Assembly: GCF_005144585.1 (NCBI RefSeq)
Contig: NZ_SSMQ01000083.1
Span: 1-55,766 of the forward strand
From: Polyangium fumosum
GTDB taxonomy: Bacteria > Myxococcota_A > Polyangia > Polyangiales > Polyangiaceae
Length of the DNA: 55,766 nucleotides
Direction: 5' to 3'
Part shown: one piece after another, positions 1-55,766 of the stretch
How the letters are laid out: each line of letters opens with the position of its first letter
How positions within the stretch are numbered: the first letter of the stretch is position 1
Made by a program: the position numbers and the translations under genes
Notes under the pieces: model-generated
The model's database searches: none
The model's input: only the letters and a program-made list of their open reading frames with translations
What the model was told of the DNA's origin: nothing

Positions 1-189
1 CACGCCCGCGCCGGCCTCGCCGCCCTGGCCGCCGACGCCGCCGCTGCCGCCGTTGCCGCCGACCCCCGCGCCGCCGTCGCCGCCGACGCCGCCGGTGGGG
101 GTGTTGTCCGAAACGATGACGCAGCCGCTGGTGAAGGCCGCGACCGCGAGGGAAGTAAGAACAAAGGCAAACGTAGCGCGAGACTGCAT
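1..189 (-). CDS. Gly-rich lipoprotein, N-terminal part (3' end outside window)
   Basis: The reading frame opens at the ATG complementary to 187-189 and runs off the left edge, giving 63 residues. It begins MQSRATFAFVLTSLAVAAF and then has the lipobox-like TSGC, so a lipoprotein signal peptide with Cys22 as the lipidated residue is likely. After the Cys and a short VIVSDNTPT stretch the chain becomes an almost pure Gly/Ala/Val linker. This is typical of myxobacterial surface lipoproteins, where such a linker precedes a Cys-rich or FG-GAP region; the lipoprotein at 33259-35646 has the same plan. The functional part lies outside the window, so no role can be given. It is divergent from rplV. Confidence 0.7.
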   Translation of the reverse strand, partial: MQSRATFAFVLTSLAVAAFTSGCVIVSDNTPTGGVGGDGGAGVGGNGGSGGVGGQGGEAGAGV

Positions 190-332
190 GTTCCGAGTCC
201 TCCGAAGTTGGGAGGCGCCGGGGGCCCGGGGGGCTCCGGCGCGGACGATTTCAAGACGTGACAGGGTAGTACGAGCAGGCCGACGGATCCTTCAAAACCG
301 ACCCGTGCTCCGTACGCCCGTTCAGCGATCGC

Positions 333-425
333 GGCAGATCCGTTCAGCCGGATCCCTCACGGACGATGGAGCGCGCAGATTTTCTGCGGATCTGCCTTGC
401 AAGCGTCGTGGGGCTTTGCTAGACA
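333..425 (+). promoter_or_regulatory. Candidate rplV promoter with upstream inverted repeats
   Basis: The 502 bp gap 190-691 holds no convincing gene. A 10 bp inverted repeat (GGCAGATCCG at 333-342, its complement at 387-396) encloses a short perfect hairpin (CGCAGA-TTT-TCTGCG, 374-388). Immediately after it lie TTGCAA (397-402) and TAGACA (420-425) with 17 bp spacing, a plausible but weak -35/-10 pair reading toward rplV. That would leave a leader of about 260 nt. A GC-rich hairpin (215-221 with 236-242) sits near the divergent lipoprotein start. The assignment is inferred from position and spacing only. Confidence 0.3.
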
Positions 426-691
426 CCGCGCTCCGTTTTCCTGGGAGCGATCGCCTATGGCGTTCGTCTCTCCCGAAGCCGTAACGGCGCTTCGGTCTCA
501 GCTCGCTTCTTCGGCCGCCGTGGGACACCCCCCGGTGACGCGAAGAGGGATCCTCGTCGCGAGACGTCGGGCTGATGTTCCGGAACGTACGACGGCAGGG
601 CTCGGTTCGACAGGCGCAAGCTTGTCGACCGGGTTGGCCAACGACCGGGCGCCCTGGGCCGAACCGGCCCCCTGTCTGCGAGGTTTCTCGG

Positions 692-1030
692 ATGCTAAGC
701 AAGGCCAGTGCGATGTTTTCGCGGATTTCTCCGCGAAAGGCGCGCATGATTGCGGACCTGGTCCGCGGACGCGATGCAGCGGATGCGATCCAGCTGCTCC
801 AGTTCACGGAGAAGTCAGCCGCGCCGGTGATGAAGAAGATCATCGAGAGCGCGGTGGCGAACGCCCGCCAGGGTGGCGCCGACGTCGACGCTTTGTTCAT
901 CAGCAAGGCGACGGTCGACAAGGGCCCGAACAAGTTCAACCGCCGCTGGCGCCCCCGAGCGATGGGGCGCGCGACGAAAGTCGTGAAGGGCGTCTCTCAC
1001 ATCGTGATCGAGCTCAGCGAGCGCAAGTAA
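692..1030 (+). CDS. rplV: 50S ribosomal protein L22
   Basis: L22 binds several 23S rRNA domains and lines the peptide exit tunnel. The 112-residue product has the family signature ISPRKARMIADLVRG near the N-terminus and the basic hairpin segment GPNKFNRRWRPRAMGRA near the C-terminus. I place the start at ATG 692 because GAGG at 680-683 is well spaced and the protein then begins MLSKASAMF as in other L22 proteins; an in-frame ATG at 575 would add an unconserved 39 residues. It is the first gene of the cluster. The usual upstream partner rpsS is absent. Confidence 0.95.
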   Translation: MLSKASAMFSRISPRKARMIADLVRGRDAADAIQLLQFTEKSAAPVMKKIIESAVANARQGGADVDALFISKATVDKGPNKFNRRWRPRAMGRATKVVKGVSHIVIELSERK

Positions 1031-1045
1031 AGGAACACGGCTTCC

Positions 1046-1738
1046 ATGGGACAGAAGACCCATCCGTACGGCTTCCGCGTCGGCGTCATCAAGACGTGGA
1101 GCAGCAAATGGTACGAGGACGGTAACGCGTACCAGAAGTGGCTCCACGAGGACATCCGCATCAAGCGGGCGATCAAGCAGTACCTCTACAACGCGAACAT
1201 CGCGAGCGTGGAGATCGAGCGTGCCGCGAACCGGGCCAAGGTCATCGTCTACACGGCGCGTCCGGGGATGGTGATCGGCAAGGGCGGCAAGGGCATCGAG
1301 ACGCTGAAGGGCGGCAACGTCGGCACCGCGACCAAGGGTGAGACGGTGTTCCCGGGCGTCGCCTCCTTCACGGACAACGAGGTCTTCATCGACGTCCAGG
1401 AGGTCCGGAAGGCGGAGACGAATGCGCAGCTTGTCGCGGAGAACATCGCGACGCAGCTCGAGCGTCGCATCGCGTTCCGCCGCGCCATGAAGAAGGCCGT
1501 GGCGACGGCGATGAAGTTCGGCGCGAAGGGCATCCGCGTTCGGTGCGCGGGCCGGCTCGGCGGCAGCGAGATGAGCCGGGTCGAGACGTACCGCGAGGGT
1601 CGGGTTCCGCTCCACACGCTGCGCGCCGACATCGAGTTCGGCCTCGCCGAGGCGAGGACGAAGGTCGGCATCATCGGCGTGAAGGTGTGGATCTTCAAGG
1701 GTGAGGTTCTCCAGCGCAAATCGCGCCGGATTCAGTAG
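1046..1738 (+). CDS. rpsC: 30S ribosomal protein S3
   Basis: S3 lies at the mRNA entry channel of the 30S head. The 230 residues start [15 protein letters not shown], carry the KH-domain core [11 protein letters not shown] (about 70-80), and have the C-terminal blocks [25 protein letters not shown] and [10 protein letters not shown]. The segment between the KH GxxG loop and FIDVQEVRK is about 14 residues longer than in E. coli S3 (roughly residues 88-105, rich in Gly, Thr and Val). It lies 15 bp after rplV in the same operon. Confidence 0.97.
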
Positions 1739-1747
1739 GACAGACCG

Positions 1748-2161
1748 ATGCTGTCTCCCAAGCGAACGAAGTTCCGCAAGATGCAGAAGGGCCGCATTCG
1801 CGGGGTTGCGACCACGGGAAGCGACGTGTCCTTCGGTGATTTCGGCCTGCAGGCACTCGAGCCCGCGCGCATCACGTCTCGCCAGATCGAGGCTGCGCGT
1901 ATGGCGATTCAGCGTCACTGCAAGCGCGCGGGTAAGCTCTGGATCCGCATCTTCCCGGACCGACCGGTGACGAAGAAGCCGCTCGAGGTCCGCATGGGTG
2001 GCGGAAAGGGTGCGCCGGAAGAGTGGGCCGCGGCGGTGCGGCCTGGCCGCGTCATGTACGAGATCTCGGGCGTGCCCGAGGAGATGGCGCGTGAGGCGTT
2101 CCGCCTCGCCGGGCACAAGCTCCCGATGGCGTGCAAGTTCATCGCTCGCGGGATCGTGTGA
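1748..2161 (+). CDS. rplP: 50S ribosomal protein L16
   Basis: L16 organises the A-site region of the 50S subunit. At 137 residues it has the normal length. It shows [19 protein letters not shown] at the N-terminus, [15 protein letters not shown], and the [14 protein letters not shown] loop that approaches the A-site tRNA. It sits 9 bp after rpsC and 10 bp before rpmC, in the conserved order rpsC-rplP-rpmC-rpsQ. Confidence 0.97.
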
Positions 2162-2171
2162 GGTATTCGAG

Positions 2172-2387
2172 ATGAAGGCGAAGGATCTGCGCGAACGCAC
2201 GACGGAGCACCTGCAGGAGCTCGAGAAGAATCTCGGCCGTGAGGTGTTCGACGCCAAGTTCAAGAACTTCACGAACCGGCTGAACGACACCTCGGCGATC
2301 CGCAAGGCGCGCCGCGATCTCGCCCGGGTCAAGACGATCCTCCAGCAGCGTGCCAGCGAGCCGGCAGCGGCGGAAGGGAACAAGTAG
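2172..2387 (+). CDS. rpmC: 50S ribosomal protein L29
   Basis: L29 is a small helical-hairpin protein near the exit tunnel and part of the SRP/trigger-factor docking site. The 71 residues begin [15 protein letters not shown] and contain [20 protein letters not shown], close to the family pattern with the basic [11 protein letters not shown] helix. ATG 2172 is chosen over longer in-frame starts because it gives the canonical N-terminus right after rplP. A short Ala/Glu tail (EPAAAEGNK) is added at the C-terminus. Confidence 0.95.
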
Positions 2388-2391
2388 AGCC

Positions 2392-2712
2392 ATGGCAACG
2401 AACGAGGCGAACGCGACCGCCGCCGGACAGGCTCAGGCCGATACGACCGCGAAGCCGCACGGCTTCCGCCGCAAGCTCGTCGGGCGCGTGAAGAGCAACA
2501 AGCAGGACAAGACCGTCGTGGTCGAGGTCGTGCGCAACTCGCCGGATCCGGTCTACAAGAAGTACGTCCGGGCTCGCGAGCGCTACAAGGCGCACGACGA
2601 GAAGAACGAGTACAAGGTCGGTGACCGCGTGGAGATCCAGGAGCATCGCCCGATCTCGCGCGAGAAGCGCTGGATCGTGACGAAGCTCATTTCCCGCCCG
2701 GTGGAGGAGTAG
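2392..2712 (+). CDS. rpsQ: 30S ribosomal protein S17
   Basis: S17 is an OB-fold protein that binds 16S rRNA early in assembly. The conserved part includes [31 protein letters not shown], and [18 protein letters not shown]. The start is ATG 2392, four bases after the rpmC stop. This gives 106 residues, of which the first 20 or so (Thr/Ala/Gln-rich) are an extension not seen in the roughly 85-residue typical S17. Confidence 0.95.
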
Positions 2713-2714
2713 CC

Positions 2715-3083
2715 ATGATTCAGGTCACGACGCATCTCGAAGTGGCTGACAACTCCGGGGCTCGGGTCGTCAAGTGCATCAAGGTTCTCGGTGGCTCGCG
2801 TCGTAAGTACGCGGGGCTCGGCGATGTGATCGTCGTGTCCATCAAGGAAGCCATGCCGGGCACCAAGGTGAAGAAGGGCGACACGGCGCGGGCGGTGGTG
2901 GTGCGCACGGCGCGTGAGTATCAGCGCTCGGATGGCACCTACATCAAGTTCGACACCAACAGCGCGGTGTTGATCAACAAGGAGAAGGAGCCGATCGGGA
3001 CCCGTATCTTCGGGCCGGTGGCTCGCGAGCTCCGCGCGAAGAAGTTCATGAAGATCATCTCGCTCGCGCCGGAGGTGCTCTGA
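2715..3083 (+). CDS. rplN: 50S ribosomal protein L14
   Basis: L14 lies at the subunit interface and contacts 16S rRNA. The 122 residues are full length and highly conserved: [17 protein letters not shown], the [18 protein letters not shown] block, [18 protein letters not shown], and [13 protein letters not shown] at the C-terminal part. It starts two bases after the rpsQ stop and overlaps rplX by one base, so the genes are translationally coupled. Confidence 0.97.
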
Positions 3084-3397
3084 TGCGACGGCTCCGAGTC
3101 GGTGACCTCGTGCAGGTCATCAGCGGAAAAGACAAGGGCAAGCAGGGTCGCGTGACGAAGGTCCTCGCGGAGGACGACAAGGTCGTCGTCGAGGGGATCA
3201 ACGTGGTGACGCGGCACCAGCGCCCGACGCCGCGCAACCAGCAAGGCGGCAAGATCACGAAGGAGGCACCGCTTCATGCCTCCAAGGTGATGCCGGTGGA
3301 TCCGACGACGGGCAAGCCCACGCGGGTGAAGTCTACGATCGTCGATGGCAAGAAGCAGCGCACCGCGAAGAGCGGCGCCGTGATCGCGGCAGGCTGA
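3083..3397 (+). CDS. rplX: 50S ribosomal protein L24
   Basis: L24 is one of the assembly-initiator proteins of the 50S subunit. The 104 residues contain the KOW motif (DLVQVISGKDKGKQGRVTKV, residues about 7-26), GINVVTRHQRPT, and ITKEAPLHASKVMPVDP. The start overlaps the rplN stop (TGATG). The order rplN-rplX-rplE is the standard spc-operon order. Confidence 0.96.
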   Translation: MRRLRVGDLVQVISGKDKGKQGRVTKVLAEDDKVVVEGINVVTRHQRPTPRNQQGGKITKEAPLHASKVMPVDPTTGKPTRVKSTIVDGKKQRTAKSGAVIAAG

Positions 3398-3400
3398 GCC

Positions 3401-4135
3401 ATGGCGGACAAGAAGGAAGAAAAGGGCAAGGGCAAGGGCGAAAAGCCCAAGGACGCCAAGCCGGCGGCTGCGAAGCCGCAGGCGGCTGCGGCCGGCAAGA
3501 GTGGCAAGGAGGCCGGGAAGGGCGGCAAGGGCAAGGGCGAGGTGAAGGCCACGCCGCAAGCCGAAGTCGCTGACGTTCCGCGCGATCCGAGCTACGCGCC
3601 GCGCCTGCGCGCGAAGTACCGTGAGGCCGTCGGGCCCGCGCTTTCGAAGCGCTTCGGGTACAAGAACCCGATGATGGTGCCGCGCCTCGAGAAGGTCGTG
3701 ATCAACATGGGCCTCGGCGCTGCCGTCGGGAACCCGAAGATCATCGACTCCGCTGTCGAGGACATGCGGGCGATCTCGGGCCAGAAGCCGGTCGTGACGC
3801 GCGCTCGCAAGTCGATCGCGACGTTCAAGCTCCGCGAGAACCTCCCGATCGGCGTGATGGTGACGCTGCGCGGAGAGCGGATGTGGGAGTTCGTCGATCG
3901 CTTGATCAGCTTCTCCCTGCCGCGCGTGCGTGACTTCAAGGGCGTGAGCCCGAAGGGCTTCGACGGCAAGGGCAATTTCACGATGGGTCTGCGCGAGCAG
4001 ATCATCTTCCCCGAGGTCGACTACGACAAGGTCGACGTCGTGAAGGGAATGAACATCTCGTTCGTGACGACCGCGCGCACCGACGAGGAGGGACGAGCCC
4101 TTCTCACGGAGCTTGGGATCCCGTTCAGGCATTGA
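3401..4135 (+). CDS. rplE: 50S ribosomal protein L5 with long Lys/Ala/Gly-rich N-terminal extension
   Basis: L5 binds 5S rRNA and contacts P-site tRNA in the central protuberance. The canonical domain begins around residue 63 ([17 protein letters not shown]) and includes [39 protein letters not shown], and [19 protein letters not shown]. At 244 residues it is about 60 longer than usual. The extra part is a low-complexity Lys/Gly/Ala/Glu stretch at the N-terminus. No internal Met could start the canonical domain, and the ATG sits three bases after the rplX stop, so the extension appears genuine. Confidence 0.95.
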
Positions 4136-4145
4136 GGAACGTTCG

Positions 4146-4331
4146 ATGGCCCGTGCAAAAGAATTCGCCAAGCTGAACCGGCCGCCCAAGTTCGCCGTGC
4201 GGCACCGGAATCGTTGCAAGGTGTGCGGCCGTTCGCGGGCTTATTACCGCGACTTCGAGCTCTGCCGCATCTGTCTTCGTACGTTCGCGCTCCGAGGCGA
4301 GCTGCCGGGCGTGATCAAGGCGAGCTGGTGA
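4146..4331 (+). CDS. rpsN: 30S ribosomal protein S14, zinc-binding type
   Basis: S14 is a 30S head protein. This is the short 61-residue form with the pairs CKVC and CRIC, i.e. a four-Cys zinc ribbon (C+ type, formerly S14Z), plus [20 protein letters not shown] and the family-typical ending GVIKASW. I start at ATG 4146 (MARAKEF) rather than an in-frame ATG at 4113, which lies inside rplE. It keeps the conserved rplE-rpsN-rpsH order. Confidence 0.96.
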
Positions 4332-4335
4332 TGCC

Positions 4336-4728
4336 ATGATGACCGATCCTGTCGCCGACATGCTGACCCGGATCCGGAACGCCGCGCTCGCGCGGCACGA
4401 TCGGACCGAGGTTCCTGCAAGCAAAATGAAGCAGGCCGTTGCCGAGATCCTCAAGTCCGAGGGGTATATCGCGGACGTGCGGCCGAGCGATGGCAACCCT
4501 GCGAAGCTCACGATCGTGCTGAAGTACGGGCGTGATCGCTCGAGCGCGCTCGACGGAGTCCGTCGGGTGAGCCGTCCGGGGCGACGCGTGTACGTCAAGC
4601 ACGACCGCATCCCCCGCGTGCTCTCCGGGCTCGGGATCTCGATCCTGAGCACTTCGCACGGCCTGATGAGCGACCGCGACGCCCGCAAAAACAAGCTCGG
4701 AGGCGAGCTCATCTGCGAGGTGTGGTGA
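4336..4728 (+). CDS. rpsH: 30S ribosomal protein S8
   Basis: S8 binds the central domain of 16S rRNA and, in E. coli, represses the spc operon by binding its mRNA. The 130 residues open MMTDPVADMLTRIRNA, contain VPASKMKQAVAEILKSEGYI, and end with the conserved GISILSTSHGLMSDRDARK and GGELICEVW. It lies four bases after rpsN, and its stop overlaps the rplF start by one base. Confidence 0.97.
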   Translation: MMTDPVADMLTRIRNAALARHDRTEVPASKMKQAVAEILKSEGYIADVRPSDGNPAKLTIVLKYGRDRSSALDGVRRVSRPGRRVYVKHDRIPRVLSGLGISILSTSHGLMSDRDARKNKLGGELICEVW

Positions 4729-5327
4729 TGCAGACGGCTACGACGCAAAATGGCGAGGCCTCCAAGACCTCGCGCGTCGGCAAGCGACCGGTGGACGTCC
4801 CCAAGGGTGTCACCGTGTCGATGCAGGGACGCAAGGTCGAGATCAAGGGCGCCAAGGGCCAGCTCGCTCGCGAGCTGCCCTCGACGGTCGACGTGAAGGT
4901 CGAGGGTACGAAGCTGCACGTGACCTCGACGGCCCCCGGGCGTGATGGCTCGCGGCTGCAGGGGCTCGTGCGGGCGCTGCTCGCCAGCATGGTGAAGGGC
5001 GCGGCCGACGGCTACGAGCGTGTGCTCGAGCTGAAGGGCACCGGTTACCGTGTCGACCTGAAGGGCACGACGCTCACGTTCGCGCTCGGGTATTCGCACC
5101 CGGTCGTGTTCAACGTGCCGAAGGGCCTCACGGCGACGATCCCGGCGGATTCGAAGGGCACGGTCCTCGTTCTGGCGGGCGCCGACAAGGAGCTCATCGG
5201 GCAGACGGCCGCGACGATCCGCGGCTTCCGCCCGCCGGAGCCCTACGGTGGCAAAGGCGTTCGTTATCGTGGCGAGCGCGTTCGCGAGAAGGCCGGCAAG
5301 GCTGGCGGTAAGGGCGGCAAGAAGTAA
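4728..5327 (+). CDS. rplF: 50S ribosomal protein L6
   Basis: L6 sits near the sarcin-ricin loop and the factor-binding site. The core has SRVGKRPVDVPKGV, ELKGTGYRVDLKG, LALGYSHP-like FALGYSHPVVF, and RGFRPPEPYGGKGVRY. ATG 4728 overlaps the rpsH stop (TGATG) and gives 199 residues. GTG codons at 4722 and 4725 are possible but less natural. There is a 16-residue Thr/Gln-rich N-terminal addition and a Lys/Gly-rich C-terminal tail. Confidence 0.95.
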   Translation: MQTATTQNGEASKTSRVGKRPVDVPKGVTVSMQGRKVEIKGAKGQLARELPSTVDVKVEGTKLHVTSTAPGRDGSRLQGLVRALLASMVKGAADGYERVLELKGTGYRVDLKGTTLTFALGYSHPVVFNVPKGLTATIPADSKGTVLVLAGADKELIGQTAATIRGFRPPEPYGGKGVRYRGERVREKAGKAGGKGGKK

Positions 5328-5333
5328 CCGAGC

Positions 5334-5354
5334 GGGGCGACCTCGTGTCGCCCC
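5334..5354 (+). other. Strong hairpin between rplF and rplR
   Basis: GGGGCGAC (5334-5341) pairs perfectly with GTCGCCCC (5347-5354) across a 5-nt loop. No U-tract follows, so it is probably not an intrinsic terminator. It could be an RNA-processing or pausing element within the spc transcript; that role is inferred from position alone. Confidence 0.45.
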
Positions 5355-5375
5355 TACAGGTACGGGGTTACGACC

Positions 5376-5735
5376 ATGGCTATGAAGATCGTCGGACGGG
5401 AGCGCCGTAAGCTCCGTATTCGCAAGAAGGTGAACGGCTCGCCCGCTCGCCCGCGCCTCACCGTCTTCCGCAGCGCGAAGCACATCTACGCGCAGGTGAT
5501 CGACGACACGACGGGTCAGACCGTCGCGCACGCGTCGACGCTGTCGAAGGACCTGAAGGGCACGCTCGACAACGACAACAAGGTCGACGCGGCCAAGAAG
5601 GTCGGGGCGCTCATCGCCAAGATCTGCAAGTCGAAGAAGATCGACCGTGTCGTGTTCGATCGGAACGGCTACCTCTATCACGGGCGCGTGAGCGCCCTCG
5701 CTCAGGCCGCGCGGGAGGCGGGGCTCGAGTTCTAG
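5376..5735 (+). CDS. rplR: 50S ribosomal protein L18
   Basis: L18 binds 5S rRNA together with L5 and L25. The 119 residues contain the basic N-terminus [33 protein letters not shown], and the C-terminal [20 protein letters not shown] that the family shares. Two in-frame ATGs (5376 and 5382) are possible starts; the first is used. The gap to rplF (48 bp) contains a hairpin. Confidence 0.96.
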
Positions 5736-5821
5736 CCCCGAAGGCGCCGAGCCCGCGGGGGCCTCGGGCAAGACGTCTCGGGCGATAGCGAAGACTTCAC
5801 GGACGACGAAGAAGGCACGGT

Positions 5822-6427
5822 ATGGCGTTCGATCAGGTCGACGAAGAAAAGCTCAAGGAGCGGGTGATCCACATCAACCGCGTCGCCAAGGTCGTGAAGG
5901 GCGGGCGGCGCTTCAGCTTCTCGGCGCTCGTCGTTGTGGGCGACGAGTCGGGACATGTGGGCGTCGGCCTGGGCAAGGCCAACGAGGTTCCGGAGGCGAT
6001 CCGGAAGGGCAATGACCAGGCCCGCAAGAACATCTTCCGCATCCCGCTCGACGGGGCGACGATCCCGCACGACGCGTTCGGGCATGTCGGCGCGGGCAAG
6101 GTGCTCTTGAAGCCGGCGAGCCCTGGAACGGGCGTCATCGCGGGCGGCGCGGTGCGCGCGGTCGTCGAGTCCGCGGGCATCCACGACGTTCTCTCGAAGT
6201 CGCTCGGCACGAGCAACCCGCACAACGTCGTTCATGCGACGGTCGCGGCGCTCAAGGCGCTGAAGAGCGTGGAGCAGGTCGCGGGCCGGCGCTCGATGCA
6301 GGCGGACGACGTGGGTTGGCAGCGCAAGGGTGGCAGCGCGACGGGCGGCGCGACGAACCGCCGCCGTGCGAGCCAGATTCCCCCGGCACGCAATCCGCGT
6401 GAGGGGGGTGAAGGAGGTACGCCGTGA
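5822..6427 (+). CDS. rpsE: 30S ribosomal protein S5
   Basis: S5 acts in decoding accuracy and mRNA unwinding at the entry channel. The 201 residues show [36 protein letters not shown], the loop [20 protein letters not shown], and [20 protein letters not shown]. The last 40 or so residues (Gly/Arg/Ser-rich, from about residue 162) go beyond the standard S5 fold. Its last four bases overlap the GTG start of rpmD. Confidence 0.96.
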
Positions 6428-6633
6428 AGAGCCATCTCCGCGTGCGGCAGACGGGCAGCGTGACGAACCAGACGGAGCACACGCGCAAGGTTTTGCGGGG
6501 CCTCGGCCTCCGCAAGCCGGGCAATGAGGTGCTCGTGGCGAACACGCCCTCGTTCCGTGGCATGGTCAAGAAGGTGATCCACCTCGTTTCGGTCGAGGAA
6601 GTCGACGGCAACGGCGCGCAGGCGTCGAAGTAA
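6424..6633 (+). CDS. rpmD: 50S ribosomal protein L30
   Basis: L30 is a small 50S protein. The 69-residue product has the family pattern [20 protein letters not shown] followed by GLRKPGNEV and [16 protein letters not shown]. The start is GTG 6424, overlapping the rpsE stop by four bases (GTGA), which implies translational coupling. A short Ala/Gln tail extends the C-terminus. Confidence 0.94.
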
Positions 6634-6647
6634 GGAAGCGTAGCAGC

Positions 6648-7121
6648 ATGGACATCCTCTCGAAGCTTCAGGCCCCGGAAGGCGCCAACAAGAAGGAGAC
6701 CCGCGTCGGCCGCGGCGTGGGCTCCGGCCTCGGCAAGACCGCGGGCCGTGGCCAGAAGGGCCAGAAGGCCCGGTCGACGGGCAACATCGGCAAGAAGCAC
6801 TTCCAGGGCGGCCAGACCCCGATCCAGCGTCGCCTCCCGAAGCGCGGCTTCCGGAACCCGCTCGCGGCGATCGTCGCGAACGTGAATGTCGGCGACCTCG
6901 AGATCTTCGAGGCTGGCGCGGACGTGAACCAGGATGCGCTGGAGGGTAAGCGCCTGCTCCAGGGTCGTTACGACCTCATCAAGGTGCTCGGCGACGGCGA
7001 GCTCACGAAGAAGCTCACCGTGACGGCGCACCGGTTCTCGAAGAGCGCCATCGCCAAGATCGAGGCGGCGGGCGGCAAGGCGATCGTGCTTGCACCCGGC
7101 AAGGCTTCGGCGCAAGCCTAA
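6648..7121 (+). CDS. rplO: 50S ribosomal protein L15
   Basis: L15 is a late-assembly 50S protein. The 157 residues open with [20 protein letters not shown], continue with [31 protein letters not shown], and end with the [12 protein letters not shown] block of the Rossmann-like C-terminal domain. It lies 14 bp after rpmD and 45 bp before secY, the conserved end of the spc ribosomal genes. Confidence 0.96.
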
Positions 7122-7166
7122 CGTCCCTCCGGCTCGAGCCCCTCCAAGGCAGCACACCGACGTACC

Positions 7167-8495
7167 ATGGCCACACTCGCGGGAATTGCGAACTTCCACA
7201 AGGTCCCGGAGCTCCGGCGCAGGGTGATCTTCACCCTCGTGATGCTGGCCGTGTACCGCATCGGGGTCTTCGTCACGGTCCCCGGCGTCGATCGCGCCGC
7301 CATGTCGAAGTACATGGCGAAGCAGTCGGGCGGGCTGCTGAATTTCTTCAACATGTTCTCCGGCGGCGCGCTGGAAAACTTCTCCCTCTTTGCGCTCGGG
7401 ATCATGCCGTACATCTCGGCATCGATCATCATCCAGTTGATGGGCATGGTCTACAAGCCCATCGACGAGCTGCGCAAAGAGGGAGAGCAGGGGCGCCGCA
7501 AGATCGACCAGTACACGCGCTACGGCACGGTCGCGCTGTCGCTCTTCCAGGCGTACGGCAGCGCCAAGCTCGTCGAGGGCTGGTCGGCCTCGGACTCGGG
7601 GGCGGGCATCGTCACGCACCCGGGCCTCGGCTTCCAGCTCATGACGATGATCACGCTGACCACGGGGACGGCGTTCCTCATGTGGATCGGCGAGCAGATC
7701 ACGGAGCGCGGGATCGGCAACGGCATCTCGCTCCTGATCTTCGCGGGTATCGTGACGGGCGTGCCGGGCTGGGTGGGTAGTTATCTCGCGACGAACGCGG
7801 GTAACATCCAGCCGCTCACGATCTCTGCGGTGGGTGCGTTCGTCGTGGCGGCGATCGCGGTGATCGCGTTCTTCGAGAACGGGCGCCGGCAGATCCCGAT
7901 CGTGTACTCGCGTCGGCAGGTGGGGCGGCGCGTGTACGGCGCGCAGAACGCGCACCTGCCGCTCAAGGTGAACACGGCGGGCACGATCCCGCCGATCTTC
8001 GCCTCCTCGCTGCTCATGTTCCCCGCGACGCTGGCGAACATGAACGTGCCGGGCGCGGACAAGCTTCAGTCGATCATCAGCGGCGGCGGCTGGGTGTTCA
8101 ACACCGGCTACGCGCTCTTGATCGTGTTCTTCTGCTACTTCTACACGAGCGTCACGTTCCAGCCGGTCGACGTGGCGGAGAACCTCAAGAAGCAGCAAGC
8201 GAACATCCCCGGGATCCGCCCTGGCAAACAGACAGCGGACTACATCCAGGGCGTGATGAACCGCATCACGTTTGGCGGGGCGATGTACGTCGCTGCCGTG
8301 TGTGTCTTGCCGTCGGTGGTCGGCGACCTCCTGCGCGTGCAGATCACGTTTGGCGGGACGTCCTTGATGATCGTCGTGGGTGTTGCGCTGGATACGGTCA
8401 ACCAGATCGAGGCGCAGCTCATCACGCGCAGCTACGAAGGGCTCACCGGCCCTGGGGCGAGCCGCATTCGTGCGCGGCGCCTCCCCGAGGGATGA
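7167..8495 (+). CDS. secY: Preprotein translocase subunit SecY
   Basis: SecY forms the protein-conducting channel of the Sec translocon in the inner membrane. The 442 residues match the family length and ten-helix plan. Recognisable blocks include LRRRVIFTLVMLAVYRIG (first TM), the plug-region motif SGGALENFSLFALGIMPYIS with ASIIIQL, WIGEQITERGIGNGISLLIF, and LKVNTAGTIPPIFASSLLMFP with FTSVTFQP-like YTSVTFQPVDVAENLKKQ. It is followed 16 bp later by adk, as in many bacteria. Confidence 0.97.
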   Translation: MATLAGIANFHKVPELRRRVIFTLVMLAVYRIGVFVTVPGVDRAAMSKYMAKQSGGLLNFFNMFSGGALENFSLFALGIMPYISASIIIQLMGMVYKPIDELRKEGEQGRRKIDQYTRYGTVALSLFQAYGSAKLVEGWSASDSGAGIVTHPGLGFQLMTMITLTTGTAFLMWIGEQITERGIGNGISLLIFAGIVTGVPGWVGSYLATNAGNIQPLTISAVGAFVVAAIAVIAFFENGRRQIPIVYSRRQVGRRVYGAQNAHLPLKVNTAGTIPPIFASSLLMFPATLANMNVPGADKLQSIISGGGWVFNTGYALLIVFFCYFYTSVTFQPVDVAENLKKQQANIPGIRPGKQTADYIQGVMNRITFGGAMYVAAVCVLPSVVGDLLRVQITFGGTSLMIVVGVALDTVNQIEAQLITRSYEGLTGPGASRIRARRLPEG

Positions 8496-8511
8496 GAAGG
8501 GGGATCTTCGG

Positions 8512-9150
8512 ATGATCGCGATCTTGGTTGGTCCGCCCGGCTCGGGCAAAGGCACGCAGGCGAAGGTGCTCTGCGGCAAGTTTGGGATCCCGCAGATCTC
8601 GACGGGGGACATGCTTCGTGCGGCCAAGGGGGCCGGCACGCTCGATCCTCGTTACCGCGCGATCATGGACGCGGGTGGCCTCGTTCCGGACGAGGCGATG
8701 ATCGAGCTCATCGACAAGCGCATCGACGACGCGGACTGCAAGAAGGGCTTCTTGCTCGACGGTTTTCCGCGGACGGTGCCCCAGGCTGAGGCGCTCGAGC
8801 GTCTGCTTGCGGGTCGGGGCTTCACGATCGATGCTGTTTTGCAGCTTGATGTGGCGCGATCGCTCCTGGAGGAGCGCTTGATCCACCGTCGGACCGACAA
8901 AAGGTCTGGACAGATCTACCATCTCGTCTATAATCCGCCGCCCCCGGATGCCGAGCTAGAGCATCGGGCGGACGATCGGCAGGAGGCCGTCGGAAAGCGT
9001 CTCGATGCGTACGAGGCGATGACGGCGGCGCTCCTGCCCTACTACGAAGCAAAAGGTCTCCTCCGGCGTGTCGACGGTGTCGGCAAACCCGAGGAGGTCA
9101 CGGCGAGGGTGCTAGGGGCCCTTGGCCGAGTGCAGTCGGAAGAGTCATGA
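8512..9150 (+). CDS. adk: Adenylate kinase
   Basis: The enzyme interconverts ATP + AMP and 2 ADP in the cytoplasm. The 212 residues have the P-loop [12 protein letters not shown] at residues 6-17, the AMP-site [19 protein letters not shown], and a long-form LID region ([18 protein letters not shown]) without the four-Cys zinc site of some homologues. I start at ATG 8512, 16 bp after secY; a further upstream in-frame start would lie inside secY. The last four bases overlap infA (ATGA). Confidence 0.95.
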
Positions 9151-9401
9151 GGCGATCGAACCAAAGCTCGAAACCCGCAAAAGAACCGAAGGGCGACAAG
9201 CTCGAGTTCGATGGTGTCGTTCAGGAAGCTCTTCCGAACGCGATGTTTCGGGTGAAGGCCGACAATGGTCTCGGCGTGCTCGCGACCATCAGCGGCCGGA
9301 TGCGTCAGTACTACATCAAGATTTTGCCCGGCGATCGCGTTACGGTTGAGGTTTCGCCCTACGACCCGACGCGTGGCCGGATCACGTATCGTCACAAGTA
9401 G
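9147..9401 (+). CDS. infA: Translation initiation factor IF-1
   Basis: IF-1 binds the ribosomal A site during initiation. The 84 residues contain the OB-fold core [40 protein letters not shown], and [15 protein letters not shown], which are diagnostic. An extra Lys/Ser-rich 16-residue N-terminal stretch precedes the usual start. It overlaps adk by four bases; the map gene that often lies between adk and infA is not here. Confidence 0.95.
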
Positions 9402-9449
9402 ACCAAGCAGCCCAAGTAGCGGAGCGAGGACAGGGAACGGAGCCGCGAC

Positions 9450-9563
9450 ATGAAGGTGCGACCGAGCGTCAAGAAAATCTGCGACAAGTGCAAGGTGGTA
9501 CGCCGTCGCGGCGTCGTGCGCGTGATCTGCGAGAACCCTCGCCACAAGCAGCGTCAGGGCTGA
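9450..9563 (+). CDS. rpmJ: 50S ribosomal protein L36
   Basis: This is a 37-residue protein with the complete zinc-ribbon signature: CDKC, then Cys27 and a His in ENPRH. It begins [14 protein letters not shown] and ends HKQRQG, the standard L36 ends. The start ATG 9450 and stop TGA 9561-9563 lie between infA and rpsM in the conserved order. Confidence 0.96.
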
Positions 9564-9575
9564 GCTGGAGCAACC

Positions 9576-9956
<381 letters not shown>

Positions 9957-9979
9957 CGGGACGTTAGGAAGAGGACGCT

Positions 9980-10384
9980 ATGGCGAGTCCGAAGACGGCG
10001 GCCACCAAGGCCAAGCAGAAGAAGAAGGTCAAGAAGAACATCGCGGCTGGGATTGCGCACATCCAGTCGACGTTCAACAACACGGTCGTGACGATCACGG
10101 ACATCAACGGCAATGCCGTGGCGTGGTCGTCGGCCGGTGCGCGCGGGTTCAAGGGGTCGCGCAAGTCGACGCCCTTCGCTGCGCAGCTCGCTGCCGAAGA
10201 GGCGGCGCGGCGGGCGCAGGAGCACGGAATGCGGTCGGTGGCCGTATTCGTGAAGGGCCCTGGCGCCGGGCGCGAGAGCGCGCTCCGTGCGTTGCAGACG
10301 GCCGGCTTCAAGGTGACGTTGATCCGTGACGTCACGCCCATTCCGCACAATGGTTGCCGGCCGCCCAAGCGGCGCCGGGTCTGA
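9980..10384 (+). CDS. rpsK: 30S ribosomal protein S11
   Basis: S11 forms part of the platform and the mRNA exit/Shine-Dalgarno cleft. The 134 residues have a Lys-rich N-terminus ([19 protein letters not shown]), [18 protein letters not shown], and the conserved end [18 protein letters not shown]. It is followed after 36 bp by rpsD. Confidence 0.97.
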
Positions 10385-10420
10385 GGCAGCGCGCGCGGGA
10401 GTCCGCTCGAGGTTACGAAC

Positions 10421-11050
10421 ATGGCTCGCTACGTTGGTCCTGTCTGCAAGCTCTGCCGCCGCGAAGGCATGAAGCTCTACCTCAAGGGTGAGCGCTGCTA
10501 TTCGGAGAAATGCGCCTACACGCGGCGTCCTTACCCGCCTGGCCAGCATGGTCAGGGTCGTATCAAGCTCAGCGAGTACGCCGTCCGGCTCCGCGAGAAG
10601 CAAAAGGTGCGTCGCATCTATGGCGTTCTCGAGAGCCAGTTCCACGGCTACTTCCAGGAGGCGAGCCGTCGCAAGGGCCGCACGGGTGAAGAGATGCTGG
10701 CGCTCCTCGAGCGTCGCCTCGACAACGTCGTGCACCGGCTCGGTTATGCGGCGTCGCGCTCCGAGGCGCGTCAGCTCGTGCGCCACGGTCACGTGAAGGT
10801 GAACGGCAAGCGCCTCGACATCCCGAGCTTCGTGGTTCGGGTGGGCGATCGCGTGGACCTCACCGAGGGCGCGAAGAAGTTCAAGTTCGTGGCGGCCGCC
10901 GTGGCCGGCGCGGACAAGCGCCCGATCGCCTCGTGGCTCGATGCCGACCGTGGAGCGTTCTCGGGCTCGGTCAAGTCGACCCCGGTGCGCGAGGACCTCA
11001 ACGAGCCGGAGATCCGCGAGCAGCTCGTCGTCGAGTATTACTCGCGCTGA
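10421..11050 (+). CDS. rpsD: 30S ribosomal protein S4
   Basis: S4 nucleates assembly of the 16S 5' domain and in E. coli represses the alpha operon. The 209 residues contain the N-terminal metal-site segment with [18 protein letters not shown] and a further Cys (EKCAYTRR), [27 protein letters not shown], and the S4 RNA-binding domain block [20 protein letters not shown]. The four Cys suggest the zinc-binding S4 form. A terminator-like hairpin follows it. Confidence 0.97.
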
Positions 11051-11097
11051 TTTCCGTTCGCAGGTCGGTGGTTTTGCGGTGAATGTTTCGGAAAGCT

Positions 11098-11138
11098 GAT
11101 CGGGGGCGTGCGATGGAGCGCGGCCCCGATCGCTTTTT
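11098..11138 (+). terminator. Intrinsic terminator or attenuator between rpsD and rpoA
   Basis: GATCGGGG (11098-11105) pairs perfectly with CCCCGATC (11124-11131) and is followed by GCTTTTTG (11132-11139), giving a stem plus short U-tract. It lies 48 bp after the rpsD stop and about 115 bp before the rpoA start. It should reduce read-through from the ribosomal genes into rpoA-rplQ, which may then need their own promoter in 11139-11250. The function is inferred from structure. Confidence 0.6.
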
Positions 11139-11254
11139 GATTGCAGGAAAAAAGCGCCAACCGGCGCGACGCGGGCAGGAGACGGCTTCCGCGCACCGAG
11201 TGCGGTGACGGCAGCGAGATCTCCGCGCGAACCCCTCGAAGAAAGAGGACGCTG

Positions 11255-12298
11255 ATGACGATGCAAACCAGCGGAAGCATGACGATGATCGCGCGAAATT
11301 GGCGCGATCTGATCCGGCCGAAGGGCATCTCGATCGACACCGAGTCGTCGAACAACTTCTACGCGAAGTTCACCTGCGAGCCTCTCGAGCGCGGCTTCGG
11401 GATCACGATCGGCAACTCGCTCCGTCGCGTGCTCCTCTCGTCGCTGCAGGGCGCGGCGATCACTGCCGTCCGTATCGAGGGGGCGCTGCACGAGTTCACC
11501 ACGGTGCCCGACGTCGTCGAGGACGTCAGCGACATCATCCTCAACCTCAAGGAGGTCGTCTTCAAGGCGGCCGCCGCGCGTACCTACACGGTCCGCGTCG
11601 ACAAAGAGGGCCCGGGGCCGGTGTACGCGCGCGATATCCAGCTCGTCGACGGGCTCAGCGTGCTGAACCCCGACCACCTCATCGCGGTGCTCGACAAGAA
11701 GGGCCCGCTCGCGATGGAGCTGACGGTGAACGTCGGCCGCGGCTACGTGCCCGCGGAGCGCAACAAGACGCCGACGATGGCGATCGGAACGATCCCCATC
11801 GACGCGCTGTTCTCGCCCATCCGCAAGGTCAACTACACGATCCAGAACGCGCGCGTCGGTCAGGTGACCGATTACGACAAGCTGACGCTCGAGGTCTGGA
11901 CGAACGGTTCGGTGCTGCCCCAGGACGCGGTTGCGTTCGCTGCGAAGATCCTGAAGGAGCAGCTCTCGATCTGGGTCAACTTCGAGGAGTCGGAGGAGAC
12001 GAGCTACCAGACGGTGCCGGGCGACGAGGAGCCGCTGAACGAGAACCTCTTCCGTTCGGTCGAGGAGCTCGAGCTCAGCGTGCGCAGCGCCAACTGCCTC
12101 CAGAACGCGAACATCACCCTGATCGGCGAGCTCGTGCAGCGGACCGAGCAGGACATGCTCAAGACCAAGAACTTCGGTCGGAAGTCCCTGAAGGAGATCA
12201 AAGAGATCCTCGCGAACATGGGACTTTCGCTCGGTATGAAGATCGACAACTGGCCGCAGCTGCTCGAGCGCTGGAAGGCGCAGCAGGCGCAAGCCTAG
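11255..12298 (+). CDS. rpoA: DNA-directed RNA polymerase subunit alpha
   Basis: Alpha dimerises to nucleate RNA polymerase and its C-terminal domain touches UP elements and activators. The N-terminal domain shows [20 protein letters not shown] with [11 protein letters not shown]. The C-terminal domain shows [38 protein letters not shown] and [18 protein letters not shown] start at ATG 11255 because AGAGGA lies just upstream; the product is 347 residues, near the usual 330-340. It is followed 10 bp later by rplQ. Confidence 0.95.
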
Positions 12299-12308
12299 AG
12301 GGTGCGAT

Positions 12309-12875
12309 ATGCGTCATAAGAAGGCGGGGAGGCAGTTTGGTCGGGACACGTCGAGCAGGCGCGCGATGCTGCGCAACTTGACGGCGAACCTGATCACCCA
12401 CGAGCGCATCGAGACGACGGACGCGAAGGCCAAGGAGCTCCGTCGCGTCGCGGAGCGGCTCATCAGCAAGGCCATGCGCCTCGGCAAGGTCGCCTATACC
12501 GCGCAGAGCGAGCTGTCGGCGGCCGACAAGGCGCGCCGGCTCCACGCCGAGCGCCTCGTCGCGGCCTACGTGCCGCGCTTCGGCGTGAAGGCTGACGGCA
12601 CCAAGGTCGACGTCGTCGAGAAGGTGATGCTCGACCTCTCGAAGCGCTTCGAGGGCCGGCCCGGTGGTTACACGCGCATCATCAAGCTCGGCAATCGCCG
12701 CGGCGACAATGCGCCGATGGTCTACATCGAGTTCATCGATGCTGCCGCGGTGACCGACAAGCAGGCTCCCGAGGAGCCGGCTGCGGCGGTGACGGCCGAG
12801 CCCACGTCGGCCGCGTCGGCTTCGTCCGAGTCCGCCTCGACGGCGAGCTCCGGCGAGACCGCGTCGAACGAGTAA
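12309..12875 (+). CDS. rplQ: 50S ribosomal protein L17
   Basis: L17 lies near the exit tunnel. The N-terminal core MRHKKAGRQFGRDTSSRRAM, LRNLTANLITHERIETTDAK and the end block GYTRIIKLGNRRGDNAPMVYIE are diagnostic. The protein is 188 residues; the last 45 or so (Ala/Thr/Ser/Glu-rich) form an acidic low-complexity tail beyond the normal end. It is the last gene of the ribosomal supercluster and is followed by a terminator. Confidence 0.96.
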   Translation: MRHKKAGRQFGRDTSSRRAMLRNLTANLITHERIETTDAKAKELRRVAERLISKAMRLGKVAYTAQSELSAADKARRLHAERLVAAYVPRFGVKADGTKVDVVEKVMLDLSKRFEGRPGGYTRIIKLGNRRGDNAPMVYIEFIDAAAVTDKQAPEEPAAAVTAEPTSAASASSESASTASSGETASNE

Positions 12876-12952
12876 AGCGCTCCCACGAAAGCCCGTGGAC
12901 GACGGATCGGGTGACCGATCGCCGCCGTTCACGGGTTTGCAAGGGAAACACG

Positions 12953-12988
12953 AACACGGGTACCGAAAGGTGTCCGTGTTTTCGTTTG
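12953..12988 (+). terminator. Intrinsic terminator after rplQ
   Basis: An 11 bp stem (12954-12964 with 12969-12979, two G-U pairs) capped by a GAAA tetraloop is followed by TTTCGTTT. A second, imperfect inverted repeat lies just before it (CCCGTG near 12893 with CACGGG near 12930). The element sits between convergent genes and could stop transcription from both sides. Confidence 0.75.
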
Positions 12989-13014
12989 TCTGGAGCGCGT
13001 GCTCCGCGGCCCCC

Positions 13015-14739
13015 TCAATCCGCGCCGGCGACGGGCGCAGGCGCATCCGGCGCGGGCGGTCCAGGCGGTCCGGGCGGATTGCCTCCCGCCGGCGGCCCTT
13101 CCGCATCGCGACCCGCGTCGGGCTTGCGCCTCGCCAGGAAGATCATCGCGATCAGCGCGACGAGCCCCACGCCGCCCGCCGCCACGTAGCGATGCAGCGA
13201 GCTCTTTTGTGGCTCGATGCGCTCCTGCTCCAGCGACGCGAGCGCCTGCTTTGCGCGCTCGTTGCTCGGGTCGAGCTCGATCGCCTTCGTCAGCGGGAAC
13301 TTGTCCGGCGTGCCTCGCGCGATGAGCGTCACGCCTTCGAGGTACGCGATCTCTGCCTCGACCTTGCGCGCGCCCTCGCCCTTCGGGTCGAGCCGCAGCG
13401 CCTTGCGGAGCATCTCCAGCGCGGCCGCTGGTTCCTTCTCTTCGAGCGTCTTCGCGTGCGCCACGTACGCCGGCGCCATCTCCTTGCGACGCTCGAACAC
13501 CGGCGAGCGCGCGAGCACCTTGTCGAACGCGCTCGTCGCCTCGACCCAGCGGCTTGCGGCCGCGTGCGCGGCGCCCTCGTCCATCAGCTTGTAGACCTCG
13601 GCGAGCCGCGCGCGGTCGTACATGCCGAAGAGCTCCCGCGCGATGCGGTCCCACGTGAACTCGCGGGGGGCCTTGTTGCCCGTCTGGTTCAGGTAGGCGT
13701 CGCGGAGCTGCCAGATGCCGGGCTCGCCGATCGCCGAAATGGCCTCGCGCGCGGCCTCGCGGAGCTGGATCCGGTCGCTGTTGCTGAACGAAAGGATCAC
13801 GCGGACGGCGTCGACGTCGCGCGTGCGACCGTAAGCGCGCAGGATGTCGGCGAGGGCCTGCGGATCCGTCACGCCGACGGCCTCGCCGGGGATGGCGCGG
13901 CCGAGCAGATCGAGCTGCTTGCTCGCGAAACGCTGGACGATCTTGGCGTCGTGCTGACGGCCCTCGATGAGCGCGGGCACGGCGCGGTCGCGCAGCTTTG
14001 CGATCTGCCGCTGCAGATCGACGCGCAAGAACTCGCCGAAGTACGAGTACATCTGCAGGAGCTCGCGCGTCGCGGCCGTCGTGCCTGCGGCCGTCAGCAT
14101 CCGCTCCATCGCGAGCAGGCGGACGAGATCCCGCCACGTATCGTTTTTCGGCTTGGGCGAGGCCAGGACAAACTCGAGCCAGTCCCCCTCGTCCTCCGCG
14201 TCCTTGTCCTTGTCGTCCTTGCTCTTCTTGGGCGCCTTCGTGTCCTTGCTGGCCTTCTCGTCCTTGCCAGCCTTCTCGTCCTTGCCAGTGCCCGCTTTGT
14301 CCTTCTCCTTGCCCGCCTTCTCCGCCTTTTCCTTGTCGCGCAGCGACTTGCGCCCGGCTTTGCGCGCGTCGTCGAGCAGGCCTTGCGCCTCCTTGCGGTC
14401 GAGCCCGGCGCGCAGCTCCTGCACGCGCGCGCGCACCGCGGGCACGACCGAGGGCGTCACCTCTGCGACGGCCGTACGTGCCGTCTCCTTCGCCCGCGCG
14501 TCGCCCGTCGTGAGGCGCTCGAGCACGCGGTCGAGCTCCTGCAACGCCGCGGCGTCGGGCTCTTGCAGCACGATCGGCTGGAGCTTGGGCAGATCTGGCA
14601 GAGAAGCGGGCGCGGCCGGCGCGGCGGCGGCCGACGACGAGGGTTGCGTAATCTCGCCCGCGGCGTGCACGTGCAGCGGCACGAGCGCGAGCGCAGAGAC
14701 CAGAACGAACGACGAAGCGAGCTTCGAGACGTGATTCAC
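13015..14739 (-). CDS. Exported HEAT/TPR-repeat protein with C-terminal membrane anchor
   Basis: I start at GTG 14739, which gives a signal peptide (NHVSKLASSFVLVSALALVP, AHAAG-type cleavage region). Longer frames upstream would run through acyP. The 574-residue protein has a helical region, then a Lys/Asp-rich stretch of repeated KDEKAGKDEKASKD type (about residues 150-200). Next come helical repeats that resemble HEAT repeats (AVPALIEGR, AISAIGEPGIWQLRDAYL) and TPR-like helices near the C-terminus. It ends with a TM segment (GGVGLVALIAMIFLA) and a Pro/Gly-rich cytoplasmic tail. No enzyme motif is seen. An envelope scaffold role is a guess. Confidence 0.75.
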   Translation of the reverse strand: MNHVSKLASSFVLVSALALVPLHVHAAGEITQPSSSAAAAPAAPASLPDLPKLQPIVLQEPDAAALQELDRVLERLTTGDARAKETARTAVAEVTPSVVPAVRARVQELRAGLDRKEAQGLLDDARKAGRKSLRDKEKAEKAGKEKDKAGTGKDEKAGKDEKASKDTKAPKKSKDDKDKDAEDEGDWLEFVLASPKPKNDTWRDLVRLLAMERMLTAAGTTAATRELLQMYSYFGEFLRVDLQRQIAKLRDRAVPALIEGRQHDAKIVQRFASKQLDLLGRAIPGEAVGVTDPQALADILRAYGRTRDVDAVRVILSFSNSDRIQLREAAREAISAIGEPGIWQLRDAYLNQTGNKAPREFTWDRIARELFGMYDRARLAEVYKLMDEGAAHAAASRWVEATSAFDKVLARSPVFERRKEMAPAYVAHAKTLEEKEPAAALEMLRKALRLDPKGEGARKVEAEIAYLEGVTLIARGTPDKFPLTKAIELDPSNERAKQALASLEQERIEPQKSSLHRYVAAGGVGLVALIAMIFLARRKPDAGRDAEGPPAGGNPPGPPGPPAPDAPAPVAGAD

Positions 14740-14786
14740 GGTGCCCCCGAGAACGACGGGCGAGCGCGCGCCCCTTCCAGGGCGGA

Positions 14787-15065
14787 TCACTCGACGATGC
14801 GGAAGTCCGAAAAATCGCCTTGGAATCCGCGCCAACGAACATCGACGCGCTCGACGCGCGCCGCGCTGGGTCCCTTCTGGGCCCAGGCGATGAGCTCTTT
14901 CAGGCCGTCTTCTTCGCCCTCGGCGAGGATTTCGACGCCTCCGTCCGCGCGGTTTTTGACCCAGCCACAGAGGCCGAGGCGCTTGGCTTCGCGCTGCGTC
15001 GAGGCCCGGAAGTAGACGCCCTGGACGCGTCCTGTCACGTGCAGATGCACTTGTTTCAGCCCCAT
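14787..15065 (-). CDS. acyP: Acylphosphatase
   Basis: The enzyme hydrolyses acyl phosphates such as carbamoyl or acetyl phosphate. The 92-residue length is typical. The active-site loop GRVQGVYFR puts the catalytic Arg at residue 20, and [13 protein letters not shown] supplies Asn38. Both catalytic residues are therefore present. It precedes the HEAT/TPR gene in the same direction by about 47 bp; a functional link is not evident. Confidence 0.92.
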
Positions 15066-15185
15066 CGGACCGCTCGATTCCTAGCCGCACGCAAGGGCCG
15101 AGGCAACCTCGTCGGCCCGCGGCGCGGACACGGCGCTGGAACGATCCGCCCCCGAAGGAGCGAACCTGTGAGGCAACACGGCCGA

Positions 15186-15328
15186 TTGACAGGGCAGCAT
15201 CGCTTGATAGAGTCCCCGCCCGCCGAGCCACACGCCCGGCCGCGCCCCTTCGCTGGGGACACCTCGTCACAGTCCGAAAACCCGCCCTTCCCAGGGGCGG
15301 GCATCCACGAGAGCCGGCCCAAGGGCCG
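15186..15328 (+). promoter_or_regulatory. rho promoter and structured leader
   Basis: The 350 bp between acyP and rho has no gene. TTGACA (15186-15191) and TAGAGT (15208-15213) with a 16 bp spacer form a good sigma-70-like promoter reading toward rho, leaving a leader of roughly 200 nt. Two perfect hairpins lie in that leader: CCCGCCC/GGGCGGG (15281-15301) and CGGCCC/GGGCCG (15315-15328). rho is autogenously attenuated in E. coli, so these may matter for control; that is inference. Confidence 0.5.
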
Positions 15329-15415
15329 ACTCGAAGCTCGACCTTCCTACAACCCTACCGACCTCGGGGAACGCGCCGTCGACCGGCCGACGCCCCGCCG
15401 TGGAGTTTTCGATCG

Positions 15416-16663
15416 ATGCACCTGCGTGAACTGAAGCAGAAATCGATGGCCGATCTGGTGCAGATGGCCAAGGGCCTCAACATCGAAGGAGCCGCGGGCC
15501 TGCGCAAGCAGGAGCTCATCTTTGCGCTCCTCCAGGCCCTGGCCGCGCAAGACCAGCCTGTCTACGGCGAGGGCGTGCTCGAGTGCCTGCCCGACGGTTT
15601 CGGCTTCCTGCGGGCGCCCGACTACAACTACCTGCCGGGTCCGGACGACATCTACGTCTCCCCGTCGCAGATCCGGCGCTTCAACCTGCGCACGGGCGAC
15701 GCGGTGAGCGGCCCCATCCGGCCCCCGAAGGAGCGCGAGGCGTACTTCGCCTTGCTCAAGGTCGACAAGATCAACGGCGTCTCGCCCGAGGTCGCGCGCG
15801 ACAAGATCCTCTTCGACAACCTCACGCCCCTCTACCCGCAGCAGAAGTTCAACATCGAGAACGGCACGAAGGGCTTCTCGACGCGCATCATCGACATGCT
15901 CTGCCCGATCGGGAAGGGCCAGCGCTGTCTGATCGTCTCGCCGCCCCGCGCCGGCAAGACGGTGCTCCTCCAGAACATCGCCAACGCGATCAGCACGAAC
16001 CATCCGGACACCACGCTCATCGTGCTGCTCATCGACGAGCGGCCCGAAGAGGTCACGGACATGCAGCGCAACATCAAGGGCGAGGTGATCAGCTCGACCT
16101 TCGATGAGCCGGCGACGCGCCACGTGCAGGTCGCGGAGATGGTCATCGAGAAGGCCAAGCGCCTCGTCGAGCAGAAGCACGACGTGGTCATCCTTCTCGA
16201 CTCGATCACGCGCCTCGCCCGCGCTTACAACACCGTCGTCCCCCCGAGCGGCAAGATCCTCTCCGGCGGCGTCGACTCGAACGCCCTCCACAAGCCGAAG
16301 CGCTTCTTCGGCGCGGCCCGCTCCATCGAGGAGGGCGGCTCGCTCACGATCATCGCGACCGCGCTCGTCGACACGGGCTCGCGTATGGACGAGGTGATCT
16401 TCGAGGAGTTCAAGGGCACGGGCAACAGCGAGATCCACCTCGACCGCAAGCTCATGGAGAAGCGGATCTTCCCCTGCCTCGACATCAACAAGAGCGCGAC
16501 GCGCAAGGAAGAACTGCTCCTGCCCGAGTGGATCCTCCAGCGCGTGTGGCTGCTCCGCGGGCTCCTGCACCCCCTCAACGTCATCGACTCGATGGAATTC
16601 CTGCTCGACAAGGTGAGCCGCACCGAGACGAACCAGGAGTTCCTCGAATCGATGAATCAGTAA
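15416..16663 (+). CDS. rho: Transcription termination factor Rho
   Basis: Rho is a hexameric RNA-dependent ATPase that ends transcription. The 415 residues contain an N-terminal Rho helix bundle ([18 protein letters not shown]), the cold-shock-like RNA-binding domain (GFGFLR at about 62-66, [19 protein letters not shown]), the Walker A segment SPPRAGKT (175-182), [12 protein letters not shown], and [11 protein letters not shown]. The length and motifs are standard without large insertions. It stands alone downstream of a structured leader. Confidence 0.97.
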
Positions 16664-16707
16664 CCGCTTGGGGGCTCCGCTTCGCTGCGCGACGCTGTGC
16701 CCCCAAA

Positions 16708-16786
16708 CCCCCGGGACCACGGGGGGCCTCCTCGTGCCCCCTCCCCTCCCCCATCCACCCTCCCCTTCCCTGCCCGACCCTCGGGC
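16708..16786 (+). terminator. GC-rich hairpins after rho (possible terminator)
   Basis: CCCCCG (16708-16713) pairs with CGGGGG (16720-16725), and GCCCGA (16772-16777) with TCGGGC (16781-16786). Neither has a U-tract, so they could block 3' exonucleases rather than terminate. The region 16664-16853 has no gene. Confidence 0.3.
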
Positions 16787-16853
16787 AAACCGCTCGATCC
16801 ATCGCGAATTTACGGGAGCGCTGTAGTGGCGGCCGGAGGCGTGTTAGCGTCGT

Positions 16854-18980
16854 ATGGTGACCGGTAAGGCGGACCGCCTGCGAGAGCTCACGGCCCGAGT
16901 CGAAGAACTTGAGGCCAGCCTCGAACGCTCGGAGAAGACCGTCCGCGCCCTGCGCGACGTGGGGCTCGCGCTCGGCTCCACGCTCGACCTCGACCAGCTC
17001 CTCGAGCTCATCCTCGGCAAGATCACGGAGCTGCTCGAAGCCGACCGGGCCACGCTCTACCTGCTCGACGAGCAGCGAAAGATGCTGCTCTCGCGGGTGA
17101 TCCTCGGCGGCGAGGTGCGCTCGATCGAGCTGCCCGTGGGCGAAGGCATCGCCGGCCACGTCGCCAAGCACGGCAAAATCGCCCGCGTGAAGGACGCGTA
17201 CAGGGACAAACGCTTCCAGCGCACGTGGGACGAGCTCACGGGCTACCGGACGCGCTCGATCCTCGCCGCGCCCATGCGCAACCACGTCGGCCGCACGATT
17301 GGCGTCGTGCAGGTCTTGAACAAGCACGGCGGCAAGGGCGAGTTCTCGCAGCACGACGAAGAGCTGCTCTCGGCGCTCGCCACGCAGGCGGCCATCTCCA
17401 TCGACAACTCGCGCCTGTTCCTCTCGGTCATCCAGAAGAACATGCAGCTCGTCGAGACGAAGGAGCAGCTCGAGCACCGCGTCGCCGACTTGAAGCTGCT
17501 CTTCGAACTCGAAACGGCGATGAGCGGGGCCTCCTCGCTCGAAGAGCTGAGCCGCGCCGTCATCGCTGAGGCCTCGAAGGCGTGCGAGGCGCGCGCCGGC
17601 GGCCTGCTCGTCGATGAAGGCGAGGCCGGCGTGTTCCTGTACTTCGTCGACGCGTCGGCGCCCGGCGTCTCGGTGCGCGACGTCGACGTCAAGCGCCTGC
17701 CCGTCAAGCGCGGCGAGGGCCTGCTCGGCTGGGCCATGACGCACAACGAGTCGGTCCACCTCGGCCCGAAGGATCCTCCCATCGGTCCGATCGCTGAGGC
17801 CGCGCTCGCGCACATGCATCCCTCGCTCGATCTGGACATCGAGAGCGCGATCGTCGTGCCGCTCGAAGGCGAAGAGGACACCTCGCTCGGCGCGCTCGGC
17901 CTCTACAACGCGAAGAACGCGCTCGGCTTCACGCAGGACGATCGCTCGCTCCTCCGGCTCGTGTCGGCGAACGCGTCGACCGCGGTGCGCCTCTTCCGCT
18001 CGCGCACCGAGCGCGAGAAGAGCGAACGGCTCACGGCGATCGGGCGGCTGCTCTCCGGCGTCATGCACGACATGCGCACGCCGCTCACGGTGATCAGCGG
18101 CTACGTGCAGCTCATGGCGACCGCGAGCGAGCCCTCGGTGCGCGGCGAGCACGCGCGGCTCATCCTCAAGCAGTTCGACGCCATCAGCGCGATGCAGCGC
18201 GAGCTGCTCGAGTTCGCGCGCGGCGAGCGCAGCATCCTCGTGCGCAAGGTCTACCTGACGAAGTTCTTCGGCGACCTGGAGAAGCAGCTCCAGCTCGACC
18301 TCGCGGGCAACCGCGTCACGATCGTGATGGAACTCGACGACCGCGGCACTGCGCGCTTCGACGAGACGAAGATAACGCGCGTCGTGCACAACCTCGTGCG
18401 CAACGCGGTCGAGGCGATGGAGCCGCACGGCGGCGGCAAGGTCGTGCTGCGCGCGCTCCGGCAAGGCGCGGACTTCGTGCTGAGCGTGTCGGACACGGGG
18501 CGCGGCATCCCGCCCGAGATCCGCGAGCGGCTGTTCCACTCGTTCGTGACGAGCGGCAAACGCGGCGGCACGGGCCTCGGCCTCGCCATCGTGAAGAAGA
18601 TCGTCGACGAGCACGGGGGCGCGATCGAGGTGGAGTCGTCCGAGCGCGGAACGACGTTCACGATCCGGATCCCGCAAGAGACGCCGATGATGGCGACGAT
18701 CGCGCCGCCGGCCCCGGCCGCGCCGCCGCAAGCTCCGCCGCCGGCGTCCGGCGCGCGTGGCGACGAGGCGACGGGACTGCCGCTCGTGCATTCGCCGAAC
18801 GCCACGCCGGCCTCCGCCGCGTCGACGGCGCGCTCGCCGCAAGCGCCGGCCGCCGACGAGACCGACGCGAGCCGATCGACCAAGACGTCACGAGCGAGCC
18901 AGCCCGGCGACGACGCGCCGCCGAGCCGACGCAGCGGCCGCACGAGCAACCCCGGTCAGCCGGCGGGACGAACCGGATAG
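16854..18980 (+). CDS. Soluble sensor histidine kinase with two GAF domains
   Basis: The 708-residue protein has no TM segment. It starts with a coiled coil (residues 5-40), then GAF domain 1 (about 45-195), a helical linker, GAF domain 2 (about 215-385), a HisKA domain with the phospho-acceptor H405 in GVMHDMRTPL, and an HATPase domain (NLVRNAVEAM, DTGRGIPPEIRERLF, GTGLGLAIVKKI). The last 110 residues are Pro/Ala/Ser-rich and look disordered. It lacks a receiver and no response regulator lies next to it, so it is an orphan kinase. The GAF ligands are unknown. Confidence 0.9.
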   Translation: MVTGKADRLRELTARVEELEASLERSEKTVRALRDVGLALGSTLDLDQLLELILGKITELLEADRATLYLLDEQRKMLLSRVILGGEVRSIELPVGEGIAGHVAKHGKIARVKDAYRDKRFQRTWDELTGYRTRSILAAPMRNHVGRTIGVVQVLNKHGGKGEFSQHDEELLSALATQAAISIDNSRLFLSVIQKNMQLVETKEQLEHRVADLKLLFELETAMSGASSLEELSRAVIAEASKACEARAGGLLVDEGEAGVFLYFVDASAPGVSVRDVDVKRLPVKRGEGLLGWAMTHNESVHLGPKDPPIGPIAEAALAHMHPSLDLDIESAIVVPLEGEEDTSLGALGLYNAKNALGFTQDDRSLLRLVSANASTAVRLFRSRTEREKSERLTAIGRLLSGVMHDMRTPLTVISGYVQLMATASEPSVRGEHARLILKQFDAISAMQRELLEFARGERSILVRKVYLTKFFGDLEKQLQLDLAGNRVTIVMELDDRGTARFDETKITRVVHNLVRNAVEAMEPHGGGKVVLRALRQGADFVLSVSDTGRGIPPEIRERLFHSFVTSGKRGGTGLGLAIVKKIVDEHGGAIEVESSERGTTFTIRIPQETPMMATIAPPAPAAPPQAPPPASGARGDEATGLPLVHSPNATPASAASTARSPQAPAADETDASRSTKTSRASQPGDDAPPSRRSGRTSNPGQPAGRTG

Positions 18981-19037
18981 AGCCGTAGGATCTGCGGATC
19001 CCTTGCGCTCATCGTCCCGGGGGAAGACACTCCGGAC

Positions 19038-20135
19038 GTGCTCCGTCTGCCCATCGTCGCCACGCACAAACGCGCACTGGAGACGTGCGTGTACTGCCCG
19101 AAGCTCTGCCGCGCCGCGTGCCCCGTCTCGAACGCGGAGGCGAGCGAGACGGTGACGCCCTGGGGCAAGATGAGCCTCACGTACTTCGCGGGCCGCGGCG
19201 ACGTGCCGGTCGAGGCAGAGCACACCGCGCCGGCGTGGGCCTGCACGGGCTGCCACGCGTGCCGCGAGAAGTGCGACCACCGGAACGAGCCCGCGACAGT
19301 GCTCGTCGAGTCGCGCGCGGACTTCTTTGCGCGCGGGGCCGCGCCAAAAGGCGCCGTCGACGTCGTCACGCGGGCGCAAGAGCGCGCGCACGAGACGGCC
19401 GCGGCGCTCGACGCGATCGAGGCCGAAGCGCCTCCGCGCGGGCCTGTCGCGGCCGGCGTGCTCGTCGGCTGCTCCTACGCACGCAAACACCCTTCCGTGG
19501 CGAAGGACGCGCTCATGGCCGCGGCGAAGCTCGTCGGCGGCCCGGTGCGCGCGATTCGAAGCTGCTGCGGCCTCCCCTCGCTCCACGCGGGCGACCGGGA
19601 AGGCTTCCGTGTGGCGGCCGAGCGCCTCGCCGCTGAGGTCTCCGAGGTCCCGCGCCTCGTCGTCGTGGACCCGGGCTGCGCGCGCGCCACGCGGGTCGAG
19701 CACGCGCGCGTGGGGGTCACCCTGCCCCGCGAGCCCGAGCTCTTGCTCGACCTCGCGCACGCCGCGCAGGACCGCCTGCGCGTACTGCCCGAGCTCGAAG
19801 GCACGACCGTGCGGTGGCATTCGCCGTGTCAGCTCGGGCGTGGGCTCGGCCGGTACGACGAGCCGCGCGCCCTGCTCGCGAAGATGAGCGGCAAGGAGCC
19901 CGCGACGTTCCAGCGCGACCGCGAGCACGGCGAGTGCAGCGGCGCGGGCGGGCTCTTGCCCGTAACACGACCGCGCACGAGCGAGGCCATCGCGGACGCG
20001 CGCATCGCGGAGCACAAGGCGCGCGGCGGCGGCCTGCTCGTGACCGCGTGCGCGTCGAGCCTGCGGCGCTTCCGGAGCCGCGGCGAAGAGGCCGAGGACC
20101 TCGTCAGCCTGCTCGCGCGGGCGCTCGCACCCTGA
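19038..20135 (+). CDS. Fe-S oxidoreductase with two 4Fe-4S clusters and CCG domains
   Basis: The 365-residue product (GTG start) has two ferredoxin-type cluster motifs: CVYCPKLCRAACP (residues 17-29) and CTGCHACREKCD (about 69-80). The C-terminal half has cysteine-rich (CCG-type) elements: RSCCGLPSLHAG and later HSPCQLGRG with GECSGAGGLLP. This layout is that of GlpC/LutA/GlcF/HdrD-like subunits that pass electrons from a flavin dehydrogenase. No dehydrogenase partner lies nearby. The gene ends 13 bp before a histidine kinase and probably shares its transcript. The exact substrate cannot be told. Confidence 0.8.
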   Translation: MLRLPIVATHKRALETCVYCPKLCRAACPVSNAEASETVTPWGKMSLTYFAGRGDVPVEAEHTAPAWACTGCHACREKCDHRNEPATVLVESRADFFARGAAPKGAVDVVTRAQERAHETAAALDAIEAEAPPRGPVAAGVLVGCSYARKHPSVAKDALMAAAKLVGGPVRAIRSCCGLPSLHAGDREGFRVAAERLAAEVSEVPRLVVVDPGCARATRVEHARVGVTLPREPELLLDLAHAAQDRLRVLPELEGTTVRWHSPCQLGRGLGRYDEPRALLAKMSGKEPATFQRDREHGECSGAGGLLPVTRPRTSEAIADARIAEHKARGGGLLVTACASSLRRFRSRGEEAEDLVSLLARALAP

Positions 20136-20148
20136 CGCCCGCGCGCGC

Positions 20149-21717
20149 ATGACGACCCCGAAGGTTCCTCGCCGCAGGCGGACCGTCTCGAGCAGGCTCC
20201 TCGCGAGCTATGTCCTCGTGCTCGCCGCCTTCGCGCTCACCGTGACCTGGAGCTTCCGCGCGCTCCGCGACACGTCCCAAGGCGCGGAGCTCTTGCGCAG
20301 CGGCTACGCGCCGCTCCTGCTCCGCGTGGGCGAGGCGCTCGCCGCGCAGAACGTCTTCAACGCGCAGCTCAACCACATCACCGCGGCGAAAAACCCCGGC
20401 GACGTGCGCGAGTGGATCGAGACCGCGCGCCGCACGCGCCCGCTCACGTTCGCGCACGTGCGCGAGGCCGCGGAGAAAGGGCTCGTCGACGAAGACCCCT
20501 CCGTCGCGAAGTTCCAGGAGGAGATCGTCCGCGAGGCCGCGGCCATCGAAAAGCTCCTCGGCGCGGACCCCGAGCGCTTCGGGCAGCTCTTCCAGGCGCT
20601 CGCGGTGAGCGACCGCGAGGCCGCGGAGCGGGCGCGGGACGAGCTGCTCAAGCGCGAGGCCGAGGGCGCGCAGCGCCTCCGCGCCATCAAGCTGCGCGTC
20701 GAGGAGCGGATGGAGAGCCTCACGGCCGAGGCAAAGCGGCGCGAGGCCCGCTCGATCCAGCTCCTCGTCGGCCTCTTCGTGCTCACGCTCCTCGTCGGCG
20801 TGGTCATCTCGCTCTACGCGCGCCGCGTCCTCGCGCCGCTCACGGCCGTCACCGAGCGCGCGAAGGCCGTCGCGCGCGGTGACCTCACGCCGCGCGAGGT
20901 CATGGCCACGAACGACGAGATCGGCGAACTCGCGACGACGTTCGAGGGCATGGTCGCCGCCATCCAGCGCGCCCGCAGCGAGCTCGTGAACGCCGAGCGC
21001 CTCGCCGCCATCGGCAAGATGGCCGCGCACGTCACGCACGAGATTCGCAACCCGCTCTCGTCGATCGGGCTGAACCTCGAGCTGCTCGAAGAGGAGGTCG
21101 CCTCGTCGGACAACAAGGAGGCCTCGCAGCTCGTCGTCGCCATCAAGGCCGAGGTCGAGCGTCTCTCGCGTATCGCCGAGCAGTACCTCAGCATCTCGCG
21201 CAGGCCTCGCCCGCGGCTCGAACGCGAGCGTGTCGAGGACCTCGCGCGCGAGCTCGTCGCCTTCGTGCGGCCCGAGCTCGACCGCGGCGGCGTGGCGAGC
21301 CGCGTCGACGCCGACGACGATCTGCCCGACGCGCGCCTCGACGAATCGCAGTTCCGTCAGGCGCTCCTGAACCTCGTGCGCAACGCGCGCGAGGCCATGG
21401 CGAAAGGCGGCGAGCTCGTCGTCTCGATCCACAAGACCGAGGACGGCGGCATCGACCTCGCGGTCGACGACACGGGCTCGGGCGTACCCGAGGAGCTACG
21501 CGCGTCGATCTTCGATCCCTTCTTCACCACGAAGCAACGCGGCACGGGCCTCGGCCTCGCGGTCACGCGTGACATCGTGGAGGCGCACGGCGGCACGATC
21601 CGCTGCCTCGGCCGCGAGGCCGGCGGCACGCGGTTTCTGATTCACCTACCCGCCGCGGGCGTATCGACGCCGGATCAGACCGAAGCGCTGTCGTACTCGT
21701 CGGAGAACAACCGGTAG
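20149..21717 (+). CDS. Membrane sensor histidine kinase (HAMP, NtrB-like)
   Basis: The 522 residues have TM1 (about 17-36), a periplasmic helical sensor region, TM2 (about 203-223), a HAMP domain (225-277), a HisKA domain with H297 in AAHVTHEIRNPLSSIG, and an HATPase domain (NLVRNAREAM, DDTGSGVPEELRASIFDPFF, GTGLGLAVTRDIV). The DPFFTTK motif is typical of NtrB-type kinases that pair with sigma-54 activators, but no regulator is adjacent. It sits 13 bp after the Fe-S protein. Its 3' end overlaps the convergent M35-like gene by 43 bp. Confidence 0.9.
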   Translation: MTTPKVPRRRRTVSSRLLASYVLVLAAFALTVTWSFRALRDTSQGAELLRSGYAPLLLRVGEALAAQNVFNAQLNHITAAKNPGDVREWIETARRTRPLTFAHVREAAEKGLVDEDPSVAKFQEEIVREAAAIEKLLGADPERFGQLFQALAVSDREAAERARDELLKREAEGAQRLRAIKLRVEERMESLTAEAKRREARSIQLLVGLFVLTLLVGVVISLYARRVLAPLTAVTERAKAVARGDLTPREVMATNDEIGELATTFEGMVAAIQRARSELVNAERLAAIGKMAAHVTHEIRNPLSSIGLNLELLEEEVASSDNKEASQLVVAIKAEVERLSRIAEQYLSISRRPRPRLERERVEDLARELVAFVRPELDRGGVASRVDADDDLPDARLDESQFRQALLNLVRNAREAMAKGGELVVSIHKTEDGGIDLAVDDTGSGVPEELRASIFDPFFTTKQRGTGLGLAVTRDIVEAHGGTIRCLGREAGGTRFLIHLPAAGVSTPDQTEALSYSSENNR

Positions 21718-22697
21718 GAATCGGCGTTCGTCACGGCCTTCGCCGGGGCCTCGACCGCGACCGCGAGGCACTTGCGCGGGCCGTAGAGGACCTGGCCGCT
21801 CGCGTTTTTCTCGTCGTTCGTGGCGCACACCGCGTGCGACAGCTCGTGGACGATCACGCCGGCCCCGCTCATCTTCGTCACGTCGGTCGGGTGGGAGACG
21901 TCCTGGCAACTCGTGAAGAACGCTCCACCGAGGAGGATGTGCGTGCGGTCGCGCTCGGCCCCGCCGTTCGGCCAACCGGGGATGAAACAGCCGTAGTTGT
22001 TCGGGTCCTCGCGCAGCTTGACGTGGATGTTGTGGTAGGAGGAGCCCGGCTGATCATCCAGCTTGTTGCTGACGCCCGCGCCTCGGTAATACAGCTTGAG
22101 AGGGCGCGTCGTGACATCGCGGAACATCATCTCGACGTTCCTTCGTACCGCGTCGTAGCGCGTCGCTTCCATCGGGCCAAACCACTTCTCGAAGCGCGCT
22201 CGCTCCTTGGCGTCGGCCTTCGCCGCGTTGATGCCCTGGTACATGTCGCCGAGGATCCGCTTGGCCTTCGTGACGGCTGCTTCCGCGCGCCGCGCTGCGT
22301 CCGCGGGGCCGTAGTTGAACGACTCGGCGATCTGCACCGTGCCTGCGGGCGGCGTCGCGGCGACGGCCTGGGCCAATCCGACGACGAGGCCTCGGAGCTG
22401 CGCTTCCGTCAGCGAGTCGGCGATCTGCTTGCACGTCGCCATCTGCACGTCCGTCTTCTTCCCGACGACGCGCTCCGCGAGCAGGTAGATCCGCTCGACG
22501 TGCCGGCGCTGCGCGCCGCCGATGTGAAGCCCTCCGATCGACAACGCCTTGCTGAGGCTCGCGCGCGCGGGTCCGGCTGCGAACTGCGTCATCAGCGCGT
22601 TCTGGATCGCGTCCTTCAGCCCACGCCCCTCCGCAGGAAAGAGCACCATGATCTGCTTCATGGTCTCGTTGATGCGGACATCGTCGTCTTTGGACAT
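21675..22697 (-). CDS. M35-like (lysine-specific metallo-endopeptidase type) zinc peptidase
   Basis: The 340-residue protein contains the zinc-binding HELSH at residues 284-288 (VIVHELSHAVCATNDE), followed by YGPRKCLAVAVEAPAKA and the NADSYRLF block (324-331). In deuterolysin/Lys-N type M35 enzymes, HExxH plus a downstream Asp and a conserved NADxY element form the active site; here D295 could be the third ligand. Notably the N-terminus (MSKDDDVRINETMKQ) has no signal peptide, although most M35 enzymes are secreted. It overlaps the convergent kinase gene. Alternatives within the HExxH clan cannot be excluded. Confidence 0.65.
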   Translation of the reverse strand: MSKDDDVRINETMKQIMVLFPAEGRGLKDAIQNALMTQFAAGPARASLSKALSIGGLHIGGAQRRHVERIYLLAERVVGKKTDVQMATCKQIADSLTEAQLRGLVVGLAQAVAATPPAGTVQIAESFNYGPADAARRAEAAVTKAKRILGDMYQGINAAKADAKERARFEKWFGPMEATRYDAVRRNVEMMFRDVTTRPLKLYYRGAGVSNKLDDQPGSSYHNIHVKLREDPNNYGCFIPGWPNGGAERDRTHILLGGAFFTSCQDVSHPTDVTKMSGAGVIVHELSHAVCATNDEKNASGQVLYGPRKCLAVAVEAPAKAVTNADSYRLFSDEYDSASV

Positions 22698-22736
22698 GAC
22701 AAGCCCTCCTATGAGGCTTGTCAGATTACCTGATCC

Positions 22737-23201
22737 TCAAGGCAACGCGCCGCTGCCCCACGGAACGAGCACCAAAAATACGAACGCGACGAGCACGAGC
22801 ATCAGGATGCTCGTCACGAGGTACGTCGAGCGCGGCGAGCGCGACGTGCTCCATCCATCGCCGTAGAATTTTCCTCGCGAACGCGTGCGCAGCTTCTTCT
22901 GCACGCCTCCGAGCAGGCTCGGCGCCACCGAGCCCGGCGGCGGACGCAGCGCGCGTCGCAAGAGCTCGCGCACCTCGACCTCGTCGAGCGGCGCTTCGTC
23001 CTCGTCCTCGTCGTGCTTCTTCGCGCCGCGCGTCTCGTCCTTCGCCTCGGCCTTCTCTTCGGCTTCGAGCCAGCGCTCTGCTTCGGCCGCGAGGCGCTCG
23101 GCCTCCTCGTCGCTGACGTCGCCCTCCGCGCCGAGCTGATCCTCATCCCGATCGTCGGCCGGCGCGTCCGCCTCTGGCTTTCGCTTCGCGTCGCCGCTCA
23201 T
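22737..23201 (-). CDS. Single-TM acidic protein coupled to an ECF sigma gene (candidate anti-sigma factor)
   Basis: The 154 residues begin with a very acidic, Glu/Asp/Ala-rich region (1-75), followed by a short basic part (VQKKLRTRSRGKFYGDGWS), a TM helix (about residues 127-147, YLVTSILMLVLVAFVFLVLV) and almost nothing beyond it. It starts four bases inside the sigma gene (ATGA overlap), so it is translated with it. That position and the cytoplasmic domain plus TM design are those of anti-sigma factors, yet the usual zinc motif HxxxCxxC is missing. The function is inferred from context only. Confidence 0.6.
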   Translation of the reverse strand: MSGDAKRKPEADAPADDRDEDQLGAEGDVSDEEAERLAAEAERWLEAEEKAEAKDETRGAKKHDEDEDEAPLDEVEVRELLRRALRPPPGSVAPSLLGGVQKKLRTRSRGKFYGDGWSTSRSPRSTYLVTSILMLVLVAFVFLVLVPWGSGALP

Positions 23202-23824
23202 GCCTTCTTCTCGCTCCTCAGCTTGTCGCCGAGCGCCTTTTCGACCAGGGCGCGAAGCTGCGCGCGGGCGCGGAAAATGCGGCTCTTCACCGTGCCTTCC
23301 GGCAAGCCCGTCACCTCCGCGATCTCGTCGTAGGACATGTCCTCCACGTCGCGCAGGATCAACACCTCACGGAAGTCCGCGTCGACTTGCTCGATCGCGC
23401 GCTTCACGATGCGCTCGAGCTGCATCCCCTCCAGAATCTCGTCCGGGCGGTTGATCGCCCCGCTCACCGTGACGCCCTTGCCCGCGTCGCCGTCCACGCG
23501 ATCGGCGATCTCGTGGACGTCCTCTTGCTCGCCCACCTTGCGCCGCGAGAGGTACTTCGCCTTGTTCTTGCAGAGGTTCACGGCGATCCGGAAGATCCAC
23601 GTGGAGAGCTTCGACTCTCCGCGGAACTGATCGATCGCCTTGAAGACCTGGACGAAGACCTCTTGCGCGAGGTCCTCGGCCTCCTCGCGTCGCCCGATCA
23701 TCCGGAACACGAGCGCGAACACGCGCCGCTCGTACGCGACGACGAGTTCGTTGAAGGCCGCCTCGTCCCGCGCCACGAGACGCGCGACGAACCTGGCCTC
23801 CTCGGTCTCGTCGTCGCTCGTCAC
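23198..23824 (-). CDS. ECF-type RNA polymerase sigma factor
   Basis: The 208 residues carry sigma region 2 (FNELVVAYERRVFALVFRMI, EEAEDLAQEVFVQVFKAIDQ, STWIFRIAVNLCKNK) and region 4 (DFREVLILRDVEDMSYDEIA with GTVKSRIFRARAQLR). Region 3 is absent, as in group IV (RpoE-like) factors. The linker between regions 2 and 4 is long (about 35 residues with VHEIADRVDGDAG). It overlaps the downstream single-TM gene and is probably controlled by it. Confidence 0.92.
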   Translation of the reverse strand: MTSDDETEEARFVARLVARDEAAFNELVVAYERRVFALVFRMIGRREEAEDLAQEVFVQVFKAIDQFRGESKLSTWIFRIAVNLCKNKAKYLSRRKVGEQEDVHEIADRVDGDAGKGVTVSGAINRPDEILEGMQLERIVKRAIEQVDADFREVLILRDVEDMSYDEIAEVTGLPEGTVKSRIFRARAQLRALVEKALGDKLRSEKKA

Positions 23825-23952
23825 GCCCGGCTGCTCCCTCGGCAGCTACCGTAAACGCCCTCGCACGCGCAGCGCTAGAGTCTGTCTCGCGTGCCCGTCG
23901 TCTTCGCGGTCCGGACGGGCCCGGCGGCCCGCCTGCGTGCCCCCCGCGGACC

Positions 23953-24026
23953 TGGTTCCGGCGCATGGATTCGAACCATGATTAGGGGATTCAAAGTCCC
24001 CCGTCCTGCCCTTAGACGACGCCGGA
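23953..24026 (-). tRNA. tRNA-Gln (anticodon TTG)
   Basis: Reading the minus strand, the acceptor stem TCCGGCG pairs with CGCCGGA. The D-arm is GTC...GAC, the anticodon stem is GGGGA/TCCCC around the loop CTTTGAA (anticodon TTG), and the T-arm is CATGG-TTCGAAT-CCATG. The discriminator is A and CCA is encoded. All arms are intact over 74 nt including CCA. Confidence 0.95.
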
Positions 24027-24118
24027 GTGAGCCCCGGGCGTGCCCGGAGCGTCAGAGGGGCGGGACGATAGCGCGACTCTTTGCGCTTCGCACGCGCCGC
24101 GAAGGTGGTCGCTACGGT

Positions 24119-24205
24119 CTCCGGGAGGGTTGCTCCCGTCTCCAGGGAGGGTCGTTCCCCCCTCCGGGGAGGGTCGTTACCCTCTCCAAGGAGGGTCGCG
24201 AGGGT
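24119..24205. repeat. Four imperfect 21-22 bp tandem units
   Basis: Units begin CTCC at 24119, 24140, 24162 and 24184 (period 21, 22, 22). Their shared core is CTCC-nn-GGAGGGT-nG-nt followed by a variable end. Each unit is a small inverted repeat (CTCC against GGAG). They lie between tRNA-Gln and the GYF-domain gene. Confidence 0.6.
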
Positions 24206-24220
24206 CCCGAGCGAGGGTCG

Positions 24221-25180
24221 CTACCGTCGCGCGCCCCGTCGTGACCGTTTCTGACCAGGGTCGGTATGGTGGCGCGCCGAGGGTGGAGGGGGCGCCACGG
24301 GGGTCGCCTCCGTCTGCCGCACGGTCGCGGCCGTCCTCTGCCCCACCTTCGACACGAGCTCGGAGGCTCCGGCCACGAGCGCGGGAGGGTCCGTACCCGG
24401 CGCTTGCCCGGACAGGACCACGGGCGCGATCCCTCGATGCACGAGCGCGATACCCACGGCCGTCACCGCCACGACACACCCGAGCAGGAAGGAGAACCCT
24501 CCTTGCCCTGCCAGAGACCGTCGGGACCCACCTTTGCGACCGAAGGGCCATGCCCGGACAGGGAGCGAAATGGGCTCCGAGCGGGTCTCGTCCCCCTCCA
24601 AAGACCGTACATGCGGCGGATCCCCCGTCTGCGCGACGGCCCCGCTGAAGGTCAAAGGCGTCTTCGCGTCGCCACGCGCGGGCGTGAGCGCGACGTCCGG
24701 CAGAGGCGCGGGCGTCACGAGGAGCGGGTCGAACGAGACCGAATCGGCGAGCGCATACGCGAGCTCGGGGATCTGCTCGATGCGGGTCCAGCCCTCCATT
24801 CCGTCGCGCCAGACCGAGGTGTCGGCCTCGATCTCGCCCCTGGCGAGGGCCATCCAGAGCTCGAACGTGGTCATGGCCCGGAGGCCGGCGCCGTGCTCCA
24901 CGCACCACTCGGGCATGGGCCGGCCGTTCTCGGTGCTCTCCTCGTCGAGGTCGAGCCGCGCGAGCCTGCGGCGCTTCTTGTGGTTGGCGAACCAGGACTT
25001 GGGATTCGCGCGCTCGTAGGGGATCGTCGGGTGGCTTTCGCGCGCAAACGGGGCCGGCTGCGTCTCGACCTCATTCGCCGCGGGGGGCGGGAGCATGGAC
25101 GAGCGCGGCTGGAAGACGGACGGGATGGTGTCTTCCGGGCTCCTGCTTTTGATGGACGACGACGCACACGACGCCTGCAT
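24221..25180 (-). CDS. GYF_2-domain membrane protein
   Basis: The product has a GYF_2-like domain around residues 90-140 (WCVEHGAGLRAMTTFELW, then GEIEADTSVWRDGMEGWTRI), which resembles myxobacterial GYF/DUF4339 domains. A TM segment lies near residue 240 (FLLGCVVAVTAVGIALV), and the tail is Pro/Arg-rich. I start at ATG 25180 because AAGGGG precedes it at good spacing; the in-frame ATG at 25210 has no such site. This gives 319 residues. GYF_2 domains are thought to bind peptides or read the charge state of proteins. The specific partner is unknown. Confidence 0.75.
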   Translation of the reverse strand: MQASCASSSIKSRSPEDTIPSVFQPRSSMLPPPAANEVETQPAPFARESHPTIPYERANPKSWFANHKKRRRLARLDLDEESTENGRPMPEWCVEHGAGLRAMTTFELWMALARGEIEADTSVWRDGMEGWTRIEQIPELAYALADSVSFDPLLVTPAPLPDVALTPARGDAKTPLTFSGAVAQTGDPPHVRSLEGDETRSEPISLPVRAWPFGRKGGSRRSLAGQGGFSFLLGCVVAVTAVGIALVHRGIAPVVLSGQAPGTDPPALVAGASELVSKVGQRTAATVRQTEATPVAPPPPSARHHTDPGQKRSRRGARR

Positions 25181-25456
25181 GAGACGCCCCTTCCCGACAA
25201 ACGCAGGCATCCGCAGGCCCCGCGGGTTGGGGCGACAAGCAGACGCACGGCGTGACTAGGGCGCTCGTACAGGGTTCGCGGGAGGTCGGCCAAGTTTTGC
25301 GGGGGGCTCCGGAGCGAACCTTTCCATCCTCATGTGGGGCGGGTACACGGTGAGGGTGACCACGAAGCACGTGGGACGGGGCCCGGGGGGCCGAACCGCG
25401 CACCCGAACGAACGCCGCGGGGCCTTTGCAGCAGAACGTTTCCCACGCTGCCGGTG

Positions 25457-27913
25457 TCAGACCGGAATACCCGTTTTGACCTCTACCTGGTTCGCGATAG
25501 GCTCATAGATATCTACGGTTTGCGCGCGGGTGCGAATACTCACCACGAGTGCATACCGTGCTGCCTGCGACCAGCGCTCCAGATGAGGGCGTTCTCGCCA
25601 CCATCCGGTGACCGGATACACCGCCAGAATGTCGCGACTTGCAAGATCCGCGGCCGTACCGATCCAGTAATCTTGGTGAAGCGACCCTTTGTTACGCAAG
25701 TCCGTCCCAAGAAACCAGCCGCGATCACTCGTGCTGATCTTCCCGTCCTCTTCTGCGCGTGCCGCTTTGTTCACACGCTTGCGGAATTCATCCTTGGATT
25801 CGGTCGGTTTGCTGACAGCGAAGCGGAGCCCGTGCGAAGCATATCGATGGCGACGCACCCAGCCACGGCGCGCTGGGTTCGGTTCAATGAAATAAGACAG
25901 GGTTATACAGAGCTGAACTTTTTCTTCGCCAAGGTCTGCGAGGGCCTCCTTTGGCCAGGGCAGCGTGTGGAGGTGCATTTCCTTGGTTGAATCGCGATCA
26001 AACGGCTGGAGCCGATCCTGAATCACAAGCGTGGCCGCGTTTTTCGCGCTCCAGAGCGCACGCTCACGATTAGGAACTCCGAAGCCATAACATCGAAGGA
26101 GGTGCTCAAACTCATGGCCCTTTTTCTTTTTGGCTTCGCGCAGCTCTTTCTTCATCGCTTCTGTCCACTGCGCCGAGTGGACAAGCAGCGCCCGGATCGT
26201 CTCGGGCCAGAACGACGGATACTCCGCCCAGATTGCTGCCGCGAGGCGTGCAGCACCGGCGGTGGCGGCGCTCGTGCCATCCGTGGTGGCGAGTAGCTTC
26301 TCCTGTGGCCTGGAGTGCGTCGTAAGTAACGCGAGCGAATCGACCTGATAAGCTTCTTTCCGATTGGGGCTCAACGCCATGTTGCCCCCTTCCATCACGA
26401 TGTCCGGCTTTCGTGGCCACTGTCCTTTCCAGATGCACGAGGTCGTGCTGCTCGGGGATAGATCCCCGGGAGCAGCAACGGGTGTCCATCCCGCGAGCGA
26501 GGGGTCATCGATCTGAAAGCGCTCGGTGTACGCACCCACGGTGATGGCATTCCACGATTGTCCGGGGTCGTGGATCCCTTCAGTCTCGTTGCCACTGCGG
26601 AACGAAGGGCCGATGTTGTTCCCTGTCCGGTTGCCGGCACAGATCAGAAAAAGCCGGCGTGGTTCGTCGTCGGCTCCTGAGCTGAGTCGATCAATCTCCG
26701 CCGACCAGGACGATGGCTGCCCGCGATCACGGAACTCGGTCGTCGCAACCGCCATCGAGAACGCCCGGTTCCGGGTGGGAGCAGCGACCTCCACGCGGGC
26801 GACGCTCTCAGCCGTAACGACCCCATAGAGATCCGGATCGTTTCGCCCTTGAGGCGGAAGGATTTTCACGGACTCGAGCTGATGCGTCAGACTGACTGGA
26901 GTGGACGATGGCAGGATCTGGGCGAGATCTCCATAGAGTGCGATTCCAGCCATCTCCGTGCCGTGTCCGTGGTGATCTGAAAGCCCCCACTCGGGGTTGT
27001 ACGCATGAAGGTTCCCTTCTGCCAGCGCGAGGACAAGAAGAGGGTGCGCACGATTTACGCCCGTATCCAAGATGCAGACAGCAGGGCCATCCGGCGGGGG
27101 AGGCGTGATTCGGCGCGAGAGATCCTTCACCCAGGCTGCCTGCTCGGGTGCAGGCATTTCAGCGAATGATGCAGGGACCTCTTTGGCGAGCCTCAGTTCA
27201 GCAATGACGTCGAGGATCTCGACCGAACCTGCCATCTGTTCCCGGGTTCCCCACGCGAGCACGACGATCCGTTCTGGAAAGCGCAGGTGTCGCTCTCCGA
27301 CTCGAATGTTCGACATGCCGGCGAACCCATTGAATCGCTCCAGGGTGCCGCTGCGATCATCACGGAGCCAGACTTCCCACCAGATCGCTTTCTTTGTCGG
27401 TGGAAAGAGCGCGGGGTCGTCGGTCCAGAAGCCCTCGAGTACGGCGAGTCGGATCTCGTGGATACTCTCGACCAATGGCTGATGTTTGGGCTTTCCGCTC
27501 TTGCTATCCTCGGACGTGTATTCCTCGACCCTCTTCGTGAATTGCGCAACTTGGCCTTCCGGCACATAGACTGTCGCATACGTGACGGGACCGACGTCGC
27601 GTTTTGCTACGAGCTCGATGCCGGCGCTCGGGAGGTCGAGCCGATCGAGGGCGAGCTCAAACCCAGGGGCACTGGCAAACTCGAGATAGAGACCCCGGCG
27701 CGCCTCGAACGCGACAACATCACGATCGGCGTCACGTGACTGAAGCTCCTGACGTGCGCGCTCGAGTTGCTCGAGCAACTGCTCACCGTGTCGGGCTCGT
27801 TCAACAGGCGGGAGACGTGGTTTGCCTCCGCCCATCACGGGCGAGGCATAGGGCTCAGCCACAGATGTGTTCGGCACGAGCAGATGTCGCAGCTTCTTTC
27901 GCGGCTGGGCCAT
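25457..27913 (-). CDS. Large subtilase (S8), second gene of an AAA-protease pair (IteS-like)
   Basis: The 818-residue protein contains a complete S8 catalytic triad: D283 in AVCILDTGVN, H317 in DHHGHGTEMAG, and S548 in TDGTSAATAGAARLAAAI. The oxyanion Asn lies in ICAGN (about 428). There is no signal peptide, so it acts in the cytoplasm. A 270-residue N-terminal region precedes the protease, and a C-terminal beta-rich part follows. It starts 24 bp after the AAA ATPase gene. This ATPase-plus-subtilase arrangement matches the IteA/IteS anti-phage pair as I recall it. The base composition is visibly lower in GC than that of its neighbours. Confidence 0.85.
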   Translation of the reverse strand: MAQPRKKLRHLLVPNTSVAEPYASPVMGGGKPRLPPVERARHGEQLLEQLERARQELQSRDADRDVVAFEARRGLYLEFASAPGFELALDRLDLPSAGIELVAKRDVGPVTYATVYVPEGQVAQFTKRVEEYTSEDSKSGKPKHQPLVESIHEIRLAVLEGFWTDDPALFPPTKKAIWWEVWLRDDRSGTLERFNGFAGMSNIRVGERHLRFPERIVVLAWGTREQMAGSVEILDVIAELRLAKEVPASFAEMPAPEQAAWVKDLSRRITPPPPDGPAVCILDTGVNRAHPLLVLALAEGNLHAYNPEWGLSDHHGHGTEMAGIALYGDLAQILPSSTPVSLTHQLESVKILPPQGRNDPDLYGVVTAESVARVEVAAPTRNRAFSMAVATTEFRDRGQPSSWSAEIDRLSSGADDEPRRLFLICAGNRTGNNIGPSFRSGNETEGIHDPGQSWNAITVGAYTERFQIDDPSLAGWTPVAAPGDLSPSSTTSCIWKGQWPRKPDIVMEGGNMALSPNRKEAYQVDSLALLTTHSRPQEKLLATTDGTSAATAGAARLAAAIWAEYPSFWPETIRALLVHSAQWTEAMKKELREAKKKKGHEFEHLLRCYGFGVPNRERALWSAKNAATLVIQDRLQPFDRDSTKEMHLHTLPWPKEALADLGEEKVQLCITLSYFIEPNPARRGWVRRHRYASHGLRFAVSKPTESKDEFRKRVNKAARAEEDGKISTSDRGWFLGTDLRNKGSLHQDYWIGTAADLASRDILAVYPVTGWWRERPHLERWSQAARYALVVSIRTRAQTVDIYEPIANQVEVKTGIPV

Positions 27914-27937
27914 CCTCCTCGATCCCTCCCCTTCGCT

Positions 27938-28918
27938 TCACAGCCGACTCGCGTGCCGCGCTGCAAGAGCGTCCAACACAGCTTGCGTTGTGACCTCAGA
28001 GCGATCGCTAAGGACCGCATCCTTGGCCGCATCCTCGCACGTCCTGACGATCTCCGCGTAGCTTGAGCCGCGCGCGGCGTTCACCACCTGCTTCCAGTCC
28101 ACGAGTTTGGTATCAAACAGCGCGAGCCGCGAGCGAAGCATCCGCTCTGCAAGGGCATCGTCCGGGAGGCTGTACTCGAGCACATCGTCGAAGCGTCGAA
28201 AGAGCGCCCGATCGAGAAGCTCGGGGTGGTTCGTCGCGGCGATGATGAGGCTCTCGGACTCGTCTTGCTCGAGGAACTGGAGGAACGAGTTGAGCACGCG
28301 ACGTATCTCGCCGACGTCGTTCGGCGAGGTCCGATGGCTCCCGAGCGCGTCGAACTCATCGAAGAGGTAAACGCCGCGCGTGCGCTGGAGAGCGTCGAAG
28401 ACGAGGCGCAGCTTCGCCGCTGTCTCGCCCATGTACTTCGTGATGACACCGTCGAGCAGGATGGCGAAAAGCGGCTGCGAAAGCTCCCCCGCGAGCGCGC
28501 GGGCCGTGAGGGTTTTCCCTGTTCCAGGCGGCCCGACGAGGAGGATCTTTCGCCGCGGCGAGAGCCCGTGCGCGAGCAGCTTCTCGCATTGTCGCTGCTC
28601 GAGAAGGATGCGGTCGAGCCGCGTGCGGAGACTCGGCTCGAGCACCATGTCCGACAAACGCGTCTTCGGGTAGCTGACTCCAAGCAGCCCTGCGAGCTCG
28701 CCGCGTGGCTGCACGACCGGTACGGGCGCCCGCGCGCCTCGTGGGGACGGACCTTTCGCCTTCGCGGCGTCGATTAGCTCGCGCAGCTCCTGAGCGAGCT
28801 TGCCATGTCCCTGCCGAGCAGCGTGCGCAGCGACCTGCATCGCCACCGCATAGAAGCGATCTTCGTCGCCCTCGCTGTAGCTCTTCAGCAGGGCCTTGAG
28901 CTGCTCCGCGGTCGCCAT
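27938..28918 (-). CDS. AAA ATPase, first gene of an AAA-subtilase pair (IteA-like)
   Basis: The 326 residues have an N-terminal helical part (1-75) and one AAA module: Walker A GPPGTGKT (129-136), Walker B GVYLFDEFDA (182-191), sensor-1 IAATNH (226-231), and an arginine-finger region DRALFRRFD (236-244). This is the FtsH/spastin-like classical AAA type. Together with the downstream subtilase it resembles a two-gene defence unit in which the ATPase may sense or gate the protease. That mechanism is inference. Confidence 0.85.
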   Translation of the reverse strand: MATAEQLKALLKSYSEGDEDRFYAVAMQVAAHAARQGHGKLAQELRELIDAAKAKGPSPRGARAPVPVVQPRGELAGLLGVSYPKTRLSDMVLEPSLRTRLDRILLEQRQCEKLLAHGLSPRRKILLVGPPGTGKTLTARALAGELSQPLFAILLDGVITKYMGETAAKLRLVFDALQRTRGVYLFDEFDALGSHRTSPNDVGEIRRVLNSFLQFLEQDESESLIIAATNHPELLDRALFRRFDDVLEYSLPDDALAERMLRSRLALFDTKLVDWKQVVNAARGSSYAEIVRTCEDAAKDAVLSDRSEVTTQAVLDALAARHASRL

Positions 28919-29165
28919 GGTTCCTGTTCGCCTTCTTTAGTCTACACGGATGAGCATGGGGCAAGACAGCGGAACAGGAACCACCGGTCTTCCGCAGTGT
29001 ACTGCCTCTCCCGGAACAAGTCCGCATCCGCGCGTCGCGTGATGCTCGCCCTTGCCGCGATCGCCACCCCGCCCCGCGCCTCTTCCTTTGCCTACCAACG
29101 ATTCAGCCGCGCGCGACGTATGTGCAACCCGTCGCGCGCCGCGCCTCCTCGAACGAGCTCGATGC

Positions 29166-30500
<1,335 letters not shown>

Positions 30501-30511
30501 CTACTCGCTCG

Positions 30512-33121
<2,610 letters not shown>

Positions 33122-33258
33122 GGCACGACCGAAACTAAGGCCGGATCCCAGGTAAGCAAGGCCCTTGCCAAGTCGACGAAGAGGCCACACGCTCGGGGGT
33201 CCTTTTCGGGTTCTTCGCGATCGACATGGACGGGCGCCCTCGGCGAAGATGCGCCCTT

Positions 33259-35646
33259 ATGCGAAAACATCGGCTCTCTTTCCTCGCTTTCACGGCACTC
33301 GCCGTGCCATCCCTCGCGGTCGCCCTCGCTTCGTGCAGCGGTGGTGACGGAACCACGGGCAGCGGCGCGTCGGCAGGCGCGTCCTCGACCGGCAGCGGCG
33401 GCCAGGGCGGCCAGGCCGGCGGCGCCACGGGCGGCGGCGGCGAGGGTGGCGACCTCTTCGGCGACAGCGGCACGAACGGATGCACGCCGGGCGAGGCCTG
33501 CGGCGACGGCGGCGTCTGTACGGTCGGCGACGTGTGCTGCACGCAGGACAAGGCCTGCGGGACGTCGTGTTGCGGCGACGCGGAGGTGTGTTCGTTCCAG
33601 CAATGCGTGACGCCGGGCGCGACGTGCATCGACGCCACCGAATGCCCGCAGAACTCCTACTGCGAATATGCGCTCGGCGAGCCGGGCATGCCCGGCGGCG
33701 GCGGCGGCGGCTCGTGCCAGGGCGGCGTGACGCCGGCCACGGGCAAATGCTTGCCGCAGCCTCCGGAATGCGCGCCCGGCATGGAGCCCGGCCCGAACGA
33801 CCCGATCACGTGCCTCGCGAAATGCGAGTACAAGCCGCCCGTCGGCCAGTTCGAGCCCGTGCTCAAGTATACCTGGGGAAACCCGGCCGCGCCAAACACG
33901 CAGGACAGCGTGATGATGGCGCCCGTGGTGATCCAGCTCGACGACGACACGTGCGACGGCGTCGTCGACGAGCGCGACATCCCGGAGATCGTCTTCTCCA
34001 CGTTCCAGACGAACAAGTACAACGAAAATGGCACGCTCCACGCCATTTCGATCGTCGATGGCCAGGTCGTCGAGAAGTGGACCGCGAACGCGGGCGCGAC
34101 GAGCCCGAACCACCCGGGCCGCTCGATCGCCGCGGGCAACATCGACGGCGTGCCGGGCAACGAGATCGTGATCTGCACGATCGACGGCCGCGCGCGCGCC
34201 TATTCGGCGACCGGCACCGAGCTCTGGCTCAGCGCGGCCGGGACGTGCACCATGCCCTCGCTCGCGGACCTCGATCAGGACGGCGACGTCGAGGTCGTGG
34301 TGGACTCGCAGATCCTCGACGGGAAGACCGGCGCCACGGTCGCCACGTTCAACCCGGCGAATACCTCGAACGTCGTGGTCTCCGACATGGACGCCGACGG
34401 CAAGCTCGACATCGTCGGCGCGAGGCGCATTTACAAGAGCGACGGCACGCTGCTCGTCGACACCGGCCTCGTCGCGAGCTTCCCCGCCGTCGGCGACCTC
34501 GACAAGGACGGCATTCCCGAGGTCATCGCCATCTACAATTTCAACCACGAGCTGCGGATCTGGCGCGTCGACCCGAACGAGCCCGGCGGCTTCAAGATCG
34601 TGCGCACGGGCGTCGACATCAACGGCACGCTCAACCCCGCGCTCTGCCCCGCGAACAGCACGGGCTTCACGCAAGGCGGCGGCCCGCCCACGGTGGCGGA
34701 CTTCAATGGCGACGGCGTGCCCGACGTGGCCATGGCCGGCGGCGTCGGATATGCGGTCTTCGACGGCAAGAAGCTCATGGACCCGGCCGTGCCGAACGCC
34801 GAGACGCTGCTCTGGATCCGACAAACGCAGGATTGCTCGTCCGCGTCGACGGGCAGCTCGGTCTTCGATTTCCAGGGCGACGGCAAGGCCGAGGTCGTCT
34901 ACGCCGACGAGAAGATGATCCACGTCTATTCGGGGACCGACGGCGCGGTGCTCTACGAGACGTGCAACACGAACGGGACGCTCTACGAGTATCCGCTGGT
35001 CGCGGACGTCGACAGCGACGGGCAGGCCGACATCGTGGTCGTGTCGAATTCGTATTCGAGCTTCACCTGCGCGGACGGCACGAAGACGGCGGGCGTGCGG
35101 ATCTTCGGCGATAAGAATGGCAACTGGGTGCGCACGCGACGGGTGTGGAACCAGCACGGCTATCACGTGACGAACGTGGAGGAGGACGGGACGATCCCCC
35201 AGGTGGAGCTGCCGAACTACAAGCAACCGAAGCTCAACAACTTCCGGCAAAACGTGCAGCCTTCGGGCGAGTTCTCCGCGCCGGACCTCGTCGCCACGGT
35301 GTTCCCGGTCTGCGGAAGCCCGACATATGGGCTCATCGCGCGCGTGCGCAACATCGGCGAGGCGAGCGTGCCGGCGGGCGTGAACATCGGGTTTTACCTG
35401 GACGACCCGGCGAACGGCGGCGTGGCGCTGCCGGGCAGCCCCGTCATGACCACGAAGGTATTGTACCCGGCCGAAGCCGAGGACGTGAGCCTGCCGCTGC
35501 CCACGCCGCCGCCCGGCGTGCTCGACGGGTCGAAGAAGATCTTCGTGATCGTCGACGATCAATCGCCGCCGCACGCATGGCACGAATGCCGGACCGACAA
35601 CAACGTCGCGCAAGGCAGCGGCGTTTGTGAGGGCGGACCGAACTGA
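33259..35646 (+). CDS. Large lipoprotein with FG-GAP/VCBS repeats and CARDB domain
   Basis: The 795 residues start MRKHRLSFLAFTALAVPSLA with a lipobox LASC, so this is an exported lipoprotein. After the Cys comes a Gly/Ser-rich linker, a Cys-rich block (CTPGEACGDGGVCTVG and more), and then a beta-propeller-like region with repeated FG-GAP elements of the type DLDQDGDVEVVVDS, DMDADGKLDIVGA and DFNGDGVPDVAMAGG. The C-terminus is a CARDB-like Ig domain (APDLVATVF, VRNIGEASVPAGVNIGFY). The Asp-rich repeats suggest calcium binding and adhesion. The exact ligand is unknown. Confidence 0.85.
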   Translation: MRKHRLSFLAFTALAVPSLAVALASCSGGDGTTGSGASAGASSTGSGGQGGQAGGATGGGGEGGDLFGDSGTNGCTPGEACGDGGVCTVGDVCCTQDKACGTSCCGDAEVCSFQQCVTPGATCIDATECPQNSYCEYALGEPGMPGGGGGGSCQGGVTPATGKCLPQPPECAPGMEPGPNDPITCLAKCEYKPPVGQFEPVLKYTWGNPAAPNTQDSVMMAPVVIQLDDDTCDGVVDERDIPEIVFSTFQTNKYNENGTLHAISIVDGQVVEKWTANAGATSPNHPGRSIAAGNIDGVPGNEIVICTIDGRARAYSATGTELWLSAAGTCTMPSLADLDQDGDVEVVVDSQILDGKTGATVATFNPANTSNVVVSDMDADGKLDIVGARRIYKSDGTLLVDTGLVASFPAVGDLDKDGIPEVIAIYNFNHELRIWRVDPNEPGGFKIVRTGVDINGTLNPALCPANSTGFTQGGGPPTVADFNGDGVPDVAMAGGVGYAVFDGKKLMDPAVPNAETLLWIRQTQDCSSASTGSSVFDFQGDGKAEVVYADEKMIHVYSGTDGAVLYETCNTNGTLYEYPLVADVDSDGQADIVVVSNSYSSFTCADGTKTAGVRIFGDKNGNWVRTRRVWNQHGYHVTNVEEDGTIPQVELPNYKQPKLNNFRQNVQPSGEFSAPDLVATVFPVCGSPTYGLIARVRNIGEASVPAGVNIGFYLDDPANGGVALPGSPVMTTKVLYPAEAEDVSLPLPTPPPGVLDGSKKIFVIVDDQSPPHAWHECRTDNNVAQGSGVCEGGPN

Positions 35647-35735
35647 CCGGTTAGCCGGTTTTCACGACGACGCGACGCCCGAGGCGATCGGACAAACTGG
35701 ACAAGCGGGCGGATGCCGGCCTACAGTCCCGCGCA

Positions 35736-36284
35736 ATGAAGACGAACCATCTCGTTGTTCCGGTTGTCCTCGGTGCGTTGCTGCTCGCCGGCTGCGGGCA
35801 GTCCAAGACCGAAACCAATCAAGACAAACCCGCCGCCGAGGCGAGCGCCAAGAGCGCCGACGCCACCGCCGCGCCCAAGAAAGAGGCGGAGCCGGCCAAG
35901 GCCGAGCCGAAGAAGCTCGACAGCGCGGCGCTCGAAGCCGTCGCCGACGCGGTGAAGTTCGAACAGGGCGCCGTCGCGGACAAGGGCTTCAGCGGGAAGC
36001 TGAAGAACACGAGCGAGCAAGGCATCAAGATGCTCGAATACAAGGCGTTCGCGTACGACAAGGACGCGAAGCTCGTCGAGATGATCAGCGGCAAGCACCC
36101 GAAGGGGCTCGAAGCCGGGAAAGACGCCGAGATCACGGTCGGTCCCTTCGACAAGGCCGCCGGGAAGGCCGATGTCACCATCGAGGTGGTCGTCTCCTGG
36201 ATGAACGTCGACGGCACCTCGTGGCAGAGGCCCGTGCCCAAGGACCGGGCCAAGGGCGGCCCGAACAACATGCTGAAGAAGTAA
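35736..36284 (+). CDS. Small lipoprotein of unknown function
   Basis: The 182 residues open MKTNHLVVPVVLGALLLAGC, with the lipobox LAGC. A Lys/Ala/Glu-rich linker (about 25-60) follows, then a globular region of about 110 residues (FSGKLKNTSEQGIKMLEYKA, TIEVVVSWMNVDGTSWQ). The pattern of conserved hydrophobic strands suggests a small Ig-like or FxLYD-type fold, but I do not recognise a family. A terminator follows it. Confidence 0.7.
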   Translation: MKTNHLVVPVVLGALLLAGCGQSKTETNQDKPAAEASAKSADATAAPKKEAEPAKAEPKKLDSAALEAVADAVKFEQGAVADKGFSGKLKNTSEQGIKMLEYKAFAYDKDAKLVEMISGKHPKGLEAGKDAEITVGPFDKAAGKADVTIEVVVSWMNVDGTSWQRPVPKDRAKGGPNNMLKK

Positions 36285-36300
36285 AACCCCTCGAAAAACG

Positions 36301-36334
36301 AAGCCCCCCTCGAACAACGCCGAGAGGGGCTTTG
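36301..36334. terminator. Bidirectional terminator between the lipoprotein gene and gyrB
   Basis: AAGCCCC-CCTCG (36301-36312) pairs with CGAG-AGGGGCTT (36321-36332), leaving an A-rich flank on one side and TTTG on the other. The convergent genes end at 36284 and 36356, so the hairpin can stop both. Confidence 0.65.
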
Positions 36335-36355
36335 TGCTCGGGGGGTTTGCCCCCG

Positions 36356-39034
<2,679 letters not shown>

Positions 39035-39150
39035 CTAGCCTTTTTGTGCCTCTTGGGCAAGCGAAGTGGGGCCCTTTTCGTGAGGAAATCACGCCCGATT
39101 GGTGCCCGTTTCTCATGCTCGCTCCCGAGGCGCTCCGTAGCGGCCGGAGG

Positions 39151-40281
39151 TCAGCCCGCGCCCTCGTCGAGCTCGCCCCGAAACACCCGGAAGTCACGAC
39201 GTCCCTCGGCCGGTATATCTTCGGCGCGGATGAGCTCGGGGCGCGTGGTCGTCAGGAAAATCTGACCACGATGGAGCGCAAGGAATGAAAAGAGCGCGCC
39301 GGTGCGCTCCGGATCGAGCTCGCTCGAAACATCGTCGAGCAAGAGCAAGGGCTCGATGCCCCGCTCTTTGGCGATCGTCGCCGTCTCGGCCGCCTTCAGC
39401 GCGAGCGTGAGCGCGCGATGTTGCCCCTGCGACGCGACGATCCGCGCCGGATGCCCGCCCAGCCGTAGCTCGAGCTCGTCGCGATGCGGGCCGAACCCCG
39501 CCGACGCCCGAAACGCATCCCGCTTTCGGCCCCGCTCGAGCTCGGCGCGCGCGGTCTCCACATCGACCGAGCCTCCCGGCGCGTATCGCGCTTCGAGCTG
39601 CAGGTCCGGCGCGGCGATTTGCGCGAACGCCCCCGCGAGCTCGACCACGAGCGCCTCGGCCGCCGCCGCGCGCGCCCGCGTGAGGGCCGCGCCATGCTCG
39701 GCGCAGAGCGCCTCGAACGCGTCGAGCTCACGGGTATCACTCGAAGGCATGTCCGCGCCGCGCCGCAAAAGCTCGTGCCGCGCTTTGAGCGCATGTGCAT
39801 ACCGCGCGCGCGCGTCCGCGCTCTCGGGCCGCGTGAAGAGCGCGAGCCGGTCGAGTAGCGTGCGCCGCCCCTGCGCGGGCCCGCTCGACAGCGTGAGCTC
39901 CTCGGGATGAAACACGACGACGGGCGAGCGCGTCGCGTACTCGACGAGCGAGCGCGGCCGATTGCCATCGATGTGCACGGCGACGCGCTTGCCCTGCACC
40001 GCGGCCGTCTGCTCGCGCGCGAGCGCCGGCAGCGCGCCGCCGCGCTCGACGAAGCGCGCCTTCACGCTCGCCGCCTGCTCGCCGTGCCGCACGAGCTCGC
40101 CCACGCGCGAGGTCCGAAAGCTCTTCGAGGTCGCCGCGAAGTAAATCGCCTCGAGCACGCTCGTCTTGCCGTGCCCGTTGTTGCCCCACACGACGTTGAG
40201 CCGCGGCGCGGGCTCCATGTCCACCCGCGAGAGGACGCGCAGGCCACGCACGCTGAGCCGTTCGAGCTCCAGGCGATTCAT
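39151..40281 (-). CDS. recF: DNA replication and repair protein RecF
   Basis: RecF is an ABC-type ATPase that helps load RecA on gapped DNA. The 376 residues have MNRLELERLSVRGLRVL, the Walker A GNNGHGKTSVLEAIYFAA (33 onward), FHPEELTLSSGP, the RecF signature segment ASQGQHRALTLALKAAE, and the Walker B LLLLDDVSSELDPER. It lies between dnaN and gyrB, as in many bacteria. Confidence 0.95.
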   Translation of the reverse strand: MNRLELERLSVRGLRVLSRVDMEPAPRLNVVWGNNGHGKTSVLEAIYFAATSKSFRTSRVGELVRHGEQAASVKARFVERGGALPALAREQTAAVQGKRVAVHIDGNRPRSLVEYATRSPVVVFHPEELTLSSGPAQGRRTLLDRLALFTRPESADARARYAHALKARHELLRRGADMPSSDTRELDAFEALCAEHGAALTRARAAAAEALVVELAGAFAQIAAPDLQLEARYAPGGSVDVETARAELERGRKRDAFRASAGFGPHRDELELRLGGHPARIVASQGQHRALTLALKAAETATIAKERGIEPLLLLDDVSSELDPERTGALFSFLALHRGQIFLTTTRPELIRAEDIPAEGRRDFRVFRGELDEGAG

Positions 40282-40378
40282 CGAGATTCACCCCTCTCCC
40301 AGCGAGAGAGGGGTCGGGGGTGAGGGAGGTTCGGCCATGGCGCGGGTGCGCACGCGCGCCCCATGTCGCGGCCGCGTT

Positions 40379-41503
40379 TCAAATCCGCATCGGCATGATG
40401 ACCGAAACGTAACTCTCGGCCGCCGACTCCGTCGCGGGACGGATGACCGCCGGGTCGAGTTCGCCCGACACGCCGAGGACGACCTCGTCGTCGTTGATGC
40501 CCGCGAGCACGTCGAGGAAGTACTTCGCGTTGAAGCCGATCGTCACCTCGCCGCCCTCGTAGTCGATCGGCACCTCGTCGAAGCCGTTGCCGCTCTCGGG
40601 GCTCTCGCTCGTGATGCGCAGCGCGCGCTGCGTGACCGTGAGCTTCACGCCGCCCGTGCGGTCGCTCGCGGCGAGCGAGACGGCGCGCAGGGCCTCGGCG
40701 AGCGGGGCGCGCGGCGCGCGGATGCTCCGGTCGCTCACGTTCGGGATGACCTGCTGGTAGGGCGGGAACTGCGCGTCGACGAGCTTCACCGAGAAGGTCA
40801 TGCCACCGACGCCGAAGAACGCGTTCGGGCCGCTCTGCGTGATGTGCACCGTGGGCGTCTCCTTGTCGACGCCGCTCGTGAGCCGACGCAGCTCGTGGAT
40901 GGCCTTCAGCGGGATGAGCATCGTCGCCGTCGCGCTCGTGCCCTCCAGCGTGACCTCCATCTTGGACAGCCGGTGACCGTCCGTCGTGACCATGCGGACG
41001 CGGTGGCCGGCCCACTCGAAGAGAGCGCTGTTCACGTGCGCGCGCGTCTCGTCGGTCGAGATGCTGAAGTGCGTGCGCTCGATGAGCCGCGAGAGCAGCT
41101 CGACCGGCAGCTCGAGCGAGGGCGCGTCGGGCGCGGCCTTGGGCAGGGCGGGGAACTCGCTGCCGGGCATGCCGTGCAGCGTGTAGCGGCGGGGCGAGCC
41201 GACGGCCTTGATGACGGTCTGCGCGCCCTCGCGCGCGGTCACCTGGATGGGCCCGTCGGGCATGGCCTTCACGCGGTCGAGCAGGTCCTTCGCCGGAACG
41301 GCCACGGAGCCTGCGCTCACGATTTCTGCCGCCGTCTGACCACTCACCGCGAGGTAGAGGTCGGTCGCGGCGACGCGCAGCGCGTTGCCGTCGGCGGCGA
41401 GCAGCACGTTGGCGAGCACCGGCATGGCGCTCTTCTTGTCGGCGACGCCCTGGCAGCGGTCGACGAGGCGCAGCAGATCTTTCTTCGCGATGACGAGGTC
41501 CAT
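40379..41503 (-). CDS. dnaN: DNA polymerase III beta subunit (sliding clamp)
   Basis: The clamp encircles DNA and tethers the replicase. The 374 residues match family length and pattern: LVIAKKDLLRLVDRCQGVAD, KSAMPVLANVLLAADGNALR, VATDLYLAVSG, GTSATATMLIPLKAI and the C-terminal SYVSVIMPMRI. It heads the dnaN-recF-gyrB group. dnaA, which usually precedes it, is not found upstream; a 520 bp region is there instead. Confidence 0.96.
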   Translation of the reverse strand: MDLVIAKKDLLRLVDRCQGVADKKSAMPVLANVLLAADGNALRVAATDLYLAVSGQTAAEIVSAGSVAVPAKDLLDRVKAMPDGPIQVTAREGAQTVIKAVGSPRRYTLHGMPGSEFPALPKAAPDAPSLELPVELLSRLIERTHFSISTDETRAHVNSALFEWAGHRVRMVTTDGHRLSKMEVTLEGTSATATMLIPLKAIHELRRLTSGVDKETPTVHITQSGPNAFFGVGGMTFSVKLVDAQFPPYQQVIPNVSDRSIRAPRAPLAEALRAVSLAASDRTGGVKLTVTQRALRITSESPESGNGFDEVPIDYEGGEVTIGFNAKYFLDVLAGINDDEVVLGVSGELDPAVIRPATESAAESYVSVIMPMRI

Positions 41504-41559
41504 GGCCCTTCAACTCCGCCGCGGCTCAAGGCAGCGGGTCGGTCCCTCTTAGCAGGGTT

Positions 41560-41860
41560 ATCGGCGGGGCGAAGGTCGAAAAGAGGACCGAGGCAAACGT
41601 GACCAGGCTCACGCGTTCCCCTCCGATCTAGGGAAGATCTTTAGATCTAGATCAGGTCGTCATCGTAGGGCCTGTGGACGATGGGGAAAACTCTGGATCG
41701 GTCCATCATTTCGATGACTTACGGTGCCACCCCCCTGTGGAAGGTTCGGGGAAACTTCGGGGTCGGGTCGGGGAGATCTTTAGGGGGGGGCGGCCGAGCC
41801 CGGTTCTGTCCCCAAGCCTGACCCTGGGATCACCGGAAGTTATCCCCAGCTTGCCCCCGC
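41560..41860. other. Candidate replication origin (oriC) upstream of dnaN
   Basis: The gap 41504-42025 contains no gene. It has an unusually AT-rich patch (41625-41660, with GATCT/AGATC repeats) and AGATCTTTAG occurs twice (41635-41644 and 41774-41783). DnaA-box-like 9-mers are TCGTCCACA (minus, 41673-41681, one mismatch to the high-GC consensus TTGTCCACA), CCTTCCACA (minus, 41736-41744) and TTATCCCCA (plus, 41840-41848). The neighbours dnaN-recF-gyrB and the parS sites 8-11 kb away support it. The boxes are degenerate and no dnaA is adjacent, so this remains a hypothesis. Confidence 0.45.
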
Positions 41861-42025
41861 TCGGGTGTATGCGCCGTGGCCTCGCCCGACAGACGGCGCG
41901 CGGATCGAACACGGTCGTGCGCGCCGCGTTCGGCGTGAGCTTCCGTCGTGGGAACGAAAACGCGATCGCCGAGCGATTTTGCAGTGGCCCCCCGCGTCGG
42001 AATGGCCGAACGTAGGGCTCTCGCG

Positions 42026-43825
<1,800 letters not shown>

Positions 43826-43844
43826 GCGGCGAAGGTCGCGTCGG

Positions 43845-44504
43845 ATGAGCCGAACCCCACGCCTCTCGCGGATCGTCGGCAAGGGCCTCATCAAGTCCTA
43901 TGGCCCCACCGTGGCTTTGCGGGGCGTCAGCCTCACGATCGAGCTCGGCAAGCTGCTCGTCATCGAGGGCGCGAACGGATCGGGCAAGTCCACGCTGCTC
44001 GGCATCCTCGGCACCGTGATCAAGCCGACGGCGGGCACGGTCGTGTACGAGCCGCTCGGGGACGACCTGCTCGCGGTGCGTGCTGAAATCGGCTGGGTGT
44101 CGCACGAGACGATGGCGTATCCGGACCTGTCGGGGCGGAAGAACGTCGAGCTCGCGGCGCGGCTCGTGGGGCTCGACGCGGACGAGGCGTGGAAGCGGGC
44201 GGCGACGCGGTTCGAGCTTGGGCCCTTTGCCGAGCGGCCGGTGCGAACGTACTCGCGTGGGCAGCGGCAACGTATCGCGCTCGCGCGGGCGCTCACGCAC
44301 GAGCCTTCGCTGGTCCTGCTCGACGAACCGACGACGGGCCTCGACAAGGCGGGCGTCTCGCGCCTGCTCGCGGTGGTGGACGAGGAGGTCGCGCGGGGCG
44401 CGGCCGTGGTCGTCGTCTCGCACGAGCCCGAGCTCTTCCGCGAGCGGGCCGGCGCGCGCCTCGTGCTCGATCGGGGTCGCGTGGTCGAAGCAGTGACCGG
44501 TTGA
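43845..44504 (+). CDS. Lone ABC transporter ATP-binding protein (CcmA-like)
   Basis: The 219-residue protein has Walker A EGANGSGKSTLLG (about 42-54), the signature region TYSRGQRQRIALARAL, Walker B LVLLDEPTTGLDKAG, and the H-loop VVVSHEPE. The LSGRKNVELAARLVG segment is like the heme-exporter subunit CcmA, but no ccmB/ccmC-type permease is near. It starts 19 bp after the kinase gene. An orphan ATPase that teams with a distant permease is the simplest view. Confidence 0.8.
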   Translation: MSRTPRLSRIVGKGLIKSYGPTVALRGVSLTIELGKLLVIEGANGSGKSTLLGILGTVIKPTAGTVVYEPLGDDLLAVRAEIGWVSHETMAYPDLSGRKNVELAARLVGLDADEAWKRAATRFELGPFAERPVRTYSRGQRQRIALARALTHEPSLVLLDEPTTGLDKAGVSRLLAVVDEEVARGAAVVVVSHEPELFRERAGARLVLDRGRVVEAVTG

Positions 44505-44672
44505 GGCACTGTCGCAAAAAAGACGCAATGGGTCGTCGCCGCGAATGCGCGGTGACCATGAACGCGAATTCATATTCGCGCGAAACCCGCGAACGTCCAC
44601 GGTGTGTCGAATTTCCGTCGGCCGGTATTTTCTTTTCTTTTTTGATTTGATTCGATAAAGATCGATCGCAGC

Positions 44673-46394
44673 GTGTTCGATCCAGAAACTGTATTGAACC
44701 GGGGGAGCACGGGGGCGCGCCTCGTTGCGGTGCTGGCCGCGCTCTGCTTTCTCGGAATCGCGACGGGCGCCGGGGCGCAGACGAAGACGTCTGCCTCGGA
44801 CGCAGCGCCCATCGAGGTCACGGGGACGGTGCTCGCGCTCGAAGAGGAAGGCGAGGAGCTGATCCTGGACCTCGGTGGCAGCCAAGGAGCGACGGAGGGG
44901 GCGACGGTCGAAATCTGGCGCCCGCTGAAGCTCAAACACCCCGTGACCGGCAAGGTGATCTCCGATCGATTCCGGATCGGAACGCTGGCGCTCGGGCAGG
45001 TGCGGCCCTCGATGTCGATCGCCACGGCGACCGGCACACTCACGCGGACCCCCGAAAAGGGCGATCTCGTGATCCTGCGCAAAGCCGCCCCGGCCCCCAC
45101 GAAGCCCGACGCCGGAGGCCCGACCGAAGCGCCGGACAAGCCCAGCGGCCAAGGCGACGCGCCGGGCGCCGACCCCGAGGCCGTCGTGATCGCCACGATG
45201 TTCGACAAGCTCAAGGGCGCCGACCTCGTCACCCGCATCAAAGCCTACGAGGATTACGTCCGGGAGAAACCGAACGGCCGGTATGCGCGCGTGCTCTACG
45301 AAGAAGCCGCGTCGTTGCGCCGCCTGCTCGAAGCCGAGGGCAAACCCAGCGCAAAAGCACCCGCGAAAGGCCAGAGGACGCGGACCGAGCCTTCGCTCGT
45401 GAGCTTCAAACCCCCGACGGCGGCCGTCGAAGGCACCCCGCTCGAACTCGCGGTGGAGCTCGACGACCTGGCCACGGGCGCGATCCTGCACGTACGGACG
45501 CGAGGGAAACAGACGTACACGCCGCTCGTGATGGCGAGCGCTGGCCTCGGATACTGGGCCGCGACCGTGCCCGGCGACCGGCTCGTGCCCTCGGAGATCG
45601 AGTACTTCATCGAGGCGACGATGGCGAACGGCGACGCGAAGGCCGTCGTAGGCGTGCCCGGTTCGCCCGAGCGGATCCAGATCCAGGACGCGCCCAAGAT
45701 CGCGAAACCGGAAAAGCGTATCGCATCGGCGATGCTGCTCACGGACTTCGCCGATTACAACGGGCTCAAGGGCAACGATCGGGTCTGGCAAACCGAAGGC
45801 ACGTTCGGCCTTCGGTACGGCGACACGGGCGTGCGCGCGCTGCGCTCGGGGTTCGGCGTCTACCGCGGCGTCGGCGGGTCGCTGAACGACCTCGACACGC
45901 TGAACCTCTCGGGCCGGCCCGTGGGGCTGACCTACGGCTACCTCGAAACGGAGGTCGGCTTCCACCGGCTGTTCGGCGTGATCGGCAGGGTGGCGATCGG
46001 GCTGCTCGACGACGGCATCTCGGGCGGCGGGCAGATCCTCTTCCGCATCGGCAACGACCGCGAGACGAACCTGGTCCTCGGCGGCGAGCTGCTCGGCGGC
46101 GTGGGTCTGCGCGGCTTCACCCAGCTCGAACTGAACACCTTCAAGCGGGTGCCCATCCTGGTCCGGACCGAGGTGACGAACCAGCCAGCCGGATCGAGCC
46201 GCTTCAGGCCCCCGAGCGAGAACGGGCAGCCGACGGAGTCGACCCAGGAAGGCGAGGTCGGCGCACGTGGGATCGTGCAGGTGGGCTACCGGCTCACGCC
46301 CGGGCTGGTCGTCGCGGCGCGGGTGTCGTTCCAGGGCCGAACCATCAACCATGCAGGGCCGGGCTTCGGCGGAGCCGTGGGGTACGAATGGTGA
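44673..46394 (+). CDS. Exported outer-membrane-type protein
   Basis: The 573-residue product (GTG start) has a signal peptide (ALCFLGIATGAGAQ) and then an N-terminal domain (IEVTGTVLALEEEGEELILD, GATVEIWRPLKLK) that looks like a small beta fold. A Pro/Ala/Lys linker and a beta-rich C-terminal half follow. It ends GPGFGGAVGYEW, i.e. the C-terminal aromatic of a beta-barrel. It overlaps the next gene by seven bases; the next gene ends with the related GPGFGGSVLYAF, so the two are probably a related pair acting together in the envelope. Confidence 0.65.
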   Translation: MFDPETVLNRGSTGARLVAVLAALCFLGIATGAGAQTKTSASDAAPIEVTGTVLALEEEGEELILDLGGSQGATEGATVEIWRPLKLKHPVTGKVISDRFRIGTLALGQVRPSMSIATATGTLTRTPEKGDLVILRKAAPAPTKPDAGGPTEAPDKPSGQGDAPGADPEAVVIATMFDKLKGADLVTRIKAYEDYVREKPNGRYARVLYEEAASLRRLLEAEGKPSAKAPAKGQRTRTEPSLVSFKPPTAAVEGTPLELAVELDDLATGAILHVRTRGKQTYTPLVMASAGLGYWAATVPGDRLVPSEIEYFIEATMANGDAKAVVGVPGSPERIQIQDAPKIAKPEKRIASAMLLTDFADYNGLKGNDRVWQTEGTFGLRYGDTGVRALRSGFGVYRGVGGSLNDLDTLNLSGRPVGLTYGYLETEVGFHRLFGVIGRVAIGLLDDGISGGGQILFRIGNDRETNLVLGGELLGGVGLRGFTQLELNTFKRVPILVRTEVTNQPAGSSRFRPPSENGQPTESTQEGEVGARGIVQVGYRLTPGLVVAARVSFQGRTINHAGPGFGGAVGYEW

Positions 46395-47566
46395 CGCGAA
46401 CCTTCGCGAAGACCCTGGCCGTGCTGAGCGCGGCCACGTTGTCCCTGTCGCTCGCGCCGCGCGACGCTGCGGCCCAACAAGCCGCGGACATTCCGGCCGG
46501 CGAGGCGCCCAAACCCACGACTCCGCGCATCCATCACGCGCCGATCGCCAGCGCGGAGCCGGGCACGAAGCTCGTGCTGGAGGCGTCGTTCGAGCACGCG
46601 GAGCTCATCCGGAACGTGCTCGTCGTCTACCAGACGTCGCTCGGCGAGATGAAGGCCGTGCCGTTCCAACGAGGCGGCGAACGAGGCTACATCGCCGTCA
46701 TCCCAGGCGAGGCGATGAAGGCGCCGGGGATCGGCTACACGATCGAGGTCGAGCAGACGAACGGGACACGGGTCTCGGCGTTCGCCACCCGAAAGCAGCT
46801 CCACCCGGTCAGCGTGATCGAGGACCGGACCGACGCGCGGGAGCGCGCGGCGCTGAGCCGGCTCGGCGGACGTCGTTCGGTCGTCGGCGTGTCCGGCGAG
46901 TATGTCGGCTTTGGCACCACGACGGGCACGACGCCGATCCCATGCGCGGCGGGCCAACCGACCTGCCAAGCGGGCGAAGAGGTGTTGCCGTCGGTCGACG
47001 AGCAGTACTACCGGGTGGAGGCGAGCTACACGTACCGGCCGCTGCGCACGGTGTCGGAGTTCGGCTTCCGGCTGGGCCTCGTGCGCGGTTGGTCGCTCGT
47101 GTCGCTCTCGGCGTTCAACGAGGAGCGATACAAGGTCGGCCTGAACTTCGGCTCGGCCCGGATCCGCTTCCGGCTGCTCGACCTCTGGCACCTGGAGACG
47201 GAGCTCTTGACGAGCGTCACGGAGATCGGCTTCTCGGTCGGCTTCGGGGCGTCGACGTTGATCGGCGACCCGTACGGCTCGAAGCTCATCCTCGGGTTCG
47301 AATCGATCGGCCTCGGCGACAGCGCCCCGTTCGGGAACCGGTTCTACAGCCGGCTCGACCTGGTCGCCGGCGACCGCGTGCTGGTCTCGCCGATCGTCGA
47401 GGTGACGGACATGCCCAACGCAGAATCGTACGGCGTGCGTCTGCTCGGCGAGGTGGGCATCACGCTCGGGCGTGGGTTCTCGGTGCAGCTTCGCGGCGGC
47501 TACCAGGCGCGAAGGTCGACCTCGGGCGGACCCGGGTTCGGCGGCAGCGTGCTCTACGCCTTTTAG
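46388..47566 (+). CDS. Exported outer-membrane beta-barrel-type protein
   Basis: The 392 residues have a signal peptide (LAVLSAATLSLSLAP, then DAAAQ), an N-terminal Ig-like part (KLVLEASFEHAELIRNVLV) and then many amphipathic beta strands with aromatic girdle residues. It ends GGPGFGGSVLYAF, a typical barrel C-terminus. It overlaps the preceding gene by seven bases (coupled). Its last 24 bases include a 21 bp sequence repeated at the far side of the next three genes. Confidence 0.7.
   Translation: MVTRTFAKTLAVLSAATLSLSLAPRDAAAQQAADIPAGEAPKPTTPRIHHAPIASAEPGTKLVLEASFEHAELIRNVLVVYQTSLGEMKAVPFQRGGERGYIAVIPGEAMKAPGIGYTIEVEQTNGTRVSAFATRKQLHPVSVIEDRTDARERAALSRLGGRRSVVGVSGEYVGFGTTTGTTPIPCAAGQPTCQAGEEVLPSVDEQYYRVEASYTYRPLRTVSEFGFRLGLVRGWSLVSLSAFNEERYKVGLNFGSARIRFRLLDLWHLETELLTSVTEIGFSVGFGASTLIGDPYGSKLILGFESIGLGDSAPFGNRFYSRLDLVAGDRVLVSPIVEVTDMPNAESYGVRLLGEVGITLGRGFSVQLRGGYQARRSTSGGPGFGGSVLYAF
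47542..47562 (+). repeat. 21 bp direct repeat, left copy (end of the OMP gene)
   Basis: The sequence CGGCAGCGTGCTCTACGCCT plus one T occurs here and again at 49533-49553, identical over 21 bp and in the same orientation. The two copies flank the three minus-strand genes 47589-49449. Here it encodes the last codons of the outer-membrane protein. Confidence 0.8.
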
Positions 47567-47588
47567 GCGTGCCTCACCCGTCCTGAGA

Positions 47589-48080
47589 TCACTTCAGCTT
47601 CCACTTCTTGAGTTTCGGGGAGGTGCTCACGGCATCCCACTCCGGATCCCCCGCCTCCAGGCGCGCTCGGGCATACGCGAGGATTTCCGCCTTTCGGATG
47701 GTCGAGCGCCGCTCGGAAGGATCTTGAGAGAGCTCAAGGATGAAGGCGTGCAGGTCATCCACGTCCTTCAGAAGCACCTCTCGATGTGCCTCCATGATGA
47801 AAGAAAACTTCGCGCTACCTGGCGTGGGGACCGATGTTCGTGCTGGGTTCGAGGCGTCGATCGCCAGGGCTGTCGTGGGAGGGTCGATTTCAGCGGCGGC
47901 AGCGTGCTCTGCGTAGGCCTGAACGAGCGCTGGATGGCTAACGTCGAGTTCGTACACCGAAGGTCGGAGGTCAGGACTTCCGTCGCGGTTCCGGAATTCG
48001 ATCCGCTGAAGCTCCTCGATGGGATGGTCAGCTTCCCAGGCCGCAAGCCGCTTGGCGAACCGTATGAGGCGTTTCGTCAC
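47589..48080 (-). CDS. Hypothetical protein, third gene of the TIGR04255-like cassette
   Basis: The 163 residues have no signal peptide and no recognisable motif. The first 60 are rich in Arg/Lys/Glu helices (FAKRLAAWEADHPIEELQRI), a variable stretch follows, and the last 60 (MEAHREVLLKDVDDLHAFIL) are helical. It overlaps the preceding gene by four bases (ATGA), so the cassette is translated as a unit. No family can be named. Confidence 0.6.
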   Translation of the reverse strand: MTKRLIRFAKRLAAWEADHPIEELQRIEFRNRDGSPDLRPSVYELDVSHPALVQAYAEHAAAAEIDPPTTALAIDASNPARTSVPTPGSAKFSFIMEAHREVLLKDVDDLHAFILELSQDPSERRSTIRKAEILAYARARLEAGDPEWDAVSTSPKLKKWKLK

Positions 48081-48598
48081 GGGTCGTCGAGCGCGTCGGA
48101 CGCTGCTGCTCGAACGGCGTTGCTCGGATCATACAGGGCCAGCCTGCGGAGCGCCGCGCGAACCGGCTCATCGAGGTGCGCTCCAAGTCCGTAGATGGCG
48201 CCTTCACGCACAACGGCCTTCGGGTGCTCGAGTAGCTTCAACAGCACACGCCGGATCGAGGATCCCTCCACGGTTCGACCGGCGATCTCGGCGGCGAAGG
48301 TCAAATCCGCCGGTTCCAGATTCCCGTGCTCCATGAGCGTGATGAGTTGCTCAGGCCATCGCTGCGCCAGGTAGTCGAACGCCGCTTCGCACGGTTCTGT
48401 CCATCGGCGCGATACGAGCAAGCCTACCTCCGGCACAAGCACATCGAACGGCGGCGGAACGGCCGGTTGGAGGTTCGTCCAGCGACGTTCAAGACAGCTG
48501 AGCACTCCGGCCTCCGGCCCTTTCGCTGGTGATGGCGTGTAAGCCGCTGGGGAGACATAAGCGGCGACCGGGAGAGCGTCGTTGATCGCGTGGGTCAT
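48077..48598 (-). CDS. HEAT-repeat-like protein, second gene of the cassette
   Basis: The 173 residues start with a variable Pro/Ala part and end with helical units such as LLKLLEHPKAVVREGAIYGL and AALRRLALYDPSNAVRAAASD, which are typical HEAT-repeat pairs. It overlaps both neighbours by four bases (ATGA). A protein-binding adaptor role in the cassette is inferred from the fold. Confidence 0.6.
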   Translation of the reverse strand: MTHAINDALPVAAYVSPAAYTPSPAKGPEAGVLSCLERRWTNLQPAVPPPFDVLVPEVGLLVSRRWTEPCEAAFDYLAQRWPEQLITLMEHGNLEPADLTFAAEIAGRTVEGSSIRRVLLKLLEHPKAVVREGAIYGLGAHLDEPVRAALRRLALYDPSNAVRAAASDALDDP

Positions 48599-49449
48599 CG
48601 GTACCTCTCCAGGGCTTCAGGGGTCAGCGACTCAAAGAAGCAAAGGTTCTTGATCTCGCGAAGCTGCTCGAACTCCGCCCACATGTCGCTCGACCGCGGA
48701 TCGAAGGAGCGGCTCACGAAGGCGTCCAGGTCCAGAAGGAGCCCAACGCTGTTCCCCGCTTCATGCATACCGTTTCCAAGGAGATCAACGTCCTCCGTTG
48801 CCTGTGTAAGCACCACCTGACGGCTCTCTGGAAAAGGCAGAACGAGGCGCATAAAGTGATTGGTTGGGTGCTGCGGCAAAGCGGAATTGATCTTGGGCAG
48901 GGTGCGGAGGGATCGCTCGAGCGGTGCGTCGGCAAGTAACTCCAGACGATTGACGTAACGGAGTGCGATACGAACGACGCGGACAGGATGGGCTACATCC
49001 GCGTAAAGTCGCCAAAGCTCTTGCGCCTGTAAACGCAGCGACTCCCAGTCCTTGTAGGAGTTCACGTGGTTCACCGTGAAACCATCGAGGCGACCCTGAA
49101 CAGCGCGCGACTTGTCCTGTGTCCAGTGGATGTGCCCGACGATCCTGGGAGGCGCCGAGGAGATTTCAGGCGCTTTATCCCCGATGGCAAAGTTTGCAGA
49201 GATCGTATGGATGGGTCGGACTTCCGGGAAGCTTGCGGACAGCAGATCCGTGAATGGAGCTAGCTGTTCGAGCGCGAAGGACGCTGGAAGCTCGACACGA
49301 ATGTCGAGCACCGCTTCACGGATCGGAGCACGGGAGAGGTGGGGATAGATGCCGCTCATCAGGCTGCCCGGTGGACCTACTACACGAAAACCGGTGGCAT
49401 GCGGAGTCTTGCTCAGGGGGCTACCACGTGTCGAGCATAGACTCACCAT
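48595..49449 (-). CDS. TIGR04255-like protein, first gene of the cassette
   Basis: The 284-residue product has the TIGR04255 style motif YPHLSRAPIREAVLDIRV (starting near residue 35), a middle GRLDGFTVNHVNSYKDWES, and VRVVRIALRYVNRLELL (the R-Y-x-N-R element). The family is sporadically distributed and its role is unknown to me. ATG 49449 has AGGA at good spacing, while Met31 (ATG 49359) is the natural start of the conserved part; either could be right. It leads the three coupled minus-strand genes. Confidence 0.65.
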   Translation of the reverse strand: MVSLCSTRGSPLSKTPHATGFRVVGPPGSLMSGIYPHLSRAPIREAVLDIRVELPASFALEQLAPFTDLLSASFPEVRPIHTISANFAIGDKAPEISSAPPRIVGHIHWTQDKSRAVQGRLDGFTVNHVNSYKDWESLRLQAQELWRLYADVAHPVRVVRIALRYVNRLELLADAPLERSLRTLPKINSALPQHPTNHFMRLVLPFPESRQVVLTQATEDVDLLGNGMHEAGNSVGLLLDLDAFVSRSFDPRSSDMWAEFEQLREIKNLCFFESLTPEALERYR

Positions 49450-49498
49450 GCGTTCCTATGTGGAAACCATAAGCACGTAACAGCCGTCGAGCTGTACT

Positions 49499-49521
49499 GG
49501 TGGTCTGATCACGAGACCACC
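49499..49521. other. Perfect hairpin at the right edge of the cassette
   Basis: GGTGGTCT (49499-49506) pairs perfectly with AGACCACC (49514-49521) around a 7-nt loop. It lies 50 bp upstream of the first cassette gene and just before the outer-membrane gene remnant. It could be an operator, a terminator for bioD, or an element end. Confidence 0.4.
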
Positions 49522-49557
49522 GCGGAATCGTACGGCAGCGTGCTCTACGCCTTCTGA
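49519..49557 (+). pseudogene. Remnant of an outer-membrane protein 3' end
   Basis: The plus frame reads TAESYGSVLYAF and stop (TGA 49555-49557). AESYG matches the AESYG at 47420-47435 of the intact gene, and SVLYAF matches its last residues, with about 110 bp missing between. At DNA level GAATCGTACGGC and the 21 bp repeat are identical to the intact gene. It is a broken copy, and its end overlaps the bioD stop. Confidence 0.6.
49533..49553 (+). repeat. 21 bp direct repeat, right copy
   Basis: Second copy of the 21 bp sequence at 47542-47562, on the other side of the three-gene cassette. It overlaps the bioD stop codon. Confidence 0.8.
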
Positions 49558-50246
49558 GTCTCGCCTTGGAGGGCGAGCGTCGAGAGCACCAGCTTCGCCG
49601 ACGCCCTCGTCTCCTCGGCCGTCGGCTCGGCCCGGGGAAACACGACCAGCCCCGGAACGATCTTCAACTCCACGAGCTCCTCCGCATTCGTCCCGGTGGA
49701 CGCATCCGCCACGGTCGGCGGCTGGAGCACGAGGAGCGGCGCCGGCAGGTCCGGGGCCATCGTGCGCATCGCGTGCAGCGTGACCGCGACATCATGGAGC
49801 ACGCCCAGCCGATCCGAAGCCACGAGCAGGAGGTGGTCGGGTCGCAGCGCGCGCGCGAGGTCCAGGTTGACGAGCCCCGACCCGAGCGGCGACAGCAACG
49901 CCCCCGCCGTCTCGATGACCAACACCTCCGCGCACGCATGCGCATCGACCCACTCGGTCACGCGACCGATGTCGATGCCCATTCCCAACCGACGCGCGGC
50001 GAGGTGCGGCGAGACCGGATCCGGCAGCGCGTAGGGCGGGGGATGTTTCACGTGAAACGTGCTGAACGCGGCAAGCGCGGAGGCGTCGGTCGTGATCGCG
50101 GGCGAGGGCGCGACAGGGACGCCGGACTCGATGGGCTTGAGGCCCGCAACCGAGACGCGGGCCGAGGCGAGGGCCGAGACGAGGGCGACACCCGCATGGG
50201 TCTTGCCGACCCCGGTGCCGGTTCCGATGACGACGATGCGGCTCAT
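49545..50246 (-). CDS. bioD: Dethiobiotin synthetase
   Basis: BioD closes the ureido ring with CO2 and ATP to make dethiobiotin. The 233 residues start MSRIVVIGTGTGVGKTHAGV, where GTGTGVGKT is the P-loop; GLKPIESGV and VIETAGALLSPLG are family motifs. The start overlaps bioF by four bases. A parS palindrome (50044-50059) lies inside the coding region and appears as TFHVKH at residues 63-68, a local quirk not expected from enzyme function. The last codons overlap the right 21 bp repeat. Confidence 0.92.
   Translation of the reverse strand: MSRIVVIGTGTGVGKTHAGVALVSALASARVSVAGLKPIESGVPVAPSPAITTDASALAAFSTFHVKHPPPYALPDPVSPHLAARRLGMGIDIGRVTEWVDAHACAEVLVIETAGALLSPLGSGLVNLDLARALRPDHLLLVASDRLGVLHDVAVTLHAMRTMAPDLPAPLLVLQPPTVADASTGTNAEELVELKIVPGLVVFPRAEPTAEETRASAKLVLSTLALQGETQKA
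50044..50059. other. parS site 1 (ParB centromere), inside bioD
   Basis: TGTTTCACGTGAAACG matches the near-universal chromosomal parS TGTTTCACGTGAAACA at 15 of 16 positions; the core GTTTCACGTGAAAC is a perfect palindrome. It is embedded in the bioD reading frame. Confidence 0.92.
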
Positions 50247-51364
50247 GGCTTCCAGCTCTCCGCGAAGGCAGCGACGATCCGAGAGAGGTCCGCGTCGGTG
50301 AGGCGCGCGTGGGCGGTGACGCGAAGGCGCGAGGTGCCCGGCGGCACGGTCGGCGGGCGAATGGCCTGCACGAGAATTCCGCGCTCGCGGAGGCGGAGGG
50401 AGATCCGAACGGCCTCCTCGGGAGGACCCACGAAACAAGGGAGGATGGGTCCATGCGAGGGGAGGAGCGCATCCCCGACGACGGAGGTGAGGTCGGCACG
50501 CAAGCGGCTGGTAACCCGGTCGAGTCGTGCCCGCGCTTCGTCATCGGACGCGACGCGGAGGACCCGATGCCGGATGGCCGCGGCGAGCGCAGGGCTGATG
50601 CCCGTCGAAAACACGAAGCTGCGCGCACGATTCCAGAGCCAGGTGCGAAGCACCATCGGCCCGGCCACGAACGCACCCTGAAGCCCGAGCGCCTTCCCGA
50701 GCGCACCCACGAGGACATCCGGTCGAACCCCAGCCCGCGCCGCGAGCCCGCGCCCGTCAGGTCCGAGGCTCCCGACCGCATGGGCCTCATCCACGATGAG
50801 CGCTGCATCCCACCGGTCACACGCAGCCCGGAGCCGAACGAGGTCGGGCGAATCGCCATCCATGCTGAAGTACGACTCGGTCACGAGCCACCGTCGCGGC
50901 GCCCCCTGCGCCTGCTCGAGCGCAGCCTCGGCGGCAGCCACGTCCCGATGAGGAACGACAACGACCTTGGCCCCGGAGAGGCGGCAGCCATCAATGATGG
51001 AGGCGTGGTTCAACGCATCCGAGACGATGACGTCCCCGGGCCGAGCGAGGGCCGAGAGGGTACCCACGTTCGCCGCATACCCGGACGAGAAGAGGAGCGC
51101 GGCTTCAAAGCCGAACCAGGTGGCGATCGTCTGCTCGGCGAGCGCATGTTCGGCATGATGCCCGCTGACGAGGCGTGACGCCCCAGCACCAGAAGGCACC
51201 TCCGCGGGCGCAGGCCAGGGATCGGTGCCGTACCCGAGGTAGTCGTTCGAGCAGAGGACGAGGCATCCCGCGGGCGGAGGCGCGCTCGGCTTGCGGAGCA
51301 GTCCAGCCTGTTCGAGCGCCGTGAGCTCCGCCGCAAGATGGCGAAGGGCGCCGAGGTCCGTCAT
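50243..51364 (-). CDS. bioF: 8-amino-7-oxononanoate synthase
   Basis: BioF is a PLP enzyme that condenses pimeloyl-ACP/CoA with alanine in biotin synthesis. From ATG 51364 (MTDLGALRHL) it has 373 residues, the usual size. Motifs: CSNDYLGY, GAGASRLVSGHHAEH, NHASIIDGCRLSGA, ESYFSMDGDSPDL, DEAHAVGSLGPDGRG, and the PLP lysine in LVGALGKALGLQGA. It overlaps zapA (upstream) and bioD (downstream) by four bases each. Confidence 0.94.
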   Translation of the reverse strand: MTDLGALRHLAAELTALEQAGLLRKPSAPPPAGCLVLCSNDYLGYGTDPWPAPAEVPSGAGASRLVSGHHAEHALAEQTIATWFGFEAALLFSSGYAANVGTLSALARPGDVIVSDALNHASIIDGCRLSGAKVVVVPHRDVAAAEAALEQAQGAPRRWLVTESYFSMDGDSPDLVRLRAACDRWDAALIVDEAHAVGSLGPDGRGLAARAGVRPDVLVGALGKALGLQGAFVAGPMVLRTWLWNRARSFVFSTGISPALAAAIRHRVLRVASDDEARARLDRVTSRLRADLTSVVGDALLPSHGPILPCFVGPPEEAVRISLRLRERGILVQAIRPPTVPPGTSRLRVTAHARLTDADLSRIVAAFAESWKP

Positions 51365-51684
51365 CGATCGTCCTCGTCGGGGGTATCGGCGCCGGGTTCG
51401 AGGGCGCCGAGGGCAGCATCCACACGTTCGAGCATGCGACCGAACGCGATGCGGGTGCGGGCCATCTGGTCGGTATGCCGAGCGCGCTCCTCTTCGAGGT
51501 CGTGAGCAAGAGCGAGGGCGGCAAGAAGGAGGGCCTGGGGGTTGACCATGCGGCCCGGACCAGCGACCTGGGTGAGCTTCTCCTCCACCATGAGGGTGAG
51601 GCGGTGGAGCTCGTCGTCGGACGCGGAGGTGACGACCCGGTATGTCTGACCGCTGATGCGGAGCTGGACCTGACGGCCACCCAT
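51361..51684 (-). CDS. zapA: Cell division protein ZapA
   Basis: ZapA promotes FtsZ bundling at the division site. From ATG 51684 (MGGRQVQLRISGQTYRV) it has 107 residues: a beta-strand N-terminal part followed by a long helix (MVNPQALLLAALALAHDLEE) and an acidic tail. The motif VTSASDDELHRLTLMVEEKL is characteristic. It is the first gene of a translationally coupled zapA-bioF-bioD unit, an unusual pairing of division and biotin genes. Confidence 0.85.
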   Translation of the reverse strand: MGGRQVQLRISGQTYRVVTSASDDELHRLTLMVEEKLTQVAGPGRMVNPQALLLAALALAHDLEEERARHTDQMARTRIAFGRMLERVDAALGALEPGADTPDEDDR

Positions 51685-51727
51685 GGCGGGGGGACGGTAC
51701 CATGAGGGGGGCCAGGATGCGAGGCGG

Positions 51728-51960
51728 GGAGGGAGCTCGGCGGGGGTGGTCACCCGGAGGGGCACGAAAGAGAACCGAGCGAGGTACACGCACGGTCAGG
51801 CCTCGCGAGGCAGTGCGGTGCCAGGGGTCACCCCGCTCCCGGACGCACCCACCCGAGCGAGACGTCCGGGCACCACCCCGCAAAGAACCCCACCCGTCCA
51901 AATCCAATCAGAACACCCCTGAGTGCCCCACCGGGTGGCCACCCCCGCCGAGCTCCCTCC
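51728..51960. repeat. Long inverted repeat, 30 bp arms
   Basis: The arm 51728-51757 and the arm 51931-51960 are inverted copies with a single mismatch in 30 bp, separated by 173 bp. The sequence between has no gene I can support. The region 51685-52055 otherwise holds parS site 2. Confidence 0.75.
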
Positions 51961-51992
51961 TGCGTCGATCTTTGGGGAGAGGGGCGAGGGGA

Positions 51993-52008
51993 TGTTTCAC
52001 GTGAAACG
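51993..52008. other. parS site 2 (ParB centromere)
   Basis: TGTTTCACGTGAAACG, 15 of 16 positions of the parS consensus, intergenic upstream of the envelope protein gene. It shares the flank GGGGA with site 3. Confidence 0.92.
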
Positions 52009-52055
52009 TGGGGGCTTGCTTGACGGGGTGGGGGAGGGTGGGCGATGGGAAGAAG

Positions 52056-52688
52056 ATGGAAAGCAGGCGGGCGTGCTTGCGAGGGTTTCGGTTGGGTAGG
52101 ACGGGACGGCGGGCGCTGGTGGGTGGGGCCGTGCTGGCGGGGTGCCTAGCGGTCGGGGCGGAGGCGCGCGCCGAGCCGCAAGGGACGGTCGGGCTGACGA
52201 TCGGTGCAGCCGGGCGAGGGCTCGATCGAAAGATTTGGGACCAAACAGCCTTCCACCTGGGGCTGCGGGGGGACGTGTTGTTCGGTCGGAGCAAGGTGAC
52301 CGACTTCGGCGTGGGACCCTATGCCGAGGTGATGACGCACGCCTTCGACGAGGTGCAGTTCGGCGCTGGGGTGTCGACGTTGTTCCCCGTGCTGCAAGCG
52401 CTGCCCCTCGTGGCCTCGGTGGGCGGGTACGGGCGGTACGCGCCGATGCAGGGGCTCGAGCCAGGGGTGGCGGGGGCGCTGTTCTGGGGGAGCCGCAGCT
52501 ACAACTTCCACGCCTCGTACGTCATGGCCTTCGGGCTGCTCGTGCAGTTCCGGTACGGGCTCGGTCCCTCGCGGGAGACCTCGATCGTCATCGGCGCGCA
52601 GCTCGACCTGGTGGCGTTGAGCTTGCCGTTCCAGCTCCTCTTCAACGCGGTGCGCGGAGGGTCGCGGGATACGAGACCCGTGCGGTGA
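52056..52688 (+). CDS. Exported envelope protein of unknown function
   Basis: I start at ATG 52056 (MESRRACLRG); an in-frame GTG at 52008 would fall inside parS site 2. The 210 residues have a signal peptide (RALVGGAVLAGCLAVGAEARA) and then alternating strands with aromatic residues (GVGPYAEVMTHAFDEVQFGA, SYNFHASYVMAFGLLVQFRY), which suggest a small outer-membrane barrel. A lipobox-like LAGC is present, but signal peptidase I cleavage after AEARA is equally possible. No family is recognised. Confidence 0.65.
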   Translation: MESRRACLRGFRLGRTGRRALVGGAVLAGCLAVGAEARAEPQGTVGLTIGAAGRGLDRKIWDQTAFHLGLRGDVLFGRSKVTDFGVGPYAEVMTHAFDEVQFGAGVSTLFPVLQALPLVASVGGYGRYAPMQGLEPGVAGALFWGSRSYNFHASYVMAFGLLVQFRYGLGPSRETSIVIGAQLDLVALSLPFQLLFNAVRGGSRDTRPVR

Positions 52689-52702
52689 CGGGTCCAGGGG
52701 GA

Positions 52703-52718
52703 TGTTTCACGTGAAACG
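52703..52718. other. parS site 3 (ParB centromere)
   Basis: TGTTTCACGTGAAACG, identical to sites 1 and 2, intergenic between the envelope protein gene and the next minus-strand lipoprotein gene. Confidence 0.92.
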
Positions 52719-52750
52719 TTGAGGGCGGCGGGTCGCCGTGGGAGGGCGGC

Positions 52751-53476
52751 TCAGGGGGTGCAGATCGGGTTCCCCTGGCAGGCGCGGCAGTCGACCCAGT
52801 TGTCGACGCCGGGTCGGCAAATGCCGGACGGGCCGTCGGCCGTGATGCTGCAATCCGCTCCGGGCACGAGTGGGTCGTTGGCCTCGCTCGGGAAGAAGAC
52901 CAGGCAGCCGCGGCAGACGTCGACCGGCCACTGGAACTCGCCGGTAGCGATCTCTTCACCGCCGAGGGTATGTCCACGAACGATGACGCGTGCGATGACC
53001 TCGACCGGGGGGCCATTCGCGACCGCCCCGGCCGCCGCCGAGCTGCCCGAGTCGATCAGCACGACATGCGCGATGCCATACCCCGGCTCGACGCCCGTCG
53101 ACGGGTCGGCGAACCCGGTGGCCGCCGCGGAGAAGGCGCCGAGCTCGTTGCCCGCCGAATCGAAGGTGTGGACGTCCGCGCTCTCGAACATGACGCGGGA
53201 GGTCTCCGTGCGAAGCGTCGCAGCATTGCCGCGCCGGACCAACTGGTTGCCGACCAGCAGCGCCGCGCTGTACTCGGTGCTGAACTCGACATCGAGGGCG
53301 CCGCGGAGCACGACCGGGGCCGAGGGTTCAGCCGAAACCTCGCAGGTATCTTCGGGGAACTTCAGGACCCCCCGGACGAAGAGGCTGCTCTCGTTCTCCG
53401 CGCATCCAGAACCGAGCAACGCGCCGAGCGCCAGAAGCGCGGTCAAACTGCCGACATGCCTTCGCTGGGTCTTCAT
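52751..53476 (-). CDS. Lipoprotein of unknown function
   Basis: From ATG 53476 (MKTQRRHVGSLTALLALGAL) the 241-residue protein has the lipobox GSGC. The mature part contains beta-rich stretches (GALDVEFSTEYSAALLVGN, IVRGHTLGGEEIATGEFQW) and a Cys-rich end (VDVCRGCLVFFP, CRACQGNPICTP) with paired cysteines that likely form disulfides. I know no family for it. It lies 81 bp upstream of the 5'-most base of aroKB's stop, in the same orientation. Confidence 0.7.
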   Translation of the reverse strand: MKTQRRHVGSLTALLALGALLGSGCAENESSLFVRGVLKFPEDTCEVSAEPSAPVVLRGALDVEFSTEYSAALLVGNQLVRRGNAATLRTETSRVMFESADVHTFDSAGNELGAFSAAATGFADPSTGVEPGYGIAHVVLIDSGSSAAAGAVANGPPVEVIARVIVRGHTLGGEEIATGEFQWPVDVCRGCLVFFPSEANDPLVPGADCSITADGPSGICRPGVDNWVDCRACQGNPICTP

Positions 53477-53557
53477 GTTGGAGGAGCCTCCCTCGACGCC
53501 TGAGGTCAACCATCAGTGTATCGGGAAAGGCCCCGAGCCGGCAAAGATCCGCAGGGT

Positions 53558-55189
53558 TCAGACGGAAGCGCTCTGCATCCCCGCATGAAGGAGGCGCCCC
53601 AGCGCGTCGAGCGAGAGGAGCTCGATGCGAGGTCGTCCGAGCCCTTCGAGGAGGACGACACGAATGCCCGCCACGGTGCGCTTCTTGTCGAGCGCGGCCA
53701 GGCGGATGGCCTCGTCGAGGGGCTCGCGCGAGAGGTCGGTGGGCAAGCCGAGGTCGACGAGGAGACGCTCGATACACGCCGCTGCCTCGGGATCGGTGAC
53801 GCCGAGGGCACGGCCAACCCGCAAGATGGCGACCATGCCGAGCGAGACAGCCTCGCCGTGGGTAAGCCGGGTGTACGCGCCAGCCGCTTCCAGGCCATGC
53901 CCGATCGTGTGGCCGAAGTTGAGCAGGACCCGATCGCCGGCCTCTCGCTCGTCCCGGGTGACGATCTCCGTCTTCACCCGGACCGCACCGAGGACCATCT
54001 CCCGAACGAGGTCGAGGTCACGCGCGAGGACACGCGTGCGCTCCCGGCCGACGAGGTCGAAGAGGGAGAGGTCGGCGATGGCCGCGGCCTTGACGACCTC
54101 GGCCAAGCCGGAGACGTAGGCCCGGGGGGACTCGCTCTGCACGCGCGCCGGGTCGATGAGCACGGCCGAGGGCTGGTGGAAGGTGCCAACGGCATTCTTG
54201 GCGACCCCGAGGTCGACGCCGGTCTTCCCCCCAACGGCAGCATCGACCATCGAGAGCAAGGTCGTGGGCATCGCGACCCACCGGACGCCCCGAAGCAAAA
54301 GGGACGCGGCAAACCCGGCGACATCGGAGACGACCCCGCCGCCGAGGGCAACGACGAGGCACTCGCGGTCCGCGCCCGACTCGACGAGGGCCGCGAGGAT
54401 GCGCTCGACCGCCGGGAGCTGCTTGTGCGGTTCACCGGGCGGAAGGACGACCGTGGCCGGGACGCGAAGGCCCGCGGTACGGAGGGACGCGAGGACCGGT
54501 TCGAGCGCGAGCGGCGCGACGTTCTCATCCGTGACGACGAAGACGGCGGAAGGCGCAAGGGTACACGCGACCTCGGCGAGGGTGCGCGGGGCGTCCTGGG
54601 TCAGGCGGACCGGGTAGGACCGAGGGCCGAGCGGGACGACGAGGGTGGGGTCGAGCCAAGCGCGGAGGACGGCATCGGCGACGTCCTCGGGGGAGCGATC
54701 GTCGGTGCGAATGTGGGCATGGGCCTCGGCGTAGACGGCCGCGCGGGAGGCAAGGAGGCTGCGGAGGCGCTGGAGGCGGTCGGGGGCTTCGTCGAGGAGG
54801 GGTCGACCGGGCGCTGCGGTGCGCGCAGCGAGGGTGTCGGGTCGCGCCGTGAGGGTGACGACGTGCGCGTGGGCAAGGGCAAACGCGCGGAGGTCCGGGT
54901 CGAGGAGGGTGCCGCCGCCGAGCGAGATGACACGAGGTTCCGAGGAGGCGAGGAGTCGACGAAGGGTGTCGGCTTCGAGGGCGCGGAAGGCCGGTTCGCC
55001 ACCAGGCTCCGCAAAGAGGGCCGGTACGGAGCGGCCGGTGGTCTGCGTAATGACGGCGTCGAGGTCGAGGAAGGGGACAGCCGCTTGGGCCGCGACGAGG
55101 GGGCCAATGGTGGACTTGCCTGATCCCATCAGTCCAGAGAGGAGGAGGGGACGCTGGGGGCGAGGCTGGGGAACGGGAAGCGGAGGCAT
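53558..55189 (-). CDS. aroKB: Fused shikimate kinase - 3-dehydroquinate synthase (AroK-AroB)
   Basis: One 543-residue frame encodes two shikimate-pathway enzymes. Residues 1 to about 170 are shikimate kinase: P-loop GLMGSGKST, DLDAVITQTTG, and SLGGGTLLD. Residues about 180-543 are dehydroquinate synthase: PPGEPHKQ, VALGGGVVSDVAGFAAS, MPTTLLSMVDAAVGGKTG, KNAVGTFHQP, NFGHTIGHGLEA and THGEAVSLGM with the metal ligands. The two domains are joined directly. I start at ATG 55189 (MPPLPVPQPR). Fusion of these two domains is known in several lineages. Confidence 0.93.
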   Translation of the reverse strand: MPPLPVPQPRPQRPLLLSGLMGSGKSTIGPLVAAQAAVPFLDLDAVITQTTGRSVPALFAEPGGEPAFRALEADTLRRLLASSEPRVISLGGGTLLDPDLRAFALAHAHVVTLTARPDTLAARTAAPGRPLLDEAPDRLQRLRSLLASRAAVYAEAHAHIRTDDRSPEDVADAVLRAWLDPTLVVPLGPRSYPVRLTQDAPRTLAEVACTLAPSAVFVVTDENVAPLALEPVLASLRTAGLRVPATVVLPPGEPHKQLPAVERILAALVESGADRECLVVALGGGVVSDVAGFAASLLLRGVRWVAMPTTLLSMVDAAVGGKTGVDLGVAKNAVGTFHQPSAVLIDPARVQSESPRAYVSGLAEVVKAAAIADLSLFDLVGRERTRVLARDLDLVREMVLGAVRVKTEIVTRDEREAGDRVLLNFGHTIGHGLEAAGAYTRLTHGEAVSLGMVAILRVGRALGVTDPEAAACIERLLVDLGLPTDLSREPLDEAIRLAALDKKRTVAGIRVVLLEGLGRPRIELLSLDALGRLLHAGMQSASV

Positions 55190-55250
55190 GGGGATTACGA
55201 TTCGATGGGGGAGAGGTTTTGTCGAGGTGGGAGTGTGCGCGGGGGGCGCG

Positions 55251-55495
55251 GAGGGGGCGCCGGGCGGCGTGAGGTCGGGGGGGCTGGGGGCCCCCCCCGA
55301 ACTCGCGAGCCACGCCGGACGGAGTGGAAGGAGGTCGAGGTTTTGGCAAGACCCGGGAGGGGATGGATGTCGCCCACCGGCTAGGTCACGTGGGTGACGG
55401 ATGGGGCGTGGGGTTTCCGGGAGGTAGGGCGTGGCTCGCTCAGACAACGGGTCCCCCCCCAGCCCCCCCGACCTCACGCCGCCCGGCGCCCCCTC
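55251..55495. repeat. Long perfect inverted repeat, 40 bp arms
   Basis: The arm 55251-55290 and the arm 55456-55495 are perfect inverted copies (40 bp), separated by 165 bp. Arms are G-rich on one strand and would form an extended hairpin. The region 55190-55696 shows no gene I can support. Confidence 0.75.
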
Positions 55496-55568
55496 TGGTC
55501 CCAGGGTGGGACAAAGCCCCCAGGTCCAGAAGAGAGGTGGGGTGGAGAGGAGGGCGATCAGAAGGGTG

Positions 55569-55644
55569 GAGAGGGTTCCCGGTACGACGAGCACCGCTAG
55601 GCGCATCGGTCGAGAGGGTTCCCGGTACGACGAGCACCGCTAGG
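55569..55644. repeat. 33 bp direct repeat, two copies
   Basis: The 33 bp sequence at 55569-55601 recurs identically at 55612-55644 (period 43). It lies just before the possible transposase start. The core is GGTTCCCGGTACGACGAGCA. Confidence 0.8.
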
Positions 55645-55696
55645 TGACTGGTGTTTTTCTCTACCAAACCATCGCGGGATGGTGTAATGCGGGGCC

Positions 55697-55766
55697 ATGT
55701 CCCTTGGACAAACCCCGAAGCAGGGCGAGATGTGGAGGTCGACGTCAGCGTATTGCGAGGCCAAGC
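55697..55766 (+). CDS. Start of a reading frame running off the window (possible IS1182-like transposase N-terminus)
   Basis: ATG 55697 opens a frame of 23 codons to the window edge: MSLGQTPKQGEMWRSTSAYC and so on. The MWRST element recalls the N-terminus of some IS1182-family transposases as I remember them. With only 23 residues this is weak. If correct, the left end of an insertion sequence lies between 55645 and 55697. Confidence 0.3.
   Translation, partial: MSLGQTPKQGEMWRSTSAYCEAK

What the first reader, a model, noticed from the sequence alone, without database searches (positions are those of the whole stretch)
50044..52718. Cluster of three near-perfect parS sites
The same 16-mer occurs at 50044, 51993 and 52703 in the same orientation with similar flanks. 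Chromosomal parS sites group near the origin, so the window is origin-proximal and could be a ParB loading zone.
Basis: partly seen in the sequence, partly recalled or inferred. Interest (0 to 1): 0.7.

Follow-up and report, generated by a model that had tools for sequence, protein, structure and literature searches.

The report
Myxobacterial chromosome centromere beside replication origin
These three short sequences are genuine-looking bacterial centromere sites (parS) next to what is probably the replication origin of a Polyangium myxobacterium; the sites are ordinary, but in close relatives the gene for the protein that reads them, and the initiator gene dnaA, lie megabases away, which is unusual.

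Summary
Three copies of TGTTTCACGTGAAACG lie at 50044, 51993 and 52703, sharing 22 identical bases. The 12.98 Mb Polyangium genome has only four perfect copies of the 14-base core: these three and one beside aroC, at the end of a contig that probably adjoins this window. In close relatives all four share one contig.

They are very likely the chromosomal parS centromere. The genome encodes an ordinary ParA-ParB pair. parS has stayed at the biotin genes bioF/bioD across much of Polyangiales, often inside the reading frames: all 15 BioD proteins with FHVK at codons 59-64 use exactly the parS codons.

"Origin-proximal" is supported: the window also holds gyrB, a recF-like gene, dnaN, ribosomal operons, and a conserved region upstream of dnaN with DnaA-box-like sites, 8-11 kb from parS (candidate oriC).

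The unusual part is elsewhere. In a near-complete Polyangium relative dnaA lies 1.25 Mb and parB 4.5 Mb from parS. In Minicystis rosea parB is 7.4 Mb from parS and 114 kb from a dif-like site; in two more genomes parB is almost opposite parS. A review places par operons in the origin domain. ParB binding and origin activity are inferred, not shown.

The parts
50044..50059 (+). parS site 1, inside bioD; the - strand reads FHVKH
   Evidence: position conserved in relatives
51993..52008 (+). parS site 2, between the inverted repeat upstream of zapA and the 226-aa ORF
52703..52718 (+). parS site 3, between the 226-aa and 252-aa ORFs
49545..50246 (-). bioD-like gene (Pfam AAA_26; name by resemblance and by its place after bioF)
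50243..51364 (-). bioF-like aminotransferase (Aminotran_1_2)
51361..51684 (-). zapA (cell division protein)
51728..51960 (.). inverted repeat: 38-bp arms, 95% complementary, around 157 bp whose orientation is flipped relative to three other Polyangium
52008..52688 (+). 226-aa ORF without Pfam match, with relatives at the same locus (true start may be downstream)
52751..53509 (-). 252-aa ORF without Pfam match, with relatives at the same locus
53558..55606 (-). aroK-aroB fused ORF (start uncertain)
55565..55644 (.). about 2 copies of a 43-bp repeat also found near the end of contig C2 beside the fourth parS; evidence that the contigs adjoin
41504..41947 (.). candidate oriC: conserved intergenic region upstream of dnaN with DnaA-box-like sites at 41673, 41682 and 41840
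40379..41503 (-). dnaN (sliding clamp)
39151..40281 (-). recF-like gene (SMC_N)
36356..38950 (-). gyrB
575..12875 (+). part of the S10-spc-alpha type ribosomal operons (L22, S3, L14, L5, S5, L15, SecY, S4, RpoA, L17)

Best explanation
The three sites, with a fourth beside aroC, form the parS centromere of this Polyangium chromosome. ParB, made from an operon on another contig (far away in relatives), is expected to load at parS as a CTP-dependent clamp, slide over the surrounding kilobases (bioFD, zapA, aroKB and probably the origin 8-11 kb away), recruit SMC, and be moved by ParA so that the origin region segregates first. The copy in bioD is kept at the DNA level, in a variable segment of the protein. 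Shown: the sites, their number in the genome, the parA and parB genes, conserved synteny, codon constraint, gene positions in relatives. Inferred: ParB binding, spreading, SMC loading, and that oriC lies upstream of dnaN.
For: 4 perfect sites in 12.98 Mb and none with one mismatch. Four in each of the 4 other Polyangium genomes of the sample, within 5.8-6.8 kb in the three where all lie on one contig (G088, G098, G107). One ParB with N-terminal, HTH and C-terminal domains next to parA; its best PDB matches are ParB-family and chromosomal ParB chains. 27 of 42 bioF loci carry a perfect parS within the fetched flanks; in 20 of 30 fetched parS loci (30 of the 67 genomes with a site) bioF lies within 1.5 kb. 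Of 30 BioD hits, 15 read FHVK at codons 59-64 and all 15 use TTT CAC GTG AAA; Polyangium codon usage predicts about 0.5-0.8% per independent lineage. gyrB, recF-like and dnaN in the same window; dnaN within the flanks of 8 of 42 bioF loci. The candidate oriC is the densest box cluster of the window; 28 of 29,944 overlapping background windows reach its 3 boxes, none reaches the 4 seen in G098.
Against: No binding data. 48 of 115 genomes of the order have no perfect core; some may use a one-mismatch form. The boxes upstream of dnaA match the consensus better than those upstream of dnaN. Sampled GC skew does not locate the origin in G098, and in Minicystis its only fit below 5 in 100 contradicts this reading. 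The join of contigs C2 and C182 is inferred from relatives and a shared repeat. In G012 no dnaN match lies in the 20 kb fetched around parS. Two other proteins with a ParB_N domain exist in the genome and were not studied.
Confidence: 0.88

Rival explanations
1. The sites are parS, but replication starts at dnaA, about 1 Mb away in relatives, so the centromere is not next to the origin.
For: Three DnaA-box matches (0-1 mismatch, one perfect) lie just upstream of dnaA in G098, and three (0-2 mismatches, one perfect) in Minicystis. dnaA is a common neighbour of oriC (general knowledge).
Against: dnaN, recF-like and gyrB stay with parS. The region upstream of dnaN is conserved across genera with box-like sites. 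Taking the dif-like site as terminus, the arms are more even for an origin at dnaN (43.8/56.2% in G098, 46.6/53.4% in Minicystis) than at dnaA (34.3/65.7%, 41.2/58.8%); computed from positions.
Confidence: 0.22
2. The palindromes are operators of another DNA-binding protein, or ParB-binding sites for gene regulation, rather than the centromere.
For: Two of the three lie between genes. ParB binds hundreds of half-parS sites in P. aeruginosa (PMC7022226, passages read).
Against: Perfect core, only four in the genome, probably all at one locus, conserved in coding as well as intergenic positions, and no other perfect or one-mismatch site to serve as centromere.
Confidence: 0.04
3. The match arises from protein-level conservation of FHVKH or VSRET in biotin enzymes.
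For: Those peptides recur at fixed positions.
Against: Two of the three window sites are intergenic. No BioD among 30 keeps FHVK at codons 59-64 with a synonymous codon, and BioD proteins without the site have other residues there.
Confidence: 0.01

Closest known systems
Chromosomal ParABS of Myxococcus xanthus (PMC3899335, PMC3778016; passages read)
   Same: Clustered palindromic parS in the origin region, one ParA-ParB pair, another myxobacterium.
   Different: M. xanthus has 22-24 sites (consensus TGTTCCACGTGGAACG), the cluster about 4 kb from parA, and parAB about 35 kb from oriC. Here there are 4 sites of GTTTCACGTGAAAC at bioFD/aroKB, and parB lies megabases away in the relatives measured.
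General chromosomal ParABS (review PMC7022226; passages read)
   Same: Same core motif, low copy number, clustering, origin-side location.
   Different: [quoted passage not shown] parB breaks this in four of the five relatives where it could be measured.
Pseudomonas aeruginosa parS 'competence zone' (PMC5098823; passages read)
   Same: There parS must lie near oriC, in a zone of about 650 kb, for proper segregation.
   Different: The distance from parS to dnaA (1.25 Mb in G098, 0.86 Mb in Minicystis) would exceed that zone if dnaA marked oriC; an origin at dnaN removes the conflict.

Membership tests
chromosomal parS / ParABS | Perfect or near-perfect parS palindrome | tested here: met
chromosomal parS / ParABS | Few copies, clustered at one locus | tested here: met
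   all four perfect sites at one locus in G088, G098 and G107; in the own genome three here plus one at a probably adjoining contig end
chromosomal parS / ParABS | Genome encodes ParA and a ParB with N-terminal, HTH and C-terminal domains | tested here: met
chromosomal parS / ParABS | Sites in the origin domain | tested here: inconclusive
   favoured by gene content, conserved candidate oriC and position opposite a dif-like site; origin activity not measured and sampled skew uninformative in G098 and Minicystis
chromosomal parS / ParABS | par operon in the origin domain (usual, not defining) | tested here: not met
   in relatives: parB about 34%, 46%, 45% and 45% of the chromosome from parS in G098, Minicystis, G012, G030; in G101 parB is about 10% from dnaA. 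Not measurable in the own draft genome
chromosomal parS / ParABS | ParB binds the sites | not testable with these tools
   needs ChIP-seq or in vitro binding
DnaA-dependent oriC upstream of dnaN | Cluster of DnaA boxes | tested here: inconclusive
   3 box-like sites with 1-2 mismatches; densest in the window, conserved in Polyangium; no site of the stricter TTWTNCACA form
DnaA-dependent oriC upstream of dnaN | Unwinding and initiation there | not testable with these tools
   needs marker-frequency sequencing or a plasmid assay

The most novel reading that the evidence does not exclude
In Polyangiales the centromere and origin stayed at the bioFD-dnaN-gyrB locus while parAB, and in Polyangium and Minicystis also dnaA, came to lie far away, parB in the terminus half (114 kb from the dif-like site in Minicystis rosea). 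Replication initiator, segregation genes and centromere would be uncoupled on the chromosome, with the lowest gene dosage for parAB and a centromere partly written inside a biotin gene.
Probability: 0.65. Interest if true: 0.6.

Novelty: new variant of a known kind. Interest (0 to 1): 0.5.

Why it matters
It gives the centromere and a candidate origin of some very large bacterial chromosomes. It offers a natural test of whether parAB must be near oriC, and of whether parS must stay near dnaA or near oriC. A coding parS kept at the DNA level shows how a centromere can constrain a metabolic gene.

Tried and rejected
6S RNA idea for the inverted repeat beside zapA: rejected. No 6S match there (one search gave only one chance-level match to another family), and the best 6S candidate is elsewhere, C144, 44.9 bits against a cut-off of 46.4. 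My first reading that the interior of this repeat is merely divergent was wrong: it is inverted relative to three relatives.

GC skew from 40 samples of 20 kb in each of G098, G012 and Minicystis (G115). G098: no significant fit (46 of 200 permutations; 20 to 43 of 100 for four measures). G012: raw skew 9 of 100 and, corrected for coding strand, 7 of 100; four-fold sites 0 of 100 both ways, origin 0.8 or 0.2 Mb and terminus 5.4 Mb on a 10.33 Mb circle, compatible with parS and dnaA at 9.8-9.9 Mb. Minicystis, 38 of 40 samples used because two held runs of N: raw skew 34 of 100, corrected 32; four-fold sites 2 of 100 but with origin 8.0 and terminus 10.3 Mb, the latter beside parS, which contradicts my reading and which I judge unreliable; corrected 7 of 100. 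Permutations used a coarser grid than the observed fit, so they are lenient. Leading-strand gene bias was also not significant in G098 (68 of 100) or G012 (24 of 100).

Strict DnaA boxes (TTWTNCACA): none in the window. Codon argument: loci with parS were chosen by their DNA, so I checked all 30 BioD hits for the peptide regardless of codons; L081 has FHVK with a TTC codon, but at codon 83.

Literature: searches (open-access library; listings mostly capped at 8-20 titles with abstract starts) showed no paper on parS or parAB position in Polyangiales; papers beyond the listed rows and subscription papers were not seen.

Full report
OBSERVATION. The three 16-mers are present at the stated coordinates, with 22 identical bases each. 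The genome (12,979,202 bases, 201 contigs; the window is the whole of contig C182) has four perfect cores, none with one mismatch and 22 with two; the reversed control pattern gives three in all. None of the 22 is the M. xanthus form GTTCCACGTGGAAC. The genus is Polyangium: BioF is 92-94% identical to three named Polyangium strains.

THE FOURTH SITE. It lies on contig C2, directly after aroC, 453 bases from that contig's end. In Polyangium 6x1, y55x31 and G098 the order aroC-parS-aroKB-252aa-parS-226aa-parS-zapA-bioF-bioD(parS) is on one contig. Both contig ends carry the same 43-bp repeat, 87-94% alike over 48-80 bases. So the two contigs probably adjoin and the four sites span about 6.2 kb plus any gap. 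G107 has the same site spacing as y55x31 and may be that strain, so the relatives are not all independent.

CONSERVATION. In 27 of 42 bioF loci there is at least one perfect parS within the fetched flanks. The 15 without are the seven with the lowest BioF identity (L084, L086-L091; 36-44%) and eight labelled as myxobacterial or deltaproteobacterial (L058-L062, L065, L075, L081); L065, L075 and L081 have a one-mismatch form in bioF. In the order, 67 of 115 genomes have a perfect core (52 of 86 good ones); the reversed control gives none in any of the 115. Thirty parS loci were fetched, one each from 30 of those 67 genomes: 20 have bioF within 1.5 kb and one more has zapA.

PARS IN CODING SEQUENCE. 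In bioD the site recurs near codon 60 as TTT CAC GTG AAA (FHVK) in 15 loci; one more locus has VSRET near codon 47 (L070) and one has FHVT (L071). All 15 proteins with FHVK at codons 59-64, of 30 BioD hits, use exactly those codons; TTT is 13-14% of Phe and AAA 12-17% of Lys codons in Polyangium. In bioF VSRET with the perfect core recurs at codons 44-65 in eight loci. BioD proteins without the site have other residues there, so the segment is variable.

PARAB. The genome has one match to the ParB family at E <= 1e-25, with N-terminal, HTH and C-terminal domains, beside parA and next to genes matching trigger factor, ClpP, ClpX and Lon. Two further ParB_N-domain proteins, weaker and longer, lie elsewhere. 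No parS within two mismatches lies in the 19 kb around parAB. All 30 ParB loci fetched across the order, G098 among them, have a ParA match beside ParB; for Minicystis, G012 and G030 only parB was located.

POSITIONS IN RELATIVES. G098 (Polyangium, contig of 13,235,919 bases): parS 12.902-12.908 Mb, dnaN about 12.914, dnaA 11.650, parB 8.384, dif-like 7.113. Minicystis rosea (16,040,666): parS 10.566, dnaN about 10.569, dnaA 9.704, parB 3.207, dif-like 3.094. G012 (10,327,335): parS 9.936, dnaA 9.822, parB 4.297. G030 (11.0 Mb): parS 8.225, dnaA 8.360, parB 3.237. G101 (2.8 Mb, rated 66% complete): dnaA 1.913, parB 2.178, perfect cores at 0.17 and 0.54 Mb: parB near dnaA, an exception, and parS far from both. 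In 103 of 115 genomes both dnaA and parB were found; they share a contig only in G012, G030, G098 and G101 (from the lists). Drafts cannot exclude linkage beyond contig length. In four drafts dnaA and parS share a contig at about 12-19 kb (G050, G059, G071, G105) while parB is on another contig.

DIF-LIKE SITE. TTTCGCATAAGATACATTATGTCAAC occurs once in each of 7 of 11 genomes searched (0-3 mismatches), with no control match. Its identity as dif rests on resemblance to the E. coli site (recalled) and on conservation; it was not tested.

ORIGIN. The window holds gyrB, a recF-like gene, dnaN, ribosomal operons and rho. dnaN lies within the flanks of 8 of 42 bioF loci, and near parS in G098. The region upstream of dnaN has 91% mean column identity among five Polyangium sequences and shares blocks, including TCCACA and TCCCCA elements, with Minicystis and two MAGs. 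It has the densest box cluster of the window. dnaA has its own upstream boxes, closer to consensus, in G098 and Minicystis. I favour oriC upstream of dnaN but cannot exclude dnaA or a split origin.

A FLIPPED SEGMENT IN THE CENTROMERE. Between parS site 2 and zapA, 38-bp arms enclose 157 bp. That interior is 88-90% identical to three other Polyangium on the opposite strand, while the flanks and those three relatives agree in orientation with each other. It has inverted between its arms at least once; whether it still switches is unknown.

COMPARISON WITH PRINT. M. xanthus: 22-24 parS in a cluster about 4 kb from parA, parAB about 35 kb from oriC (PMC3899335 and PMC3778016, passages). Review: par operons and most parS lie in the ori domain (PMC7022226, passages). 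P. aeruginosa: parS must lie in a zone of about 650 kb around oriC (PMC5098823, passages).

VERDICT. The arrangement is the interesting part: an origin-side centromere at biotin and aromatic genes, dnaA displaced in Polyangium and Minicystis, and parB in the terminus half in four of five genomes where it could be measured.

Noticed in passing
51728-51960: 38-bp inverted repeats around 157 bp upstream of zapA; the interior is inverted relative to three other Polyangium (88-90% identity on the opposite strand), a candidate invertible element. It also folds far better than shuffles (z -6.6 here, -7.9 in G098); no Rfam family.
   Followed up: partly
47589-49449: Three genes on - (163 aa, HEAT-repeat 173 aa, 284 aa) of lower G+C between bioD and the 392-aa gene; in 6x1, 15x6, y55x31 and G098 bioD and the 392-aa gene directly adjoin, and the 284-aa protein has no match in the 42 bioF loci. 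Looks like an insertion.
   Followed up: partly
55565-55644 and L019:9607-9876: A 43-bp tandem repeat between aroC and aroKB; y55x31 has a different 42-bp repeat in the same interval.
   Followed up: partly
C44:107241 of the own genome; L145, L147: Dif-like sequence, once per genome in 7 of 11 genomes searched; possible XerCD site of Polyangiaceae.
   Followed up: partly
L065, L075, L081 (bioF); G057 and G063: GTTTCACGTGCAAC, a one-mismatch parS at codons 49-50 of bioF in three loci, and once in each of two genomes without a perfect core; possible variant parS.
   Followed up: partly
44673-47566: Two adjacent predicted proteins (573 and 392 aa) without Pfam match lie between bioD and an ABC gene in Polyangium; no match in Minicystis locus L055.
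   Followed up: no
C144:95203-95392 of the own genome: 6S RNA candidate just under Rfam's cut-off (44.9 against 46.4 bits).
   Followed up: no
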